Of a stretch of 64,000 nt of DNA, positions 1-64,000 are shown piece by piece. The stretch is from Lysobacter dokdonensis DS-58. Its GTDB lineage: Bacteria; Pseudomonadota; Gammaproteobacteria; Xanthomonadales; Xanthomonadaceae. The stretch covers positions 372,001-436,000 of the forward strand of contig NZ_JRKJ01000002.1 of the NCBI RefSeq assembly GCF_000770795.1, in the 5' to 3' direction. The stretch's first letter is position 1. Each line of letters opens with the position of its first letter. The position numbers and the translations under genes were made by a program. The notes below the pieces were generated by a model, which saw only the letters and a list, made by a program, of their open reading frames with translations, was not told the DNA's origin and did not search any database.

Positions 1-772
1 GCACGACGAACAGGTCGGCACGCTGCTGCAGAAGCTCAGGGACCTGGGCGTCGAAGACAACACGATCGTCATGTACAGCACCGACAACGGCAACGAGTTG
101 ATGTACTGGCCCGATGGCGGCTACGCGCCGTTCGCGGGCGAGAAAGGCACCACGTGGGAAGGCGGCGTGCGCGTGCCGTGCCTCATGAAATGGCCGGGCC
201 ACATCAAGCCCGGCAGCGTGTCCAACGGCGTGCAGAACCACGAGGACGTGTACGCCACGCTTGCCGCGGCGGCAGGCCTGCCGGACCTCAAGGAGAAGCT
301 GCTCAAGGGCTACGAAATGAACGGCACCAAGTACAAGGTGCACCTGGACGGCTACAACAACCTCGATCACTGGACGGGCAAGTCGGACAAGAGCGCGCGC
401 CGCGAGATCTTCTACTACGACGAGACCGACCTCATGGCGATCCGCGTGGACAATTGGAAGATGCACATCGGCGTGAAGAACAACGGCAGCTGGTTCGACC
501 CGAAGACCTATCCGAGCGTGCCCTACATCTTCAACCTGCGCATGGATCCGATGGAAAAGATGTCACCGCACTCGCACGAGTGGGGGTACATCGGCCGCAA
601 GTTCCTCGCGTCAAAACTGTGGGCGCCGACGGGCGCGGGGCCTTTCATCGCCGCGCACCTGAAGAGCCTGCAGGAATTCCCGCCGTCGCAGGGCGCCGAC
701 ACGCTCAGCCTGAAGAAGGCGCTGGAAGAGGCCCAGCGCAAGATGCAGACGCCGCACGGGAGCAGCAACTAG
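1..772 (+). CDS. sulfatase family protein, C-terminal part (5' end outside window)
   Basis: The reading frame is open from base 2 and gives 256 residues of a formylglycine-dependent sulfatase. The visible part has the metal-site motif YSTDNG, the TTWEGG motif and the family's C-terminal beta domain, ending in a charged helix. The catalytic Cys/Ser motif lies upstream of the window. The layout matches the complete sulfatase encoded at 1554-3137, so the two are paralogues hydrolysing sulfate esters. The substrate cannot be read from sequence. The TAG stop overlaps the stop of the convergent gene at 769. Confidence 0.9.
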   Translation, partial: HDEQVGTLLQKLRDLGVEDNTIVMYSTDNGNELMYWPDGGYAPFAGEKGTTWEGGVRVPCLMKWPGHIKPGSVSNGVQNHEDVYATLAAAAGLPDLKEKLLKGYEMNGTKYKVHLDGYNNLDHWTGKSDKSARREIFYYDETDLMAIRVDNWKMHIGVKNNGSWFDPKTYPSVPYIFNLRMDPMEKMSPHSHEWGYIGRKFLASKLWAPTGAGPFIAAHLKSLQEFPPSQGADTLSLKKALEEAQRKMQTPHGSSN

Positions 773-1557
773 CGCGCGGGATACATCAGCGTCAGCGTGG
801 CCCGGACGCCCCAGTCCGGGCCGCCTTCGGGCGTCTCGAAGAAGTAACGCACGCCGAACTGCCAGCTCAACATCTGCGAGCCGGCCTTCATCACCTGGCT
901 GTAGCCGGCATTGAACGGCACGGTCCACTGGTCGTGCTTCCAGTCATACGTCGATTCGAAATTGAACGACAACGTCCGTCCCTTTCCGATGCCTTTCGCG
1001 AGGAACGGTTGGAGGAACGTCGAACTGATGTCCTGTCGCTCGTCCGCGCCGGCGACCGACCATATGTGGTTGACCAGCGCGCCGTACGACCATCCACGGT
1101 CCTGCTTCAGCAACACGGCGGTCGGCCCGATGCCCCATTTCTCCGTGCCGAGCACGTCATCCGTCGCAGTCGGCAACAGGAATGCGGGACCGACGCCGAT
1201 GATCCAGCCGCTGCTGGTCGGCTCCTTCGGCGTGAAGAACAAACTTTGCGTCGTGTCGCCGAGACCGAAAGCGCTGCCCGACCCCGGCGGCACGTGATCC
1301 TGGTACACGACCGGGAGGATCGTGCGCGAGATCATGTTCCAGTGCTCGGAGATCGACATCGGCACGACCGGCTGCACGTTGACGTACGTGCGGCTGCCGC
1401 GGTCGGCGTAGCCGTCGTCGTGGTTGAACTGGAACGGCACGCTGATCAGGTCGGAGACCGGATTGGACAGCTTCTTCGCAAGTTCGTCCGCGTCCTGGGC
1501 GCGCGCCGCGAGCGGCGCGGCCAGGAGCGCGAGGCAAAGCAGATGCCGACGACTCAC
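769..1557 (-). CDS. outer-membrane transporter-like beta-barrel protein
   Basis: A 262-residue protein with a clear signal peptide (MSRRHLLCLALLAAP, cleaved near ARAQD), followed by alternating amphipathic strands rich in aromatics and ending in a beta segment. It resembles the phenol MetA-type transporter / neuromedin U-like barrel family. The start is GTG at 1557, overlapping the TGA of the upstream sulfatase as GTGA, so the two are translationally coupled. A role in moving a substrate or product of the sulfatase across the outer membrane is inferred from the operon only. A paralogue lies at 23557-24474. Confidence 0.75.
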   Translation of the reverse strand: MSRRHLLCLALLAAPLAARAQDADELAKKLSNPVSDLISVPFQFNHDDGYADRGSRTYVNVQPVVPMSISEHWNMISRTILPVVYQDHVPPGSGSAFGLGDTTQSLFFTPKEPTSSGWIIGVGPAFLLPTATDDVLGTEKWGIGPTAVLLKQDRGWSYGALVNHIWSVAGADERQDISSTFLQPFLAKGIGKGRTLSFNFESTYDWKHDQWTVPFNAGYSQVMKAGSQMLSWQFGVRYFFETPEGGPDWGVRATLTLMYPAR

Positions 1558-3137
1558 GAGGCTCCTTGCGGAAGCTCGGCCATCTTCTGCTGCGCCTGCT
1601 CGAGGTTGAAACTGCCGGGCGTCTGCGCCGGCGGGAACTCGCGGAACGTCCCGAGGAACTCCGCGGCCGCCGCCTGTGCACCGTAGATCCAGTACACATG
1701 GTGGAACACCCAATCCCAATACGTGTTCGACGTGATGTCGGCGCGCTCGAACGGATCGGTGCGGAGGTTGAACATCTTCGGCACGCGCAACGAGGTGAAC
1801 GGCTCGGCCCACACCTGCATGGTGCCCTTGCAACGCTGTTCCATGAAGACGATCTTCCAGTGTTGCCAGCGGATGCCGAGGATGTCGCCGTCGTCGCTGA
1901 AGTAGAAGAACCACTTGCGCGGCCCTTCCTCGCTGTCGCCCGTGAGGTACGGCAGGAAGTTGTAGCCGTCGATGTGGTTCTTGTACTTGCGCCCATTGAC
2001 GGCGGTGCCCTTCTTCAATCGATCCATGCACGTCGTGTCGCCAGCGGCGGCGAGCAGCGTGGGCAACCAATCGTGGTGCTGGATGATTTCGTTGGACACC
2101 ACGCCCGCGGGAATGCGCCCCGGCCAGCGGATCATCTCGGGAATGCGGAACGCGCCTTCCCAGTTCGTGTTCTTCTCGCTGCGGAACGGCGTCATGCCGG
2201 CGTCCGGCCAGGTGTTCATGTGCGGGCCGTTGTCGGTGGAATAGATCACGATGGTGTCGTCGGCAAGACCCATGTCGTCGAGCAGGTCGAGCATCTGCCC
2301 GACGTTCTTGTCATGGTCGATCATCGTGTCGTGGTACTGCGACTGGTCCGGTCCGGCCTGCCCGATGCTCTTCTTCTTGGTATGCGTGAAGGCGTGCATG
2401 TGCGTGGTGTTGAGCCACACGAAGAACGGCGTGCCCGCCTTGTCGGCGCGCTTGATGAAGTCGGTGGCAGCCGAGACGAACTCGTCGTCGCAGGTTTCCA
2501 TGCGCTTGATGTTCAGCGGGCCGGTATCCTCGATCTTCTGCTTGCCCACGCGTCCCCAGCGCGGATGCGTGGTCTTGTCGTCCTTGTCGGTCGCCCATGT
2601 GTGCAGCACGCCGCGCGGACCGAAGCGTTCGAGATAGCGCGGATCCGACGGATACCCGTCCATCTCCGGCTCTTCCTGCGCGTTGAGGTGATAGAGGTTG
2701 CCGAAGAACTCGTCGAAGCCGTGCACCGTCGGCAGATGCTCGTTGCGATCGCCCAGGTGGTTCTTCCCGAACTGGCCGGTCGTGTACCCCTGGTCCTTGA
2801 GCAGCGAGGCCATCGTCACGATCGACGGCATCATCCCTTGCAAGGCACCCGGGATGCCGACCTTCGACAGCCCCGTGCGATGCACGCTCTGGCCCGTGAT
2901 GAATGACGAGCGGCCCGCGGTGCAGCTCTGCTCGCCATAGGAGTCGGTGAACAACATCCCTTCGGCCGCGATGCGGTCGATGTTGGGCGTGTGGTACCCC
3001 ATGAGCCCGTGCGTGTAACAGCTGAGGTTGGCGATCCCGATGTCATCGCCCCAGATGACCAGGATGTTCGGCTTCCGGCCGCCGCCCCCGCCCTTCTTCG
3101 CCTTCGCCGGCGCCGCTTTGCTCTTCGTCTTGGCCAT
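1554..3137 (-). CDS. arylsulfatase (Cys-type, formylglycine-dependent)
   Basis: Complete 527-residue sulfatase. The active-site motif CTAGR sits near residue 72, where the Cys would be converted to formylglycine. Metal ligands are visible in the N-terminal ILVIWGDD and in YSTDNGP, and the NTNWEG motif follows. The N-terminus is Lys/Ala/Gly-rich with no convincing signal peptide, which is unusual if the enzyme works outside the cytoplasm. ATG 3137 is chosen because GGAG lies 9 nt upstream; a TTG three codons earlier has no spacing to a ribosome site. First gene of a two-gene operon with the barrel protein. Confidence 0.92.
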   Translation of the reverse strand: MAKTKSKAAPAKAKKGGGGGRKPNILVIWGDDIGIANLSCYTHGLMGYHTPNIDRIAAEGMLFTDSYGEQSCTAGRSSFITGQSVHRTGLSKVGIPGALQGMMPSIVTMASLLKDQGYTTGQFGKNHLGDRNEHLPTVHGFDEFFGNLYHLNAQEEPEMDGYPSDPRYLERFGPRGVLHTWATDKDDKTTHPRWGRVGKQKIEDTGPLNIKRMETCDDEFVSAATDFIKRADKAGTPFFVWLNTTHMHAFTHTKKKSIGQAGPDQSQYHDTMIDHDKNVGQMLDLLDDMGLADDTIVIYSTDNGPHMNTWPDAGMTPFRSEKNTNWEGAFRIPEMIRWPGRIPAGVVSNEIIQHHDWLPTLLAAAGDTTCMDRLKKGTAVNGRKYKNHIDGYNFLPYLTGDSEEGPRKWFFYFSDDGDILGIRWQHWKIVFMEQRCKGTMQVWAEPFTSLRVPKMFNLRTDPFERADITSNTYWDWVFHHVYWIYGAQAAAAEFLGTFREFPPAQTPGSFNLEQAQQKMAELPQGAS

Positions 3138-3204
3138 CGCACGCAACTCCGATCGTGGGACGGCAATGATCGGGAACGGTCGATGCGCGCAGCTACGGAA
3201 TGAC

Positions 3205-3239
3205 TACCGGGCGCGGGCCAGTATTTCTACTGCCCGGTA
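3205..3239. promoter_or_regulatory. inverted repeat between divergent sulfatase and ADH genes
   Basis: TACCGGGC (3205-3212) and GCCCGGTA (3232-3239) form an 8-bp perfect inverted repeat with a 19-bp spacer in the 145-bp divergent intergenic region. It could be an operator for either gene or a weak hairpin; no T-tract follows, so it is not an obvious terminator. Confidence 0.4.
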
Positions 3240-3282
3240 ACGAATGGCATGCACAATGCGCCTTCATGCCCGGGAGCCTGCG

Positions 3283-4332
3283 ATGAACACCAAAGCCTAT
3301 GGCGCGCGCGCCGCCGACGTTCCGCTGGAATCGATGGACATCGTGCGCCGCACGCCGGGCCCACGCGACGTGCAGGTCGAGATCCGTTATTGCGGCGTCT
3401 GCCACTCCGACCTGCACACGGTGCGCTCCGAATGGGGCGGGACCTTGTATCCGTGCGTGCCGGGCCACGAGATCGTCGGCCACGTGTCGGCCGTGGGTGG
3501 CGAAGTGACGAAGTTCAAGGTCGGGCAAACCGTGGGCGTGGGATGCCTGGTCGGCAGTTGCCGCAAGTGCGCCTCCTGCAAGGAAGGCCTCGAGCAATAT
3601 TGCGAGGTCGGTTTCGTCGGCACCTACAACGGGCCGACCGACGATCCGCCGGGCCACACGCTCGGCGGCTATACGCAACGCATCGTGGTCGACCAGGATT
3701 TCGTGCTGGAGATCCGCCATCCCGAGGACCAGCTCGCGGCGGTCGCGCCCTTGCTCTGCGCAGGCATCACCACGTATTCGCCGCTGCGGCACTGGAAGGT
3801 CGGTCCGGGCCAGAAGGTCGGCATCGTCGGCATCGGCGGGCTCGGCCACATGGGCATCAAGCTCGCGCATGCGATGGGCGCGCACGTCGTCGCGTTCACG
3901 ACCTCGGAAAGCAAGCGGCAGGACGCGCACGACCTTGGCGCCGACGAGGTCGTGATATCGCGCGATCCGGCGCAGATGAAGGCGCACACGCGGAGCTTCG
4001 ATTTCATTCTCGACACGGTGGCCGCCAGCCACGACATCGATGCACTGACCTCCCTGCTCAAGCGCGACGGCACGCTGTGCGTGGTGGGCGTTCCCGAACA
4101 TCCGCATCCCAGCCCGAGCGTCGCCGTGCTGATCTTCGGGCGCCGCTCGATCGCCGGTTCGTTGATCGGCGGCATTCCGGAGACGCAGGAAATGCTCGAT
4201 TTCTGCGCCGAGCACGGCATCGTCAGCGACATCGAGATGATCCCCATGCAGGACATCGACAAGGCCTACGACCGCATGGTGAAGAGCGACGTCAAATATC
4301 GCTTCGTCATCGATTCTCAGACGCTGCGTTGA
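3283..4332 (+). CDS. zinc-dependent NAD(P)-dependent alcohol dehydrogenase (CAD/YahK type)
   Basis: A 349-residue medium-chain dehydrogenase/reductase. Catalytic zinc ligands are Cys40 (GVCHSD), His62 (PGHE) and a Cys near residue 157 (LLCAG). The structural zinc site has Cys93, Cys96, Cys99 and Cys107. The Rossmann motif GIGGLGHMG lies near residues 181-189. It resembles the cinnamyl-alcohol/aldehyde reductase branch, which usually reduces aldehydes with NADPH; that cofactor is inferred. Start ATG 3283 has GGGAG six bases upstream; an upstream in-frame ATG at 3244 lacks this. Confidence 0.92.
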   Translation: MNTKAYGARAADVPLESMDIVRRTPGPRDVQVEIRYCGVCHSDLHTVRSEWGGTLYPCVPGHEIVGHVSAVGGEVTKFKVGQTVGVGCLVGSCRKCASCKEGLEQYCEVGFVGTYNGPTDDPPGHTLGGYTQRIVVDQDFVLEIRHPEDQLAAVAPLLCAGITTYSPLRHWKVGPGQKVGIVGIGGLGHMGIKLAHAMGAHVVAFTTSESKRQDAHDLGADEVVISRDPAQMKAHTRSFDFILDTVAASHDIDALTSLLKRDGTLCVVGVPEHPHPSPSVAVLIFGRRSIAGSLIGGIPETQEMLDFCAEHGIVSDIEMIPMQDIDKAYDRMVKSDVKYRFVIDSQTLR

Positions 4333-4444
4333 CGCAGTTGTCATCTTGGTGAATGCGTTCATGTGAGTTTCGCAGCGCGGGCGACCGCTCGCGCTGCAGA
4401 GCAGCGTTCCTTCTCGACAGTGATCGTCGAAACGAGGTGCCGGC

Positions 4445-5245
4445 ATGGAGCGCACGCCCGTCAACCTGCTGTGGACCGGCGGGTGGGATTCCACCTTCCA
4501 GCTGATGCGCTTGCTGCTGGTGCATGGCGTGTCGGTCGAACCGATCTACCTCATGGACCACACGCGCGGGTCCCTGCACGTGGAGCTGCGCACGATGGAG
4601 CGCATCCGCGAAGCGCTCGCCACCGCCTACCCGCAGACGCGTCAACTGCTGCTGTCCACGCGCATCGCGGATGTCGACGCGCTCGCGCCCGATCCCGAGA
4701 TCGAACACGCGTATCGCCGCATCCTGCGCACGCATCCGATCGGCTCGCAGTATCCGTGGATCGCACGGTTCCTGGCGCAGCACGACTTGCGCGATGTCGA
4801 GATGGGCTCGGAGTTCACGCACCACGGCGCGAGCGAAATGCTGATCGGCCGCACCGAGGCGATCACGACGAAACAGGGCTACGCCAGCTTCCGGTTGTCG
4901 CCCGATGCCCGCGACTCCGACATCGGCGCCCTGTTCGGCCGCCTGGCCTTCCCGCTCGCGCAAACCGACAAGGCCGCGATGAAGAAGGAAGCCGATGTCC
5001 GCGGATGGATCCCGATCCTCGGCATGACGTGGTTCTGCCATAAACCCTTGCGCGGGCAGCCGTGCGGCATGTGCAACCCCTGCCAGGGCGTGATGTCCGA
5101 CGGCTTCGGCTGGCGCATCCCGCCAAGCCGCCGCGCGCTCGGCGCCGTGCACCGCGCGACGATCGGCCCCTTGAAGAAGACGACCAAGCGCATCCTCCAG
5201 AAATTCCGCGGCGCGTATCTCACGCCGCCGGCGATCACGCACTGA
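4445..5245 (+). CDS. QueC-like 7-cyano-7-deazaguanine synthase family protein
   Basis: A 266-residue protein of the adenine nucleotide alpha-hydrolase (PP-loop) fold. The ATP motif is TGGWDST at residues 11-17, a variant of SGGxDS. A C-terminal zinc site has four Cys (198, 207, 210, 213) spaced C-x8-C-x2-C-x2-C, as in QueC. It is longer than usual QueC (about 230) and has an extra basic tail. It stands alone, without queD, queE or queF beside it, so it may be a divergent paralogue acting on another acid or in a modification pathway. ATG 4445 has GAGG about 8 nt upstream. Confidence 0.7.
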   Translation: MERTPVNLLWTGGWDSTFQLMRLLLVHGVSVEPIYLMDHTRGSLHVELRTMERIREALATAYPQTRQLLLSTRIADVDALAPDPEIEHAYRRILRTHPIGSQYPWIARFLAQHDLRDVEMGSEFTHHGASEMLIGRTEAITTKQGYASFRLSPDARDSDIGALFGRLAFPLAQTDKAAMKKEADVRGWIPILGMTWFCHKPLRGQPCGMCNPCQGVMSDGFGWRIPPSRRALGAVHRATIGPLKKTTKRILQKFRGAYLTPPAITH

Positions 5246-5265
5246 GGCGACCGCCCGTCGGTTCA

Positions 5266-5323
5266 TTCAACCGGATGGTTGACAGTCTGGTGGCGCAGGC
5301 GGATATTCAACCGCATGGTTGAA
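5266..5323. promoter_or_regulatory. twin ArsR operators overlapping the regulator's start codon
   Basis: Two near-identical inverted repeats, TTCAACC-n4-GGTTGA(A), lie at 5266-5282 and 5306-5323, with starts 40 bp apart, close to four helical turns. The second contains the ATG (5315-5317) of the ArsR-type gene, so the codons for Met-Val-Glu form its right arm. Binding would block both transcription and ribosome access, which fits autorepression. Confidence 0.7.
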
Positions 5324-5653
5324 CACTCACTCGACGCCGTCTTCCATGCCCTCGCCGACGGCACGCGACGCGCGATGCTCGAACGACTCGCACTCGGCCC
5401 GCACAGCGTCGGGGAACTCGCCGCACCGTTCGAGATGTCGCTGGCCGCCGCGTCCAAGCACATCCAGGTCCTCGAACGCGCGGGCCTGGTGCATCGGCAA
5501 ATCGAAGGGCGCTCGCACAAATGCTCCCTGCAGGCCGCGCCCATGCACGCGGGCGCCGAATGGCTGCGCCACTACGAACACTTCTGGCACCAGCGCCTCG
5601 ACACGCTGGAACGCCTGCTCACGCAAGACGCGAAAAAGAGGACGAAGAAATGA
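5315..5653 (+). CDS. ArsR-family winged-helix regulator
   Basis: A 112-residue MarR/ArsR-like winged-helix protein beginning MVEHSLDAVFHALADGTRRAM's family pattern, with the recognition helix around SLAAASKHIQVLERAGL. No metal-binding Cys pair is present, as in the ArsR regulators that accompany SRPBCC proteins. ATG 5315 lies inside the second operator; this start gives the family's usual length, while the earlier in-frame GTG/ATG region is operator DNA. The stop overlaps the next start as ATGA, so the pair is one operon. Confidence 0.88.
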   Translation: MVEHSLDAVFHALADGTRRAMLERLALGPHSVGELAAPFEMSLAAASKHIQVLERAGLVHRQIEGRSHKCSLQAAPMHAGAEWLRHYEHFWHQRLDTLERLLTQDAKKRTKK

Positions 5654-6186
5654 ATTCCGCCTATGCCGTCCCGCTGTCCAGCGATACCGTGCGCATCGAA
5701 CGCACCCTGCCCGGCCCCATCGACCGTGTGTGGGCCTACCTCGTGGATTCCGACCTGCGCGCGCGATGGCTCGCTTCCGGCGTGATCGAACCCCGCGTCG
5801 GCGGCAGCGTCGAACACGTCTGGCGCAACAACGCGCTGACGGAGAACGACGCGCCCGCACCGCAGAAATACGCGCACATTGCGGACGAAGCCCGCATGCA
5901 GGGGCGCGTGACCGAGTTCGATCCACCGCGCGCGCTCGCGTACACGTGGGGCGAAGATGCGTCGGCCTCGTCGGAAGTCCGCTACGAACTCACGCCGCAG
6001 GGCAATCGCGTGCGCCTGGTGTTGACCCACCGCCGCCTGTCGCCGGACCAGATGACCAGCGTCGCCGCGGGTTGGCACACGCACCTCGACATCCTCGTCG
6101 CGCGCCTGGAAGACCGCGCGCACGAAGGCTTCTGGCGCGAGCACACGCGCCTGGAGCGCGAGTACGTCGCACGCCTGGCGCACTGA
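5650..6186 (+). CDS. SRPBCC/AHSA1 domain protein
   Basis: A 178-residue START-like (AHSA1) ligand-binding domain. Typical landmarks are the N-terminal strand with RTLPGPIDRVWAYL, the GG-containing turn in PRVGGSVEH and a long C-terminal helix. Such proteins bind hydrophobic ligands and often sit behind an ArsR regulator. Translation is coupled to the regulator by ATGA overlap (5650-5653). The ligand is unknown; the protein may be the effector whose dose is set by the twin operators. Confidence 0.85.
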   Translation: MNSAYAVPLSSDTVRIERTLPGPIDRVWAYLVDSDLRARWLASGVIEPRVGGSVEHVWRNNALTENDAPAPQKYAHIADEARMQGRVTEFDPPRALAYTWGEDASASSEVRYELTPQGNRVRLVLTHRRLSPDQMTSVAAGWHTHLDILVARLEDRAHEGFWREHTRLEREYVARLAH

Positions 6187-6195
6187 CGGCGCGGC

Positions 6196-6987
6196 TCAGC
6201 GCACCGAATCGAACAGGGCGTTGAGCTCGTCGTAGGTCATCGGGCGGTCGAACGACCGCGTCACATCGCCACCGAGGAACGCGCGCGCGGCCTGCAACCC
6301 GGCCGCGAATGCGTGCTGGAACAAGTTGATGCCCGCGCTGACGCGACGCACGCCCGCGCGGTGCAGTTCGTCGAGCGGCGCGAGCCCCGGCACGATCATC
6401 ACGTTCAGCGGCAACGATGTCGCCGATGCGACGGCCGCGATCTCCTGCAGGTCGGCGAGCCCCGGCACGAACACGCCGCTCGCTCCCGCCGTCGCGTAAC
6501 GCGCCAAGCGTTCGTTGGTCATCGCGACCGCAGCTTCGCCTTTCGCCATGCCGCGCAGGTACACGTCGGTGCGCGCGTTGATGAAGAACGGCGTGCCGCC
6601 CATCGCGCCGCGGATCGCTTCGATCTTCGCGACCAGCAGATCCGGCGACCAACCGGCGTCTTCGAGGTTGATGCCGACGACGCCGAGACTGCTCAGTTCG
6701 CGCACATAAGCGGCGACCTGCGCGGGATCGTCGCTGTAGCCGTCCTCGAAATCGATGCTCACCGGCACGCGCGCGACACGCGTGATTTCGCGCACCTTGC
6801 CGATGAGTGCGTCGTGATCGAGCGGCCCGCCATCCGCATAGCCGCACGCCCATGCGAGCGCGGCGCTGCTGGTGCCGATGGCCTGTGCGCCGGCGTGTTG
6901 CCACAACGCGGTGCTTGCCGCGTCCCAGGCATTGGCGATCAACAACGGCGTGTCGGCGTGGTGCAAGGCAAGGAAACGGTCGTGCAT
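6196..6987 (-). CDS. isocitrate lyase / PEP mutase family enzyme
   Basis: A 263-residue TIM-barrel protein of the isocitrate lyase/phosphoenolpyruvate mutase superfamily. Visible motifs are NAWDAASA-like N-terminal residues, the metal-site segment IDFEDGY and the INLEDAG strand; it lacks the KKCGH loop of true isocitrate lyase. Members cleave or rearrange C-C or C-P bonds of 2-oxo/hydroxy acids, but the substrate here is not predictable. The start is ATG 6987 with GAGG 8 nt upstream. It converges with the SRPBCC gene. Confidence 0.8.
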   Translation of the reverse strand: MHDRFLALHHADTPLLIANAWDAASTALWQHAGAQAIGTSSAALAWACGYADGGPLDHDALIGKVREITRVARVPVSIDFEDGYSDDPAQVAAYVRELSSLGVVGINLEDAGWSPDLLVAKIEAIRGAMGGTPFFINARTDVYLRGMAKGEAAVAMTNERLARYATAGASGVFVPGLADLQEIAAVASATSLPLNVMIVPGLAPLDELHRAGVRRVSAGINLFQHAFAAGLQAARAFLGGDVTRSFDRPMTYDELNALFDSVR

Positions 6988-7119
6988 CGATGCGTCCTCG
7001 TGCGGTGGGGGAACCAACTGAGCAATGGAGTTTATCGGCAAGTGGCTGCATCCGCATTCGCATCGCCGTCGTAGAGCCCAGTGGGCAAGCCGCCCGGCAC
7101 ACACAACAGGAACCCCCAG

Positions 7120-8487
7120 ATGAAACACACCCTACTCGCCGGCGCGTGCGCAGCGTTGCTGGTCGGCGGCACGGCCCTCGCATCGAGCCACCGCGAGGCC
7201 CCCAACATCACCAAGACCCCGAAGGTCGACAACACCGACGTGTACCTCTTCCGCAGCTATGAAAGCGGACGCAGCGGCTACGTCACCATCCTCGCCAACT
7301 TCCAGCCCGGCGAGAACCCCTACGACGGTCCGAACTACTACCTGATGGACCCGAACGCGCAATACGACATCCACATCGACAACGACGGCGACGCGCGCGC
7401 CGACCTGATCTATCGCTTCAAGTTCAACACCACCTACCGCAACGCGGCGCTGGACATCGGCGGCACGTCGGTCGCGGTACCGCTGAGCAACGTGGGCCCG
7501 TTCGCCTCCAGCTCGGATCCGACGCTCAACGTGCTGGAGAGCTACACCGTCACCGTGTACCGCGAAGGCCAGTTGCCGCAACTGGCGACCAACGTCGCGA
7601 CGAACGCCAACACCTTCATCAAGCCGTTCGACAACATCGGCACCAAGTCGATCGCCAACTACGCCGCCTACGCCGACAAGTACATCTCGAAGATCAACTT
7701 CGCCGGCTGCGCAGGCACCGGGCGCGTGTTCGTCGGGCAGCGGCGCGAAGGCTTCGCGGTGAACGTCGGGGAGATCTTCGACCTCATCCACACCAACCCC
7801 GTCGGCCCCACCAATGGCGATACCAACGCGCTGGCGAAGAAGAACGTCACCACCATCGCGCTCGAAGTGCCCACCGGATGCCTGACCGCGGGCAGCCCGA
7901 TCGTCGGGGCGTGGAGCACGGCCTCGTTGCCGAACGCCTCCGGCGTGCAGACGCAGGTCTCGCGCCTGTCGTCGCCGCTGGTGAACGAAGTGGTCATCGG
8001 CTTGCCCGACAAGGACAAGTTCAACGCGTCCGCGCCCTACGACGACGCGCAGTTCGCGAAGTACGTGACCAATCCGACGCTGCCCGCGCTGATCCAGGTG
8101 TTGTATCCGAGCACGCGCGCGCCCCAGGTCTTCCCGCGGACCGACCTCGTGGCCGCGTTCCTCACGGGCGTACCGGGCCTCAACCAACCGGCGAACGTGC
8201 GGCCCGCGGAAATGATGCGGCTCAACACCTCGATCGCGGCGAAGGCCGCGAGCCAGCAGAAATCGCTCGGCGTGCTCGCGGGCGACACGGCCGGCTTCCC
8301 CAACGGGCGACGCCCCGGCGACGACGTGGTGGATATCGAACTGCGCGTCGTGATGGGTGCGTTGTTGACCGACAAGCAGGCGCCGTCACGGCGGTTGCCC
8401 TTCACCGATGGTGCCGACGTGCGCGCCACCGAGTTCCGCAATTCGTTCCCGTACCTCAACACGCCGCTCCCCGGCGCGACCGATTGA
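7120..8487 (+). CDS. DUF4331 family exported protein
   Basis: A 455-residue protein with a cleavable signal peptide (MKHTLLAGACAALLVGG, cut near ALASSHREAP). The mature N-terminus SSHREAP and the DNTDVYLFRS segment are hallmarks of DUF4331. A DNDGDARAD segment resembles a calcium-binding loop. It starts the block that continues with a TonB receptor, TPR protein and HupE, with a terminator between it and the receptor gene. An extracellular or periplasmic ligand-binding role is inferred. ATG 7120 has AGGA upstream. Confidence 0.85.
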   Translation: MKHTLLAGACAALLVGGTALASSHREAPNITKTPKVDNTDVYLFRSYESGRSGYVTILANFQPGENPYDGPNYYLMDPNAQYDIHIDNDGDARADLIYRFKFNTTYRNAALDIGGTSVAVPLSNVGPFASSSDPTLNVLESYTVTVYREGQLPQLATNVATNANTFIKPFDNIGTKSIANYAAYADKYISKINFAGCAGTGRVFVGQRREGFAVNVGEIFDLIHTNPVGPTNGDTNALAKKNVTTIALEVPTGCLTAGSPIVGAWSTASLPNASGVQTQVSRLSSPLVNEVVIGLPDKDKFNASAPYDDAQFAKYVTNPTLPALIQVLYPSTRAPQVFPRTDLVAAFLTGVPGLNQPANVRPAEMMRLNTSIAAKAASQQKSLGVLAGDTAGFPNGRRPGDDVVDIELRVVMGALLTDKQAPSRRLPFTDGADVRATEFRNSFPYLNTPLPGATD

Positions 8488-8511
8488 GTCCGGCGTCGCA
8501 CCTTCCCAACA

Positions 8512-8545
8512 CCCCGGCGGCGTACGCGCCGCCGGGGACCCTTTA
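8512..8545 (+). terminator. GC-rich hairpin after DUF4331 gene
   Basis: CCCCGGCGGCG (8512-8522) pairs perfectly with CGCCGCCGGGG (8527-8537) around a TACG loop, followed by a short T run (8541-8543). It would end or attenuate transcription before the TonB receptor gene 12 bp downstream. Confidence 0.65.
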
Positions 8546-8556
8546 ACGTGGAATGC

Positions 8557-10614
8557 ATGCAACACATTCATCGCCATCGGATCTTCGCTTGCCTGGTTTC
8601 GTGCGTTTCGGCAGCGCCGTGCTTCGCGCAAACCGCGGGCCCGGCGCCGGCGGAACTCGACGTCGTGACCGTCGTCGGCCGCGAAGGCACGCTCGTCGGC
8701 ACTGCGACGTCGGCCTCCGAAGGCGCGCTCTCGCATGCGGAACTCGAACGCCGGCCGCGCCTGCGCCCCGGCGATCTCGCCGAATACGTCCCCGGCGTCG
8801 CAGCAACGCAACACTCCGGATCGGGCAAGGCGAACCAATATTTCCTGCGCGGCTTCAACCTGGACCACGGCACCGATTTCGCGCAGTCCGTCGATGGCAT
8901 GCCCGTCAACCTGCGCTCGCACGGTCATGGGCAAGGCTACGCCGACCTCAACTTCCTCATTCCCGAGCTAGTCGATGGCCTCGTCTATCGCAAAGGGCCG
9001 TACGCGGCGGACGTCGGCGACTTCTCGTCCGCAGGCTCGGTGGAATACCGGCTGGTCGATGCGATGCCGAAGGACTTCGCACAGCTCGAAGCGGGCAGCA
9101 ACGGATACGCGCGCGTCGTCGGCGCCGCCAGCCACGCCATCGGCAAGGGCACGCTGACCTGGGGCATCGAAGCGCAAGACTACGACGGGCCGTGGCGCGA
9201 CATCGGCGAAGACGTGCGCAAGCGCAATGCGCTGCTGCGCTACGTCGCGCCTGTGGGGCCTGGCCAACTGACGCTGACGGCAATGGGCTACGACAATCGC
9301 TGGAACTCCCCCGACCAGATTCCGCAACGCGCGGTCGACAGCGGCCTCATCGATCGCCTCGGCTCCATCGACACGACGCTGGGTGGGGACTCGTCGCGCC
9401 ATTCGCTCTCGGGCGGATGGCGCGGCGATGCATTCGGCGGCACCTTCGACGCCAGCGCCTACGCGATCCGCTACCGCCTCTCGCTGTGGTCGAACTTCAC
9501 CTACTTCCTCGATGATCCCGTGCGCGGCGATCAGTTCCGCCAGTTCGACGCGCGCACCGTCACCGGCTTCGCCCTGCGCCAAGCCTGGCAAGGCAACACG
9601 TGGCGCGTACGCGCCGGCATGGATGGACGCCGGGACGACATCGGACGCGTCGGCGTCGAACGCACGCAGGCGCGCGCGTTCGTCGCACCGGTGCGCGACG
9701 ATCGCGTCGACGAGCGCAGCGTCGATGCGTGGATGGATGCACAGTGGTCGCTGACGCAAGCGTTGCGCCTGCAGCTCGGCGGGCGCTACGACCGCTACAC
9801 CTTCGACGTCGACGCATTGCAACCGGAGAACGGCGGCCGCACGAGCGCGGGCATCGCCTCGTTCAAGGGCGAACTCGCTTGGCGCGTAGCCGAACCGACC
9901 GAGCTGTACCTCGATTGGGGCCAGGGCTTCCATTCCAACGACGCGCGGGGGACGACGATCCGGGTCGATCCGGTCAGCGGCGATCCCGCCAATCGCGTCA
10001 CGCCACTCGTGCGCTCACGCGGCGCGGAACTCGGGTTGCGCATCGCACGCGAAGGCCGGTGGCAAACGACGCTGGCGCTGTGGCGGCTGGATCTCGCCAG
10101 CGAGCTGTTGTTCGTCGGCGATGCCGGCACGACGGAAGCGAGCCGGCCGAGCGAGCGCCGCGGCGTCGAACTCGGCGCGTACTGGTTCGCCGATCCGCGC
10201 GCGCGCCTCGAACTGGAAGTCGCGTACACGCAGGCGCGATTCGGCGACGACGATCCGGCCGGCGACCGCATACCGGGCGCGGTGCCGTGGGTCGTGTCCG
10301 CGGCGTGGTCGTCGGATTGGGCGCAGGGCTGGCATTCCTCGGCGCGCGTGCGCTACCTCGGCGCCGCACCGTTGATCGAGGATGATGGCGTGCGCAGCGC
10401 GAGCTCGACGATGGTGAGTCTCGCGGTCGGCAAGCGCTGGCAACGGTGGAACCTGGAACTCGACGTGCTGAACGCGCTCGATTCCGACGACCACGACATC
10501 GAATATTTCTACGCCTCGCGCTTGCCGGGAGAAGCGGACGAAGGCGTCGAGGGTCTGCATATCCACGCATTCGAGCCCCGCAGCTACCGGCTGCGCGCGA
10601 CCTACAGCTTCTGA
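8557..10614 (+). CDS. TonB-dependent outer-membrane receptor
   Basis: A 685-residue receptor: signal peptide ending near PCFAQT, TonB-box-like LDVVTVVG, plug domain (about residues 50-155, with YFLRGFNLDHGTDF and a His/Gly-rich RSHGHGQGY) and a 22-strand-type barrel ending in the terminal Phe of YSF. It imports a ligand using energy from TonB. The following TPR and HupE genes (2-bp gap, then overlap) suggest a metal or metal chelate, which is inference. ATG 8557 is preferred over a GTG at 8548; neither has a strong ribosome site. Confidence 0.9.
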   Translation: MQHIHRHRIFACLVSCVSAAPCFAQTAGPAPAELDVVTVVGREGTLVGTATSASEGALSHAELERRPRLRPGDLAEYVPGVAATQHSGSGKANQYFLRGFNLDHGTDFAQSVDGMPVNLRSHGHGQGYADLNFLIPELVDGLVYRKGPYAADVGDFSSAGSVEYRLVDAMPKDFAQLEAGSNGYARVVGAASHAIGKGTLTWGIEAQDYDGPWRDIGEDVRKRNALLRYVAPVGPGQLTLTAMGYDNRWNSPDQIPQRAVDSGLIDRLGSIDTTLGGDSSRHSLSGGWRGDAFGGTFDASAYAIRYRLSLWSNFTYFLDDPVRGDQFRQFDARTVTGFALRQAWQGNTWRVRAGMDGRRDDIGRVGVERTQARAFVAPVRDDRVDERSVDAWMDAQWSLTQALRLQLGGRYDRYTFDVDALQPENGGRTSAGIASFKGELAWRVAEPTELYLDWGQGFHSNDARGTTIRVDPVSGDPANRVTPLVRSRGAELGLRIAREGRWQTTLALWRLDLASELLFVGDAGTTEASRPSERRGVELGAYWFADPRARLELEVAYTQARFGDDDPAGDRIPGAVPWVVSAAWSSDWAQGWHSSARVRYLGAAPLIEDDGVRSASSTMVSLAVGKRWQRWNLELDVLNALDSDDHDIEYFYASRLPGEADEGVEGLHIHAFEPRSYRLRATYSF

Positions 10615-10616
10615 CC

Positions 10617-11720
10617 ATGCGCGCCCTGGTCTTCCTGCTGTTGACACTCGCCGCGTCGCTGGCCCACGCGCAACAGCCGCCGTACGTCGTCCCGACCACG
10701 CCCGACACCGTGCTCGAACGATTGCCGCGCGGTTACGCATCGCTGGAACCTGCAGCAGGCCCGCGCGCGAAGCCGCTCGACCAGGCGAACGCGCTGCTCG
10801 CCGCCGCGGCGCGCACCGGCGATGCGCGCCTGGCCACGCGGGCCGAAGCGATCCTCGCGGGCATTCCGCGCCAGACACCCGACGTGCGCAAGGCGCGTGC
10901 TTTCGCAGCGCAGCATCGCCATGCCTTCGACGACGCGCGCGCCCTGCTCTCCTCGGTGTTGGTGGAACGGCCACGCGACGGCGGGGCGCGCCTGTCGCGC
11001 GCGCAGATCCTGCTGGTCCAGGGACGATTGTCCGAAGCACGCTCGGATTGCACGACCCTGGTCCTGGGCATCGACAGCGAAGCCGGACAGCTGTGCATCG
11101 CGGCGCTCGTGGGCCGACAAGGGCACTACGCCGCAGCCAACACCGCGCTCGACGGCTGGCTCGTGCAATCGGCGCACGACAAGCGGGCGCTGCGCAGCGT
11201 GCTCGTGTCGCGCGGCGAATTCGCATCGCGCATGGGCGACCCGCAGGCCGATGCCTTCTTCGCACGTGCGCTCGCCCTCGACCGCCAGGACGTGCGCACC
11301 CTGGCGGCGTACGCACGTTCGTTGCGCGCCCGGGGCCGCAACGCCGAGGCGTTGCGGCTCCTCGCGCATGCGCCCGACAGCGACGGTCTCGCGGTGCAGG
11401 CCGCGCTCGCGGCGCATGTCGCCAAGGCGGCGAACGCACCGGCGCTGGCCGCCTCGATGCGCCGCCGCTACGCACTCGCGCATGCGGTCGGCGCGACGCC
11501 GGAGCTGCGCGACGAAGCCGAATTCGCCCTGGTCGTCGGCAACGACAGCAAAGCCGCGCTGGCCCTCGCGCAGAAGAACTTCACCCAGCAGCGCGACTAC
11601 GAAGACGTCGACATCCTCCTGCGCGCCGCACGCGCCGCCGCGCGCGACGATATCGTGGCGCGCACCGCCGACTGGCTGCGCACCTCCGGCATCGACGAAC
11701 ACCGGCTGGCGTCCCGATGA
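10617..11720 (+). CDS. exported TPR-repeat protein
   Basis: A 367-residue protein with a signal peptide (MRALVFLLLTLAASLAHA) and a mature part built of Ala-rich helical pairs of TPR type (about residues 40-350). It begins 2 bp after the receptor's stop and ends in an ATGA overlap with the HupE gene, so it is tightly co-translated. The likely role is a periplasmic scaffold linking the receptor and the inner-membrane transporter. Confidence 0.8.
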   Translation: MRALVFLLLTLAASLAHAQQPPYVVPTTPDTVLERLPRGYASLEPAAGPRAKPLDQANALLAAAARTGDARLATRAEAILAGIPRQTPDVRKARAFAAQHRHAFDDARALLSSVLVERPRDGGARLSRAQILLVQGRLSEARSDCTTLVLGIDSEAGQLCIAALVGRQGHYAAANTALDGWLVQSAHDKRALRSVLVSRGEFASRMGDPQADAFFARALALDRQDVRTLAAYARSLRARGRNAEALRLLAHAPDSDGLAVQAALAAHVAKAANAPALAASMRRRYALAHAVGATPELRDEAEFALVVGNDSKAALALAQKNFTQQRDYEDVDILLRAARAAARDDIVARTADWLRTSGIDEHRLASR

Positions 11721-12826
11721 CGCGCATCGCCTGCCTGCTTTCGCTCCTGCTGGTCTGCGCGACTGCGTCGGCGCATACCCTGTCGGTGTCGCATGTCGAC
11801 CTGGTCGAGGCGCCAAACAACGCGCTGGACGTCGAAGTCGATCTGTCGTTGCGCGATATCGCGCTGACGCTGCCGCTGGACCGCGACCGCGACGAGCAAG
11901 TGACATGGGGTGAATTGCAGGCCGTCGAAGCTCCCTTGCGCGCAATGGTGGAATCGGGCCTTTCGATCAGGCGCGGCGGCCAGCCGTGCGAGCTCACGCC
12001 CACCGGCATGGGCACCCGCGCCTACGACGAAGGCACGCACGCCGCGCTGCGGTTCCGTGCCGCGTGCGCGAATGGCGGCCGCGTGGACGTCGGCTACGGC
12101 CTGATGTTCGACCGCGACCCGCAACACCGCGCACTGGTCACATTGCGCGCGGGCGCGCAGTCGACGACCGCCATCGCCCGCGCCGACGCGCGCGACGTTG
12201 CGCTCGCCGTCAATGGCGACAATGACGGCGGCGCGACACTCCTGCAGTTCGTGCGCGAAGGCATCCACCACATCCTCATCGGTTACGACCACCTCGCCTT
12301 CCTCGTGTCGCTACTGCTGACCTCGGCATTGATTCGCACGGGAGGCACGTGGTCGGCTGCGCCCAATCCGCGCGCCGTCGCGACGCGCGCCCTGGGCATC
12401 GTCACCGCATTCACGCTCGCACATTCGGTGACGTTGTCGCTCGCTGCGCTGGGGTGGGTGGTGCCGGCCTCGCGCATCGTCGAGTCGGCGATCGCGGCCA
12501 GCGTCGTTCTCGCGGCACTGAACAACGTCTTCCCCGTGGTCGAGCGCCGCGCATGGATCATCGGATTCGCATTCGGGCTCGTGCACGGGTTCGGATTCGC
12601 CGGTGCATTGGCGGAGCTCGGATTGTCGAAGAACGCCCGCTTGCTCTCGCTCGTCGGTTTCAACCTCGGCGTGGAGCTCGGCCAGTTGCTGGTGGTCGCG
12701 GTCGCGCTGACCGTGTTGCTGGCGATCCGCTATCGCGCCTGGTACGCCCGGCGCGCCATGCCGGCGGCGTCGCTGGCCATCGCGGGATGCGCGACGGTAT
12801 GGATGGTGCAACGGCTCGCGGCATGA
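11717..12826 (+). CDS. HupE/UreJ-type membrane transporter with periplasmic domain
   Basis: A 369-residue protein: signal peptide, periplasmic domain (about 20-175) and a six-helix HupE/UreJ domain (about 176-369). The metal signature H-x5-DH is present (His185, Asp191, His192 in HHILIGYDHLAF). The periplasmic part holds a perfect EF-hand-like loop, Asp55, 57, 59 and Glu66 (DRDRDEQVTWGE), suggesting calcium binding. HupE relatives move Ni or Co; the true ion here is not known. The start overlaps the TPR stop as ATGA. Confidence 0.8.
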   Translation: MTRIACLLSLLLVCATASAHTLSVSHVDLVEAPNNALDVEVDLSLRDIALTLPLDRDRDEQVTWGELQAVEAPLRAMVESGLSIRRGGQPCELTPTGMGTRAYDEGTHAALRFRAACANGGRVDVGYGLMFDRDPQHRALVTLRAGAQSTTAIARADARDVALAVNGDNDGGATLLQFVREGIHHILIGYDHLAFLVSLLLTSALIRTGGTWSAAPNPRAVATRALGIVTAFTLAHSVTLSLAALGWVVPASRIVESAIAASVVLAALNNVFPVVERRAWIIGFAFGLVHGFGFAGALAELGLSKNARLLSLVGFNLGVELGQLLVVAVALTVLLAIRYRAWYARRAMPAASLAIAGCATVWMVQRLAA

Positions 12827-12918
12827 ACGGAACCGACCGTTCCCGTCATCGGGTGTCGACGGGCCGCCGTGGCATAAGGTCGGGCGCATCGACGCGCGGA
12901 TGGCGAAGTGGCGGGACA

Positions 12919-13491
12919 GTGGACGCAGAGTTCCGCACGAACGAAGACGGATTCGCGGAAGCCGACCGCCTGCTGCCCCGCGTGGCGGCCGGTGACCGAG
13001 CCGCATTTGAAATCCTCTACCGCGACACCGCGCCCACGCTGATGGGCATCTGCCTGCGCGTGTTGCCCGATCGCAGCGAGGCCGAGGATGTCTTGCAGGA
13101 CGTGTTCGTCCTCGTGTGGGGCAAGGCCGCGCAATTCGATCCCGCGCGTTCGCGCGCGATCGGCTGGTTGTGCAGCATCGCGCGCCATCGTGCGATCGAC
13201 CGCTTGCGCACTCTGCCGGCGCCCGCGCTGCGCGCGTCGATCGAATGGGCGGACGAGACGGCCGATCCCGGCCCCTCGCCCGCCACGCGCGCCGATGCCG
13301 CGGCGACCCGCGTGCGCCTGGACGATTGCATCGACGAACTCGACCCGCGTCGCCAGGCGCTGATCCGCACCGCATTCTACGAAGGCGCGACCTATGGCGA
13401 ACTCGCGCAACGCTCGGGCTCGCCGCTCGGTTCGATCAAGAGCTGGATCCGCCGCGCGTTGCAGCAACTCAAGGCGTGCCTGGAACGATGA
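12919..13491 (+). CDS. ECF RNA polymerase sigma factor (SigK-like)
   Basis: A 190-residue sigma-70 family ECF factor. Region 2 spans about residues 27-92 (YRDTAPTLMGICLRVL to RAIDRLR) and region 4 about 130-185 (DELDPRRQALIRTAFYEGATYGEL). GTG 12919 is taken as the start on protein alignment logic. An in-frame ATG at 12823 overlaps the HupE stop as ATGA and would add 32 residues, an alternative that would couple the sigma gene to the transporter operon. The next gene is its anti-sigma factor. Confidence 0.88.
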   Translation: MDAEFRTNEDGFAEADRLLPRVAAGDRAAFEILYRDTAPTLMGICLRVLPDRSEAEDVLQDVFVLVWGKAAQFDPARSRAIGWLCSIARHRAIDRLRTLPAPALRASIEWADETADPGPSPATRADAAATRVRLDDCIDELDPRRQALIRTAFYEGATYGELAQRSGSPLGSIKSWIRRALQQLKACLER

Positions 13492-14255
13492 ACACGCCCG
13501 TCGACCGCCTCGAGCGCGATTCGCAACCGCCGGACGACGCCGTCCTTGCGGGCGAATACGTGCTCGGCGTGCTCGAACGCGCGGAACGCGAACGTGTGCA
13601 GGCGCGAATCGCGCGGGAGCCCGCGTTCGCGTCCCTCGTCGATGCGTGGGAAACGCATTTCGCGCCATGGAATGCGAGCGTCGATGCCGTCGCGCCCGGC
13701 GCGCACGTGTGGCCGCGGATTCGCACCCAACTGGGTTGGGCCGCAGCCGAGCCCGCGCGCAAGGGCGTTTGGAACAGCGTCGGCTTCTGGCGCGCGGCGA
13801 CGACGCTCGCGGCCGCCGCGGGCATCGCCGCAGTCGCATTCCTGCTGCAGCGCGAACCGGCCCCCGCACCCGCACCGCCGGCCGTCGTCGTGCGCCCGCC
13901 TGCAGTGGAAGTGCCGCCGAAACCCGTCACCGTGCTCGCGCGCGACGACGGCAGCACCGGTTGGCTGGCGACCATCGACGCGGCGAACGGCAAGCTCTCG
14001 ATGGTGCCCGTCCCCGTGCCGGCCGACGGGCGCGGCCGCGTGAACGAACTCTGGGTCATTCCCGAAGGGCGCGCGCCGATTTCGCTGGGCCAGGTGTCGA
14101 ACGCGCAGGCGCTCACCATCGACGTGCCCGCGAACCTGCGCCGCGAACTCGCCGTCGGCGCGACGCTGGCCGTGTCTCTCGAATCGCCGGTGGGCATCCC
14201 GCACGCCGCGCCGACCGGGCCGATCGTCGCGAAAGGCGGCATCGCGCAGCTATAG
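13488..14255 (+). CDS. anti-sigma factor, RskA-like
   Basis: A 255-residue membrane anti-sigma factor. An N-terminal helical sigma-binding region (about 1-60, LAGEYVLGVLERAERERVQARI's pattern) lacks the Zn HxxxCxxC motif. One transmembrane helix follows (about 101-120), then a Pro/Ala linker and an extracytoplasmic RskA-type beta domain (about 135-255). It is translationally coupled to the sigma gene by ATGA and would hold it at the membrane until a periplasmic signal acts, possibly one from the upstream uptake block. Confidence 0.85.
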   Translation: MNTPVDRLERDSQPPDDAVLAGEYVLGVLERAERERVQARIAREPAFASLVDAWETHFAPWNASVDAVAPGAHVWPRIRTQLGWAAAEPARKGVWNSVGFWRAATTLAAAAGIAAVAFLLQREPAPAPAPPAVVVRPPAVEVPPKPVTVLARDDGSTGWLATIDAANGKLSMVPVPVPADGRGRVNELWVIPEGRAPISLGQVSNAQALTIDVPANLRRELAVGATLAVSLESPVGIPHAAPTGPIVAKGGIAQL

Positions 14256-14720
14256 CGCGGGCTCGTACACCATGTAGACGTCCGCGCGCGCGTAATGCGT
14301 GCCGGGCCGCGGCGCGGGGCGATGGCGGAAGCCGACGCTTTCGTACAGGGCCAACGCGGGCGCGAGTTTGCTGCTCGATTCCAGGAACAACTCGCGCCCG
14401 TCGATGGCGCGATACGCATCGAGCGCGGCATCCATCAGCAAGCGGCCGATGCCCCGTCCCTGGTACGCGGGATCGACGGCCATTTTCGTGAGTTCGTACA
14501 CGCCCTGCCCTTCGTGCTTGAGCGCGACGGTGCCGATGGCGTTGTCGCTTTCGTCGACGGCGAACAGGACGCGCCCGCCCTTGGAAAGGATGTGCGTGTC
14601 GGGGTCGCCCAGCACCACGCGATCGATGTCTTCGACCACGAAGAACCGTTCGAGCCAATCGATGTTCAGGCGCGCGAAGTCGGCGCGCCAGCGGGGGTCG
14701 TAGTCGGCGATGCGGATCAT
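14250..14720 (-). CDS. GNAT N-acetyltransferase
   Basis: A 156-residue GCN5-related acetyltransferase. The acetyl-CoA pyrophosphate-binding motif is QGRGIG near residue 86, preceded by the beta-4 strand YELTKMAVDPAY; ALYESVGF near 126 is the C-terminal motif B. The acceptor is unknown. It overlaps the anti-sigma gene by 6 bp at the 3' ends (convergent). Confidence 0.85.
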   Translation of the reverse strand: MIRIADYDPRWRADFARLNIDWLERFFVVEDIDRVVLGDPDTHILSKGGRVLFAVDESDNAIGTVALKHEGQGVYELTKMAVDPAYQGRGIGRLLMDAALDAYRAIDGRELFLESSSKLAPALALYESVGFRHRPAPRPGTHYARADVYMVYEPAL

Positions 14721-14956
14721 GCGGGCATTCTACCGACACCCTGAATGCGGCGGCGGTGCGCATCGGCCTGCGTGCAGTGCAACACGCCGCGGAGGGTGGG
14801 CAGGAGACCGAAGGTCACGCGACCGGCGCCGCGGCCATTCACCGGGTGGCGCCAGCTCTGCGGTACACGCAGTCGCCTTGCGTCAACGCCGCGCACACAT
14901 TCGCAGGAACAGCGTCCCCCGCGCGGCGTAACCCGCGCCCACGGGAGGGAACCACG

Positions 14957-16984
14957 ATGAACGGCAAACACTTGCTGCGGACGCTGTTGGGCTCCACCTT
15001 GCTGGTCGCATTGGCGAGCTGGGGATTCGTCGCCACGCGAGCAGACGACATCCGCATCGCGCCGGCATCGAACGCCTCACGGCCCAACCTCGCCGCGGCC
15101 GTGCCCGTCGCCGCGCTGCTCACGCCGGCCGAAGCCGGCGCCGATCCCTTCCAGGTCGAGCCGCGCGTGCCCCGCGCCGCGGGCTCGCCATGCGTCGTCA
15201 CCCTGTTCCGCGAACGGCCCATTCCCGCGCTGTCGGTGTACGACCCCAACTTCAACTACACGCCGCCGGCCGCGTGCCCGGGGCCGTGGTCCAAGGTCAA
15301 GCTGATCATGCAGATGTCCGGCCCACGGCAGAACGGCCTGCCCACGAGCGGCATCGGCCTGTCGTTCGTCGACGTGCCCTGGTCCGAAGGCGAAGGCAAC
15401 CTGTACACCTTCTTCGTCGGCGCCCCGCAGATCCACAACGGCATCCCGACCTGGGTGATGGAACGCGACGTCACCGAGTACGCCTCCATCCTGCGCACGC
15501 CGAAGATGGGCTTCTTCGCGGGCACCTATGACAACGACAACTTCGATTCCTTCGACGACTTCCTCCAGGACTCGGCGACGGTGCAGTTGGTGTTCTATCA
15601 AGGTACGCCTTCCACGCCGGCGCAACGCATCGCCGACTTGGTGGTGCCGGTGATGCGCCACGACGGCAACGTCCACGTTCCGTTCACGCAGATCATCCGC
15701 ACGTTCCCGCGCAACATCGAACGCGCCTACCTGGACGTGATCGCGCACGTGGAAGGCGGCGGTTCGCGCGCCGGCCAGGAACGCTATTGGTGGGCATGCG
15801 CGCCCGACGCGGTGATCACGCGCTTCCCGTATTTGTTGAACGGCTACGCCATCGGCGACGCGCGCGCGCTCACCGCGAGCCTGTTGCAGGGCTGCGGTGG
15901 CGGGAACTATCGCGAAGTCGAAATCCGCATCGACGGCCGGCTCGCTGGCCTCGCGCCCGTCTATCCGTGGCTGGGCAGCGCGATCAACAACAACTTCCGC
16001 AACACAATCGACATCCCCGCGCCGGGCGTACAGGCGTTGAACCGCATGCCGCACCGCGTGGACCTCACGCCCTTCGCCGGATTGCTCAACAACGGCGTGG
16101 AGCACGTGATCGAAGCGCGCATCGTGGGCGCCGGCAGCGGCATCCTCGGCGGGAACCTGTTGTTGTACCTCGACCGGGGCCGCGCGATCGTGCCCGGCGC
16201 GGTGACGCGCAACACACTCGTCGAGTCCACGCCGACCGTCACCGACACGCTGTCGCAAACGACCGACATGGTCGGATCGAACGTCAACCATCACCTCACG
16301 GGACAAGTCGTGACGCGCTCGGTGCGTTCGTTCCGCATCGACGGCTACGTCGACACCTCGCGCGGCCGCATCACAAGTAGCGTGATCCAGCGCAACTACT
16401 TCCTCGACACCAACATCTATGACGTCACGAGCTTCGAGGACATCGGTCCGTTCGATGACTACGACGCCGACTTCGGACAGAAGGTGCGCCTGACCAGCTC
16501 GGTCGACAGCACCAGCCGTCGGCTGCTGGGCAGCACGTTGCTGAGCGAAGACAAGTTGTACTCGTCGTACCCCTTCGTGCTCGACTACCGACACGCCGGC
16601 GGCAACCGGAGCGATGGCGAGTTCGCCGGCGCGGGCACCGACGTGTTCAGCGTGCTGGTCCACCAGGGCCGCGTGCTGCGCACCTCGCAGTTCCGGCGCG
16701 GCACCGCGCGTTACACGACGTCGCTCAGCGATCTGTTCGACGCCACGCGCGATTACCGCTACGCACCGCTGGATCCGCTCGAGGGCAACTCCAACTGGGC
16801 GAGCAGCCGCGATTACCTGTTCACCGACAACCGCGGCGGTTGCTACAGCGCGGGCCTGACGACGATGAACGCGGAACTGCAAACCCGCACCCGTGGCGAC
16901 GCCTGCGGCGGGACGAACACGCTGCGATGGTGGTCGCACCCGGACGGGTCGCCCGATTCGATGAACTGGGCGCCGGCGCCATAG
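14957..16984 (+). CDS. secreted PNGase A-type peptide N-glycosidase homologue
   Basis: A 675-residue exported protein with signal peptide (MNGKHLLRTLLGSTLLVALAS). The central region matches the peptide-N4-(N-acetyl-beta-glucosaminyl)asparagine amidase A family: FDVPWSEGEGN-like VDVPWSEGEGN, TWVMERDVTEY and the GTYDNDNFDSFDDF segment. The family removes N-glycans from glycoproteins; acid-active homologues are known from plants and a few soil bacteria. The target is probably eukaryotic glycoprotein used as food. ATG 14957 follows GGGAGGGA at 7 nt. It is monocistronic and converges with the DUF72 gene. Confidence 0.78.
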   Translation: MNGKHLLRTLLGSTLLVALASWGFVATRADDIRIAPASNASRPNLAAAVPVAALLTPAEAGADPFQVEPRVPRAAGSPCVVTLFRERPIPALSVYDPNFNYTPPAACPGPWSKVKLIMQMSGPRQNGLPTSGIGLSFVDVPWSEGEGNLYTFFVGAPQIHNGIPTWVMERDVTEYASILRTPKMGFFAGTYDNDNFDSFDDFLQDSATVQLVFYQGTPSTPAQRIADLVVPVMRHDGNVHVPFTQIIRTFPRNIERAYLDVIAHVEGGGSRAGQERYWWACAPDAVITRFPYLLNGYAIGDARALTASLLQGCGGGNYREVEIRIDGRLAGLAPVYPWLGSAINNNFRNTIDIPAPGVQALNRMPHRVDLTPFAGLLNNGVEHVIEARIVGAGSGILGGNLLLYLDRGRAIVPGAVTRNTLVESTPTVTDTLSQTTDMVGSNVNHHLTGQVVTRSVRSFRIDGYVDTSRGRITSSVIQRNYFLDTNIYDVTSFEDIGPFDDYDADFGQKVRLTSSVDSTSRRLLGSTLLSEDKLYSSYPFVLDYRHAGGNRSDGEFAGAGTDVFSVLVHQGRVLRTSQFRRGTARYTTSLSDLFDATRDYRYAPLDPLEGNSNWASSRDYLFTDNRGGCYSAGLTTMNAELQTRTRGDACGGTNTLRWWSHPDGSPDSMNWAPAP

Positions 16985-16993
16985 GACGCGGCT

Positions 16994-17719
16994 TCAGCGC
17001 AGCCCCAACATCTCCTGCAACCGCGCCGCGTTCTCGACCGCGTGCGAATGCGCGGTGTTGTCGAAAATACACCACACCGGGCGCCGCTGCCGGTCGCAGG
17101 CACGCAACTGCGCCGCCAGCGACACCAAACGCGCGTCGTCGTACGCGCTGTAATACATGCGCGGCGCACCGTGCAGGCGGAAGTAGCGCCAGCGCCCTGC
17201 ATCGCCGGGCGCGCCGGCGCCTTCCGGCTGCGGGGGATCGGCGGCGACGCGGGCGATGTCGAATCGCTCCCATAGGGCATCGACGCGCGATTCGAACCAA
17301 CTCCCATGGCGCGGCTCGCAACATAGCGGTGCATCGAATGCCGCACGCATCGCTCGGAAGAACGCACCCGCCACGCGCGCATCGAACGCCAGCGACGGCG
17401 GCAACTGCACCAGCACGCCGCCGAGCTTCGCGCCCAGCCCGGCGACTTCCTGCGCGAACGCACGAATCAACGGCGCAGTGCGCACCAGGCGCGCTTCATG
17501 CGTGATGGTCTTCGGCAGTTTCACCGAGAACCGGAACGTCCGCGGCACCGCCGCCGCCCACCGCACGAACGTGTCCGGCCGATGCGACCGATAGAACGTC
17601 GAGTTCACTTCCACTGCGTCGAAGCGCGTCGCGTAGCGCGCGAGCACCGAGTCGCCTTCGCCGAACAAGCCCGCTTGCCGCGAGGCGATGGACCAGCCCG
17701 CGCAGCCGATGCGGATCAT
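16994..17719 (-). CDS. DUF72 (YecE-like) protein
   Basis: A 241-residue TIM-barrel-like DUF72 protein with IGCAGWSI at the N-terminus, EVNSTFYR near residue 40, and CIFDNTAHSHAVENA near the C-terminus. Biochemical function is unknown. The ATG overlaps the stop of the dehydratase gene as ATGA (17716-17719), so it is the third gene of the operon starting at 19343. Confidence 0.85.
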   Translation of the reverse strand: MIRIGCAGWSIASRQAGLFGEGDSVLARYATRFDAVEVNSTFYRSHRPDTFVRWAAAVPRTFRFSVKLPKTITHEARLVRTAPLIRAFAQEVAGLGAKLGGVLVQLPPSLAFDARVAGAFFRAMRAAFDAPLCCEPRHGSWFESRVDALWERFDIARVAADPPQPEGAGAPGDAGRWRYFRLHGAPRMYYSAYDDARLVSLAAQLRACDRQRRPVWCIFDNTAHSHAVENAARLQEMLGLR

Positions 17720-18579
17720 GCGCGGTGCAGCGCATCCCGGATGCCGGGAACGCGCTGTGCGATCTCGCGCGCGAGGAAGCCCGTTGTGCCGACTTCGCGG
17801 CTGAGGATCTCCCCCGCGCGCCCATGCAACGCGACGCCCCATACCGACGCCTGGTCGGCCGGAACGCCTTGCGCCATCAACCCGCAGATCAATCCCGCGA
17901 GCACGTCGCCGGACCCGGAGGTGCCCAGGCCCGCGCTCCCCCGCGCATGCACCCACACCTCGCCCGACGGATTCGCGATGACGGTCCGCGCACTTTTCAG
18001 TACGACCGTCGCACCATGCTTCGTCGCGAAGTCGTAGGCGATCGCCTCCGGCTCCGCGGCGACGTCGGACGCGTCGATGCCCAGCAGCCCGGCCATCTCG
18101 CCGAAATGCGGCGTCACCACCCGCACCGCCGCGCCGGTGCGTTGCAACGCGGCTTCCAGGGCGCCCGCATCGAGCACCACCGCTTTCGCGCGGCGCAGGA
18201 TGCCGACGGCCACGCGTCGCGTCGCGGGTGTCGCGAGCATGCCGGGGCCGACAAGCACCGCCTCGGCGCGTTCGACGTCACTCGCGACATCGCGCCCCAA
18301 CGTGGTGATCTCGCCTTTGGAATCGGCGAGCACGCCGGAGACCTTCGCCTCGGGCAACGCGATGGCCACCTGCATCGCGACCGGCCTGCTCGTCGCGACC
18401 TGCAACTTGCCCGCGCCCGCGCGCAACGCCGCCGTCGCTGCAAGCACCGCCGCGCCCGGAATGCGCGTGCTGCCGCCGACAACCAGCACGCACCCGCGCT
18501 CTTCCTTGCCTTCCATCGAGTCTGGATCGGGCAGCGGCCACTTCCGCAGCAGCGCGTCCGTGACTGCTTGCGGCTTCAT
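17716..18579 (-). CDS. nnrD: ADP-dependent NAD(P)H-hydrate dehydratase
   Basis: A 287-residue ribokinase-like protein, the C-terminal YjeF-type domain without the epimerase. Conserved segments are VVGGSTRIPGAA, GPGM, VVLDAGAL, TPHFGEMAGL and the catalytic GTSGSGDVLAG. It repairs hydrated NAD(P)H using ADP. The separate epimerase (nnrE) is not in the window. The ATG overlaps the upstream phosphatase stop as ATGA. Confidence 0.88.
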   Translation of the reverse strand: MKPQAVTDALLRKWPLPDPDSMEGKEERGCVLVVGGSTRIPGAAVLAATAALRAGAGKLQVATSRPVAMQVAIALPEAKVSGVLADSKGEITTLGRDVASDVERAEAVLVGPGMLATPATRRVAVGILRRAKAVVLDAGALEAALQRTGAAVRVVTPHFGEMAGLLGIDASDVAAEPEAIAYDFATKHGATVVLKSARTVIANPSGEVWVHARGSAGLGTSGSGDVLAGLICGLMAQGVPADQASVWGVALHGRAGEILSREVGTTGFLAREIAQRVPGIRDALHRA

Positions 18580-19343
18580 TTCGGACCCACCGGCTGATCC
18601 GGTTCCGTGGTCACCGGCGCGCCGGCTTGCTGCAACGGCAGCGCAAGATTCGCCTGCACGAGATGGAAGCGTGCGTCCGGTGCGTTGCGGTCGATGGCGT
18701 ACTCGGTGATGCCGCAGTTGGGCACATCGGCCTTCGCGTCATGCGCCAGCACTTCACGCTCGTCCATGCATTCGAGCAAGTAGCGGAAACAGTTGACGAT
18801 CACCTGGTGCCCGACGATCAGCACACGATCGCCGACGTGGTCGCGCCGCAGCACTTCGAGCAGGCTGCGCAACCGCAGCACGACGTCGCACCAACTTTCG
18901 CCACCGGGCGGCCGGAAATAGAACTTGCCGACCAACTTGCGCTGCTCGGCGAGTTCGGGGAATTTCTCGATGATCCCGTGTCTGGTATAGCGGTCGAGGA
19001 TGCCGAATTCCTTTTCGCGCAGGCGTTCGTCGACCTGCACGTCGTCGGCGTCGAACGCGACGCCCTCCGCCACTGCCATGCAAGTCTGCCGCGCGCGCAC
19101 GAAGGGCGACGTCATGAAGATATTGGGCCGCTCGCTGGCGGGCTTGCCGGCGAACCATTGCGCCAGTGCCGCCGCCTGTTCCTCGCCGAGTTTGGACAAG
19201 GGCACGTCCGCATCGCGGGTGGCCAGGTCGATCAACGCCAACCCGTTGAGCTCGGCGAGATCACGGGCGACGTTGCCGGCGCTCTGACCATGCCGCACGA
19301 TCCAGAGGCGATCGGGCCAATCGGTGTGTCGCAGCTTCGGCAC
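18576..19343 (-). CDS. histidine phosphatase family protein
   Basis: A 255-residue phosphoglycerate-mutase-like phosphatase. The catalytic motif VRHGQS is near residue 16, with the second His in IVGHQVIVN near 177 and the Arg/Glu pair around SPFVRARQT and EKEFG. The substrate is unknown. The start is GTG at 19343, with GGGA 7 nt upstream. It leads the operon with nnrD and DUF72. Confidence 0.85.
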   Translation of the reverse strand: MPKLRHTDWPDRLWIVRHGQSAGNVARDLAELNGLALIDLATRDADVPLSKLGEEQAAALAQWFAGKPASERPNIFMTSPFVRARQTCMAVAEGVAFDADDVQVDERLREKEFGILDRYTRHGIIEKFPELAEQRKLVGKFYFRPPGGESWCDVVLRLRSLLEVLRRDHVGDRVLIVGHQVIVNCFRYLLECMDEREVLAHDAKADVPNCGITEYAIDRNAPDARFHLVQANLALPLQQAGAPVTTEPDQPVGPK

Positions 19344-19409
19344 GTCGGGATCCCGCAGGGCAGGAACCCGACGGTGTCATCGGCGGCGTCAAAGCACCGT
19401 GGGCACGCC

Positions 19410-20561
19410 TCAGCCGCGCGGCAGATGCATCCTGAAAGTCGTCACCCCGTCCGACGACTCACCGCGAATCTGCCCGCCATGGGCTTCGGCGATCTGGCTG
19501 ACGATGAACAACCCCAGCCCCAGGCTCACCCGCTCGGCCTCGCCATCGGCGATGCCCGCGCGGCGCAGGGGCTCGAACATCAGGTCGAACGACTCGCGCG
19601 ACACGGGTGCGCCGGCGTTGCGGACGGAGAGCTCCACGCCTTCCCCCGAATCGCGCAGCGCGACGTGGATCTGCGCGCCCCGCGTGCCGTACTTCGACGC
19701 GTTCACCACGAGGTTGGTCAGTGCTTCGCGGACGCGGGCTTCATCGAAATTGCCGCGCACCTCGCCGTCGCTTTCGAAGTCGATCCGCGCCCCGGGCAAC
19801 GTCGCCTCCAGCATCTCGATCTCCTCGCGGCAGGACTGCGCGAGATCGACGTCCTTCCGCTCGATCTCGAAACCGATGCCGATCTGCGCACGGTTGAAAA
19901 CCAGCAGCTTGTCGAGCAACTCGCCCATCCGCTGGCCGCTGCGGATCAGGCGCTGCGCGGCGGTCGCGATCGGCGCGTCGACCGCCATCTTGCCGAGCAA
20001 TTCCGATGTCATGACGATCGCGTTCAACGGACTGCGCAGGTCGTGGCCCAGCACGCCGAGGAAGATGTTGCGCCAACGCTCGACTTCATCGGCGAAATGG
20101 CCGACCGACTCGGCGATGGCTTCGTCGATGGCCTCGTTGAACCGCGTGACTTCTTCCGGAGACGCATTCGCGGCGCCCGGCGAATCCGCCCACAACCGCA
20201 ATACGGATGCACGCAGCGCGCGGTATTCCGACACCAGTTGCGAAATGCTGAACCCGCTGTGCGCACGGAACAACGCGTGCGTGCCGGCGGCCGTGCGCGG
20301 CGCGCCCTCCGCGGCGCGCGCGCGGCCTTCGGACTTCGCTAGTTGCTCTTCGCGCGATTGCGGCGTGCGCAAATCCTTCACGACGGCTTCGACGATGTCC
20401 GGCAAGTGATCGCGCAATGCCTCGTCGTCGAGCGGTTTGCCGATCTCGACCGTCTTGGCGAAGACCATGGCCGCATCGATGATCGCCTCGGAGTTCGCCT
20501 CGATGAAGTCCGCCAATCCGCTGTGCATGTGCAGTGCCTGGTCCGGAGTCGAGGGGGTCAT
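19410..20561 (-). CDS. sensor histidine kinase with RsbRD-like N-terminus
   Basis: A 383-residue soluble kinase. Residues 1-165 are helical and resemble the RsbRD N-terminal sensor domain. The HisKA H-box is GHDLRSPLN (His173), followed by HATPase_c boxes NLVVNASKYG and GLGLGLFIV-like LGLGLFIV. No transmembrane helix or receiver is seen, so it would sense an internal signal or partner. ATG 20561 has GGAGG 4 nt upstream and overlaps the LysR stop as ATGA. The cognate response regulator is not adjacent. Confidence 0.85.
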   Translation of the reverse strand: MTPSTPDQALHMHSGLADFIEANSEAIIDAAMVFAKTVEIGKPLDDEALRDHLPDIVEAVVKDLRTPQSREEQLAKSEGRARAAEGAPRTAAGTHALFRAHSGFSISQLVSEYRALRASVLRLWADSPGAANASPEEVTRFNEAIDEAIAESVGHFADEVERWRNIFLGVLGHDLRSPLNAIVMTSELLGKMAVDAPIATAAQRLIRSGQRMGELLDKLLVFNRAQIGIGFEIERKDVDLAQSCREEIEMLEATLPGARIDFESDGEVRGNFDEARVREALTNLVVNASKYGTRGAQIHVALRDSGEGVELSVRNAGAPVSRESFDLMFEPLRRAGIADGEAERVSLGLGLFIVSQIAEAHGGQIRGESSDGVTTFRMHLPRG

Positions 20562-21496
20562 CCTACCTCCGACAGCCGATCGAGGAGCCAGGCCACGCCT
20601 GCGTCGGCCAATGCGGCGCGTGGGGCGATGGCGTTGATCGGGAAACGGCCCAGCGGCAACGGGGGCTCGATCGCCACCACGCCCATCGCCCTGCCCTGCG
20701 TTTCGACGAGCCGGCGCGGCACTGCGGACACCAGGTCGCTCCCGGCCACCAACGTCAGCGCGAACAGGAAGTTCGGCACGGTCAGGGCGACGCGGCGCGC
20801 CCGGCCCTGTTCAGCGAGCAGATCGTCGACGAACCCATGCGGGTCGCCGCCTGACGAGACGACGAGGTGTTGCATCTCGCAGAACCGGTCGAGCGTCGGC
20901 GTGCGCACGAAGGGATGCCGTGCGCGCGCCGCGATGACGAAGTCCTCTTCGTACAACACCCGCGCTTCGAATCGCGCAGGCGCCTGCGCAACGGGAGCGA
21001 TGGCGATGTCGAGTGCATGCGCGTCGAGATCGGCGAACACGCCGCGCCACGCGCGCTCGGGTGCGGATTCCTTCGGCACGGGGAGCAACTGCCGGATCGT
21101 CAGGTCGATGCCGGGCGCCGTCTCGCGCAACGACGCGAGCAATGGCTGCAACAGGACGACGGACACGGCATCGGGCGCGCCGATCGCGAAGCGCCGCGTC
21201 GACGTCGCCGCATCGAACGGCGATGCCGCCGACACCACGCGACGCACGCCCGTCAGCACATCGGCGATGGGGACGGCGAGTTCGAGCGCACGCACGGTGG
21301 GCACCACGCCGCGTGGGGTCTTGAGGAACAGCGGATCGCCCAGCAAGCGGCGCAAACGCCCGAGGCCGTGACTCACCGCCGACGGCGAAACGAACAACCG
21401 CTCCGCCGCGCGCCCGACGTGCTGCGTCGACAGCACCGTTTCGAACACCACCAGCAGGTTGAGATCGACGCGCGAGAGATCGATTTGATTCAGCAC
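20558..21496 (-). CDS. LysR-family transcriptional regulator
   Basis: A 312-residue LTTR. The N-terminal winged HTH (about 8-68, DLNLLVVFETVLSTQHVGRAA's pattern) is followed by a periplasmic-binding-protein-like effector domain. It is closest in style to the NodD/PcpR group. The start is taken as GTG 21496. It is divergent from the small exported protein at 21572, which it probably controls, and is coupled to the kinase gene downstream by ATGA. Confidence 0.88.
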   Translation of the reverse strand: MLNQIDLSRVDLNLLVVFETVLSTQHVGRAAERLFVSPSAVSHGLGRLRRLLGDPLFLKTPRGVVPTVRALELAVPIADVLTGVRRVVSAASPFDAATSTRRFAIGAPDAVSVVLLQPLLASLRETAPGIDLTIRQLLPVPKESAPERAWRGVFADLDAHALDIAIAPVAQAPARFEARVLYEEDFVIAARARHPFVRTPTLDRFCEMQHLVVSSGGDPHGFVDDLLAEQGRARRVALTVPNFLFALTLVAGSDLVSAVPRRLVETQGRAMGVVAIEPPLPLGRFPINAIAPRAALADAGVAWLLDRLSEVG

Positions 21497-21571
21497 ATCG
21501 GTGAAAACGTATCACTGGCTTCAGCACGGCCATGGAGGGACCCTGCAGACCCCACCCCGCAGGACACGCGC

Positions 21572-22075
21572 ATGTCACGGCACCGCAAGACGCTGATCGC
21601 TTCCACCCTGGTCGTGGGCGCAATGGCCCTTCCCGCCATCGCGCAGGACGCGACCGCCGAACTCATCGCGCGCTCGCACGACGCCAACGCGGCGCTGATG
21701 CGCGGCAACGGCGCCCGCTGGCAGGCGTTGAGCCCGCTGAGCGAGGATTTCGTGCTGATGTCGCCGTTTGGCGGCACGCCGTCGAAAGGCACGTACACGC
21801 CGGAGCAGCTGGCCAAGATCGGCCGGTTCTTCCGCAACGGCAGCTTCGAACAGGAACTCGTGCAATCCTGGCGCACCGACGACATGGTGGTGCTCGCGTT
21901 GATCGAGCGCGCGACGGTCGAAGTCGGCGGTCTGCCCGCACAGCCGTGGGCGCTGCGCGTGACGTTGGTCTATCGCCGAGACGGCGGAACTTGGCGCCTC
22001 GCACATCGCCACGCGGACCCGCTGGCGTCGGGCATCTCGCTGGACGCCGCAGCCGCATTGGGACGCGGCGAGTGA
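21572..22075 (+). CDS. exported NTF2-like (SnoaL/DUF4440) protein
   Basis: A 167-residue protein with signal peptide ending near AIAQD, then a SnoaL/DUF4440-type cone fold (DANAALMRGNGARW through WRLAHRHADPL). Such folds bind small ligands or act as isomerases or cyclases. It is divergent from the LysR gene and therefore its likely target. ATG 21572 has AGGA 7 nt upstream. Confidence 0.72.
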   Translation: MSRHRKTLIASTLVVGAMALPAIAQDATAELIARSHDANAALMRGNGARWQALSPLSEDFVLMSPFGGTPSKGTYTPEQLAKIGRFFRNGSFEQELVQSWRTDDMVVLALIERATVEVGGLPAQPWALRVTLVYRRDGGTWRLAHRHADPLASGISLDAAAALGRGE

Positions 22076-22079
22076 AGGC

Positions 22080-22934
22080 CTAGTACGTGGTCGCGTACAA
22101 GGTCACGACGAACAACAACAGGCGATAGCCCAGGATGATCCCCATGACGGTGAAGGTCATCGCGAGCGCGCGAACGACCCGCCCGATCCCCGTCGCGCCA
22201 TAGACGACGTGCACCGCGCGGTACAGGAACAGCGCGCACGCGACCAGGTTCGCCGCCGTGAGGATCAGGTCGACGCGCGATGAGGCGAGCCCCTTTCCGC
22301 CCACCAGGACGTGGAACTCGGACACCAGCAACGCGCCGGAGAAGACGACGAGCAGGAACGCCCATGCATGCAAGGCGAACGCAACGTGCAGCAGGAATGG
22401 ACGATCCCTGCGCAGGAACAGCGCCCACGTCGCGAAGGCGAAGGCCGCGACCATCAGGATGATCAACGACTTCGCGTTCGCCTCGGCCACCGCGTTGAAG
22501 TGTGGCTCGTACGCGGCGAGCGTGAGGTGCGCCGCCGCGAGCCGCGATTGCACGAGCGGCGTGGCCCAGCCTCGCCAGTCCTGCACGGTCATGTGCGAGG
22601 CGAGCGATGCGCCGAAGATGTTGATCGTGGAGAGCGACTGCACCGCGAAGAACAGCACGTTCGCCAACAGGAATATCTGCAGCGGCCCCACGTAGGGCTT
22701 CCGCTTGCCCGTGACGTACGCGACGGTGAGCAGTCCCGGATGACGCAGCAGATCCCGTGTGGTGTTCACCACGCGCTTGTCGACGTTGGTCAGCGCCTTG
22801 GCGACGCGGGCGATGAGGCCACGCAGCGTGAGGTCGCTGGACTCCAACCGTCGCTCGCCGCAGCAGGGGCAGAATGGCGTCGTGCATGTTGCCCCGCACG
22901 TTGGGCAAGTCCACTGCGGCGCCTGATCGTTCAT
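22080..22934 (-). CDS. DUF3667 membrane protein with zinc ribbon
   Basis: A 284-residue protein. The N-terminal zinc-ribbon has Cys10, Cys13, Cys22 and Cys25, followed by the DUF3667 amphipathic region (ALTNVDKRVVNTTRDLLRHPG) and five predicted transmembrane helices. Function is unknown. The start overlaps the carbonic anhydrase stop as ATGA; third gene of an operon with the porin-like protein and carbonic anhydrase. Confidence 0.82.
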   Translation of the reverse strand: MNDQAPQWTCPTCGATCTTPFCPCCGERRLESSDLTLRGLIARVAKALTNVDKRVVNTTRDLLRHPGLLTVAYVTGKRKPYVGPLQIFLLANVLFFAVQSLSTINIFGASLASHMTVQDWRGWATPLVQSRLAAAHLTLAAYEPHFNAVAEANAKSLIILMVAAFAFATWALFLRRDRPFLLHVAFALHAWAFLLVVFSGALLVSEFHVLVGGKGLASSRVDLILTAANLVACALFLYRAVHVVYGATGIGRVVRALAMTFTVMGIILGYRLLLFVVTLYATTY

Positions 22935-23560
22935 TCCGGCGGTGATTCCAGGAACCGCACGCGGCCGCTCGACATCTCGTAGATCGCGCCCACCGCCTGG
23001 CGATCTTCCTTGCCGATGCGCGCCTGCCATTCGGGCGATTCGATGACGCGGCGGAGCGTCCAGCGCACGTTGGCCTCGACGCCGGCATGCATCACCGCCT
23101 CCGGCGCAAGCGATGGATCGATGCCCTCGAGCGCCGGCGTGATGTTCGCCAGCAACAACGCGATCCGCTGGGGTTGCGCGTGCCCGTGGAATTTCTCGGC
23201 GATCGCAGCCTCCACTGCGCCGCACCCCTCGTGTCCGAGCACGACGAGCAGCGGCGTATGCAGATGCACGCCCGCGTACTGCAGCGAGCCCGCGATGGCC
23301 GGATCGATGACGTTGCCCGCCACGCGGATGACGAACAACTCGCCGAACGAGGCATCGAAGACGAGTTCCGGCGGCACGCGACTGTCGCTGCACCCGAGGA
23401 TCGTGGCGAAGGGATGCTGGCCCTTCGCCAGGTTGGCGAGGATCTCCTTCTGCACGGTCGGGAACCGCGCCTGCCCCGCGAGGAAGCGCGCGTTACCCGC
23501 CTTCAGTCGCCGCAGCGCTTCGGCGGAGGACGGCAGCGAATCGCGGGGCACGCCACTCAT
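22931..23560 (-). CDS. beta-carbonic anhydrase
   Basis: A 209-residue enzyme interconverting CO2 and bicarbonate. Zinc ligands and the Asp-Arg dyad are visible: Cys57-x-Asp59-x-Arg61 (CSDSR), His110 and Cys113 (GHEGC). No signal peptide, so cytoplasmic. It is coupled on both sides by ATGA overlaps, with the porin-like gene before and DUF3667 after. Confidence 0.92.
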   Translation of the reverse strand: MSGVPRDSLPSSAEALRRLKAGNARFLAGQARFPTVQKEILANLAKGQHPFATILGCSDSRVPPELVFDASFGELFVIRVAGNVIDPAIAGSLQYAGVHLHTPLLVVLGHEGCGAVEAAIAEKFHGHAQPQRIALLLANITPALEGIDPSLAPEAVMHAGVEANVRWTLRRVIESPEWQARIGKEDRQAVGAIYEMSSGRVRFLESPPE

Positions 23561-24474
23561 CGAAGACCTCCGCCCCAACGGTACTGCCACGCCACGCCGA
23601 TGGCGTCGAAGTTGTTGCCCGTGCGCGCCGACACACCGCTGCTCGCCGACAGCTTGATCGAATTCAGCCGACCGACCGGAATCGCGAATGTCACGCCCAT
23701 GCGCCAATTTTGCTGCAAGTCGTTGCCCAGTCGGCCGTCGACGGTGGTACGGCCGCCGGTGAACCAGGTGGCGTCCACAGACAACCATTGGCCGGAGCGG
23801 AAGCCGTAGATCGCGTGTCCCTGCAGCGAATAGAGCGGCTGTTGCGACCGCGTGCGGCCGCCGTAGAAGTCATCGTTGTCGGTGAACAACGTGACGCCGG
23901 CCTGGCCCTCCAGCGTCCATTGGCCCAGCGCCTTCGAAATCCCGATCTCGGGCTCGATGGTCCAGCGGTTCGTGCCAATGTTCACCAAGCGCGTGTCGTC
24001 GTACTGGCCCAGCGGCGGTGAAACCTGCAGGCTCGCGCCGACGATCAGGTCCTGCTTCCATTCGCGGAATTGCGGCAACGACAACGACGGTGCGCCGAGC
24101 AGATTGATCGACACGCGGAACGCGGGCCTGCCGAATCCCGAGACATCGCGCTCGATGGGAGCGCCCTGATAAAGCGCGGAACCGTCGAGGTGCGTGTAAG
24201 GCACGATCACGTCGAACTTCCCCGAGCGCCCGCCGAAGTCCAGCACGCGCGCATACGCGACGACCAACGTCCGCGTCTCCAGGTGCGCATCGGTGACCGG
24301 GATCGCTGGATCGGTCGACAACCCCCCGCGCGTCGCGATGCCGCCCGCGATCACGAAGTTCACACCGATCGGCGCATTGGAGTAGGCGCGTGGCTCGATG
24401 TCCTGCGCGCGGGCCGTCGACGCCAGGCCGGCCAGCGCGAGCACTGCGATTGCAGGAATGCCGAACGAAGCCAC
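23557..24474 (-). CDS. outer-membrane transporter-like beta-barrel protein
   Basis: A 305-residue exported barrel of the phenol MetA/transporter family. Signal peptide to STARAQ, then the characteristic PRAYSNAPIGVNF opening and repeated amphipathic strands ending in WQYRWGGGLR. Paralogue of 769-1557. The start is GTG 24474. The operon context with a carbonic anhydrase could mean passage of an inorganic or small aromatic anion, but this is a guess. Confidence 0.78.
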   Translation of the reverse strand: MASFGIPAIAVLALAGLASTARAQDIEPRAYSNAPIGVNFVIAGGIATRGGLSTDPAIPVTDAHLETRTLVVAYARVLDFGGRSGKFDVIVPYTHLDGSALYQGAPIERDVSGFGRPAFRVSINLLGAPSLSLPQFREWKQDLIVGASLQVSPPLGQYDDTRLVNIGTNRWTIEPEIGISKALGQWTLEGQAGVTLFTDNDDFYGGRTRSQQPLYSLQGHAIYGFRSGQWLSVDATWFTGGRTTVDGRLGNDLQQNWRMGVTFAIPVGRLNSIKLSASSGVSARTGNNFDAIGVAWQYRWGGGLR

Positions 24475-24613
24475 GCGCAGTCTCGCGACACCCCGGTATC
24501 GGATTCAACGGCAACGCGCGGGAAACCGGCCGTTGCGCGCTCGCCGGCCAGCCCGCGGCCGGTCGCTGCATTTCGCGGTAGCATTTCCCCGGGGGAAATC
24601 AGGGGAGCGGGGA

Positions 24614-25690
24614 ATGTCGAGTACTGCCGTGTGCGCCGACTGCAATGCGGTCGTCGGGTTCGATGCCGCCTCGTGCGGGGATTGTGGTCGCGTATTTCCG
24701 AAGGCGCCGCCGCGGCGCAAGCCGGTCGACCAGGAGTTCTACGCCCACAACTACGCGACGATGGGGATCATCGCGATGGTGGTGATGGGCTTCACGATGG
24801 TGTTCTGGCGCGACCAGGTGACGGTGGTCGATACGAGCTTCGTGGGCATCGTGTTCGCCGGCACGTTCCTGCCGATGCTGGTCGCGCGCCTCGGGTTGAT
24901 CCACACGCCGCGTGCGGCGTGGGTCGGATTCGCGCTCACGCTGGCGGTGGTCGCCGGGTACCGCATCCACACCGTGTCGAAGGCCGTCGACGAACTGCAC
25001 GCATCGCAAGCCGCCGTCGCCGAATTCGACGATGCGCTGCGCCAGCTGCGCGAACGCCACCGCCTGTTCCTGATGCGCGACGAAACCGGTGAATCCCTCG
25101 CCGCCGGCAAACCCGCCGAAGTGCGCGCCGCGACCTCCGCCAACGACATGCACGCCCTGCTCGCCGCCGTGCTGCGCGCCAACTCCGACCGCACGATGCA
25201 ACTGCACACCGCCTGGCAGCGCGAAATGGACAAGATCAAGGAGGTCGTGCGCCCGCAGCGCATGGTCACCGCAAAGGGCTTGGGCGAGCTTCGCGCAACG
25301 CTTGACGTCTACCGCGCCGCCAACGCGAAGCTGGCCGAAGACGAACAGGCGATGCGCCTGGACCTGCTGAAGCAAGTGGACACGATCATCGGCGACCGCC
25401 CCGAACGCGACGCAGTGCTCGAACGCATCCGCAGCGACATGACGCTCCGGGGCGCGCAGATCGCCAGGATCGCGGCGCACAACGAAACCGTGGGCAACGT
25501 GGCCGAAGAGACCTTCGCGTTCATGCGCAAGCGCCTGGGGCACGTGCAGTTCGCGAACAATGCGCTGATCTTCGACGACCTGGTCCAGCTGCAGGCCTTC
25601 CGCAAGTTCGGCGATCGGTTCCAGAACCTGGAGGACGAAGAGCTGGAGATGCGGATGCAGATGGTGGCTGCGTTGGGGCGGTATCGGTGA
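24614..25690 (+). CDS. membrane protein with N-terminal zinc ribbon and coiled coil
   Basis: A 358-residue protein not assigned to a named family. Two CxxC pairs (CADC and CGDC) near residues 7-25 form a putative zinc ribbon. Two transmembrane helices follow (about 48-90, then 95-115), and the remaining 240 residues are charged and helical, consistent with a long coiled coil. The domain order suggests an inner-membrane protein with a large cytoplasmic helical arm. ATG 24614 follows GGGGAGCGGGGA. Monocistronic. Confidence 0.7.
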   Translation: MSSTAVCADCNAVVGFDAASCGDCGRVFPKAPPRRKPVDQEFYAHNYATMGIIAMVVMGFTMVFWRDQVTVVDTSFVGIVFAGTFLPMLVARLGLIHTPRAAWVGFALTLAVVAGYRIHTVSKAVDELHASQAAVAEFDDALRQLRERHRLFLMRDETGESLAAGKPAEVRAATSANDMHALLAAVLRANSDRTMQLHTAWQREMDKIKEVVRPQRMVTAKGLGELRATLDVYRAANAKLAEDEQAMRLDLLKQVDTIIGDRPERDAVLERIRSDMTLRGAQIARIAAHNETVGNVAEETFAFMRKRLGHVQFANNALIFDDLVQLQAFRKFGDRFQNLEDEELEMRMQMVAALGRYR

Positions 25691-25760
25691 GGTGCGTCTG
25701 GCCGATCGCTGACGTCGGTCGCGTTTCATGGCGCTTGTAGTCCATGTAAACGAGACGGAA

Positions 25761-26141
25761 ATGACCAGGCAAGTCGTGTTCACATCGAAAGCCGCCAAGC
25801 CACCGGCGACGTACAGCCAGGCCATCAAGGCGGCCGGCCTGGTGTTCGTTTCGGGCACCTCTCCGTCCGACCCGATCACTGGCGCGATCGTCGGCGCCAC
25901 GATCCAGGAGCAGACCCGCCAATGCCTCACCAACATCGAGGCGATCCTGCAGGAAGCAGGCAGTTCGCTGGACAAGCTTGTCAGTGTCACCGTCATCCTC
26001 GCCGAGGAAGACGACTTCGCCGGCATGAACGAAGAATGGCTGCGATGGTTTCCCACGGCACCTCCGGCACGCCAGGGCGCCAAGCTGCCCGTTCGCGTGC
26101 CGGGGCTCAAGGTCTCGATCGCGGCGATTGCCGCTGCGTAG
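25761..26141 (+). CDS. RidA family (enamine/imine deaminase) protein
   Basis: A 126-residue RidA/YjgF/UK114-like protein. Family positions are visible: PATYSQAIKAAGLVFVSG near the N-terminus, QTRQCLTNIEAIL in the middle and PPARQGAKLPVRVPG with the Arg that binds the substrate carboxylate. Archetypes hydrolyse reactive 2-aminoacrylate; this may be a subfamily member. ATG 25761 gives the usual length; an earlier ATG at 25728 would add 11 residues. Confidence 0.85.
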   Translation: MTRQVVFTSKAAKPPATYSQAIKAAGLVFVSGTSPSDPITGAIVGATIQEQTRQCLTNIEAILQEAGSSLDKLVSVTVILAEEDDFAGMNEEWLRWFPTAPPARQGAKLPVRVPGLKVSIAAIAAA

Positions 26142-26184
26142 ACAACTCGGCCGATTCGATTCGAGGCGTGGGTAGAATGCGCCC

Positions 26185-26832
26185 ATGAAGCGATTCGGCA
26201 TCTGCGCGCTGTTCTTCCTCGCGTTCGGCGTTGCGGGCTATGCGGTGTTCGCCTACGGCTTCCTGCCGTTGGGGAGTCTGGTCCACCCGGATATGAAAGT
26301 TTCCTTCGCCGCCCACAAGGTCGGCATCTACGCGCACATCTTCGCTTCGGTGGTTGCGATCACCCTTGGCCCGTTCCAGTTCATTGCCGGCCTGCGGCAG
26401 CGATTCGTACGGGTGCACCGTTGGATGGGGCGCGCCTATTTGGGCATCGGGGTTTTGGTCGGCGGTTGCGCCGGGCTCTACATGGCCACCTTCGCGTTCG
26501 GCGGCCTCGTGTCGAAGCTCGGATTTTCGCTGTTGGCCGTGCTTTGGCTGTACACCGGCCTGCGTGCATTCCTGGCCATTCGGCGCAGGGATCTCATCGC
26601 GCATCGCAGGTGGATGGTCCGCAACTTCTCGCTGACCCTGGCGGCGGTCACGCTTCGCATCCTGCTCCCGATCTCGGGGATCGCCGGCATTCCCTTCGAG
26701 CTTGCGTATCCCGCGATCGCATGGCTTTGCTGGGTGCCCAATCTGTTGGTGGCGGAGTTGTTCTTCAACCGGGCGCTGCCATTCCTGACAGGGCGGCCCT
26801 CTGCAGCTGCAGCGACGCGAACCGGAAGGTGA
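26185..26832 (+). CDS. DUF2306 membrane protein
   Basis: A 215-residue polytopic protein with about six transmembrane helices. The His-rich segments expected of DUF2306 are present: AHKVGIYAHIFAS, RVHRWMGRAYL and DLIAHRRWMVRN. These histidines suggest heme or metal contact, but function is unproven. Its TGA overlaps a GTG of the next gene (GTGA at 26829). Confidence 0.82.
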   Translation: MKRFGICALFFLAFGVAGYAVFAYGFLPLGSLVHPDMKVSFAAHKVGIYAHIFASVVAITLGPFQFIAGLRQRFVRVHRWMGRAYLGIGVLVGGCAGLYMATFAFGGLVSKLGFSLLAVLWLYTGLRAFLAIRRRDLIAHRRWMVRNFSLTLAAVTLRILLPISGIAGIPFELAYPAIAWLCWVPNLLVAELFFNRALPFLTGRPSAAAATRTGR

Positions 26833-27269
26833 CTGACGCCTTGTCCACTAGTGATCGATATCGCGTCACTCTGCACGTCTCGCACCCCAGCCGCGCCTCG
26901 GCGGAAATCGTGGCGGCCCTTCCCAATCAAACGGTCAACTACGCCAGGTCCGTTGGAGAAGCGCGAGTCACGAAGCACGGAGAAGCGCTTGGTGGCACCT
27001 ACAGGGTGACGGACGTCAGTTTTGCCATCAGCGACGGCGTGGTGCGGAACGACGACGTCATGGTTGCCGATTTCATCGATACCGCCCTCGATGCGTTGCC
27101 GCTGATCGCGATCAAGGAAATCGTCGACTCCGGAGGCGTGTGCTTTTTCCTCCTTGGCCTCTTTTCCGAAAACAATCTGCTCTGCGATTTCAGTGCGACC
27201 GGTTTGTCGCGGATGGCCTCGCATGGGATGGGTTTGAAACTGGATTTCTATGGTGGCGAAGGCCCGTGA
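26829..27269 (+). CDS. DUF4279-like protein
   Basis: A 146-residue cytoplasmic protein, acidic in its second half, starting at GTG 26829 in overlap with the upstream stop. The pattern (YRVTLHV near the start, GGVCFFLLGL and CDFSATGLSRMASHGMGLKLDFYG at the end) resembles DUF4279. That assignment is from memory of the family's shape and is tentative. No function known. Confidence 0.6.
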   Translation: MTDALSTSDRYRVTLHVSHPSRASAEIVAALPNQTVNYARSVGEARVTKHGEALGGTYRVTDVSFAISDGVVRNDDVMVADFIDTALDALPLIAIKEIVDSGGVCFFLLGLFSENNLLCDFSATGLSRMASHGMGLKLDFYGGEGP

Positions 27270-27332
27270 CGGCGCAAGCTCCGGAAGCCCGGCCAGCGCG
27301 CCCTTCTCTTACGTAGGTAGAGAGACCACGAC

Positions 27333-27893
27333 ATGTTCCGCATTTTCAAGAAGCGCGGCGGCCGCCTTCAGATCCCCGGGCTAGGCGCCGTCGTGAAGGA
27401 CGAGCGCTTCGGTTGGTATTACAGCGATCCACTGCCGTTGGCGCTTCTCAACGGCCAACTTTGCCGCATTGGGCTTGAGGATTACGACGAAGACGAAGCG
27501 CCGCATCAATTCCACGAAACCATCGCCAATTTGCTTACGGCTCCTTTCTCGGTGCTGCGAGCTGCGGAGCAACACGTGTTCCAGTACTACCTGGACGTGA
27601 ACGACAACTGGGATCCGTCCGACGCCGAGTACGTATCGATCGCCTCGCCGTCCGAAGTCTGGCAACACATCGGTCTCGATGCAGAACCGATGGTCACGCG
27701 GCGCGCCTACGGCGACCGGGGAATCTACGTCTCACTGGAATGCAGTTGCGCCTGGGAGCCGGAACACGGCCTCCAGATCGTCTTGAAGGATGGCAACGTC
27801 GTCAACAAAGTGGGACCGTATGACGGGCATCTCACCAACTCGGACGCGTACGCGGACGCAGCATTCGAGAATGTCATCTACCTGGCCCACTGA
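27333..27893 (+). CDS. DUF6985-type protein
   Basis: A 186-residue soluble protein. The C-terminal LECSCAWEPEHGLQIV followed by VGPYDGHLTN is characteristic of DUF6985-like proteins, often found as immunity- or toxin-neighbour-type genes, though no toxin is seen here. N-terminus MFRIFKKRGG is basic. The start is ATG 27333. Confidence 0.7.
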   Translation: MFRIFKKRGGRLQIPGLGAVVKDERFGWYYSDPLPLALLNGQLCRIGLEDYDEDEAPHQFHETIANLLTAPFSVLRAAEQHVFQYYLDVNDNWDPSDAEYVSIASPSEVWQHIGLDAEPMVTRRAYGDRGIYVSLECSCAWEPEHGLQIVLKDGNVVNKVGPYDGHLTNSDAYADAAFENVIYLAH

Positions 27894-27954
27894 GGGCGAC
27901 TCGCAGGCCGCCTGACCGATGAAGCCGCACTGCCTGTAGACGAGGGAAGTTGAA

Positions 27955-28125
27955 ATGGAGAACGCGGTTTCCATACTCGCTGGCATCGCAATCCTGGTCG
28001 CCTTCCTGGTCCTGGCGGCCTACGTCACATGGCTGTTTGCGGTACGCCTGCGAAACAGGGAATCCGCGCCAAAGTCATTCCTCAGGTGGTTGAGAGATCT
28101 CTTCGATCTCGCGCAGGGTTTGTAG
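27955..28125 (+). CDS. small single-span membrane protein, 56 residues
   Basis: A short open frame with ATG 27955 preceded by GAGGGAAG at 5 nt, a strong ribosome site. It encodes one hydrophobic helix (about residues 7-30, SILAGIAILVAFLVLAAYV) followed by a basic tail (RLRNRESAPKSF) and an amphipathic end. Orientation would be N-out/C-in by the positive-inside rule. It may be co-transcribed with the DUF6985 gene 61 bp upstream. Function unknown. Confidence 0.6.
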   Translation: MENAVSILAGIAILVAFLVLAAYVTWLFAVRLRNRESAPKSFLRWLRDLFDLAQGL

Positions 28126-28378
28126 ATTCGCAGCGTGGTCGCGGCTATCGGGCGCGTACAAAGGCGTGGGGGCCTGCCCTCGAGCGAGTGGAGGTCTTCC
28201 TGAAACTGCGCGGTGCGTACGGAGAGGCGACCATCGTCAAGTTCCATGGGAAGACGGAGCGATATCACGCACGTCGGTGCCGTGGAAGTGCGCCCGCGGC
28301 TGATGACGTCGGTGGGAACGCGGGCGCACGATTCGCGTCGTATCGCCGCATGGCCGGATTTGGAGCATGCTGGCCGGC
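28126..28378. other. no supported gene
   Basis: These 253 bases lie between the small membrane protein and the methyltransferase. Frames here have no ribosome site and no recognisable product. I see no repeat, clear terminator or promoter. Confidence 0.5.
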
Positions 28379-28972
28379 ATGAACGCCAAGCCCTTCGCGC
28401 CCGCGTGCGAGCGCAACCGTGATCCGATCCTCGCGGTGTTGCGTACGCAGTTCGCCGACCGCCGCAACGTGCTCGAGGTGGGCAGCGGCACGGGACAGCA
28501 CGCCGTGCATTTCGCTGCCGCGATGCCTTGGCTGACCTGGCAATGCGCCGATCTCGCGCCGCAATTGCCCGGCATCCGGCAGTGGCTGGACGAGGCTGGC
28601 CTGCCCAACACGCCTCCGCCCCTTGCGCTCGACGTGTGCGGGCCGTGGCCGACCGGCCCGTACGACGCGGTGTTCAGCGCAAACATCCTGCACATCGTCG
28701 GCTGGCCCGGGGTCGAGGCATTCTTTGCCGGGGTAGGAAGGGCGCTGGGCGATGCAGGCATGCTCGTCGTGTACGGCCCCTTCAACGCGGGCGGCACCTA
28801 CACGAGCGAGAGCAACCGCGACTTCGACGCATGGCTGAAGGCGCGCGATCCGCGGTCCGGCATCCGCGACGTCGAGGCAGTGCAGACCCTTGCCGCGCAG
28901 ACCGGCCTGCACGCCGTCGACGACGTGGCGATGCCGGCGAACAACCGATGTCTGATCTGGCGGCGAAACTGA
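28379..28972 (+). CDS. DUF938 class I SAM-dependent methyltransferase-like protein
   Basis: A 197-residue Rossmann-fold protein. Motif I is VLEVGSGTGQHAVHFA near residue 30, the acidic second strand is CADLAP, and AVFSANILHIVGW is motif IV. The N-terminal KPFAPACERNRDPIL is the DUF938 signature. Acceptor unknown. ATG 28379 matches the family N-terminus; ATG 28367 is an alternative. Confidence 0.85.
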   Translation: MNAKPFAPACERNRDPILAVLRTQFADRRNVLEVGSGTGQHAVHFAAAMPWLTWQCADLAPQLPGIRQWLDEAGLPNTPPPLALDVCGPWPTGPYDAVFSANILHIVGWPGVEAFFAGVGRALGDAGMLVVYGPFNAGGTYTSESNRDFDAWLKARDPRSGIRDVEAVQTLAAQTGLHAVDDVAMPANNRCLIWRRN

Positions 28973-29116
28973 TGCGTGGCCTCATGTCACCAGGTGACCG
29001 ATAACGACCGGCAGAACTTCAATTCCGCGCAGTCGGTGCAACTCGCCGGGCGATACAATCGCCAGGCCGGGGTTGGGGATGCCGGAATCCAGGGGACGTC
29101 GCGAAGAAGGTGGGGC

Positions 29117-29446
29117 ATGATTCTGTTCGGGAGAGGGGAACGCACCCTCGGCTTCAACATCCATGAGCGCCATGCGTGCGAGCGCTGCGCGTGCGAGCAG
29201 GACTTCGCCCTGGGCCTCAAGTATCGGTACGGCCACTTCTACCATCTGTTCGGCTGGGTGTTTCACAAGCAGTACCACCTGATCTGCCCGACCTGTTCGC
29301 ACGGTTGGATCGTCAATGCTGCGAGCGCCGAAGAATTGATTGGCGGCAACGTGATTCCGTTCCGCCACAAGTCGGGCTGGATCGTCGGCGTTGTCCTGCT
29401 GCACGTTGTGGCAATCGGGGTCGTGCTTCGGGTTGTTGCGGGGTGA
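29117..29446 (+). CDS. small zinc-ribbon/membrane-anchored protein
   Basis: A 109-residue protein with two Cys pairs (CERCACE near residue 24 and CPTC near 57) that could hold a zinc, and a C-terminal hydrophobic helix (about 87-107). The part between the Cys pairs is aromatic (YGHFYHLFGWVFHKQY). Start ATG 29117 has GAAGGTGGGG upstream. Not recognised beyond a zinc-ribbon-type hypothetical. Confidence 0.65.
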   Translation: MILFGRGERTLGFNIHERHACERCACEQDFALGLKYRYGHFYHLFGWVFHKQYHLICPTCSHGWIVNAASAEELIGGNVIPFRHKSGWIVGVVLLHVVAIGVVLRVVAG

Positions 29447-29515
29447 CACGGGGACGTGGCGTTGCCCGAACCGATGGTTGTGGTCTTCGACCTCTCTGAG
29501 AATCAGGCGCCGAAA

Positions 29516-29962
29516 ATGTCCAAGTGGCTTCCCCTCCAATCATTGGCGCTCTGCATCGCCCTGGGCGGCTGCCTCTTGACCGACAACTTCGACGCGTCCT
29601 ACGACTCGATGGCGGGCGCCATTGCCGAAGGTGCGGTGCGCAAGGGATGGATTCCGGCGTGGGTGCCGCGCGATGCCACCGACTTGCGCGAGGTGCATAA
29701 CCTGGATACGAGCTCAAGCGCGCTCGCGTTCGATCTCCCGGAAGGCACTCGTTGGCAGCTTCCCGCCGACTGCCGGCCAATCAACTTTCGCGACACAGTC
29801 CCGCCCTCCCCCAGGCGCCGCTGGTGGCCGTCAGACGCAACACTGGCGAAGTCGTACGCATTCCACGAATGCAAGGCCGAAGCATCGCCGGACCACACTT
29901 TCGTCGGCCTCAGGGCAGACGGACGCCACGGGCTGCATTGGCGCGCGTACGATCCCGAGTGA
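29516..29962 (+). CDS. putative lipoprotein
   Basis: A 148-residue exported protein with a lipobox (LCIALGGC, lipid on Cys near residue 19). The mature part has no recognised domain; it contains AGAIAEGAVRKGWIPAWVP and two or three more Cys. This pattern recalls small lipoproteins that bind or stabilise envelope partners. ATG 29516 places the signal sequence correctly; the upstream in-frame GTG/ATG codons do not. Confidence 0.6.
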   Translation: MSKWLPLQSLALCIALGGCLLTDNFDASYDSMAGAIAEGAVRKGWIPAWVPRDATDLREVHNLDTSSSALAFDLPEGTRWQLPADCRPINFRDTVPPSPRRRWWPSDATLAKSYAFHECKAEASPDHTFVGLRADGRHGLHWRAYDPE

Positions 29963-29975
29963 CCGGGTTGTGACG

Positions 29976-30320
29976 CTATGGCGTCGTTGCAGCGCAGAAC
30001 GTCGCGACCACGACTCCGGGGTCGACTTGCGAATGCTTCGCCACGACCCATCGGCCCTCCAGGCGGTCCACGAACACGCCGTTGCTGCACGCGCGGGGGC
30101 TCCCCAATCGGTCGGCCTGGGCCGGACCGACCGCGCGCGGCATCCGCGAGCATGGTTTTCCGAATTGGAATTCGCAGACGTCGCGTGGTGCGCTTGGCGT
30201 CGCCTTCGCCGCGATGCGCGCTGTCGTCGCATGGTCGGCGCGCGAAAACAGGAACCCCGCGGCGAAGCCGATCCCCAGTAACACCGTCACCCCTGTCACG
30301 AGCGAAATCATGTTGTTCAT
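29976..30320 (-). CDS. membrane-anchored small protein
   Basis: A 114-residue protein with one N-terminal transmembrane helix (about 5-24, SLVTGVTVLLGIGFAAGF) and a periplasmic tail holding four Cys. No known family. ATG 30320 follows GGGA; an earlier in-frame start at 30338 is possible. Convergent with the lipoprotein gene. Confidence 0.5.
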   Translation of the reverse strand: MNNMISLVTGVTVLLGIGFAAGFLFSRADHATTARIAAKATPSAPRDVCEFQFGKPCSRMPRAVGPAQADRLGSPRACSNGVFVDRLEGRWVVAKHSQVDPGVVVATFCAATTP

Positions 30321-30388
30321 GTGTCCCGACTCATCCACCTGCCGGGACTTTACGGATTGCCGGTGCCCCGGGTTATCCGGGAAACCCC

Positions 30389-31846
30389 TCAGCGTGCGGC
30401 GCGAACGCGCGCGAGTTCGACGTCGCGCCCGGCCGCGATGTCCTGGACCGTCGGAACGACGGTGATATCCGGTGTCAGGCCGGCATCCGGCGCGTCGTCG
30501 ACGATGCGCGCGATCAGGGGCAGGTCCATCTCGATCTTCGTGTTGGGCAATCGCAGGAAGAAGAAGGCGCCGCCATTGATGCCACGCTGGTTGCCGCCGG
30601 TGGGCTGCCCGACGAGCGTGGCCAGGTGGTTGCGCTGCACTTGTTCGGCGAATTGGAAGGTCGCCGAACTGTTGGTCGGCCCGACGAGCACGTACACGCG
30701 TCCGCCATAGCGCGGAGCCTTCGGCGTGATCCGCACGGTGCCCGATGTGTTGTCTTCATCGCGCAGGACGAAGTACCGGTCGTCCCGGCGTGTCGCATCG
30801 TCGCCCCAGTCCTTGAAGCTCGGATCCCACGTGTCGAGCATCGGCGCCAGTGCGTCGGGCACATTGCGATAACGCACCAATCGCGGCGGCTCGTGCAGTT
30901 CGATCGGTGAAGCAACCAGATGCGGCAGGATTGCATCGCCGACGTCCTGCCCCCCTTCGTTGGCGCGCAGATCGATCACCAGCATCGGGGGCTTGCGCTG
31001 ATCAAGCTCGGCGAACGTGCGATCGAGGAACGCACGCCAATCCCATTTGCTGTCGTAGAGCGCCCACGTGGGCATGCGCAGCACGGCAACGTTCGGGTCG
31101 GACAGGTCGAACGTCCAGCCGGCCTGCGCGTCGTCGACGCTTTCATGGCGGGCGGCCAGGCGTTGCGCGTAGGACAGCGGGCCGACCTTCACCGTGCGCG
31201 CGTCGCCGTCGGGCGTTCGAATGTCCAGCGCGGCGATGCGCGCCTTCGGGAAGAACAGCGGGAAGTAGACGTCGAAGGTTTCGTAGGTTTCGGTGCCCTG
31301 CACTTCCAGCAAGGCGACGCGCTTGGCGTCGTTGCTGCCGTCGGCGCGTGCGATCGTCATCAGCTTGGCGAGGATCTCGGGCGTGCGGATGCCGTCGATC
31401 GCAACGACCTGCGTGCCGCGCGGCAACACCTTGTCCTGCGTGAGATCACGGGTGACCACCATCTTCCCGTCGATCCATCGGAACTCGAACGGGACGCGGC
31501 CTGCTGATTCCAGCAATGCGTGCTGGATCGATTCGGGTTGGTTGGTCGGATTGGGATAGGTGTGGCCGCAGCGGATCGATGCGGCGAACTCGGAGAATGC
31601 CAGGAAGGTTTCGCGCAGGTCGCGTCGTCCATCCAGCGCCTTTCGCAGGGTGTCGACATGCGCCTGGAACTGGGCCGGCGTGTTGTAACGGTAGAGCCCC
31701 GGATGGAGTTGCTGGTACGCGTCGACGAGGACGGTGACATCCTGTTGCAGCGCGTCACGATCGTACGTCGGCAACGTCCCGACGTTCGCAGCCCACGTCG
31801 GCAACACGGCGAGTCCAAGCGCAACCGCGAGCATCCACCGCCGCAT
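30389..31846 (-). CDS. exported S41 family peptidase
   Basis: A 485-residue protein with signal peptide (MRRWMLAVALGLAVLPTWAA). The C-terminal peptidase S41 (tail-specific protease) domain carries LVIDLRANEGGQD and the catalytic serine in GPTNSSATFQFAEQ. A conserved PTGGNQRGINGG segment follows. There is no obvious PDZ domain, as in the non-PDZ branch of S41. ATG 31846 has GGAG six bases upstream. Confidence 0.85.
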   Translation of the reverse strand: MRRWMLAVALGLAVLPTWAANVGTLPTYDRDALQQDVTVLVDAYQQLHPGLYRYNTPAQFQAHVDTLRKALDGRRDLRETFLAFSEFAASIRCGHTYPNPTNQPESIQHALLESAGRVPFEFRWIDGKMVVTRDLTQDKVLPRGTQVVAIDGIRTPEILAKLMTIARADGSNDAKRVALLEVQGTETYETFDVYFPLFFPKARIAALDIRTPDGDARTVKVGPLSYAQRLAARHESVDDAQAGWTFDLSDPNVAVLRMPTWALYDSKWDWRAFLDRTFAELDQRKPPMLVIDLRANEGGQDVGDAILPHLVASPIELHEPPRLVRYRNVPDALAPMLDTWDPSFKDWGDDATRRDDRYFVLRDEDNTSGTVRITPKAPRYGGRVYVLVGPTNSSATFQFAEQVQRNHLATLVGQPTGGNQRGINGGAFFFLRLPNTKIEMDLPLIARIVDDAPDAGLTPDITVVPTVQDIAAGRDVELARVRAAR

Positions 31847-32029
31847 GGCCGTCTCCGACATCGTGGACGAGGGCCCGGACTCTACCGCAAGCGTCGCGCC
31901 GACCACGTGGAGGGCCGACTACGCCGGCTGCAGCAACCAATCCAGCGCGTTTCACTTCACGCAGTCCCCATCAATCCTTCACGGGCGAACCCCAGCCTCG
32001 TCCACGAGTCGCTGATGCGCGAGGCGGAA

Positions 32030-32458
32030 ATGAAGGCGAGCACATACGCGTGGAGCGCGACTGCGGCGTCGGCCGTCATTCCGTTCGCGACGTTCGTGTG
32101 GACGTGGGCGACGTACGATTTCTACGGGCCGGACGGAATGCCCGACAACACGCTGATCCACAACCTGCCGGCGATCGGGACCGAAGCGGTGGTGCTGTGG
32201 CTCGCGGCGCTGTTGGCGTTCGTCGCGGTGGGCGAGCTGCAACGCCGTCGACCGAAACCATCGCTTGCGGTGGCAGCCGTCTTCACGGGTGGGCTCGCCT
32301 TCCTGTTGTCCGCGGCCTTCTACGCTCTCGCGGTGTTCGCATGGCCCGACAGACCGATGCCGGGTTCGGCGATCACCACGGTCTGGCTGTTTGCGTGGTC
32401 ATGGGCGTGCCTCGGACTTGGGGCGGCCACGCAGTGCCTGCGGATGCGGGCCCGCTGA
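32030..32458 (+). CDS. four-helix membrane protein, unknown
   Basis: A 142-residue hydrophobic protein with four predicted membrane helices and a short acidic loop (FYGPDGMPDNT) after the first. No known family recognised. ATG 32030 follows GAGGCGGA; an ATG five codons earlier is also in frame. Divergent from the S41 gene. Confidence 0.6.
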   Translation: MKASTYAWSATAASAVIPFATFVWTWATYDFYGPDGMPDNTLIHNLPAIGTEAVVLWLAALLAFVAVGELQRRRPKPSLAVAAVFTGGLAFLLSAAFYALAVFAWPDRPMPGSAITTVWLFAWSWACLGLGAATQCLRMRAR

Positions 32459-32535
32459 CCGGACACGCTGGCCGCGTCCGCCCCTCCCCCGCGTTCCGCC
32501 ATGGGTCGGGGGGCTGCAGTCGGAGGGGATGTCCG

Positions 32536-34734
32536 ATGCGAACGCGCACGAGTCGCTTGGCCGCCGCGGTCCGCGCGTGGGCGCTCCTGGCGATGGCGCT
32601 TCCACGCCTCGCTTTCGCACAGGACGCAGCGCCGGCCTCCAGCGATGCGAAGGCGACGCCCGCCGAACTCGACCGCGTGATCGTCACCGCGCGGCGTCGC
32701 GAAGAAGTGCTGCAGGACGTGCCCATCGCCGTGACGTCGTTGGACGGCGAGGAACTGAAGTCGCGCGCGGCCGAAGACCTGAGTGCGTTGTCCGCGGCCA
32801 CGCCGAACCTCGTGCTGTACAACGCGCGCGCGTTCAACAGTGCGGTGACGGCCACCATCCGCGGCGTCGGGCAATACGATCCGGTGTGGGGCGTGGAGCC
32901 GGCCGTCGGGATCTACATCGACGATGTCTATCTCGCGCGGCCGCAGGCGGCGTTGCTCGACATCCTCGACGTCGAGCGCATCGAAGTCCTGCGCGGGCCG
33001 CAGGGCACGCTCTACGGCAAGAACACCATCGGCGGCGCGATCAAGTACGTCACGCGGGCGCCGGAGCCGTACGTTTCCGGCAACGTCGTCGTCACCGCGG
33101 GCAGTTACGACCGGCTCGACGGCAAGGCGCTGCTCAACATCCCCTTCGGCGAGACGCTGCGCTCGCGCTTCGCCTTCGGCCGCTACACGCGCGCGGGGTA
33201 TGGCGAGAATCTGATCACGGGCGAAGACGTCTCCGATCGCGATGCCACCGTCATGCGCGCAACGTTCGATTGGTTGCCGGTCGAGCGCGTCGACGTGCGC
33301 CTGGCGTGGGATCGCTATCGCGACCGCTCGCACGTCATTGGTGCGCATCGCCTGCTGGCGGCGCCCTTCCCGCCGTTCACGCCACCCGACCCCGGCCGCT
33401 TCGACGTGCGCAGCGATGCGCGCAACCAGGACGACACCGATTCCGAGGGCATCGCGCTGACGGTCGACTGGCAGTTCGACGACGAGTGGCGATTCAAATC
33501 GGTCACCGCGCACCGCGATGGCGACTCGTTCGGCTACATCGACTTCGACACGCTCCCCCGAACCATCGCCACGCTGAACCGCGATTTCCACGACGAGCAG
33601 ACGTCGCAGGAGTTCCAGTGGCAATGGGACCACGGCAGCACGCACGCGGTGGCGGGCCTGTATTGGTCGGATGCGGAAGCCGCGGGCAACGGGCGTGTCG
33701 TCAACGGTGGCGTGTTCTTCACCGAAACCAGCGGCGCCATCTGGACGCGCAGCGGTGCGGTGTATGGCGATGTGTCGTGGGACATGACGGCGCACACGAC
33801 CGCGGAGGTGGGCCTGCGTTACACGCACGAGGACAAGCGCGCCGCGGTGATCACGCGCGCCACCGATCCCACCTTCGAGCAGACGCAGGAATTCCGCGCG
33901 TACTTCACGGATGCGACGGGGTTCCAGGCGTTCTCGCCGCGCATCGCGCTGTCATGGAAGCCGACCGACGTCGCGATGTATTACGTGCAGGCTACGCGCG
34001 GATTCAAGAGCGGCACGTACAACATCCGCGCGGACACCGTGGCGGTGCCCGCCTCCGCCCTGCCCTTGCAGGACGAGACCGCCACGTCGTACGAGTTGGG
34101 CGCGAAGGCGCAATGGCGCGAGGGGCGCATCACCCTGGACGCCGCGCTGTTCCGCACCGACTACCGCGACATCCAGCTGAGCGTGTTGGTGCCTGTCGAT
34201 ATCGATGGCGACGGCGACTTCGACGACCTCTACGGGGATTTCCGCAACGCGGGCCAGGGCACGATGCAGGGCGTCGAATTCCAGGGGGCGGCGCGCATGG
34301 GCGAGCACATGCGGTTTGTCGGGCACATCGCTTACCTCGACACGCGTTACGACGAATACCGCAGCGCAGGCCCCGACGCAGACAACGCGCGTTTCCCAAA
34401 CGCACCGGACTGGACCGGAGGCGCGAGCGCCATCGGCACCTGGCCGTTGCCCGGCGGCAGCACGTTCGAGGCGCGCCTCGACATGAGCCACCAGGGCACG
34501 CTGTATCCGACGACCGACGTCAACCCGATCGTCCGGCAACCGGCGCACACGCTCTGGAATTCGTCGTTGACATGGCGGTCGCCGCGCGACGCTTGGGAAG
34601 TCGCGCTGATCGGACAGAACCTTTCCGACAAGGTGTATCGCACCGGCAGCTTCTGGCTGCCGTTCGCAGGCCTGGCGACTGCTTACTACGGCGCGCCGCG
34701 CACCTTCGCGTTGTCGATCACGTATTCCTTCTGA
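32536..34734 (+). CDS. TonB-dependent receptor
   Basis: A 732-residue receptor of the large siderophore/sugar group common in Xanthomonadaceae and Sphingomonads: signal peptide to LAFAQD, TonB-box-like DRVIVTARRREE, plug with VPIAVTSLDG, VGIYIDDVYLARPQ and VEVLRGPQGTLYGKNTIGGAI-type motifs, and a barrel ending in YSF. The ligand is not predictable. ATG 32536 follows GGAGGGG at 8 nt. Its last 49 bases overlap the convergent regulator gene. Confidence 0.92.
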   Translation: MRTRTSRLAAAVRAWALLAMALPRLAFAQDAAPASSDAKATPAELDRVIVTARRREEVLQDVPIAVTSLDGEELKSRAAEDLSALSAATPNLVLYNARAFNSAVTATIRGVGQYDPVWGVEPAVGIYIDDVYLARPQAALLDILDVERIEVLRGPQGTLYGKNTIGGAIKYVTRAPEPYVSGNVVVTAGSYDRLDGKALLNIPFGETLRSRFAFGRYTRAGYGENLITGEDVSDRDATVMRATFDWLPVERVDVRLAWDRYRDRSHVIGAHRLLAAPFPPFTPPDPGRFDVRSDARNQDDTDSEGIALTVDWQFDDEWRFKSVTAHRDGDSFGYIDFDTLPRTIATLNRDFHDEQTSQEFQWQWDHGSTHAVAGLYWSDAEAAGNGRVVNGGVFFTETSGAIWTRSGAVYGDVSWDMTAHTTAEVGLRYTHEDKRAAVITRATDPTFEQTQEFRAYFTDATGFQAFSPRIALSWKPTDVAMYYVQATRGFKSGTYNIRADTVAVPASALPLQDETATSYELGAKAQWREGRITLDAALFRTDYRDIQLSVLVPVDIDGDGDFDDLYGDFRNAGQGTMQGVEFQGAARMGEHMRFVGHIAYLDTRYDEYRSAGPDADNARFPNAPDWTGGASAIGTWPLPGGSTFEARLDMSHQGTLYPTTDVNPIVRQPAHTLWNSSLTWRSPRDAWEVALIGQNLSDKVYRTGSFWLPFAGLATAYYGAPRTFALSITYSF

Positions 34735-36629
34735 TCGGGCGCGGGCGTCGGCGGTGGATCCAGCGCGCGCGTGCCCGCGAAGTTCATGCGCGCCATCAAT
34801 GCGGCGAACCGCGGGTCCTTGCGCAGGTTGTCCCAGGCCGGGTCGACGCGGATGAACGTCATGCGCGCGTCACGCTCGCGATAGCCGCGTTCCAGCAGTG
34901 CCAACGCGCCCTCGGCGTCGCCCAGCGCGTTGTGGACGAGCGCGAGATTGCTGGCGGGGACGTAGCCGGTGCGGGCGCGCGCGTCGAGGGCGTCGCGGAT
35001 GCGTTCGGCCGCGGCGCGGTTGCCCGCGTCCAGTTCGCCGTTCACCAACCCGGCGAGCGCGAAGGAGCAATCGCCGCACAACTGCGCCGCGCGGCGGATC
35101 TGCGCCAGCCCGCCCGCGCGGTCGCCCGACCCGATGCGCATCCTGCCGCGCGCGATCATCGTGACCCAGTAGTCCGGTTCGATGTCGAGTGCGGTCGCAC
35201 GGATGCGTTGCGCTTCTTCCGCGTGGCCGGCTTCTTCGAGGAACGACGAAGCGAGCATGCACACCAGCGGCGACAGCGGATTCAACGCGTAGGCTTGCCG
35301 CGCCTGGACCGCGGCTTCCGGCAGCCGACCGATATTGGACAGCAGGTGCGCGTACGCCAGATGCGCTTCGGCCAGGCTCGGATTGAGTTCGATCGCGTGC
35401 TTCAGCGAGGCTTCCGCCGCCTGCCAATCCCAGTCGTACCAGAACTGCACGAAGCCCTGCGACGAATAGGCTTCGGCCAGCCGCGGATCGATGGCCAGCG
35501 CGCGTGCGATGGCGGCTTGCGCCAGTGGAAACGCCACGCGCGGGTCCGCGTCGCCCGTCATCACCGACGCGCGATACGCGTACGCCATGCCGGCGTAGGC
35601 GCGCGCGCAGGTGGGGTCGAGATCGATGGTACGGGCGAACGCCGTCAACGCTTGTCGCATGCGCGGGCCGCTCGGGCGATCCAGTTGGTAGCGGCCGGAG
35701 AGGTATTCGCGATAGGCCACCGCGTTTTCGCCATCGCAGGGGCTGCGCACGGCGACGTCGGTGCGCGTCAGCGCGAGTGCGTCGGTCATCGCGGCGGCGA
35801 GCGTGTCCTGCAACATGAACACGTTGCCGGAGCGCTCGTCGAACGTGCCGGACCACAACGTGCGGTCCTTCTGCACGTCGATCAGGCGGGCGCTGACGCG
35901 GATGCGGTCGCCGCCGCGTTGCGTCGTGCCTTCGACGACGTAGCGCGCGCTCAAGCGACGGCCGGCATCGAGCGGATCCGCATCCCCGAAGCGCCGGCTG
36001 GAGGCCAGCGATCGCACCTGCAGCGACGTCGAACTGCCGATGCGCGTGATCAACGCATCGGCCAGACCGAGCGAGAGCATTTCGTCCTGCGCATCGGGCG
36101 AGAGCGAGCGGAAGGGCAAGACCGCCAGCGTCGCGTCCGCGCGCGCGGGTTCGACGGCGGGGGTCCGCATGCGCCACGCGGCAACGGCGCCGATGGCGAC
36201 CAGCAGGACCAGTGCGACGGCGGCGAGCATCGGCCGGCGGATGCGCTTCGCTTCCGGCGGAACGGCGGCCAGGACGTGCGGCGTGGTCGGCGCGCCGTCG
36301 TCCTCCTGCACGTCCGCGACGAACTGATACCCGCGCCCCGGCACGGTGACGATGAAACGATGCTCTCCGCCTTGCGTGCCGAACGCACGGCGCAACGCGG
36401 CAATTGCCTGGGTCAGCGTGTTTTCCTCGACGACGCGGCCGGCCCACACGGCGCCCAGCAGTTCGTCGCGCGAGACGACGTGGTCGCGGTGCTCGATCAG
36501 GTACGCCAGCGTATCGAACGCCTTCGCCGTCAGCGGGACGGGCGCGCCGCCGCCCTCGCGCAGTTCCCGGGACCGGGTGTCGAGGCGGTACGTCGCGAAG
36601 CGGTAGCGCCGGGCGGTCCCAGGGGGCAT
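34686..36629 (-). CDS. CadC-like membrane-anchored regulator with TPR domain
   Basis: A 647-residue protein. An OmpR/PhoB-type winged helix spans about 8-105 (LTAKAFDTLAYLIEHRD through VPGRGYQFVA). A transmembrane helix lies at about 133-152, then a TolB/FlgO-like domain (LAVLPFRSLSPDAQ, about 168-285) and TPR repeats to the C-terminus. Such proteins read a periplasmic state directly into transcription. The 3' end overlaps the TonB receptor gene by 49 bp, so the two could interfere transcriptionally, and the receptor is a candidate target. Confidence 0.85.
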   Translation of the reverse strand: MPPGTARRYRFATYRLDTRSRELREGGGAPVPLTAKAFDTLAYLIEHRDHVVSRDELLGAVWAGRVVEENTLTQAIAALRRAFGTQGGEHRFIVTVPGRGYQFVADVQEDDGAPTTPHVLAAVPPEAKRIRRPMLAAVALVLLVAIGAVAAWRMRTPAVEPARADATLAVLPFRSLSPDAQDEMLSLGLADALITRIGSSTSLQVRSLASSRRFGDADPLDAGRRLSARYVVEGTTQRGGDRIRVSARLIDVQKDRTLWSGTFDERSGNVFMLQDTLAAAMTDALALTRTDVAVRSPCDGENAVAYREYLSGRYQLDRPSGPRMRQALTAFARTIDLDPTCARAYAGMAYAYRASVMTGDADPRVAFPLAQAAIARALAIDPRLAEAYSSQGFVQFWYDWDWQAAEASLKHAIELNPSLAEAHLAYAHLLSNIGRLPEAAVQARQAYALNPLSPLVCMLASSFLEEAGHAEEAQRIRATALDIEPDYWVTMIARGRMRIGSGDRAGGLAQIRRAAQLCGDCSFALAGLVNGELDAGNRAAAERIRDALDARARTGYVPASNLALVHNALGDAEGALALLERGYRERDARMTFIRVDPAWDNLRKDPRFAALMARMNFAGTRALDPPPTPAPDQKEYVIDNAKVRGAP

Positions 36630-36739
36630 GGATTCACCTGATTTCAGATTCTTTCACCGGAAATCGATGGCGCGGGAGGCCAGCGCGGAGGACGTTCGCC
36701 CCGCGCCGGATGGCGCCTCACCTCCCACGGAGACGGACT

Positions 36740-37219
36740 ATGTCACTCAAGCTCATCCTGTTCGGCCTCGCCGCGATGGCCACCGCCAGCACGGCGCTCG
36801 CCGTCGACCCCTGGACCACCGGCGGCCTCAACACGCCGGCCAACCACATCGTCGGGCTATGGCGCACGCAGGCGGCCGTCGGCCCCTGCGGCAGCGGTCA
36901 GACGCCGATCCAGATCCGCAACACCCTGCAGTTCCACGCCGGCGGCACCTTGGTCGAAAGCGTGCCGCCCGGCATTCCGCGCGTCGAAGGTCTCGGCACC
37001 TGGAAGTACAACCCCGACACCAGGCAATGGCGCCTGCACCTGCTGTTCGACTGGTGGTTGCCCGACGGCAGCTACGACGGTTACTCCACCGTCGACCGCA
37101 AGTTGCTGATGAGCAACGACGGCAAGCGGATTGCCGGGCCGGTGCGCTCCGTCCGTTATGCCGCAAATGGCAGCGTGATCGCCGAATTGTGCGGCCACGC
37201 CGTGTCCACTCGACAGTAG
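36740..37219 (+). CDS. exported hypothetical protein
   Basis: A 159-residue secreted protein with signal peptide ending at STALAVD and two Cys that could form a disulfide (VGPCGSG and AELCGHA). The mature part is beta-rich with LWRTQ and WKYNPDTRQWRLH. No family recognised. ATG 36740 has GGAG upstream. It is 15 bp before the next gene and probably co-transcribed. Confidence 0.65.
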   Translation: MSLKLILFGLAAMATASTALAVDPWTTGGLNTPANHIVGLWRTQAAVGPCGSGQTPIQIRNTLQFHAGGTLVESVPPGIPRVEGLGTWKYNPDTRQWRLHLLFDWWLPDGSYDGYSTVDRKLLMSNDGKRIAGPVRSVRYAANGSVIAELCGHAVSTRQ

Positions 37220-37234
37220 GAAGGAGGCGCCGCC

Positions 37235-38173
37235 ATGACCATGAAACTCGCTTGCTGCATCGCAGCCGCACTTGGCTGCGCCTCTTTCGGCGCGACCGCG
37301 CGACAAGCCGACATCCTGTGGCGCAACACCGTGACCGGCGCGAACGTCGTCTGGCGCGATGGCGATTCCCGGAGGCTCAAGCCGGTCGCGAGCGTGAATC
37401 CCGCCTGGTCGGTCGTCGGGAAATCGGTGTCCAGCTTCAACGGAATGAACAGCGTGATCTGGCGCAATCGCGTCGACGGCCGCAATGTCGCGTGGCCGTC
37501 GGCGCAACTGGACGCGGCCTTCGACTTGCCGACGGTGCCCAAACAATCGTGGTCGCTTGCGGGCATGGGGTATTTCGACACCGGCACGCACCTGTTCGAT
37601 CTGCTCTGGCGCGACACCGCCACCGGGCGCAACGTGGTGTGGCGCATCGGCATCGCCAAGTACGACGACGCCCTCGCCTCGGCCCCTCCGGATTGGAAGG
37701 TCGTGGGCGTCGGCGACTTCGACGGCGACATGTACTCCGACGTGCTGTGGCGCAATCAGGTGACGGGCGCGAACACGATCTGGCTGCGCGCGAACCCGCA
37801 CACGCAGCGGGCGACCAACGCGGCCGCGCTCGCGTGGCAGGTCGCGGGCGTCGGCGATTTCGACGGCGACCGGTCCACGGACATCCTGTGGCGAAACGCG
37901 ACCAACGGGCGGAACGTCGTGTGGTATCGCGGGCTCGCGACGCAGGCGCTGGCGCTGCCGACGGTGGCGAGCCAGCACTGGCGCGTCGTCGGTATCGCCG
38001 ATTTCGACGGCAACGGCACGGCGGACGTGTTGTGGCGCGATGGCGCCAGCGGACGCAACGTGATCTGGCCGTCGGCGAGCGGCGCGTCGCGGATCTGGCT
38101 GGCAACGGTGCCCGATCAGGCGTGGATCGTTGCGGCCGTCGGGGATTTCGAACTCGATCCCTGGTCGTTCTGA
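37235..38173 (+). CDS. exported FG-GAP/VCBS-like repeat protein
   Basis: A 312-residue secreted protein with signal peptide. About five imperfect repeats of roughly 50 residues carry the pattern DFDGxxxxDxLWRN followed by TGxNxxW (for example DFDGDMYSDVLWRN near 168, DFDGDRSTDILWRN near 208, DFDGNGTADVLWRD near 250). The DxDG turns are calcium-binding loops of beta-propeller FG-GAP repeats. Likely an adhesin- or ligand-binding surface protein. ATG 37235 has AGGAGG 8 nt upstream. Confidence 0.78.
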   Translation: MTMKLACCIAAALGCASFGATARQADILWRNTVTGANVVWRDGDSRRLKPVASVNPAWSVVGKSVSSFNGMNSVIWRNRVDGRNVAWPSAQLDAAFDLPTVPKQSWSLAGMGYFDTGTHLFDLLWRDTATGRNVVWRIGIAKYDDALASAPPDWKVVGVGDFDGDMYSDVLWRNQVTGANTIWLRANPHTQRATNAAALAWQVAGVGDFDGDRSTDILWRNATNGRNVVWYRGLATQALALPTVASQHWRVVGIADFDGNGTADVLWRDGASGRNVIWPSASGASRIWLATVPDQAWIVAAVGDFELDPWSF

Positions 38174-38205
38174 GGAACGCAGGAAAAGCGAGGCCCGAAA
38201 CGACA

Positions 38206-38229
38206 AGACCCCCGATCACTCGGGGGTCT
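38206..38229 (+). terminator. terminator-like hairpin after FG-GAP gene
   Basis: AGACCCCCGA (38206-38215) pairs with TCGGGGGTCT (38220-38229) around a TCAC loop. The downstream sequence is not T-rich, so it may be a weak or factor-assisted terminator. It marks the end of the dense chromosomal part. Confidence 0.55.
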
Positions 38230-38242
38230 GGCCTTGCGAATC

Positions 38243-38265
38243 TGGTGCCGGGAGAGGACTCGAAC
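38243..38265 (-). repeat. tRNA 3'-end-like sequence, possible attachment remnant
   Basis: The complement reads GTTCGAGTCC-TCTCCCGGC-ACCA, i.e. a T-loop, acceptor strand and CCA like a tRNA 3' end. It is one base short of canonical spacing and has no tRNA body beside it, so it is not a functional tRNA. It sits exactly where gene density drops and repeats begin, consistent with an old att site. Confidence 0.5.
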
Positions 38266-38444
38266 GCCGCCTAGATATTGCTGTTTTTACACATTTTCTA
38301 GCAGATCGCTTCGCGTCATACCCACACGCATACCCCTGACCAAACGGAGGGTTCGTTGAGAGAACGGAGGCATCCGCCTGACGGCGCTGGCTAGCGTCAG
38401 CGCACTGGAAATGGGTGGTCAGGCCTACTTGGCGCTGGGCCTGA

Positions 38445-38470
38445 TGTCCGCTTGCGGCCAACAGCGGAGA
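38445..38470. repeat. dispersed palindromic repeat, type A (first copy)
   Basis: Arms TGTCCGCT and AGCGGAga flank a GGCC centre. Slightly degenerate. First occurrence in the window going left to right. Confidence 0.6.
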
Positions 38471-38649
38471 TCAGCACCCGTGCATGGCGCGAACGCGGTA
38501 GCGGAACCGCAGAGAATCTTGATGTCGGCGATCTCCTGGGACCGGTCGTTCCAGTCACCTGATTCTCCACCCTCCATTCACGCGAATTGCACGCGCCATG
38601 CACGGCGCGGGTTCCATGGTGCGCGCTCCCACGTCCGTGGAGTCGCGCG

Positions 38650-40044
38650 ATGTGCCTGCCTGCCCGTTCGACCGCTTTGTTCTGTTCGACGCTCCTCTTC
38701 GCATCGCTCGGGAGTCTCGGCTTCGCGCCGGATGCGCACGCCGCTACACGCAGCGTCACGAACTGCAACGACAGCGGTGCCGGCAGCCTGCGGACCGCGG
38801 TCGTCGGCGCCGCGAACAATGACGTGGTCGACATGCGCGGCCTGTCGTGCGGGACCATATTCCTCAACGGCGCGATTCCGATTCGCGTTGCGAACCTGCA
38901 GATCGTCGGACCCGGTTACAGCCGCCTGACCGTGAATGGGCGCGAACGCGGGCGTGTGTTGCAGCAGGAGATCCCGACGCCGCCTAACACGCTGCCGCGC
39001 GTCGATGGCGATTTGATCCTCCGGGGCTTCTCTGTCTCGTGGGGACGCACCTCGGGTCAGTACGCGTTGGGCGGCTGCCTCTTCGCGCAGAGCCGGCTGC
39101 ATCTGCAGTCGATGCAGGTGCACCACTGCACCGCACGCTCGTCGGGCACGCCACCGGAATACGGATCGGGCGGCGGCGGTGCGTGGGGGTACAACGCGAT
39201 CAACGCGACGAACTCCTTCGTGCACAGCAATCGCGCCTTCCCCAACGGTGCGGGCGGCGGTCTCTACAGCAACTGGGATGGCATGCGCCTGGACGGTAGC
39301 CGTATCGCGTACAACACCGTGGATACCAACGGCGGGGGCGTGATCGCGCTGTTCGGATTTTGGATGTACCGCTCCACCATCGACCACAACACCGCGACCG
39401 ATGGGCCCGCGGGCGGCATCGCCACGGCCGGCGGCGCGGTCCTGATCAACAAATCGACCGTGAGCTGGAACCATGCGCAGATCCGCGGCGTCGGCGAGTT
39501 CGACGGTGGCTATCCTCAGCGCGTGGTCGAGAGCACGCTGTCGCACAACTCCGCGGACTTCGACGAAGGCGGCATCGCGCTCCTGAGCTTCGGCTTGCCA
39601 ACGGAGATCCTCAACAGCACGATCGCGTTCAATGTCGCGCTCGCGGAAAGCTTCGAAGGCGCGTGTAGGTTACGTGGCTCGGGGCTGTCGATGAATGGCA
39701 TCATCCGCGTCAACAGTTCGATCATTTCCGGCAATACCTGCGCGGGCAAGCCGGCGGATGTCGGCAGGACGCAGGAGATCGACATCGAGAACCGGGTGGT
39801 CGGCGCCGACAACCTCATCGGAAAGTCGTTCATTGCGATCCCTTCCGACACGATCCTGACCAACAGTCCCCGACTGGCCCCGCTCGCGAACAATGGCGGG
39901 CCGACGCAGACGCATGCACTTTTGTCCGACAGCCCCGCGGTCGACGCTGGCAACAACCTGCCGGTGTTTCTCTACGACCAGCGCGGCCAGGGATTCCCGC
40001 GAGTGGTCAACGGACGCGCGGATATTGGCGCTTTCGAGAGATAG
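38650..40044 (+). CDS. secreted right-handed beta-helix protein (choice-of-anchor Q type)
   Basis: A 464-residue exported protein. Signal peptide through PDAHAA, then parallel beta-helix rungs with repeated stretches such as STIDHNTAT, STVSWNHA, STLSHNSA and STIAFN. The C-terminal ALLSDSPAVDAGN plus GRADIGAFE is the usual end of choice-of-anchor Q proteins. Likely surface- or envelope-exposed. ATG 38650 has GGAG 7 nt upstream. It is the largest typical gene at the left of the accessory stretch. Confidence 0.82.
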   Translation: MCLPARSTALFCSTLLFASLGSLGFAPDAHAATRSVTNCNDSGAGSLRTAVVGAANNDVVDMRGLSCGTIFLNGAIPIRVANLQIVGPGYSRLTVNGRERGRVLQQEIPTPPNTLPRVDGDLILRGFSVSWGRTSGQYALGGCLFAQSRLHLQSMQVHHCTARSSGTPPEYGSGGGGAWGYNAINATNSFVHSNRAFPNGAGGGLYSNWDGMRLDGSRIAYNTVDTNGGGVIALFGFWMYRSTIDHNTATDGPAGGIATAGGAVLINKSTVSWNHAQIRGVGEFDGGYPQRVVESTLSHNSADFDEGGIALLSFGLPTEILNSTIAFNVALAESFEGACRLRGSGLSMNGIIRVNSSIISGNTCAGKPADVGRTQEIDIENRVVGADNLIGKSFIAIPSDTILTNSPRLAPLANNGGPTQTHALLSDSPAVDAGNNLPVFLYDQRGQGFPRVVNGRADIGAFER

Positions 40045-40080
40045 GCGCCGTGCCACGGTCGTTGTCGGTTGAGCGTCGGG

Positions 40081-40106
40081 TGTCCGCTTTCCGCCAGAAG
40101 CGGACA
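40081..40106. repeat. dispersed palindromic repeat, type A
   Basis: TGTCCGCTTT, centre CCGCCA, GAAGCGGACA: near-perfect arms. Lies 36 bp after the beta-helix gene. Confidence 0.75.
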
Positions 40107-40127
40107 TTGCAGGAAATTGCATGACGC

Positions 40128-40484
40128 TCAGCCTGAGGCGGTCGGTTTCAATCGCGACGTCCAGACCAGCATGGCCCCGCCCCAAGCGAACAATACGAAG
40201 CCCGCGCCGGAAGTCAGGATGATTGCCTGGTCGTAAGCGTTCGACATGCTCCGGACTTGGGCCATCAGGCGCGCGCAATGTTCGGGGACTTGGGCATGCC
40301 ACGATCCGTCGTGCGGTGCAGTCGATGACAGACGCTTGCAGCTCTGGGCGATCGGTGACCCGAGGTGTGCGGATTTCTCGAACAACACTAGGGACCGCCA
40401 GCCGAGCACCACCGCCGTCGTTAATAGGAGGACGGCGGTCCATTTGAGCCTTGTCGCAATGCGGCAACCCCAATGTATCGACAC
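40128..40484 (-). CDS. small two-helix membrane protein
   Basis: A 118-residue protein with two hydrophobic segments: one near the N-terminus (WTAVLLLTTAVVLGW) and one near the C-terminus (IILTSGAGFVLFAWGGAML). Three Cys lie in the loop between them. The start is uncertain; GTG 40484 is used because the longer frame begins inside a repeat. No family recognised. Confidence 0.4.
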   Translation of the reverse strand: MSIHWGCRIATRLKWTAVLLLTTAVVLGWRSLVLFEKSAHLGSPIAQSCKRLSSTAPHDGSWHAQVPEHCARLMAQVRSMSNAYDQAIILTSGAGFVLFAWGGAMLVWTSRLKPTASG

Positions 40485-40525
40485 TTGCAGTCGAGTGTAA
40501 GGGGCGCCAGCGACCTTTGGTGAGA

Positions 40526-40574
40526 TGTCCACTTTGGGTCGACGGCAACTGGCCGCTATCGGCCAGAGCGGGCA
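40526..40574. repeat. dispersed repeat, degenerate B-A composite
   Basis: A half of type B (TGTCCACTTT-GGGTCG) is followed by a type A palindrome (gGCCGCTATC-GGCC-AGAGCGGgCA). Decayed relative to other copies. Confidence 0.5.
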
Positions 40575-40585
40575 GTTACTTCCGC

Positions 40586-40777
40586 CTAGGCGAGTTCATC
40601 GTCCTCGGGCCGTACGTGTCGCCAATCCGGAACATCTCTAATTGTTTCGTAGACGGAGCGCCCGCTCCTTACGGACTGGCGCACCTGTTTCAGGATCTCC
40701 AGAGTCTCCTCCCGCAAGCGCTTTCGCGTTTCGATAGCAGCCGTAAGGCGCTCGGTATCTGGATGATTTGGGCTCAT
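40586..40777 (-). CDS. small helical protein of the MSP-family (shared leader)
   Basis: A 63-residue charged helical protein, MSPNHPDTERLTAAIE at the N-terminus, acidic at the end (RPEDDELA). Its first 30 residues resemble the protein at 58691-58975 (MSPxxxxTxRLxAAIExxR). Start ATG 40777 has GAGGA 8 nt upstream, within the conserved leader described next. No function known. Confidence 0.6.
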   Translation of the reverse strand: MSPNHPDTERLTAAIETRKRLREETLEILKQVRQSVRSGRSVYETIRDVPDWRHVRPEDDELA

Positions 40778-40860
40778 GGCAGCGATCCTCGATGGAGCTG
40801 CATGGAGGCCCAGTGTCAGCGGCGCAGTGAACTCGCCGCGATGCACGATTCTTTTACGCC
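40778..40860 (-). promoter_or_regulatory. shared promoter/leader, copy 1
   Basis: Read on the minus strand: a GTAAAAGAAT -10-like box, then GCGGCG-n9-CGCCGC (6-bp stem), then GGGCCTCCATGCAGCTC (40795-40811) and a second hairpin GCAGC...GCTGC ending one base before ATG, with GAGGA in its loop. The same order is found at 54847-54921 and 58607-58690 before other genes. Confidence 0.65.
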
Positions 40861-40957
40861 GGTGGTCCCGGCAGAGGTGTGAAGCCCCCGAATTCGCACA
40901 CGCAGCAAGCCATAAGTGGCTGGTGCGCCGCAGCAATTGAGCAAGCTAAAAGTCGCG

Positions 40958-40982
40958 CATGGCCGAACAGACGGAGGTCTGA
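40958..40982 (+). pseudogene. fragment of tyrosine recombinase 3' end
   Basis: The last codons of the recombinase at 53740-54354 (Met-Ala-Glu-Gln-Thr-Glu-Val-stop) recur here nearly base for base; upstream sequence is unrelated. Similarity continues past the stop through about 25 bp into the type A repeat at 41007, as it does after the full gene. So a 3'-end-plus-repeat unit was duplicated. Confidence 0.75.
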
Positions 40983-41006
40983 CCGGGCTCCAAGTGGCAA
41001 GTCAGA

Positions 41007-41030
41007 TGTCCGCTATCGGCCAAAGGCGAC
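41007..41030. repeat. dispersed palindromic repeat, type A
   Basis: TGTCCGCTATC-GGCC-AAAGGCGAC; right arm decayed. Linked to the recombinase fragment 25 bp upstream. Confidence 0.65.
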
Positions 41031-41140
41031 CCGCGCGGAGCGGGGGCGCTGCTGCACCCGGCGCAATCGCCCTTTTCACGCAGCTTTGAGGACCACGTTC
41101 TTACTTTTCGGCCCGCAAGGCATCCGCCAGCATTTGCGCT

Positions 41141-41178
41141 CCTAGGGGCTGGTGCGTCACCTAGGGGCTGGCGCAGGA
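41141..41178. repeat. 19-bp tandem duplication before a four-Cys gene
   Basis: CCTAGGGGCTGGTGCGTCA (41141-41159) is followed directly by CCTAGGGGCTGGCGCAGGA (41160-41178), matching at 15 of 19 bases. It ends 8 bp before the ATG of the next gene, so it occupies the untranslated leader and ribosome site. Confidence 0.6.
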
Positions 41179-41186
41179 CCGCAGCC

Positions 41187-41441
41187 ATGAAGCTCAACGT
41201 GTTCGCTTGCTCTGGCGGGTATCTGTTGTCCGCCGAATGCATGTTCGCCCCTCGTGAGGCCACCGAGGCCTACCGTCCAGTTGCCGAAATTTTCGGCCTG
41301 GTCATGTGCGATGAGCCACCACCGCCCCTATGCGAGCGCGTCGCTAAAGACATCGATCTCCAGCAATTCGCCTTTGTCAGCTGCTCTGAAGCGAAGCAGA
41401 TTCGTCTTCCGATGCTCGCTCTGCAGCACCCCAAACTCTAA
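41187..41441 (+). CDS. four-cysteine small protein family, copy 1
   Basis: An 84-residue protein with Cys at 8, 18, 41 and 49 in the pattern C-x2-G-x-L-x4-C ... G-x-V-x-C-x-E-x-P-x3-LC. Three related genes occur in this window (51278, 55744, 59522); the closest is at 59259-59522 (both start KLNVFAC). The four Cys could bind zinc or form disulfides; no signal peptide, so a cytoplasmic metal site is favoured. No named family recognised. Confidence 0.65.
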   Translation: MKLNVFACSGGYLLSAECMFAPREATEAYRPVAEIFGLVMCDEPPPPLCERVAKDIDLQQFAFVSCSEAKQIRLPMLALQHPKL

Positions 41442-41507
41442 GGAGAAGCGTGGATGGCCTTGTGTCGCACTCGATTCACACGGCGCGTTCTTTGATGCAG
41501 AACGCGG

Positions 41508-41885
41508 CTACGCCCCGACTTCGAATCTTTGGGTCCTTTGCCCCAGCCACGATAGCGCCTGGTCGCGGTCATTGAACACCCGAAGGTGCGCGTCGAGCGC
41601 CGCAGCCGCCAGCACCGCGGCGCGCGCATGCTCTCCAGACAATCCCACCATCGCGATAAAACGCCCCTGAATTTCGGGTTGCGACATGACATGCGCCATG
41701 AAATTCAGTTGGTCGTCGGGATCTACCAGCACCGCATCGAGGAAGTTGATCAACAGCGGTACCTCGATCGCGGCGTCCTTGGATTCCGCGAGTGCTTTTA
41801 GGACAGAAAGCCGCTCCGCATAGGTGACGTTCCCCATGTAGATGGCCTCGACGAATCCGTCTCCAAAAAAGATCTCGTGTGCCAC
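41508..41885 (-). CDS. SpoIIAA/STAS-like protein, copy 1
   Basis: A 125-residue alpha/beta protein resembling SpoIIAA-like (STAS/Sec14-type) proteins: strand-helix start with GNVTYAERLSVLKAL, central LLINFLDA, then RFIAMVGLSGEHARAAVLA and a C-terminal FNDRDQALSWL. Two paralogues lie at 56751-57182 and 57618-58031. These domains bind nucleotides, lipids or regulatory partners. Probable GTG start at 41885 with GGGGG upstream. Confidence 0.6.
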   Translation of the reverse strand: MAHEIFFGDGFVEAIYMGNVTYAERLSVLKALAESKDAAIEVPLLINFLDAVLVDPDDQLNFMAHVMSQPEIQGRFIAMVGLSGEHARAAVLAAAALDAHLRVFNDRDQALSWLGQRTQRFEVGA

Positions 41886-42067
41886 GATGCGCCCCCCGCA
41901 GCGCTAAAGGGAGGGCGGCAGTAATACCTCGGTCGTCCGAGCAATTCAACGGCGAAGTGTCACTAGTGCTCAGGACCGCTGCCCTGGCCGCGCATGGTGC
42001 CGTAGGCCGTGACCGGAACGACGCCGCTCCCTGCTGCGCCAACGAAAAAGGGGCTTCATCGGCCAAG

Positions 42068-42130
42068 TGCCCGCGTTGGGTAGAAAGCCGCCACCCAAAG
42101 CGCACGTCCGCTTTCGGCCAGAAGCGGACA
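42068..42130. repeat. dispersed repeat, B-A composite
   Basis: A decayed type B (TGCCCGCGTT-GGGTAG-AAAGCCGCCA, 42068-42093) is followed after 11 bp by a good type A (CGTCCGCTTTC-GGCC-AGAAGCGGACA, 42105-42130). Confidence 0.7.
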
Positions 42131-42165
42131 TCTGCAACCGCATGGAGCGGCAACGCGTCGAATGC

Positions 42166-43281
42166 TCAGGACGCAGGCTTGGCTTCCGGAAACTTCCAGG
42201 TTCCGTCGAGTGCGACCTGCTTCGGGCGATAGAGCCGCACCCAGTAATTCCAGCCTTGCACGATCGGCAGGCAGTTCGGCACCTTGCCGTCGCAACCACC
42301 GAACTGGATGGTGACCGAACCGTCGGCCGCCTTCTTCGCGGTGACATCGTTGACCGAATAGGCGTCCAGATCGTTCTTGTGGAAGTAGCCATCGGGTCCG
42401 TACACGCTGACCGACCAGAAGGCATCAACCGGAACACCAGGCGCGATCTTCATCGTGTGCACGGTCTTCCCGTCGTTCTTCTGTGGCACGACGGTCAGGT
42501 AGAGCGCGTCCTTCTCGTTGTTTCCGCCCCATCCGCTGGCGGCGCCGATCAAGTGTTTCTCCGGGTCCACCTTCCCTCTCGGACCAAACATCCCGCGGCT
42601 GTCGGCCAACTTCGCAGCACGCAGGATCAGTTGCGCACGGACATTGTCCTGGCTCGCCGAATCCCAACCGGGGACTTCCCAAGAACCCATACCGGCCTGC
42701 GTCACCTTAACCTGATCCTGCAACGCGTGGGCTGCCTTCATGTCCGCAGGGCTATTCGGATCAGCAAACGTCCGAACGCCGATCAGCACGTACCGCGTTT
42801 CGGAATCGGTCTTCGATACGGTGAATGTCGCGGGTGCATACACTGTCTTTAGCGCGTACTCGTCTTGGTCGATCACCAGCGCGGACATGAACCGCTTGCC
42901 TGGATCCGGCAGCGTGACCGTTACCGGACCGGCTTCGAGGTCAAAAACGCCAGGCGAATACAGCGTGTCACGATTCGATCGGATCACCGACTGCTTGTCG
43001 ATCGGCATCAACTCGCGGAGGACACCGAGCTTGCCGATGCCATTCCCCGCGACCCGAGTGTTGAAATACTTGTCGCTCTCTGCGCGGACGAAGTTGTCTT
43101 CGGTCACCAGTGTCGGCTGTGAAGCAGCGGCCGACGTCGATTTCCCGGCATCCGCCGGCTGAGAGGTGCCCGCGGAAGGTGTCGCGGCGGGCGCGCTCGC
43201 CGACGGCTCGTCGGGCTTCTGGCAACCCGTCAGGGTCAACGCGACACAAAGCCCTATGACGTTGCGAATGATGGGTTTCAT
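42166..43281 (-). CDS. DUF1254/DUF1214 lipoprotein
   Basis: A 371-residue lipoprotein with lipobox LTLTGC, a Ser/Ala/Pro linker, then DUF1254 (NFVRAESDKYFNTRVA through FMSALVIDQDEYALKT) and DUF1214 (VDAFWSVSVYGPDGYF to CLPIVQGWNYWVRLYRP). Proteins of this kind are widespread envelope proteins of unknown role. ATG 43281 has GAGG upstream. One of the few full-length recognisable genes in the accessory stretch. Confidence 0.85.
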   Translation of the reverse strand: MKPIIRNVIGLCVALTLTGCQKPDEPSASAPAATPSAGTSQPADAGKSTSAAASQPTLVTEDNFVRAESDKYFNTRVAGNGIGKLGVLRELMPIDKQSVIRSNRDTLYSPGVFDLEAGPVTVTLPDPGKRFMSALVIDQDEYALKTVYAPATFTVSKTDSETRYVLIGVRTFADPNSPADMKAAHALQDQVKVTQAGMGSWEVPGWDSASQDNVRAQLILRAAKLADSRGMFGPRGKVDPEKHLIGAASGWGGNNEKDALYLTVVPQKNDGKTVHTMKIAPGVPVDAFWSVSVYGPDGYFHKNDLDAYSVNDVTAKKAADGSVTIQFGGCDGKVPNCLPIVQGWNYWVRLYRPKQVALDGTWKFPEAKPAS

Positions 43282-43457
43282 CGCGAGACCTCGTGCCGGG
43301 GAGACGGCCTCGTAGATTCGCCAAAAGCGTGGGACGCCGACTACCGCTGAATTACACACGAGGGATCAGTAAAACTACTGCCGATCACGGCAGTGCCAGC
43401 GTGCTGCGAAGGACATTGAGGTCGTCGGAGTGCGCCGATGCGAAGCAGCAAAAGGAG

Positions 43458-43518
43458 TGTCCGCTTTGGGTCGAAACCGGACACTCAGACTCTGTCCGCC
43501 AATGGCCAGAAGTGGGCA
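43458..43518. repeat. dispersed repeat, B-A composite
   Basis: Type B at 43458-43483 (TGTCCGCTTT-GGGTCG-AAACCGGACA) and a decayed type A at 43493-43518, 9 bp apart. Confidence 0.75.
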
Positions 43519-43591
43519 TAGCCTTGACTACGACAACGGCCTTCGGGAGGATTGCGACTCTTCTGTTGCGCGCCGTTCCGGGGGGATCACC

Positions 43592-44239
43592 GTGCGTCAT
43601 TCGCTGCAATGCGGAGCCGCTGTCTTGGGCGGTCTTCTATCGACCTGCGCGATTGCTGGATCACCGAACTACGAAGCGCAGGGACGGCGGCCCGCGAGCG
43701 GCCGGATCGAAACGCCAGGCTATGTCTTCGAATACGGCGCCCCGCCTGGCTTGAGCGCCTCGGCCGAATGGCACTACATGGTCGACGCGGACGAGCCCCG
43801 TACGATCGCGCTGTTGGCTGGCGTGAAAGGCATGGATTCCTATGCATTGAGCGTGACCTACAAGGGAGCCGTCGAAGCCGGCCAGTCCGCCCTCGATGTC
43901 GCAACGAAGATCCACCCCGGCGTGACCTTCGCCGCGAGTACGGTCAATCCTGCCTGCGTGACGACTGCACCGAACAGCCCGATTGAACTCGACCGAACGA
44001 TGGTCTCGTTCCATGCCATTTGCGTCGATGCCGCGGCGCATGCTGTTTATGAAATCGGATACTCCTGGAACTCCCTCTTCCTCCTTTCCAAAGGGTTGGC
44101 CACCCTCACCGAGGAATCTGGCGCTTGCGCATCACAGAAGCGGCAAGACCCTTCGGTGAGCTGCGAGGATTTCGTCGGAAGCTTCGTGACGGCGTACCGT
44201 GACGCACTGGGCGGCCTGACGTTCATTCCGCGGAAATAA
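43592..44239 (+). CDS. exported hypothetical protein
   Basis: A 215-residue protein starting at GTG 43592 with GGGGGA upstream. The N-terminal hydrophobic stretch (CGAAVLGGLLSTCAIAG) could be a signal peptide or lipoprotein signal. The mature part has three further Cys near the end (SGACASQ and VSCEDF) and no known domain. Confidence 0.55.
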   Translation: MRHSLQCGAAVLGGLLSTCAIAGSPNYEAQGRRPASGRIETPGYVFEYGAPPGLSASAEWHYMVDADEPRTIALLAGVKGMDSYALSVTYKGAVEAGQSALDVATKIHPGVTFAASTVNPACVTTAPNSPIELDRTMVSFHAICVDAAAHAVYEIGYSWNSLFLLSKGLATLTEESGACASQKRQDPSVSCEDFVGSFVTAYRDALGGLTFIPRK

Positions 44240-44321
44240 ATGGTCGGGTGGACGAGCACATAGCGCGTCGACTGCTCGGTCATGCAACTGCACGAGTCCT
44301 CGCCCGCCCAGAACAAGTCAG

Positions 44322-44386
44322 TGAGTCCGCTTTGGGTCGAACGTAGTCACCAAGTGAGCAATGGCAGCTATCGGCCATGAGCGGAC
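44322..44386. repeat. dispersed repeat, B-A composite
   Basis: Type B left arm and centre at 44322-44347 with a decayed right arm, followed by a type A (GGCAGCTATC-GGCC-ATGAGCGGAC) at 44362-44386. Confidence 0.6.
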
Positions 44387-44396
44387 GCGCTCTCGA

Positions 44397-44672
44397 CTAT
44401 GGCCTCAAGTCATAGTCTTCTATGTACATGATGAACTCCAGCCATGCTTTCCATAGCTCGACGCATTCGCCAAGCCGCGTTTCGCTGAAAGCATAGTCAA
44501 ATCCGTTGCCAACCTTGACCGGACTGTCAATCTGATCTGCTTTTGCCAGTTGGATCAGGTCTGCGATGCGGCCCCTGACCAAACCAGATGCGTCCACATA
44601 GCCGGCGGCAAGCGCTTCGCTTGCAAGGCGCTCCAAGTCAATTGCGGCAACTCTCAAACGAAGTTTGTTCAT
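44397..44672 (-). CDS. small hypothetical protein
   Basis: A 91-residue acidic helical protein (MNKLRLRVAAIDLERLASEAL at the start pattern; ends EDYDLRP). No Cys clusters, signal or membrane segment. ATG 44672 is chosen because upstream codons run into repeat DNA. Not recognised. Confidence 0.5.
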   Translation of the reverse strand: MNKLRLRVAAIDLERLASEALAAGYVDASGLVRGRIADLIQLAKADQIDSPVKVGNGFDYAFSETRLGECVELWKAWLEFIMYIEDYDLRP

Positions 44673-44790
44673 GGGACCAACGTACCAAGCGGACGGTTGA
44701 TCGTGTAGGGATGATACGTCACCCATTCCTGCAAGTTGCGCTTGCCTCCATCGCGCTGGTGCGTGGGCGTGGTCCTCTCCGTTTAGAAAG

Positions 44791-44825
44791 CGAACGCTGC
44801 CGCAGCGAAAACGATCGGCTCCCTG
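44791..44825 (-). repeat. 35-bp duplicated sequence, copy 1
   Basis: On the minus strand this reads CAGGGAGCCGATCGTTTTCG then CTGCGGCAGCGTTCG. It is repeated at 47844-47878 with two substitutions, there joined directly to a type B repeat. It is therefore a flank of that repeat that has also moved or spread. Confidence 0.65.
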
Positions 44826-44864
44826 AAAAGCTCGCTTTGAAGCGGTCACCGGTGATCGATACCA

Positions 44865-45359
44865 TCACCCCATCATCTGCGCATATTCCGGCGCTTCGCG
44901 CCCTCCCGACACGCTCAGGAAGTGGCCGTGGAAGAGCTCGCCGTCGTCGAACCACAGGGTAACGTCGGTACTGAAGCAGAACGTCGTCGGCGTCACTACG
45001 CCTTTAAAGTCCTCGACCGTAAACTCATCGTCAATCTCCGCCCAATCCATCGCATTGCGGTAGAACTCCTCTGCTAGCACCTCGCGCGCTAGACGCACCC
45101 ACTCGGACGCGCCGGGCCAGAATGAGCGCCCGAGTGCAAGACTAGCCGAGAGGGTATCGTCATCGGAGGCGTCGAACTGCACTTCGAAGGTCACGCCGTC
45201 GACGCTGCATTTGCCCCTCAGGTCGGTCCTTCGTCGCAGCAAGGGACCGAACAACGGGTCAACGCGTTCGGGCTCGTCGGATTCGATTTCCGGCACGTGT
45301 TCGGCCTTCGTAAACGGCTCCGAATACTCGCCCCCAGTGAGCCAACGCCACAGCCCCAT
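44865..45359 (-). CDS. DUF2262-like protein
   Basis: A 164-residue soluble protein, MGLWRWLTGGEYSEPF at the start, with a C-terminal half resembling DUF2262: FTVEDFKGVV, TLWFDDGELFHGHFLSVSGG. It lacks membrane segments. Family call is by pattern and tentative. ATG 45359 avoids a longer frame that crosses repeat DNA. Confidence 0.55.
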   Translation of the reverse strand: MGLWRWLTGGEYSEPFTKAEHVPEIESDEPERVDPLFGPLLRRRTDLRGKCSVDGVTFEVQFDASDDDTLSASLALGRSFWPGASEWVRLAREVLAEEFYRNAMDWAEIDDEFTVEDFKGVVTPTTFCFSTDVTLWFDDGELFHGHFLSVSGGREAPEYAQMMG

Positions 45360-45425
45360 GCATCCCCCACTACCACCCTGCCCACGGCGCACGTTATCGG
45401 CCAGGCACGTGCCCGACAAGTCAGC

Positions 45426-45451
45426 GACTCCGCTTCGGCCAAGAGCGGACA
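45426..45451. repeat. dispersed palindromic repeat, type A
   Basis: GACTCCGCTTC-GGCC-AAGAGCGGACA; right arm intact. Confidence 0.65.
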
Positions 45452-45475
45452 TGCGGCGCCTAATTAGATCCTTTG

Positions 45476-45847
45476 TCAGAGCGCCTGCCATACCAGTTCA
45501 AGTTCGCTATCTGTATGCGGTGTCTCCCACTTAGACATCCAGCAAAATGAAACACCTGCGCGCTCTGCGGTCTTCTTGAAGCCCTCCAGCTCCGCCTGAG
45601 TCGGGACGTAGTGCGATGGGACAAAGTGCATGAGCGCGACGGGCCGCCGGAGCGAAAAGCCGGGCGACAACTCCTTGAACATTGATCTCAGCGGGTCCCG
45701 AATACGCGAGAAATCCTTGATTTCTGCGCGACGGTTGTCGAGCGAGTGGCACGCTCGCCTGACCGTGCGCTTATCACCGAGCACCCGGCCGGTGAAGTGA
45801 TCCGGGAACACCTGGACGTAGATGAAATGGCGACGGAAGAACTTCAT
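45476..45847 (-). CDS. hypothetical protein
   Basis: A 123-residue basic protein starting MKFFRRHFIYVQVFPDHF, with a central SLRRPVALMHFVPSHYVPT segment. Mixed alpha/beta character, no membrane or signal segment. Not assigned to a family. ATG 45847 gives a clean hydrophobic/aromatic N-terminal strand. Confidence 0.5.
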   Translation of the reverse strand: MKFFRRHFIYVQVFPDHFTGRVLGDKRTVRRACHSLDNRRAEIKDFSRIRDPLRSMFKELSPGFSLRRPVALMHFVPSHYVPTQAELEGFKKTAERAGVSFCWMSKWETPHTDSELELVWQAL

Positions 45848-45947
45848 TGGTGCTCTGACGCTTGTCAGCGCCCGGATCGGGCGCACGCACGGGATATTCA
45901 GGTCGGCCCGCCACAGCGTCAAGGCAGGTCCGCATGCGTTGTATCGA

Positions 45948-46044
45948 ATGTCCGCTTTGGGTCGTTAGCGGACATTTCGCCCCCCGGACCGCCGCCCCGT
46001 GACCGACCGTCACCCCTGATGACCGCTTTCGACCCACAGCGGAC
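45948..46044. repeat. dispersed repeat, paired type B in opposite orientation
   Basis: Type B TGTCCGCTTT-GGGTCG-TTAGCGGACA (45948-45973) and, 46 bp on, its inverse GACCGCTTT-CGACCC-ACAGCGGACA (46020-46044). The two units face each other. The rest of the gene-free stretch 45848-46302 holds only these and the terminator at 46201. Confidence 0.75.
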
Positions 46045-46200
46045 ATGCGGTGGGCATCTCTTTCCGAGCAGGCGTCGACGGGGCAGAATGTCCGAAGGAT
46101 CTCTTCTGGCATCGGGCCGATCGTGCTCTGAGCGACAGCCTGCGAGTGTCGGGGACGCCAGCCCCGCGCGAATCTCCCCAGTCCCCGTCGCGCTGATCCA

Positions 46201-46233
46201 CAAGGCCTCGCCGTTCGGCGAGGCCTTGTTTTT
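46201..46233 (+). terminator. strong intrinsic terminator without an upstream gene
   Basis: CAAGGCCTCGCC pairs perfectly with GGCGAGGCCTTG around GTTC, then TTTTT. On the plus strand there is no supportable reading frame in the preceding 350 bases. It may end a small RNA or be the relic of a lost gene. Confidence 0.75.
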
Positions 46234-46302
46234 CATCGACCACTTCCGTGCCAAGCGGAGGCATCATTTGGCTTTACCATGCCTCTGTGCTCCGCGTTGC
46301 GC

Positions 46303-46566
46303 TCATTCGCAACCGTTCGTCGCCACGCGTGGTCGGTCTTCGAGCAGCAATCTCCTGCGCGGGGAGATGAAGGACACATTGGCCTCTCGAAGAACCTCGA
46401 CGTACTCCGCGGCGGCCTTGGCGGCGATTTCCATCGTGGCGCATCCCATTCCGGGAACCGCGCGCTCGCGCACATAACCAGGATCACCGTCATCGCTCAC
46501 GAGCACGACCGGGCGGAAATTCCCCTGGGATCTGGGATACGCGGCGACTCTATAGACCTTGCTCAT
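46303..46566 (-). CDS. small hypothetical protein
   Basis: An 87-residue protein with a strong ribosome site (GGAGGG 4 nt before ATG 46566). Alpha/beta pattern: SKVYRVAAYPRS, VVLVSDDGDPG, then helix MEIAAKAAAEYVEVLREA and a basic tail. Unrecognised; may be a small regulatory or antitoxin-like protein, but this is not shown. Confidence 0.6.
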   Translation of the reverse strand: MSKVYRVAAYPRSQGNFRPVVLVSDDGDPGYVRERAVPGMGCATMEIAAKAAAEYVEVLREANVSFISPRRRLLLEDRPRVATNGCE

Positions 46567-46779
46567 TTGCCCTCCCTGGATCGCAGCCCAACAACGCCTT
46601 CTGTACCCTGGCGCGTAGTTGGTCTGTGATTTCGGCCTGAACGCGTGCCCAAATAGTTGCTTCGGTTCAGGCTGTGATGTCCCTGCGCACCGGGGAAATA
46701 GCGTCGCCAGCTATGAGCAACGAGAACTGCGCCACGCGCTACCGCGCTTGGCCGACACCTGACAGATGGCATCGGCGAA

Positions 46780-46832
46780 TGTCCCCTCTTGGCCGATAGC
46801 GGACATCAAGTAGTAGTGACCACTTTCGACCC
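46780..46832. repeat. dispersed repeat, A-B composite
   Basis: Type A TGTCCCCTCTT-GGCC-GATAGCGGACA (46780-46805) then a half type B (GACCACTTT-CGACCC, 46818-46832). The intergenic stretch 46567-46932 holds this and nothing else I can support. Confidence 0.65.
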
Positions 46833-46932
46833 AATTGAAGCTTGGTCACGTCGTCGCCTTTCGGTAACGCATGGCGCCAATTGCCTGCGTGGGGTACGTT
46901 CAACGTCGATCCGCACGAAGTGGCCCGCCCGA

Positions 46933-47826
46933 ATGGACAGATCCAACCAGCGTCAGTTGCACATCATTCCGGTCGTCGGCGCAGTTGCGGCGATGTTCTT
47001 GTTGGCCGGCAATGCACGCAGCGCGTCACCGCAATCCGCGCCGAGGGCCGGCGACGAATACGAGATCAGCAAGTCTTACCAAACCTCCGGGCGGACCAGT
47101 GATGGCGGCTCGGGATCCTCCAATGGTCGCGATGTCATTCTCGAGCGCGTGATCGCCGTGCGCGAGGGCGGTCTGGAGCTGGAATACGATCTTCCGAAAG
47201 AGGCCACGGCCGACGACAGGGCGCGCAGTTGGCAGTTTCCGGTGCGTGTTTTCAGGCCGACCAAGGGCGCCATGCAGCTTCTCAATGGCAGCGAGCTCGA
47301 AGAGCGCGTCGACACTTGGCTCAAGGCCGGCGATTTCACGCGCGCCGATTGCGGGCGATGGATCTTTACGTGGAATGCATTCCGCATGGAATGCGATCCC
47401 CAGTCGGTCATCAAGACGCTGGAGGCGTTTGACCTGCGATCCGCTGACATCCGGGAGGGCGTCACTTACCAGGACAGCGAAGCCGAGGGCACCGGAACGT
47501 TGACGAAAAAAGCAACGCGGCCAGACGGTGCGACGTTTGCGGTCGAGATGGGGGTCGACCCTGGCGCACTTCGTCGCGCTCGCGCCGAGGCCGATGTCGC
47601 TGCCGGGGAGATCATGCAGCAGCCGGTGACGCTGGACGCGGCACTGCGCGAGCGCGCGAAGGAGCGCGTGACCGGGACCAGGACGGTCACTTTCGAGACC
47701 GATACGGCCGGGAATGTTCGGAGTCGAACCAGTGTGACCCAGGTGGAGATCCAGGGCGCGGCCGGCAAAACCGAAAGCCGGACGGTGACGGAGACTGTCG
47801 AACGTCGGGCTGTTTCAGGGGGCTGA
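46933..47826 (+). CDS. exported hypothetical protein
   Basis: A 297-residue protein with N-terminal signal segment (IIPVVGAVAAMFLLAG, cut near ARSAS). The mature part is acidic, beta-rich, with two Cys (ADCGRW, MECDPQ) and a charged C-terminal half (AEADVAAGEI, TETVERRAVSGG). No family recognised. ATG 46933 gives the signal peptide; the longer frame starts inside repeat DNA. Confidence 0.65.
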   Translation: MDRSNQRQLHIIPVVGAVAAMFLLAGNARSASPQSAPRAGDEYEISKSYQTSGRTSDGGSGSSNGRDVILERVIAVREGGLELEYDLPKEATADDRARSWQFPVRVFRPTKGAMQLLNGSELEERVDTWLKAGDFTRADCGRWIFTWNAFRMECDPQSVIKTLEAFDLRSADIREGVTYQDSEAEGTGTLTKKATRPDGATFAVEMGVDPGALRRARAEADVAAGEIMQQPVTLDAALRERAKERVTGTRTVTFETDTAGNVRSRTSVTQVEIQGAAGKTESRTVTETVERRAVSGG

Positions 47827-47843
47827 CACGTGGTCGAGCTTTG

Positions 47844-47898
47844 CAGGGAGCCGATCGTTTTCGCTACGGCAGCGTCCGCTTTCGACCCAAAGCGGACA
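47844..47898. repeat. 35-bp duplicated flank fused to a type B repeat
   Basis: 47844-47878 repeats the sequence at 44791-44825 in inverse orientation. It runs directly into the type B palindrome CGTCCGCTTT-CGACCC-AAAGCGGACA (47873-47898). Confidence 0.7.
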
Positions 47899-47972
47899 TC
47901 CGATACGCAGGTGTATTTTTCCAACGCGGGGCGACCGGTTACGATGTCGCGGTTCGCAAGGGGAACGAAGGC

Positions 47973-48728
47973 GTGCGCGGATTGCGTGTGGTGTTGGCGA
48001 TGCTCGTGGGGGCGTGCATCGGCGTAAGCGTTGTCGTGATGTTCCATCGTGACCGCTTTGCCTGGCCGGCGTCCGTGCCGGCCGCGGTGGTGCCCATGTG
48101 TGCGGTGATCGCGATCGCCGCCCTATGGAAATGGCGCCGCCTCGACATTGACATCGGGTTGGCCGTCGACAGCGCGATCGAGGCACTTTCGCGTTCGTCC
48201 AAATTCGAAGCCTCGATTCGCAAATCGTGGGTGATCGGGACCGTCGTGAGCGTATTGCTCATGGTTGCGATCGTCCTCGTGCCAACGCGAGATCCGAACA
48301 GCGCCAAGCAGGTCGTCGGGGGCGCAGTGCTGTTCGCCATCCCGTGCGGAATGCTGGTCTTCGGCTATTTGTTCAAATCCGGGCCGACGCTCGTGATCGA
48401 TGCGCACGGCCTGCGGCACGCCGCGTTTGGCCGAATCCCCTGGGTGTCCATCGTGGGCCTGAAGTACGTGGAAACCGCTTCTGGGGGCTACAAAGTGCGA
48501 AGGCTCCTCATCGCCATCGCCTCGCCGCATCGGTTCGCGCGCCAGTTGCCTTGGCTAATGCGGTTCGTGCGGCCGTCGCTTGCGTCGGCAGCCACTCCGT
48601 TCGGCGAATTGCAAGTGTGGCTCGACGCGCTCGACGAGCCGCACGAAGTGATCGTCGCCGCCGCGCACGAGTTCCGGGAGCGCGCCGCGTTGATTGCCAT
48701 GGATGCCGACGCGCCGACGTCATCGTAG
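47973..48728 (+). CDS. polytopic membrane protein
   Basis: A 251-residue protein with about four membrane helices (VVLAMLVGACIGVSVVV, VVPMCAVIAIAALW, VIGTVVSVLLMVAIVLV, AVLFAIPCGMLVFGYLF) and a soluble C-terminal domain (from about residue 140) of PH-like appearance. GTG 47973 has GGGGAACGAAGG upstream. Family not recognised. Confidence 0.6.
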   Translation: MRGLRVVLAMLVGACIGVSVVVMFHRDRFAWPASVPAAVVPMCAVIAIAALWKWRRLDIDIGLAVDSAIEALSRSSKFEASIRKSWVIGTVVSVLLMVAIVLVPTRDPNSAKQVVGGAVLFAIPCGMLVFGYLFKSGPTLVIDAHGLRHAAFGRIPWVSIVGLKYVETASGGYKVRRLLIAIASPHRFARQLPWLMRFVRPSLASAATPFGELQVWLDALDEPHEVIVAAAHEFRERAALIAMDADAPTSS

Positions 48729-48767
48729 AGCAACACATTTGATCAGCCGCGCTCAGTAAAGTACGGA

Positions 48768-48832
48768 TGTCCGCTTTTGGCCGAAAGCTGCCATTGGTTA
48801 CCGGGTGACTGCTTTCGACCCAAAGCGGACAC
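48768..48832. repeat. dispersed repeat, A-B composite
   Basis: Type A TGTCCGCTTTT-GGCC-GAAAGCTGCCA, 15 bp, then type B GACTGCTTT-CGACCC-AAAGCGGACA. Confidence 0.75.
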
Positions 48833-48898
48833 TCGGTCCGCACTTCGGCTTTCGGCGTGTAATGGCTGTGAGCCAGGTGGAGGCAATGCGCTCTTGAC

Positions 48899-49255
48899 CT
48901 ATGAGCCTTCGGCCTGACGCTCTCGATCGATCCGAGCATAGGACAAAGCGTCGTCGAGCTTGTCGTAGAGAATGCTCCGATATCGAAATTTCACTCCGTC
49001 CCTTGATACATCGAGCTTCTGCATGGCTGCCGAATCCATCGTCGGACTCACGGACTCGTCAAATCGATCACGCTCGCCCTTGGCCAAGGCCGCGAGAACG
49101 CACCGATACAGGTTCACTGCGTTCTCAGCCTCCAGCACCGCGCTTGTCCCACAAGGGTGCGTAGCTCGCGCGATCAGGGAAGATGTCAGCAAGGCTGCGA
49201 CGTGAGCATCTGACTCGCGCGCGCGCTCTATGCCGCTAGACCATTCATTACCCAT
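48899..49255 (-). CDS. small hypothetical protein
   Basis: A 118-residue mostly helical soluble protein (MGNEWSSGIERARESDAHVA's pattern; LEAENAVNLYRCVLAALAKG; DDALSYARIDRERQAEGS). ATG 49255 has GAGGAG upstream. Not recognised. Confidence 0.55.
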   Translation of the reverse strand: MGNEWSSGIERARESDAHVAALLTSSLIARATHPCGTSAVLEAENAVNLYRCVLAALAKGERDRFDESVSPTMDSAAMQKLDVSRDGVKFRYRSILYDKLDDALSYARIDRERQAEGS

Positions 49256-49292
49256 GTCAATTAACTCCTCATCTGCTTGTAGTTGGTTCACG

Positions 49293-49676
49293 TCACGTCC
49301 GGGGCAAGGGCCAGCCCTCGTATTCGGCTGCCGACAGCGCCTCCGCGCTAGCGACATCAGGGCGTGCGATGAACGCACCTCCCAAACCAAGGTAGCGATG
49401 CAGATGGTTGTAGCGAGATCTCCAGGCGCCCCGCGTTCGGGGTGTATCCGGACCGCCGCGACGAAGCGGGAAACGCTCCGAGCTCGCGACGTCGTCTTTC
49501 ACTAGGTAGATGAGACGCTGGAGGTAAGGCGACCGAACGGTTGCGCAGTTGCGGTACGCCTCGAGAGATTCAAGCACCTCACGCAATGTGAGGTTGTGAT
49601 TTTTCGACGATTGCGCGGACGCGACTAGCCGCCATCGCCAAGGGCGAGATTCAAATAGTTGAGCGAAGGAGAACAT
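49293..49676 (-). CDS. hypothetical protein
   Basis: A 127-residue basic protein beginning MFSFAQLFESRPWRWRLV with a helical segment LTLREVLESLEAYR and LQRLIYLVKDDV. No known domain. ATG 49676 follows AGAGGTGTGGA. Confidence 0.45.
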   Translation of the reverse strand: MFSFAQLFESRPWRWRLVASAQSSKNHNLTLREVLESLEAYRNCATVRSPYLQRLIYLVKDDVASSERFPLRRGGPDTPRTRGAWRSRYNHLHRYLGLGGAFIARPDVASAEALSAAEYEGWPLPRT

Positions 49677-49854
49677 TCCACACCTCTTACGGGCCGGCGC
49701 ATGAAGCGCGGAGCCAATTCGCAAGTCGGCGGGCGTCGAAAATGGACGAATGGCACGGTGGCCTTGGACAAACAATGCGCCCTCGCCCGTGACCGAGTCG
49801 TGACTCTGGCGCGGACGTGAACGACGCAAGGGCATCAGTGGTGGGATTCAGGTC

Positions 49855-50118
49855 TCATCCGTGCAATCCGTAGTGCGACGTCGACTCGCTCAGACTATCG
49901 CGACCCGCTTTGACGTCGTCCTGAAGGGCGCGGCGCGCATCAGACCACCCCGCGTACTGAACGGCAGCAATAGCGTCACGCCGGACGTGCTTCTTGATCT
50001 GGTGATCGAATGCCGGATCGATAGGCGCATCGTAAGTCTCGCCCCGTGTTGGCGTTCGAACGAGACCGCTAAGCAGACGGCCCAGTCTGCGCGCAAGGAT
50101 TCGTCGATTGAATTTCAT
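49855..50118 (-). CDS. small basic hypothetical protein
   Basis: An 87-residue basic, helical protein (MKFNRRILARRLGRLLSGLV). Weak ribosome site, so support is moderate. Confidence 0.4.
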   Translation of the reverse strand: MKFNRRILARRLGRLLSGLVRTPTRGETYDAPIDPAFDHQIKKHVRRDAIAAVQYAGWSDARRALQDDVKAGRDSLSESTSHYGLHG

Positions 50119-50756
50119 GGAGAGTCACCAGAGGAACTGCGATAAAACCTCAGAGTCGGCACGGCCAGGCGAGTGCTAAGGGCCGACGTAAAGCGTGGCG
50201 AACGCACTATGCACTGCTCCTCATCTCCTTGGCGTCACGAGAGCTACCGCCGGAATGACCCCATACAGTTTCATCGACTTCCGGAGGCGCACACTACGGT
50301 GTCATTCCCATGCCGAAGTGATTTGACGCGAGGCAAAATCATGAAACATCCGTCGCCGTCGCAACGCCGCTCTCGTGCGCGAGCAATTCTTTGGAATCTG
50401 TGCACGGCCCCCTCGATACCGAGAACAGGTTGGCCGCCGCTATCAGTCACACCTCTTTTGCGGAGACGTGCGACTGATGCAGAGCCTTGGCATCCCGAAG
50501 GTCCGCACTACTCGTGGAAGCGGCAACCATGAGCGCGGCAGCATCAGGCCCAATACGACGCGTTGTCTTCTTCCACATCACGCTTCTGTAACCAGGGGGC
50601 GCGCAGTCTGGATGGGCACCGGACAACACGGATGTCTGTCCGACGGCACTCACCGAATTGCATCCTCGCCTTTGAGCCCCAAGGCCTGTTCAACAGGCAA
50701 TCTTTGGCGATGGCCAATCAACGATCCCGATTCGGGATCCTACAAAGGTGAGACGC
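50119..50756. other. no supported gene
   Basis: Six hundred bases with several overlapping short frames, none having a ribosome site, domain or paralogue. No palindromic repeat of the dispersed family is seen here. The 3' end carries the ribosome site of the next small gene. Confidence 0.5.
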
Positions 50757-50945
50757 ATGAATAACTCCAATAGCACCGACGCCGGCAAGAGCACTGGCCA
50801 GCAGACACCCCCGGCCAAGAAGGTCGAGGGCGCCAACGAATCGCAGCCTGTAAAGGCCGAAGATCCGGGCACCGACACGGACCGCCAGGTCGCCGGGGAT
50901 TCGAAGCAATCGACGGATGACGCGGGGGGCAAGTCCCTCCGATAA
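50757..50945 (+). CDS. small hydrophilic, disordered protein
   Basis: A 62-residue protein of low complexity, rich in Asn, Ser, Thr, Lys, Asp and Gly, without hydrophobic core; predicted disordered. ATG 50757 follows AAGGTGAG at 5 nt, and a strong terminator lies 20 bp after the stop, so it is a complete transcription unit. Function unknown. Confidence 0.6.
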   Translation: MNNSNSTDAGKSTGQQTPPAKKVEGANESQPVKAEDPGTDTDRQVAGDSKQSTDDAGGKSLR

Positions 50946-50964
50946 TCCACACGATTCGGCGAGT

Positions 50965-50996
50965 AAAGGGCGGAGCATTGCTCCGCCCTTTTTTTT
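50965..50996 (+). terminator. strong intrinsic terminator
   Basis: AAAGGGCGGAGC pairs with GCTCCGCCCTTT around ATT and continues into eight T residues. Terminates the small disordered protein's gene. Confidence 0.9.
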
Positions 50997-51104
50997 GTGC
51001 AAAACCTGCGTCGTATAGCGGATTTCAACTCAATCGCTATGCGCGTCAACGTCGCGGGCGGGGCTCCAGGACCCTGCAAACTGGGATTGGTGGACATTCG
51101 CGAA

Positions 51105-51163
51105 TGTCCGCTTCTGGCCGATAGCGGACATTCGACCGTGACCGCTTTCGACCCAAAGCGGAC
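51105..51163. repeat. dispersed repeat, best-preserved A-B composite
   Basis: Type A TGTCCGCTTCT-GGCC-GATAGCGGACA (51105-51130), 9 bp, type B GACCGCTTT-CGACCC-AAAGCGGAC (51140-51163). Preceded by a GGACATTCGCGAATGTCC palindrome (51092-51109) sharing its left arm. Most of the gene-free stretch 50997-51277 is this element. Confidence 0.8.
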
Positions 51164-51277
51164 GCCCTGGGGACCTTCAACCGTGCTTGACGCATGAGGT
51201 AGTAGCGTCCCAACGCTTTTCGAGGAGTAGCGATTCACAGCCAGCCTCTGCTGTTCTTACGCAGGGAAATTGCAGAC

Positions 51278-51517
51278 ATGAGCGACCGGTTTAAAGCCTA
51301 TCGTTGTCGGGACGGCGGCGTGCTTATCGCCCCCGAGTGTTTGCAGCCCTCATTTCATGAGCGCCACGCTCACGGCCCCCTTATACCGATAGGAACTGTG
51401 CGCTGCGAAGACTTTCCTGAGGACGTCTGCGGGGAAATCCAGCGTCAGGTCGAAAATCAGCTCTATGCGTTGGTTACCCTCGAACAATGGAGGCGAGGAA
51501 CCCGTGCGACGTCCTGA
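51278..51517 (+). CDS. four-cysteine small protein family, copy 2
   Basis: A 79-residue member of the four-Cys family: CRDGG-x-L-IAPEC then IGTVRCEDFPEDVC. The first Cys pair spacing is one residue longer than copy 1. No signal peptide. ATG 51278. Confidence 0.6.
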   Translation: MSDRFKAYRCRDGGVLIAPECLQPSFHERHAHGPLIPIGTVRCEDFPEDVCGEIQRQVENQLYALVTLEQWRRGTRATS

Positions 51518-51628
51518 AACTGTTGAAAGCTCGCTGGGAGCGCGGCGTCGATTCCCGTAGTTTTACGGCGCATCGCTGAGTGGTTTTACGGCTGGGCTTT
51601 TCCGGTTCTGGAGGAGACGCTGCCGCAC

Positions 51629-51883
51629 ATGAGCCGCCCCACGCTCGAAAAGCTGGAAGACGTCACGATCGAGCGCATGCTTGCCGTCAGAGCGGTCCGG
51701 GCTTGCGATGGTTACATTTCCCGACTGCTGTGGGAGCACCCGGCTTCGTCGTCCACAGTGGAGTTGCTCATCAGCGTGCAGGAAATTAGCGAGGAATTCG
51801 TGGCGCCGGTTCGCAAGCGCGTTTCCCAATTGCTGATTGAGTCTCAGCAGGTGCACAACGTGAAAGCAGAAGTGCCTCCTTGA
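51629..51883 (+). CDS. small helical protein
   Basis: An 84-residue all-helical soluble protein (LEKLEDVTIERMLAVRAVRA; VSQLLIESQQVHN). GGAGGAGA lies upstream of ATG 51629. Unrecognised. Confidence 0.5.
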   Translation: MSRPTLEKLEDVTIERMLAVRAVRACDGYISRLLWEHPASSSTVELLISVQEISEEFVAPVRKRVSQLLIESQQVHNVKAEVPP

Positions 51884-52096
51884 AAAATTCGACGCAGAGC
51901 GACACTTCGAGCGTTAGCTAATTCCGCATCTCGCCGAAGCGGACGCCTCTCAAGCGGCCCTTCTGCGCGCATCCCGCCATAATCGCCACGACCACGACCG
52001 GTGGGATCAGGACGGGACACCAAGGCACCTGCTGCGCAAAAGGGTCTCATACGTCCGGATTGGCGCGCCGTTCAGCAACGGCGTATCGTGCCGCCG

Positions 52097-53626
52097 ATGT
52101 CCGTATCCTCCCCAATCGATCGTACCTCGCGTCACGACGTCGCGCCCGTCACGGACGCCGACTTTCGCTGGCTCGTCGAATCGGTGGCCGACTACGCCAT
52201 CTTCCTGCTCGACGCGCAGGGCCGCATCCGTTCCTGGAACGAGGGCGCGCGCCGGTTAAAGGGCTACACCGAAGAGGAAGTCATCGGTCGCAGCTTTGAG
52301 CTGTTCTATTCTGACGAACAAATCGCTACCGGCTACCCTGGGTACGAGCTGGACATGGCCAAGCGTACTGGCCGATTCGAGGACGAGGGCTGGCGTCTGC
52401 GCCGCGATGGGAGCCGCTTCTGGGCCAGCGTGGTCATCACGGCCCTGTACGACGAGCATGGTGCCCCTCGTGGCTTCGCCAAAATCACCCGCGACCTCAC
52501 CGAGCGGCGTAAGCAAGAAGAGTTGCTCCGCCAGTCGGAGGAGATGTTCCGGCTGATGGTGGACGCCGTGCGCGACTACGCCATTTTTATGCTCGACCCG
52601 AAAGGCTGTGTCGCAACTTGGAACCTCGGCGCCCAGCTCACGAAGGGCTACACCGCCGAGGAGATCATCGGTCGCCATTTCTCCATCTTCTACCCGAAGG
52701 AGAAGGTTGACATCGACTGGCCGAGGCAGGAGCTGGAAATGGTCCTGCGCGACGGCCAGTACGAAGAGGAGGGTTGGCGCGTACGGAAGGACGGCAGCCT
52801 CTTCTGGGCTAACGTCGTAATAACCGCAGTCTACGACGCCGAGGGCCGCCACCGCGGATTCGCCAAGGTCACTCGCAACCTTACCGACCGCCGCCGCATC
52901 GACGCGCTAGAGGAACAAGAGCGCCGACTTACCCAGTTCCTCGCGGTGTTGGGCCACGAGCTGCGCAACCCGCTCACGCCCATCGCGAACGCGGTCTCCA
53001 TCATGCAGATGGACGAGCCGGTGAAGCCGCGCATCATCGCGGCGCGCGACATCCTCGCCCGGCAGGTGCCGCAATTGAAGCGCCTGGTGGATGACCTGCT
53101 CGACCTAGGCCGCATCACCAGCGGAAAGGTGCAACTGAGTTTGCGCCCGCTTGAGTTGCAGCAGGTGATTAACGAAGGTGTTGAGGCGGTGCGGCCTCTG
53201 ATGGAGGAGCGCGGCCACCGCTTAACGGTCGACGTCGGCAGCGAGGCGATGTGGGTGCTGGGAGACCGCACTCGGTTGGTTCAAGTGCTCACCAACCTCT
53301 TGAACAATGCCGCCAAGTTCACGCCGCCCGGCGGCAGCATAACGCTGTCCCTTTCGCGCGAGGCCGATCGTGCGGTGCTGCGTGTGCGCGACAACGGACC
53401 AGGCATTCCGCCGGAGCAACTGCCCCGCATATTCAAGCTGTTCGCACAGGCCGACGTAAACGTGGTCGGCGAAGGGCATGGCGGCCTCGGCATCGGCCTG
53501 AGTTTGGTGCAGCAGATGGTCTTGCTGCATGGCGGCGACGTGAGCGCACACAGCACCGGGATATCGGGCGAGGGCGCTGAGTTCGTTGTGCGCCTACCGT
53601 TAGACGAACGATTATCCCCAGCCTGA
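52097..53626 (+). CDS. PAS-PAS hybrid sensor histidine kinase
   Basis: A 509-residue soluble kinase. Two PAS/PAC units (about 22-135 and 150-262) each with the W(N)EGARRLKGYTEEEVIGR-type core and RDGSRFWA PAC motif. The H-box is GHELRNPL (His287), then NLLNNAAKFTPPGG, DNGPGIPPEQ and GGLGIGLSLV. No receiver domain and no LOV Cys, so flavin photochemistry is not expected. It is a recognisable full-length gene in the accessory stretch, with the recombinase 113 bp after it. Confidence 0.88.
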   Translation: MSVSSPIDRTSRHDVAPVTDADFRWLVESVADYAIFLLDAQGRIRSWNEGARRLKGYTEEEVIGRSFELFYSDEQIATGYPGYELDMAKRTGRFEDEGWRLRRDGSRFWASVVITALYDEHGAPRGFAKITRDLTERRKQEELLRQSEEMFRLMVDAVRDYAIFMLDPKGCVATWNLGAQLTKGYTAEEIIGRHFSIFYPKEKVDIDWPRQELEMVLRDGQYEEEGWRVRKDGSLFWANVVITAVYDAEGRHRGFAKVTRNLTDRRRIDALEEQERRLTQFLAVLGHELRNPLTPIANAVSIMQMDEPVKPRIIAARDILARQVPQLKRLVDDLLDLGRITSGKVQLSLRPLELQQVINEGVEAVRPLMEERGHRLTVDVGSEAMWVLGDRTRLVQVLTNLLNNAAKFTPPGGSITLSLSREADRAVLRVRDNGPGIPPEQLPRIFKLFAQADVNVVGEGHGGLGIGLSLVQQMVLLHGGDVSAHSTGISGEGAEFVVRLPLDERLSPA

Positions 53627-53650
53627 TCCCCTCGCCAAACGATGCACGGA

Positions 53651-53676
53651 TGTCCGCTTTTGGCCGAAAGCTGCCA
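53651..53676. repeat. dispersed repeat, type A, left of the recombinase
   Basis: TGTCCGCTTTT-GGCC-GAAAGCTGCCA, 64 bp before the recombinase ATG. With the copy at 54379 it brackets the gene. Confidence 0.75.
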
Positions 53677-53739
53677 CACACCCGGTGCTGAACGGCCGTG
53701 AGTCCAAGTTCTCCTTCCTGTCCGGGAACGGAGAACGTC

Positions 53740-54354
53740 ATGAACCAACCGTGCAAACGACCCGCTTGGAATAGCGGCAAGCTCGTGGGACAGAAGGCCC
53801 CGCTCAAGCTCAAGGAAATCTGGGGCATCCGGTTCAGACTCCAGCTCGCCGACGATGTTCGCAAGCTTGCCCTTTTCGACTTGGCTATCGACAGCAAGCT
53901 CAGGGCTTGTGACCTGGTCCGTCTCCATGTGCGCGACGTAACCCACGGGGCGCAGATTGCGCCACGCGCGCGCATAATTCAGCGCAAGACTAGGCGCCCC
54001 GTCCAATTTGAAATCAGCCCTCCGACTCGCGACGTTCTGGCTTCGTGGATCGAATCGCGCCATCTCCCGCCGGATGGCTATCTATTCCCAAGTCGCCAAT
54101 GCGACGGCTCGCACCTTTCGACGCGGCAGTACGCACGCATCGTCAAAGGGTGGGTGCGAAGCATCGGTCTGGGTGAGCCTAGCTACGGGACCCACTCGAT
54201 GCGTCGCACCAAGGCATCCCTGATCTATCAACGCACCAAAAACTTACGCGCCGTCCAGCTATTGCTTGGTCATTCGAAGATTGAGAGCACGGTCCGCTAT
54301 CTGGGCGTTGAGGTGGATGACGCCTTGAGCATGGCCGAACAAACGGAGGTCTGA
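53740..54354 (+). CDS. stand-alone tyrosine recombinase/integrase
   Basis: A 204-residue integrase catalytic domain with no N-terminal arm-binding or SAM-like domain. Catalytic residues visible: Arg55 (SKLRACDL), Lys83 (QRK), His152 and Arg155 (HSMR), His178 (LGH) and Tyr187 (VRYLG). All six are present, so it should be active. This short form is known widely as a catalytic-domain-only recombinase. ATG 53740 has GGAG 6 nt upstream. Type A repeats lie 64 bp before the gene and 24 bp after it. Confidence 0.88.
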   Translation: MNQPCKRPAWNSGKLVGQKAPLKLKEIWGIRFRLQLADDVRKLALFDLAIDSKLRACDLVRLHVRDVTHGAQIAPRARIIQRKTRRPVQFEISPPTRDVLASWIESRHLPPDGYLFPSRQCDGSHLSTRQYARIVKGWVRSIGLGEPSYGTHSMRRTKASLIYQRTKNLRAVQLLLGHSKIESTVRYLGVEVDDALSMAEQTEV

Positions 54355-54378
54355 CTCGCCTGCTAGCGGCAAATCACG

Positions 54379-54404
54379 TGTCCGCTTTCGGCCAGAAGCG
54401 GACA
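54379..54404. repeat. dispersed repeat, type A, right of the recombinase
   Basis: TGTCCGCTTTC-GGCC-AGAAGCGGACA: a near-perfect palindrome, 24 bp after the recombinase stop. The stop-to-repeat spacer matches that of the fragment at 40958. Confidence 0.8.
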
Positions 54405-54453
54405 TTGGCCAAACTCCTAGGTTGAGCGCGCAGTGAGGCGAACAACAATGTTG

Positions 54454-54648
54454 TTAACGCCAGGATTCGCGAACGAAGTCCCTGACGGTCGACCACGGCC
54501 AATTGTTACCCAATCGAGTCACTTGCCGCCAAGCCCGCTCGGCGTACGGCTCGACTTCTTCCCATGGTTCGTTGTGCCACACGGACTGCAACGTTTGGAC
54601 GAAGAAGGAAACCTCTTCGGCCTGCTCCAGTAGGTGCTTCTCGTCCAT
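54454..54648 (-). CDS. small Trp-rich protein, paralogue pair member 1
   Basis: A 64-residue soluble protein with several Trp. It aligns with the first 65 residues of the divergent gene at 54922 (E-x-VSF, VW near 24, W-x-EV, W at the end). Strong ribosome site GGGAGG before ATG 54648. Confidence 0.65.
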   Translation of the reverse strand: MDEKHLLEQAEEVSFFVQTLQSVWHNEPWEEVEPYAERAWRQVTRLGNNWPWSTVRDFVRESWR

Positions 54649-54782
54649 GCGAGACCTCCCGCGGAGGAAAATCTAGGACGTGTCTGATGGGCATAACAAG
54701 ATGCCTCTCAGCTGTGTCCGACGAGCGGTCCCTAGGCGCCGATTCGGACGCCCCGAGCACGTGGCCTGCTTAACGATTCAGC

Positions 54783-54846
54783 ATGGATAGCCAGACGCGC
54801 TTGCCTCACATGGACAGCCAGACGCGCCTGCCTCACATGGACAGAG
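54783..54846. repeat. 27-bp tandem repeat, 2.4 copies
   Basis: Units start at 54783, 54810 and 54837 (ATGGACAGCCAGACGCGCC followed by TGCCTCAC; the third is cut short). The array ends right at the -10 box of the leader promoter, in the position of a regulatory array. Confidence 0.75.
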
Positions 54847-54921
54847 GTATAAAATAGCGCACAGCGGCGACCCAATTGACGCCGCGGACTTGGGCCTCCG
54901 TGCAGCTCATCGGAGGCCGTT
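54847..54921 (+). promoter_or_regulatory. shared promoter/leader, copy 2
   Basis: GTATAAAAT -10 box at 54847-54855, then GCGGCG (54864-54869) pairing CGCCGC (54880-54885), then TTGGGCCTCCGTGCAGCTC. GGCCTCC (54893-54899) can pair GGAGGCC (54912-54918), which contains the GGAGG ribosome site just before ATG 54922. A self-sequestering ribosome site is therefore predicted. Confidence 0.7.
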
Positions 54922-55323
54922 ATGAATACGAACGCAGCCACCTCACTAGAGGTGGAGAGCTTTATCGCTGCTATCACGAATTTGTTTTGGGGTCACAGCT
55001 GGGCTGACGTCAAATCGCTTGCCCGGCTCACATGGATTGAAGGCAATCGATCCGGTATTGAATGGGAGGCCGTCGAGGCCCAAGTCGAGAAAGGCTGGAA
55101 CGAACATCATGGCCGTCGCCATAGCGATCGCCGACAAGAATCGGCTTTGGAACAACTCGACCTCTTCTACAAGCTTGAACGAATTCGGTGCGGCAAGGCA
55201 TCGACGAAGGATGTTCTGTACGTACGCTTGCTTGATCAAGGCTTGATTGACGGGAGCACACCTCCGAAGTTGACGGACGTTGGCCAAGGCATGCTCAACG
55301 ATCTACGCCCGGCAATTGATTAG
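54922..55323 (+). CDS. Trp-rich protein, paralogue pair member 2, with C-terminal extension
   Basis: A 133-residue protein. The first 62 residues match the gene at 54454-54648 (VESFIAAITNLFWGHSW...W...W); residues 65-133 are an added helical domain with LEQLDLFYKLERIRCGKAS. Translation lies behind the structured leader. No family recognised. Confidence 0.62.
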   Translation: MNTNAATSLEVESFIAAITNLFWGHSWADVKSLARLTWIEGNRSGIEWEAVEAQVEKGWNEHHGRRHSDRRQESALEQLDLFYKLERIRCGKASTKDVLYVRLLDQGLIDGSTPPKLTDVGQGMLNDLRPAID

Positions 55324-55386
55324 AAAAAGGAAGTCCGCTAGGCATCAGCTACTCAGCTGGAGTCGGCGAGGAGCAGCCACGCTGAG

Positions 55387-55480
55387 TGACCGCTATGGGT
55401 CGAAAGCGGCCACTCGCCAGCCCCCGCGATCGCCCCTTATACGAGCTGGTTCGTTCCTATGTCCGCTATCGGCGAAGGCG
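55387..55480. repeat. dispersed repeat, separated B and A units
   Basis: Type B TGACCGCTAT-GGGTCG-AAAGCGGCCA (55387-55412) and a partial type A TGTCCGCTATC-GGC (55460-55480), 47 bp apart. Confidence 0.6.
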
Positions 55481-55483
55481 CGG

Positions 55484-55744
55484 TTAGTCTGCCGGCAATA
55501 TGTGCCGCGAGACATCGACACCATGGGCCTCTTCCGACGTAAGAAAGGAATAGGCTTTGGATTCAATGTCACTCCGAATCCGCTCGCAGTACACGGGGCC
55601 CAAGTCGCGACAACGGATCAGACCAAGACGTGAGGAGCACGAACGGAAGCGTTCAGCCTCTATAGGAGGGACCATGCAGGCGTGGGACATCAGTATCCCG
55701 TGCCGGCAGCCATAGACGTTTACCTCGAGATCGCACTCCGTCAT
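55484..55744 (-). CDS. four-cysteine small protein family, copy 3
   Basis: An 86-residue four-Cys protein: YGCRHGILMSHACMVPP then LGLIRCRDLGPVYCERI. The pattern C-x2-G-x-L-x4-C ... C-x6-C matches copies 1 and 4. ATG 55744; the longer upstream frame is not needed. Confidence 0.6.
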   Translation of the reverse strand: MTECDLEVNVYGCRHGILMSHACMVPPIEAERFRSCSSRLGLIRCRDLGPVYCERIRSDIESKAYSFLTSEEAHGVDVSRHILPAD

Positions 55745-55915
55745 GCGGTGAGCTTCGCCTCCCATCCACGAAGAACGGGTGAAGTGGCACGCCTCAGCTT
55801 TACGATGGCAGGGGATTTCGAGAACCGGCGTCACCGCCGGGATTTTTCGCAAGTCCGGCAAGAGGGGCTAGGCTAACCGCAGAGGTAGAGCCGCCATCAT
55901 TCTGGACCGTCCGTC

Positions 55916-56152
55916 ATGCGTGTCGAAGACTTAACGCGAAAGACACTTGAGGACAGCCGATGCGTCTGCGTTACCGACGGCCATCACACTGTGATGATCT
56001 GGCAGAACCCCGACGATAACTCTCACGTTGGCGTCTGCACGCTCGTGAACTTGCCAGAGATTCGCGTGCAGCCGATAGCCGAACTGATCGCACGGATTCG
56101 CGAGTTAGGATGGAACTCGGGATTCGAACCGCGGAACCACCAAGAGTCTTAG
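55916..56152 (+). CDS. small hypothetical protein
   Basis: A 78-residue alpha/beta protein (CVCVTDGHHTVMIWQNPDD through ELIARIRELGW). Weak ribosome site, no close paralogue found in the window. Confidence 0.45.
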   Translation: MRVEDLTRKTLEDSRCVCVTDGHHTVMIWQNPDDNSHVGVCTLVNLPEIRVQPIAELIARIRELGWNSGFEPRNHQES

Positions 56153-56182
56153 CACGCTTGTCTTCTATGAAAGTGGACTGCC

Positions 56183-56371
56183 TCAGATAGCGAGCAACGC
56201 GCCCGTATCGTAGTTGTAGATGGGGGTGATTTCGTTGGTGCCGCGTGCGAGGCGAATCGCCTCTAGGCATTCCTCCAGAGACGCGCAAGGCTCCCCTCGG
56301 GCCACGATTCCGTCCGGGCCGACCAACCGCCAGCGCCATTCCTGACCCCACTGGAATACTTCAAAGCCCAT
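56183..56371 (-). CDS. YegP/DUF1508-like small protein
   Basis: A 62-residue protein resembling one half of a YegP/DUF1508 repeat: WRWRLVGPDGIVARGEPCASLEECLEAIRLA. GAGGCGGGG precedes ATG 56371. These domains bind small ligands or act in stress responses in other bacteria. Confidence 0.6.
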   Translation of the reverse strand: MGFEVFQWGQEWRWRLVGPDGIVARGEPCASLEECLEAIRLARGTNEITPIYNYDTGALLAI

Positions 56372-56470
56372 CCCCGCCTCGCGCGTAAACTAGATACCGG
56401 AGTAAACGCAGGCGCACTAGAATCGCCGGACAGCGCTCCCGTGGGCGCTGAACGAGACCAGGGGCGGCCA

Positions 56471-56725
56471 GTGAGCCAAGTGGCATGTGTTTTGGTCCAA
56501 TTCGTCGGCGGACCCCTCCATGGCGAATGTCGATGGGTGGCCGAGGTATCGGAGATTCACGAGCACGAATTACCGACGGGGCACGTAGCGGTGTACAGGC
56601 TCCGAAAAGCGCCTATGGGGGTCGATTGGGGGGCGCGCATATACGCCCCGGTGGGTATGTCGGAGAGCGTCTACATCGATCAGTTCGCCACACTGCCGCG
56701 CCCCGCGTCCGGTGCACTCGACTGA
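56471..56725 (+). CDS. small hypothetical protein
   Basis: An 84-residue beta-rich protein starting at GTG 56471 (LVQFVGGPLHGECRWVAEV, then YRLRKAP, YIDQFATLP). Not recognised; start tentative. Confidence 0.45.
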   Translation: MSQVACVLVQFVGGPLHGECRWVAEVSEIHEHELPTGHVAVYRLRKAPMGVDWGARIYAPVGMSESVYIDQFATLPRPASGALD

Positions 56726-56750
56726 GAGAACACTGAGGTCCGGACTGACG

Positions 56751-57182
56751 TCAGCTACGCGACGGATATGCAGGCTGGGATGCAGGTTGCGGACGTGGCA
56801 TTTGTGTTACTGGGCTGAAAGCCCCGTGTTCCAACCAATCGACCGCGCTTTCGAGATCCGGGAAGACGATGGCGGGCACGTGCCTAACCTGGCACGCCAA
56901 CTCGGCGGGCCAAGCAATGCTTCGGGAAACCCCCACGAAAGCAACCTTTGCGTTGGGCACCGAAAACGCGGTAATCGCGCAAGCGATGAAGTCGGCGCGC
57001 TCAGCCGCGCCCTCTTCCACGACCACCGCGTGGGTGAAGTCGACCAGCAGGTTTTTAGCGCCCGTATGACGCATGCGATCGACAGCCCGGGGCAGAGCTT
57101 TTGCGCGTTCCAAGTATCCAACCAACCCCGCATACGTGAGCAGGATGGTGGATTCATCTAGCGGTTTAAGACAGTAGGCCAT
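56751..57182 (-). CDS. SpoIIAA/STAS-like protein, copy 2
   Basis: A 143-residue protein with the same order as the STAS-like proteins at 41508 and 57618: LTYAGLVGYLERAKALPRAV, NLLVDFTHAVVVEEG, ARVAFVGVS-like KVAFVGVS and FPDLESAVDWLEHGA. A Pro-rich tail follows. ATG 57182 fits the domain start. Confidence 0.6.
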   Translation of the reverse strand: MAYCLKPLDESTILLTYAGLVGYLERAKALPRAVDRMRHTGAKNLLVDFTHAVVVEEGAAERADFIACAITAFSVPNAKVAFVGVSRSIAWPAELACQVRHVPAIVFPDLESAVDWLEHGAFSPVTQMPRPQPASQPAYPSRS

Positions 57183-57617
57183 GTACGCGCCGAAGACCCT
57201 CACAAATTTGGTCCTCTCGGCGTGGAGATTCCGCTGCCAACGAAGCCGGAACAAGCGCCGAGAGTCCGAATATATGACCGGCAAGAACAAGCACGTGTCA
57301 AAGCTCGCCGCAGTTGCCTGAATTATTCAACTTGCGGGATGCCCTGCCCGCGCTGCCGTGACTCTTGTCAACGCCAGCGGCCCTGGATGAAAGCTCCTGA
57401 CGACGAGCGCGGTGTCGTCGGTACTGATTGGAAGGTCGCCGCCCTGACCTAATCCGGGAAGGTGTAAACGTCCACATGCGGGTTTACAGTTCTGCGTCTC
57501 GCCCGGCGGTGAATACGTATTCAACCATGCCGAGGGTGGATTACGGATGCGGGCTCATCAGAGGAAAGAGTAGCGTCCGCGCCTTCCCCCGACGACCGAC
57601 ACCCCCGTGTCGCTCCC
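57183..57617. other. no supported gene
   Basis: About 430 bases separate two divergently placed STAS-like genes. Short frames exist but lack ribosome sites or recognisable products. No dispersed repeat seen. Confidence 0.5.
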
Positions 57618-58031
57618 ATGCACCTCTCCCTGCATCTTTCCGCACGTGAAACCCGGTTGTCTGCGGTCCTGACCGGGCCGGTGACGTACGCCGATCGCCG
57701 GCGCGCGATGGAAAAGGTCTGCGAGACCGCAGCCGCGCGTGGCATCGCCCGGTTCTTGGTCGACTTCACCCTTGCCTGGCACGTGGTGGGGGACCCCCTC
57801 GAAAAGGAAGCCTTCTTCCAGGCTCTCAGCGGCCGGCACGAGCTTGCCGGCGCGCGGATCGCATACGTCAACTGTCCCGAGGGCAGCATTTCGGAGTTGC
57901 ACGCCGCCGCGGATGCCCTGGGCTTCTCCGCGGGGATGTTCCGGGATCGCAGCAGGGCGATCGAGTGGTTAAAGCACGGCGCGGTTGCCGAGGCGCCGCC
58001 GCGTCCCCTCGCGTTTGGGGTGAGACAGTGA
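57618..58031 (+). CDS. SpoIIAA/STAS-like protein, copy 3
   Basis: A 137-residue protein, LTGPVTYADRRRAMEKV near the N-terminus, RFLVDFTLAWHVVGDP in the middle (the LVDFT strand shared with copy 2), then ARIAYVNCPEG and MFRDRSRAIEWLKHGA. Members regulate or bind lipids or nucleotides; no partner kinase is adjacent. Confidence 0.65.
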   Translation: MHLSLHLSARETRLSAVLTGPVTYADRRRAMEKVCETAAARGIARFLVDFTLAWHVVGDPLEKEAFFQALSGRHELAGARIAYVNCPEGSISELHAAADALGFSAGMFRDRSRAIEWLKHGAVAEAPPRPLAFGVRQ

Positions 58032-58089
58032 CGCCTTGCTCGCGGGCCCGAGGGGTTTCCCCGACGCGCGAACGGGTCTATCAGACGCG

Positions 58090-58281
58090 TCACCGTCTCG
58101 ACGTGTGGTGGGAACGTCCGCTACCACTCTTCTTGCCGCCACCGTCCTGCTTGTTAACAGTCGCCCAAGCGACCCGTTCGGCCTTCTCGTCCGACGCGCC
58201 ATCTTTTTTGTAACCTTCTTCGATGTGCTCGGCCTGTCGCTTCTGCTTGTCGGTGTAAGCGTCTTTGCTTCCGCGTGCCAT
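58090..58281 (-). CDS. small conserved hydrophilic protein (MARGSK... type)
   Basis: A 63-residue hydrophilic protein starting MARGSKDAYTDKQKRQAEHI and containing WATVNKQDGGGKKSGSGR. This short protein type is widely conserved in proteobacteria and often labelled plasmid-stabilisation-like; I know of no proven function. ATG 58281. Confidence 0.7.
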   Translation of the reverse strand: MARGSKDAYTDKQKRQAEHIEEGYKKDGASDEKAERVAWATVNKQDGGGKKSGSGRSHHTSRR

Positions 58282-58477
58282 AACCTGCTGGTCCTGCTCG
58301 CCGCCACGATGCGGCGTCTGCAAGCGTAGGCCGGAATCAGTTAACTCAGCGCGACGCGGGAGGTGCCCGGCGAGTGGCGGTTGATTAACGATTCGCGTTG
58401 ATGCTGCGCGCCTACACTATTACGCGACAAGCGGGACTTCCTGGGGCAGCCCGCGCAACTGGAAGATGTCCGCCTAG

Positions 58478-58538
58478 TGTCCGTTTGGGTGATAGCAGTC
58501 ACCCCGGCCCAAAGTCCGCATCCGGCCAGAAGCGGTCA
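58478..58538. repeat. dispersed repeat, decayed B-A composite
   Basis: A decayed type B (TGTCCGTTT-GGGTGA-TAGCAGTCA) and a type A (GTCCGCATCC-GGCC-AGAAGCGGTCA) 12 bp apart, preceded by another partial arm. The rest of 58324-58606 shows nothing supportable. Confidence 0.6.
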
Positions 58539-58606
58539 TCGCCAGGTCGTCCGGAGCGCAACCAGTCGCGCTAGGCGGACACTTCTTTCGACAAAGCATG
58601 CAGAAG

Positions 58607-58690
58607 GCGTATAAGGAGTGTGCACCGCGACGAGAACACCGCGCCGCAGAACTTGGGCCTCCGTGCAGCTCCTATTCAGGACGAGCTGCC
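58607..58690 (+). promoter_or_regulatory. shared promoter/leader, copy 3
   Basis: GTATAAGGAGT -10-like box, a GCGACG...CGCCGC stem with one mismatch, then ACTTGGGCCTCCGTGCAGCTC. GCAGCTC (58665-58671) pairs perfectly with GAGCTGC (58683-58689), ending one base before ATG 58691; the AGGA ribosome site lies in the loop. Confidence 0.7.
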
Positions 58691-58975
58691 ATGAGCCCAG
58701 AGTCGGCGCACGCAACCGCGCGCCTAGATGCGGCAATCGAAGCCAGTCGAGGGGTACGTGCCGCCTTGCACGAATCGCTCTCAAGGTCTGCAGAGGAATG
58801 CAAGAGCATCCGAATTTGCGTGCAGGAAGCCAAAGAATTATATCGGCAGGTAAGCGAACAAGGACTGGCACCGCTGAGAAAGATTGGACCGAGGCCAGAG
58901 AACCTGACGAAGGCAGAGACGGAGGTCCTGACCGACGAGAAGCGAAGGCTTATCGATTCGAGTCGAATTCCCTGA
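58691..58975 (+). CDS. small helical MSP-family protein, leader copy 3
   Basis: A 94-residue charged helical, probably coiled-coil protein (MSPESAHATARLDAAIEASR start; RSAEECKSIRICVQEAKELY). Its start resembles the protein at 40586-40777; both genes have the shared leader. Confidence 0.6.
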   Translation: MSPESAHATARLDAAIEASRGVRAALHESLSRSAEECKSIRICVQEAKELYRQVSEQGLAPLRKIGPRPENLTKAETEVLTDEKRRLIDSSRIP

Positions 58976-58991
58976 CCGTTCCGATTGCGAA

Positions 58992-59234
58992 ATGGTCATC
59001 GAAGATTTCTCGTGGTACCCGTCAGAAGCGCATAAAGGCGAGCATCTGCGATGTGGAACCGACGGCATTGACTACGCCAGAGTGGTCCGGGCGGGTGTTC
59101 ATGATGAGTGGGTCGCTACGGTCAATTTGCACAGACCACTTGACGAGCATCGAAGCGCAACTTTCGACAGCGAGGCTGAAGCAAAGGTTGGCGTACGTGA
59201 ATGGTTGTGCGGTGTACTCGAGTCGCCCGCGTGA
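58992..59234 (+). CDS. small hypothetical protein
   Basis: An 80-residue protein, MVIEDFSWYPSEAHKGE, beta-rich with two Cys (LRCGTDG, WLCGVL). It follows the previous gene by 16 bp and could be co-transcribed. Not recognised. Confidence 0.5.
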   Translation: MVIEDFSWYPSEAHKGEHLRCGTDGIDYARVVRAGVHDEWVATVNLHRPLDEHRSATFDSEAEAKVGVREWLCGVLESPA

Positions 59235-59258
59235 ACCTAACGCGAAATGCAGGCGGAG

Positions 59259-59522
59259 TTATGCCATTTGAGGCGGCGGATTCTTGCTCGCAAGCCCGGG
59301 AATGCCGACGCGAAACGCCTCAGCGGTACTGACGAAAGAGAATTGCTTGTCGTCGATGTCCTGTTCAATGAACGAGCAGAGATCGGCCGGGAGTTCCTCG
59401 CAGTCCACGACCCCAAGCAAAGCAGAGACGGGCCAGTGCGCCCTGGTCGCGTTACGGGGCGCCAGCATGCAATCGGACGACAGCAGAAACCCGTCCTTGC
59501 AGGCGAATACGTTGAGCTTCAC
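59259..59522 (-). CDS. four-cysteine small protein family, copy 4
   Basis: An 87-residue protein closest to copy 1 (VKLNVFAC, LLSSDCMLAPRNAT, LGVVDCEELPADLC). Cys spacing is the same as copy 1. Probable GTG start at 59522; the longer frame upstream crosses a dispersed repeat at 59667 and is not believed. Confidence 0.62.
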   Translation of the reverse strand: MKLNVFACKDGFLLSSDCMLAPRNATRAHWPVSALLGVVDCEELPADLCSFIEQDIDDKQFSFVSTAEAFRVGIPGLASKNPPPQMA

Positions 59523-59666
59523 GGCGCGGAGAATACCGCCGCCCCAACCCACCTGAAAAGTCACCCGCCGCGGGGCTTGCCGCAGAGCTTCGTTCATCTT
59601 CCGGAACGGCGCGAATTGCAGGTCAAATAGCGCAGCAACCGACGGATTAATGTTACGTCGGCCGAA

Positions 59667-59692
59667 TGTCCGCTTTGGGTCGTTAGCGGTCA
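59667..59692. repeat. dispersed palindromic repeat, type B
   Basis: TGTCCGCTTT-GGGTCG-TTAGCGGTCA; the TTAGCGG right arm is the same variant as at 45948. Confidence 0.7.
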
Positions 59693-59737
59693 CCTGGTGA
59701 AGGGGACGCCTTCCAATGCATTCAAGCGTCAGCAGGA

Positions 59738-60232
59738 TCAACGGGGCGCGTAGTACTGGAAATTTAATCGAGGCCGGCCGGATTCGTCCTTCGACACAAC
59801 ATCATCCGAATACAACTCCACCGGCAATCCCCTGTACCCCCGTCCCGGCAGGATATCGACCATGACTTCGTCCTCGCGACTGTCCAGGCAGTTGCTACAG
59901 CGTCTGACGCCGACGACACGAAATGCGGTGCCTTCGGGCAGGTCATCGCACCAAAGCACTTCGGGACCGCTGAAGCCGGGTGGCGCCATGACGACGACCT
60001 CGTCGGCAGGCGGCTTGTAGTCCCGATCCATGGTGATTCCGCAGGCAGGCATCGGAATCGCGAAGGCGTATTCCTTGCCCACGATGCCGACGTATTCGGG
60101 CGCATGGGTGACATCAGCATACTCCGCGCGCCCGTGGGCCATCTTGATCACGAACCACAGGATCACCAGGCCGAACGCGAAAGCGATCGCAGCACCAATC
60201 ATGGCGACGCGCGTGCCTCGTCTTCTGATCAT
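59738..60232 (-). CDS. membrane-anchored hypothetical protein
   Basis: A 164-residue protein with one N-terminal transmembrane helix (IGAAIAFAFGLVILWFVIKM) and a soluble domain with four Cys (MPACGIT, LWCDDL, RRCSNCLD). ATG 60232 follows GGGGAACTGC; an upstream GTG is possible. Unrecognised. Confidence 0.6.
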   Translation of the reverse strand: MIRRRGTRVAMIGAAIAFAFGLVILWFVIKMAHGRAEYADVTHAPEYVGIVGKEYAFAIPMPACGITMDRDYKPPADEVVVMAPPGFSGPEVLWCDDLPEGTAFRVVGVRRCSNCLDSREDEVMVDILPGRGYRGLPVELYSDDVVSKDESGRPRLNFQYYAPR

Positions 60233-60331
60233 GCAGTTCCCCGTTGGATTCACGCAGGCTACCGGACCACGTAGTTCAGCGCGAGGAGTTGGCCGAATGC
60301 CCGCTCGTTAGAGGTCAACCCGGTGATCCGC

Positions 60332-60355
60332 GTCCGCTATCGGCCAAAAGCGGAC
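60332..60355. repeat. dispersed palindromic repeat, type A
   Basis: GTCCGCTATC-GGCC-AAAAGCGGAC, intact arms. Confidence 0.75.
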
Positions 60356-60374
60356 ATTGGGCCGGCCCCGGTGG

Positions 60375-61292
60375 TCAATTCCGCCAAGCGCCGCGCTCGC
60401 TGGAATCACCAAGCCCGGGAGACTGGATCTCAAGCTGGCCGTCTGGATACGCGCGAACGGAAACACCGCTTGCTTTGAGGTCGTAGAAGCCCAGGTGGCA
60501 CGGGGTCACGCGGTCCGCGCACTTCGCCATGTATGTACTCCCCGTCAGTGACGTTTTCTTCCCCGATTGCTTGTTCGACAGTGATGCGGTCAGGTTGGAA
60601 CAGCCCACTTCGCCTTCAGGGCAGTGGGCGATGACGCTCAACGTATAGGTGCTCGTCTCCAGCACGTCCGCGCCCAGTGGTGCTGCGAACTGTGCGAGCG
60701 CCTTTTCGATCGCTGGCGCGGGGGCAGCAGGCGCCAGGTCATGCGAGTTCGGCAAGTCCGCCCATAGCTTCGCCCAAGCTGGGTTGTTGCGAACACCAAT
60801 CATCATGTTGACGCGCGGGTGGTCACCCACCTTGTCTCGGAACACGAAGTAGAGGCGATTGACGCAGCGCGGCCCGTCGGACGCAATGCATGCGAACTTG
60901 AGGGAGAGCGCGTGGGCGTCCGCGTCCCACTCGTACTGTTGGAGCGCTCCGACAGTGTCGAAGTAACGTCGGAGACCGGCAATGTCGTTCATCGCGATCT
61001 CCGGATCATCCAGAAAAGGTCCGGCGACGGTCGACGATGTTGCAAGACCGCCGTAGTAGCTGGCCAAGCTCGCGAGGGCTTCGGGAGAAGGTGGCGGCGT
61101 GTCGAAATGGGTCGTCAGCGAGTCGACCCTGGCCTGGTCATTTGCCGCGACCGCCGACAACAATGCGGCCACCGTGTCCGTGGCAGTGTTGTAGTCCACG
61201 TCCCGGCTGAGATCGATCGATAAACCGGCGCAAGCGGTGGCGATACAGGCAACGGCCCCTGCAGCGGCGAAAGAACGAATGCGTCTGACCAT
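60375..61292 (-). CDS. putative lipoprotein
   Basis: A 305-residue exported protein with lipobox-like TACAG after ACIATAC, then a Thr/Ala-rich helical part and a C-terminal domain with five Cys (CIASDGPRC, CPEGEVGC, CADRVTPCH). ATG 61292 follows AGGCAGGGG. No family recognised. Confidence 0.6.
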   Translation of the reverse strand: MVRRIRSFAAAGAVACIATACAGLSIDLSRDVDYNTATDTVAALLSAVAANDQARVDSLTTHFDTPPPSPEALASLASYYGGLATSSTVAGPFLDDPEIAMNDIAGLRRYFDTVGALQQYEWDADAHALSLKFACIASDGPRCVNRLYFVFRDKVGDHPRVNMMIGVRNNPAWAKLWADLPNSHDLAPAAPAPAIEKALAQFAAPLGADVLETSTYTLSVIAHCPEGEVGCSNLTASLSNKQSGKKTSLTGSTYMAKCADRVTPCHLGFYDLKASGVSVRAYPDGQLEIQSPGLGDSSERGAWRN

Positions 61293-61362
61293 GAGGGCCC
61301 CTGCCTGATGACTCGGCGCAATGTAGAGGAAATCGGCGGGAGAGTGACACCGGGTCATGGAC

Positions 61363-61785
61363 TCACGACCCTGGCGGTGACGGTGGCACCGGCGGCACGT
61401 CACCGCGTTCGTGCTTGTCCAGGATGGCGTACTTGGTCACGACGAGCTCTCCGCCGTAAGCGCCCATGTGCCCGTGTCGCTTCGCGCGGAAGACCCCGGT
61501 GATCTCGACGACTCGGTTGTGCATTGGCGCGAGGCGAACCGCGCCGTCGCTGATGTCACCCGGCACCATCCATAGGCACCGCTTGCTGTCGCCGACGATG
61601 TCATCGACGAACTGGCAGACGAATACCGCTTCGAAGCGCACGACGGCAGCGCCCGAGATCCGCACTTCCTTTCCGTCGTAGGCGTCGGGGTCCTTCAACA
61701 GCGCAGAGATCGGGACGGGTGTGGGATTCGCGCCACACGCGGGAAGGGCGAGCGCCAGCAGCGTGGCAACGAACACGATGCGCAT
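61363..61785 (-). CDS. putative lipoprotein with OB-like fold
   Basis: A 140-residue protein with lipobox ALPAC, then LLKDPDAYDGKEVRISGAAV and a VVEITGVFRAK strand, an arrangement reminiscent of OB-fold lipoproteins. Two Cys in FVCQF and RCLW. Start 61785; an ATG two codons earlier is an alternative. Confidence 0.55.
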   Translation of the reverse strand: MRIVFVATLLALALPACGANPTPVPISALLKDPDAYDGKEVRISGAAVVRFEAVFVCQFVDDIVGDSKRCLWMVPGDISDGAVRLAPMHNRVVEITGVFRAKRHGHMGAYGGELVVTKYAILDKHERGDVPPVPPSPPGS

Positions 61786-61855
61786 GGGCATGCTTCGACT
61801 CAATGAACTCCCCAGATGGCGACGAGCTTACAAGCACAATGACTGGAACGGGCAA

Positions 61856-61881
61856 TGTCCGCTTTGGGTCGAAAGCGGACA
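61856..61881. repeat. dispersed palindromic repeat, type B (last copy seen)
   Basis: TGTCCGCTTT-GGGTCG-AAAGCGGACA, a textbook perfect copy with 10-bp arms. No copy is seen beyond this point. Confidence 0.8.
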
Positions 61882-61944
61882 CTGGCCAGGCCGGTCGGAT
61901 CGCCGTTTATGCGAACAGGGCCAGTTAGGCGACGAGGGTGCACG

Positions 61945-62553
61945 TCAGGGTCGAAGCTGGCGAGCAAGTCGTTCCAAATCATCAGCGATGTGCGTGAGCA
62001 GCATCGTGCTATTTGGATTCTCGTACTTGAAATCTATGCCCCCCCCCGGTGAGGGGATGCGATCCCGCAATGCATCCTTCATGAGAATCGCTCTAACTTT
62101 GAATTTCCGAGTGTATTCGGCGATCGCAGCTTCATGCGCAGCAGTCACTTCGCGCACTCTTTTTTCGAAGATTTCTTGCTGCTTTTGTTCGTCACGTTCC
62201 TTGATTTGGTCAAACCAGCTCTCTAGCTCTTCCCGGCCAGCTTGGTCAGCTTGTGTCACGAGCGCGCGCACTGAGTCGACCAACTTCAACGTCGAGTCTT
62301 TGAGATCGGCGTGGCTAAGCTTGACGTATTCGTTGCCGTGCGCAGGCAGTAAACCGAGACGTTCGCGAAAGTCATCTAGCTGCTTCTCCAGCGTGTCAAT
62401 TTGGGCGCGCAGTTGATCGATAACCGAACGAAATGCCCAACGAGCAGTCGCGTATGCCACGGCGACGGCAATTACAAAGAAGAGAGCGAATGTGAACGGA
62501 GCAGTGATCAACGTGCCCCATTCCCCCTGAAGGAATTTAATCAGCTCGATCAC
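61945..62553 (-). CDS. membrane-anchored coiled-coil protein
   Basis: A 202-residue protein with one N-terminal transmembrane helix (APFTFALFFVIAVAVAYA) and a long cytoplasmic coiled coil (IDQLRAQIDTLEKQLDDFRER; QKQQEIFEKRVREV). GTG 62553 has GGGGAGGGA upstream. Unknown function; the design resembles membrane-tethered structural or effector proteins. Confidence 0.6.
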   Translation of the reverse strand: MIELIKFLQGEWGTLITAPFTFALFFVIAVAVAYATARWAFRSVIDQLRAQIDTLEKQLDDFRERLGLLPAHGNEYVKLSHADLKDSTLKLVDSVRALVTQADQAGREELESWFDQIKERDEQKQQEIFEKRVREVTAAHEAAIAEYTRKFKVRAILMKDALRDRIPSPGGGIDFKYENPNSTMLLTHIADDLERLARQLRP

Positions 62554-62847
62554 GACGCTTCCCTCCCCAACGCCCGTCAATTAGTTACATCAGGATCGTC
62601 TCAACAGCCACTGAGATAGTCGCCGTGGAGCATTTTGTTCCACGACCAGCCAGGCAAGGCAGTTGGTAATCTCCGGCGTCACGCGACCGCAGAGGACCGA
62701 ATGAGCGCCGGATCCACGTGCTGTGGTCTTTACACGGAACGCGCTCGCAACGGCTTGGCATTGAGATGCCCTCGTTGGAGCAAGTCGTCACCGGGCTCCC
62801 GGTGTCCGGCGCATGAAGCGCCGTCCTTCTGTGCAAAAGGAATTGCC

Positions 62848-62952
62848 ATGCGTAAGCGGGAAGGCCGAAAGGCGGAAGTGCTGCACTTGTTTGTCCTCGG
62901 GGCGCAGCTTGCTGGGGCGCTACTGGACATCGCACTGAAGCTAATCGGATGA
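62848..62952 (+). CDS. 34-residue small protein
   Basis: A short frame, MRKREGRKAEVLHLF then LGAQLAGALLDIALKLIG: a basic start and an amphipathic or weakly hydrophobic helix. AGGAATTGCC precedes ATG 62848, and a strong terminator begins 8 bp after the stop. It is a complete small transcription unit by signals, though too short for homology judgement. Confidence 0.45.
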   Translation: MRKREGRKAEVLHLFVLGAQLAGALLDIALKLIG

Positions 62953-62959
62953 CGTTACC

Positions 62960-62992
62960 GAGGGCGTGGCTGCAGCCGCGCCCTCTTCTTTT
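62960..62992 (+). terminator. intrinsic terminator of the small gene
   Basis: GAGGGCGTGGC pairs with GCCGCGCCCTC (one G-T) around TGCA, then TTCTTTT. Confidence 0.8.
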
Positions 62993-63102
62993 CCGAAGTG
63001 CTTAAGCGTGTTGATTGCAAATCAATTGCTCTAAGCAAGTACAGCAACCCTCTCAGAGGCATTCCGGAAAATGATCTGGAAAATGCCCGGAAAATGAGAG
63101 AC

Positions 63103-63134
63103 AAAAAAAAGCACCTAGGTTTCCCTAAGTGCTT
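63103..63134 (-). terminator. tRNA-Lys terminator
   Basis: Minus strand: AAGCACTTAGG, GAAA loop, CCTAGGTGCTT and then eight T. It directly follows the CCA end of the tRNA-Lys 3' half, so this is the tRNA's native downstream flank. Confidence 0.85.
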
Positions 63135-63139
63135 GATCT

Positions 63140-63193
63140 TGGTGGGCCGTCAACGATTCGAACCTTGGACCTATTGATTAAGAGTCAACTGCT
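63140..63193 (-). tRNA. truncated tRNA-Lys(CTT), 3' half only
   Basis: Reading the minus strand: GCAGTTGA-CTCTTAA-TCAAT anticodon arm (anticodon CTT), GGTCC, a T-arm with TTCGAAT and acceptor strand ACGGCCC-A-CCA. The sequence before GCAG (the acceptor 5' strand and D-arm) is absent and replaced by unrelated DNA. One T-stem base is mismatched (G62). It is the duplicated attachment half of an integrated element. Confidence 0.85.
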
Positions 63194-63197
63194 TTAC

Positions 63198-63512
63198 TCA
63201 CCCCGCTCCAGTTTTGGCGCGTACTCGCGGAAAGTTCATTGCTACTTTCGACTTGCCTTGGACGGTCCGCGGACCCGTCGAAAGACCCCCGTGCCACTTA
63301 CACCGTCCCCCTCGGAGCTTCCCGCCGCGACAGGGCTTGCCAGCCTTCGTGAGCGCCTTGCACAGCCCGTGGTGACGCCGGCAGCGGGTGTATCCCTCCT
63401 CGGCGTATTCCGGGCAGGGGGAACCCCTCTCGGTCCTTGCCCTGCACCTGCCCCCACCCTTCCGCTTCTTCAAGGGGGTGTACCCCCACCCTCCAGACAT
63501 CCCGTTTTTCAT
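63198..63512 (-). CDS. HGGxSTGP-motif protein
   Basis: A 104-residue basic protein with six Cys and two zinc-ribbon-like units (CRARTERGSPC, CKALTKAGKPC) and the motif WHGGLSTGPRT near residue 85. HGGxSTGP proteins are found on phages and integrated elements. It is the first gene inside the element to the right of the tRNA half. ATG 63512 has GGGGAG upstream. Confidence 0.75.
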   Translation of the reverse strand: MKNGMSGGWGYTPLKKRKGGGRCRARTERGSPCPEYAEEGYTRCRRHHGLCKALTKAGKPCRGGKLRGGRCKWHGGLSTGPRTVQGKSKVAMNFPRVRAKTGAG

Positions 63513-63673
63513 CGGTCTCCCCACCAAAGTCATTCGTGCGCGCGTGCAGACACCCTCGTCGAAGTGACGACCCCCTAAGGGTGTGCCCCTCATCCGAAGG
63601 TCTGCCCTAGGACAATAGGCAGGGGACCCCCTCGGTCGTAGCCTCGCGCTACCCCTTCAGGAGGCCACCCCTC

Positions 63674-63880
63674 ATGCCCATCGACGAAGACCTGGCCAGT
63701 GTGGCCGACGCCTTGACATCCGCGATCGCGATGCTCGCAGCTGTTTCCCAGCCGCCGGAGGTCGCTGTGGCCTTTCGGAAGCACGTCGCCGCCCTTGCGA
63801 TGGCCAGCGGTGAGACCGATGGCGTCAAGGCGGGGATGCTGGACGCGATCGTTGGCAGGCTCGACGCCCTGATCGAATAG
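63674..63880 (+). CDS. small helical protein
   Basis: A 68-residue acidic all-helical protein (IDEDLASVADALTSAIAMLA; MLDAIVGRLDALIE). Likely real by codon pattern and compactness; no family assigned. Divergent from the HGGxSTGP gene. Confidence 0.5.
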   Translation: MPIDEDLASVADALTSAIAMLAAVSQPPEVAVAFRKHVAALAMASGETDGVKAGMLDAIVGRLDALIE

Positions 63881-63885
63881 GCCAA

Positions 63886-64000
63886 TCACGTGCCACCTCC
63901 GAACCTCTTCGCGATGCTCTCTTGATCGGCTATGGCCTCCTCGTTGTGAGACTGAGGCTGCGCCCTCTTTGCCGCCCTAGCCCGCTTCAAGCGGTTCGTA
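63886..64000 (-). CDS. C-terminal end of a gene entering from the right
   Basis: The minus-strand frame is open from base 63999 to a TGA at 63886 and gives 37 residues, basic then acidic (RLKRARAAKRAQ, NEEAIADQESIAKRFGG). The start lies outside the window; nothing more can be said. Confidence 0.4.
   Translation of the reverse strand, partial: TNRLKRARAAKRAQPQSHNEEAIADQESIAKRFGGGT

Follow-up and report, generated by a model that had tools for sequence, protein, structure and literature searches.

What does a tyrosine recombinase of only 204 amino acids do when it stands between two palindromes in an array of similar palindromes? We addressed this question in a 64,000-nucleotide stretch of the genome of Lysobacter dokdonensis DS-58 (the whole stretch is referred to as the window), where an earlier note had placed the enzyme between two copies of a repeat and suggested that these repeats are its recombination sites.

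The recombinase and the palindrome island

The recombinase frame yields 204 amino acids when counted from its ATG. A GTG upstream, at 53698, gives a longer open frame, but the ATG and the first residues are common to L020, whose match (92%, 200-811) is also that of the same-genus genome G003. A Pfam scan gave Phage_integrase (PF00589) as the sole match (E 3e-20, residues 38-189), and no core-binding domain was found, as there was no Pfam family beyond PF00589. R55, K83, H152, R155, H178 and Y187, which we take to be the six catalytic residues by the R-K-H-R-H-Y motif, were invariant in all 30 aligned relatives, a hand-chosen subset of the copies. The description of the protein in the earlier note, as a complete catalytic-domain-only recombinase of 204 residues with six catalytic residues, was thus confirmed. 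The AlphaFold model was of moderate confidence (pLDDT 72), and pLDDT fell below 50 at residues 1-18, 54-56, 149-155 and 202-204, so that part of the active site is poorly placed. A fold search with this model returned XerA, XerH and Cre as best matches and the integron integrase 2a3v at rank 31. The protein scored 22.4 bits against the tyrosine-type DNA invertase family NF007371 of NCBIfam (cut-off 222) and 22.8 bits against IntI (TIGR02249), below the cut-off of 265 bits. According to PMC8138268, a simple tyrosine recombinase consists of a core-binding and a catalytic domain, unlike the window recombinase, for which none of the former was found. Its own genome holds one close copy and two weak matches; the family is widespread, with relatives in 1,457 plasmid records at E ≤1e-5 (116 of these with at least 60% identity) and at least 545 in genome contigs. 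The gene and its immediate surroundings are as follows.

53740..54354, + strand: tyrosine recombinase, catalytic-domain-only type, 204 aa (ORF, Pfam, alignment, AlphaFold model)
53651..53676, - strand: left A palindrome, TGTCCGCTTTTGGCCGAAAGCTGCCA, A- orientation, core GGCC at 53662-53665 (sequence, site scan)
54379..54404, + strand: right A palindrome, TGTCCGCTTTCGGCCAGAAGCGGACA, A+ orientation, core GGCC at 54390-54393 (sequence, site scan)
53662..54393, + strand: inferred mobile unit, core to core, 732 bp (homology with two other full same-genus copies)

Both type A repeats were where they had been reported, the right one starting 24 nt past the stop codon as stated; the gap between the left palindrome and the ATG is 63 nt and not 64. 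A palindrome lies at an equal distance on the left in L020 (= L151) and L106 (= L150), and at a near-equal distance on the right in L020; the right palindrome of the same-genus copy L106 was not recognisable. The two other full same-genus copies share with the window only 53647-54409 and 53647-54384, that is, from palindrome to palindrome. We refer to this inferred unit as the element. Separately, 48763-48793 and 53646-53676 are identical over 31 nt. The stretch includes a complete A palindrome, one half of which, AAAGCTGCCA, is of the element type, and it may be a trace left by the element at another location.

The window contains about 27 palindromes of 26 bp, of types A and B, in a 23-kb island of lower GC.

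38445..61881, no strand: island with A/B palindromes between gene-sized units, a cassette array (site scan, GC, unit ORFs)
45949..46045, no strand: hub, an inverted B+/B- pair where site polarity flips (site scan, polarity)
40957..41032, + strand: remains of a second recombinase unit, comprising its last codons and the right A site (repeat family D11, site scan)
51105..51164, - strand: A-B double site, 8-nt spacer (site scan; one imperfect hairpin, z -5.4)
48768..48831, - strand: A-B double site, 12-nt spacer, its A palindrome identical to that left of the recombinase (site scan)
42068..42130, + strand: B-A double site, 11-nt spacer, B degenerate (site scan)
43458..43518, + strand: B-A double site, 9-nt spacer, A degenerate (site scan)
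60331..60356, + strand: A palindrome (site scan)
61856..61881, + strand: B palindrome, the last accepted site of the window (site scan)

The palindromes are not a chance feature: one 26-nt pattern allowing up to 3 mismatches gave 28 matches in the window against a mean of 0.00 in 100 shuffles; the count includes both strands, so many sites are counted twice. A separate site scan found 28 sites at a penalty of ≤7 and 23 at ≤5; the reversed window gave 3 and 0, respectively. All 28 scanned sites lie within 38445-61881, and the one at 54706 is probably false. GC content, calculated over 2 kb, was 0.58-0.65 across this interval and 0.61-0.71 upstream. The remnant of the second unit is 82% identical over 72 nt, covering the 3' end of the recombinase and the right site. 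Genome-wide, the A pattern gave 17 rows at 16 places (10 in the island, 2 at C12:190 kb, 3 on contig C24 and 1 on C10), and is clustered. Site polarity is + from 38445 to 45949, - from 46020 to 53651 and + from 54379 to 61881; the first flip coincides with the inverted B pair and the second with the recombinase. A PAS-PAS-histidine kinase of 541 aa (52001-53626) lies within the array and exceeds the usual size of a cassette gene. A known RNA element and integration at a tRNA gene were rejected, since there were 0 Rfam matches in 36000-64000 and 0 tRNA genes in the window.

From the arrays of the window and its relatives we derived consensus sequences for A (aATGTCCGCTTCTGGCCGAWAGCGGACAtt, 93 distinct sites) and B (gTGaCCGCTTtCGACCCAAAGCGGACATtcg, 69 distinct sites). 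The respective 26-bp forms are TGTCCGCTTCTGGCCGAWAGCGGACA and TGACCGCTTTCGACCCAAAGCGGACA, and the two types differ at fixed positions.

Junctions and changing partners at the palindrome core

We compared the DNA around 88 near-complete recombinase copies, with partial copies and same-locus duplicates (L001, L006, L017, L100) excluded. At least one recognisable end was present in 45 of the 88 copies, and 43 had neither end motif. The left end lay 65 nt before the start codon in 30 of 37 cases, and the right end 42 nt past the last codon in 32 of 36. Removal of similar flanks reduced the left set from 32 to 29 and left all 32 on the right, giving non-redundant contexts that were mostly from Pseudomonas. 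Pairwise identity in these 29 left and 32 right flanks was ~0.25 outside the element and 0.52-0.99 (5-nt bins) inside, and the shift falls within half-palindromes: G.CcGcT..tGGCC, read up to the join, on the left and GGCCA.aAGCgG.Ca, read from the join, on the right. The half-palindrome at the homology boundary fits the target consensus and has a GGCC-like core. A half matching the target consensus between inside and outside indicates that the outer half is the neighbour's. Because copies were selected by end motif, conservation of the columns GGTTAGCG, CGCTAACC and GGCCA is built in; columns further out are free of this effect. Half-palindrome junctions were seen in Pseudomonas, Sinorhizobium, Agrobacterium and the organism's own genus. 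Junctions elsewhere than at the palindromes would have contradicted the earlier note; for the copies with recognisable ends they lay in half-palindromes, in its favour. Comparative junctions thus support the guess that the palindromes are the recombination sites of this enzyme; no recombination event was observed.

An element need not have the same core at both ends: L031 and L047 have GGGTC on the left and GGCCA on the right, which suggests that strict core identity is not required. Among the matches listed for Agrobacterium plasmids, the element and a phosphatase unit were found repeatedly as blocks with common ends, and an element with a GNAT unit in two records. Block ends fall in recognisable half-sites in L160 (1486-1504, 2233-2249, 2955-2965), L161 (1450, 2209) and L162 (1505-1523); the block end at L162 2889 is beside a half-site, not inside it. 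No strict empty site, with the left flank joined straight to the right flank, was found among the matches listed by megablast with the element and its flanks (best 60 of 628, 40 of 62, 30 of 207, 9 of 9, 15 of 17, 13 of 13 and 15 of 40); a further empty-site search with the right flank only, covering 23 of 23 matches, had the same outcome. The right-hand homology of L131 starts ~90 nt past the junction.

Units were also found to change partners at the core. One unit, Y, ends in CAGCTTCCGCTTCTGGCC; what follows is the left end of the element in L046, the inverted right end of the element in L042 and other DNA in L049. Another, X, starts with GGCCAAATGCTGCC and is preceded by the element in L049 and by other DNA in L046 and L042. 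Where two palindromes are available, the element joins the second in L044 and the first in L048. The sox unit of S. meliloti, which ends in GTTCACCACCC (also noted as CACCACCC), has three partners at the core: the element (L134), AAAGCAGTCA (L139, L140, L141) and TAAGCCGACT (L142, L143). A weaker case is a ptxD-lysR neighbour, which stands at the left end of the element in L128, L023 and L024 and at its right end in L025, the join falling within the 3' end of lysR, where the site is degenerate. A 3.1-kb query at this junction matched 627 other plasmid records (575 of all 628 are from Klebsiella); in the 59 listed of the 627, the match is confined to ptxD-lysR and stops at this junction, and these records are not independent contexts. 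Some shared-flank pairs (L050/L056, L079/L081) likewise represent one context in two genomes. In L128, phnCDE-ptxD-lysR (1539-5929), for phosphite use, lies directly to the left of the element. Relative inversion was seen between L042 and L046 and between L025 and L024, and the near symmetry of the core would explain joining in both orientations. As far as sequence comparison can establish it, these cases demonstrate that exchange points lie within palindromes, that the units are modular, and that they change partners and can be inverted relative to a neighbour.

Such junctions might arise without a dedicated enzyme, if the palindromes were fragile or cruciform sites subject to ordinary or short-homology recombination. 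The arms are alike, so that short homology is available, and one join lies in a degenerate site. However, the element ends at fixed distances in ~30 contexts, and partners change at the same core; we consider this explanation very unlikely.

Site pairs, arrays and distribution of the recombinase

In the arrays of the window and its relatives we found 34 distinct palindrome pairs less than 80 nt apart: 20 A-B-, 6 B+A+ (which are A-B- read on the opposite strand), 7 inverted B+B- and 1 B-B-. Spacers are 8-12, 22 or 31-34 nt in A/B pairs and 43-45 or 56 nt in inverted B pairs. The steps are roughly one helical turn, as if the palindromes were in helical phase, and none of 2000 uniform-spacer simulations (0/2000) was as strongly periodic; this null is weak because spacer classes can be inherited, and these classes may simply have been. 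Four double sites and the hub were predicted to fold as hairpins (z -3.1 to -6.5). A/B pairs can form one long imperfect hairpin, the exception among the four folded being the double site of L122, whose best structure is three hairpins, with the long hairpin only as centroid. Inverted B+/B- pairs occur in the window (45949-46045) and at L150:8105, L152:6212 and 18848, L146:5800, L147:5684 and L149:1885. A flip from + to - coincides with the pair in the window, in L150 and at both places in L152; array genes would there diverge from the hub. The pair in L146 has - sites to its right and none to its left, and that in L147 stands alone; in L149, + sites follow, contrary to this pattern. The inverted pair is possibly a promoter or an attI-like hub.

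Short palindromes in head-to-tail and inverted pairs resemble BIMEs, and the repeats could be REP/BIME-like sequences moved by a RAYT (HUH Y1 transposase), with the recombinase among them by chance. Both kinds of repeat are short, dispersed and paired. Unlike REPs, A/B sites have genes between them, and their junctions split the palindrome, with no whole-palindrome insertion. Y1_Tnp was not found in the organism's own genome (G000) or in G002, G003, G004 and G048 (5 of 7 genomes), and was present in 2 of the 7. Movement by RAYT was rejected for the own genome, and overall we give it hardly any credence.

Arrays similar to the island were present in related genomes. L120 (G004) has 39 sites at a penalty of ≤7 (36 at ≤5) within ~15 kb, with units of 271-1525 bp; L122/L123 (G048) and L124 (G094) carry similar arrays, the latter with B sites only. 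The best ORF of each unit (one per unit by our own score, those scoring ≤20 left out) was opposite to the sign of its site in 36 cases, the same in 12 and mixed in 3, indicating that a gene tends to precede its site, as in integrons. No Pfam match was obtained for 17 of the 20 unit ORFs scanned, which need not all be genes. L120 contains two duplications, of 97.6% and 97.7% identity, which are evidence that does not depend on the recombinase. The duplication of 460 bp is bounded by a B palindrome and an A palindrome; in that of 649 bp only the start is in a palindrome (type A), so that 3 of 4 ends are in palindromes. Among the more diverged matches between arrays, that of L120 with L126 has a B site at one end, and neither end of that of L122 with L123 (1171-1619) is at a site. 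Cassettes could not be tracked well between same-genus genomes, as most homologues were too diverged for breakpoints to be placed.

Among 100 relatives, 7 had the recombinase (E ≤1e-20, some as fragments or with stops), 7 had at least 10 forward palindrome matches and 4 had both; the recombinase was thus present in 4/7 palindrome-rich relatives and in 3/93 others. Among 185 Gammaproteobacteria, the recombinase (E ≤1e-30) was found in 9, at least 3 matches on a strand in 5 and both in 2, which is 2/5 of those bearing palindromes against 7/180 of the others. The correlation between recombinase and repeats on which the earlier proposal depended therefore holds loosely, but arrays without the recombinase exist. 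Complete Lysobacter-type palindromes were absent, at the threshold used, from the stretch examined in 54 of 80 genome loci with the recombinase, and 7 loci have one within 200 nt of the gene; the pattern is blind to the hybrid TTAGCG half-sites of Pseudomonas elements.

The palindrome-rich genomes without a window-type recombinase at the E-values used (G002, G004 and G094 among the relatives; G110, G192 and G262 among the Gammaproteobacteria) favour the main rival explanation. According to this, the recombinase uses the palindromes only as targets and as ends of its own unit, and array cassettes are spread on the same palindromes by another enzyme, either a different tyrosine recombinase or XerCD. 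Candidates exist, in that further tyrosine recombinases of ~300 aa or more, presumably including XerC/XerD, weakly match the integron model in 7 of 7 genomes. However, palindromes of one kind hold both the element junctions and the ends of the bounded duplicated unit, and arrays without integrase are usual in integrons too. We regard the involvement of another enzyme as unlikely, yet still to be reckoned with.

Comparison with known systems and a proposed mechanism

The anatomy of the arrays recalls integrons, the cassette systems that spread resistance genes. Both have gene-sized units, mostly of orphan genes, with a palindromic, hairpin-forming site after the gene and a gene-site polarity, both involve a tyrosine recombinase, and in both arrays occur without the enzyme. 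The position of the site downstream of the gene (36 opposite, 12 same, 3 mixed) and the imperfect single-strand hairpin (by the z-scores above, predicted folding only) meet the integron pattern. The island might then be an integron remnant, an attC array without integrase whose unusual attC is served by a divergent IntI; GTTAGCG/CGCTAAC in Pseudomonas element ends and some B sites, with GTT/AAC triplets as in integron boxes, would fit. Integron attC boxes are RYYYAAC and GTTRRRY, and crossover takes place at one end (R') of the site only. In contrast, the consensus arms of A and B sites are TGTCCGCT/AGCGGACA. No whole RYYYAAC/GTTRRRY box is present in the consensus of the 93 A and 69 B sites, and the GTTAGCG of some single sites and Pseudomonas element ends is only part of a box. 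IntI (TIGR02249, cut-off 265 bits) exceeded its cut-off in 0 of 7 genomes, and A/B double sites are broken in both palindromes. Further differences are that the window-type enzyme consists of the catalytic domain alone and forms a mobile unit of its own, and that A/B arrays diverge in several places from an inverted B+/B- pair. No distinct attI was recognised beside the recombinase, the element ends being ordinary palindrome halves. An IntI integron was rejected on three grounds: IntI did not exceed its cut-off, the consensus lacks complete attC boxes, and both palindromes contain breakpoints. A remnant with a divergent IntI is highly improbable. The system functions like an integron, yet is not a member by these three tested features.

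Other recombinase systems resemble the element in part. FimB/FimE-type tyrosine invertases are ~200 aa long, consist of the catalytic domain only and act between short inverted repeats, as would the window enzyme; they invert one fixed segment, whereas the window-type unit stands in 29-32 unrelated contexts, with relative inversion also seen (L042/L046). A classical FimB-type invertase does not fit these observations. Xer/dif and Cre/loxP share inverted arms around a short centre, and XerA, XerH and Cre gave the best folds, but there the enzyme includes a core-binding domain and resident sites are few; A/B sites are many, and an element may carry different cores left and right (L031, L047). 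Tn916-type elements, RIT and Tn554 are likewise mobile units that encode their own tyrosine recombinase and tolerate differing cores. They differ from the window unit in its size of 0.7 kb, its single bare-domain enzyme and its half-palindrome ends, which are common to units without the enzyme. No published description of such a system was found in open-licence PMC text, and a search of the literature with sequence strings gave only unrelated titles among the matches listed.

We consider it probable, from the sequences alone, that the locus represents an integron-like cassette system run by a self-mobile recombinase with a bare catalytic domain; its action across the arrays is inferred. The recombinase gene with its two flanking half-sites would form a self-mobile cassette of ~0.73 kb. 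The enzyme, most likely as a dimer, would bind the inverted arms of the 26-bp palindromes; in their central core, GGCC or GACCC, it would cut and exchange strands. On synapsis, two such palindromes would swap halves and so change partners. Gene-sized units bounded by palindromes could in this manner be inserted, excised, inverted and stacked into arrays, like integron cassettes. Catalysis by the window recombinase, its moving of window cassettes, its binding mode and the exact cleavage positions are inferred. The earlier note had left the choice between a minimal repeat-moving and a gene-shuffling system; gene shuffling fits better, and repeat moving less well.

A wider proposal has, in our estimate, an even chance of being correct: that Proteobacteria have a second gene-cassette system without IntI, in which a bare-catalytic-domain tyrosine recombinase, itself a cassette, carries out recombination at short A/B palindromes, both chromosomal and plasmid-borne, in bacteria ranging from Lysobacteraceae to Pseudomonas and Rhizobiaceae, and assembles orphan genes into arrays, some diverging from an inverted B+/B- hub. 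If this holds, a share of the orphan genes and palindromic repeats found in genomes and plasmids of Proteobacteria would be cassettes of an unrecognised shuffling system, and the reason why palindromes stand in arrays would become testable. The integron strategy would be workable with an enzyme of 200 residues without a core-binding domain, and a site-specific recombinase of very small size, with its 26-bp site defined, would become available. The finding would also be relevant to the way in which accessory genes on plasmids change neighbours, the sox and phosphite genes next to the element being examples.
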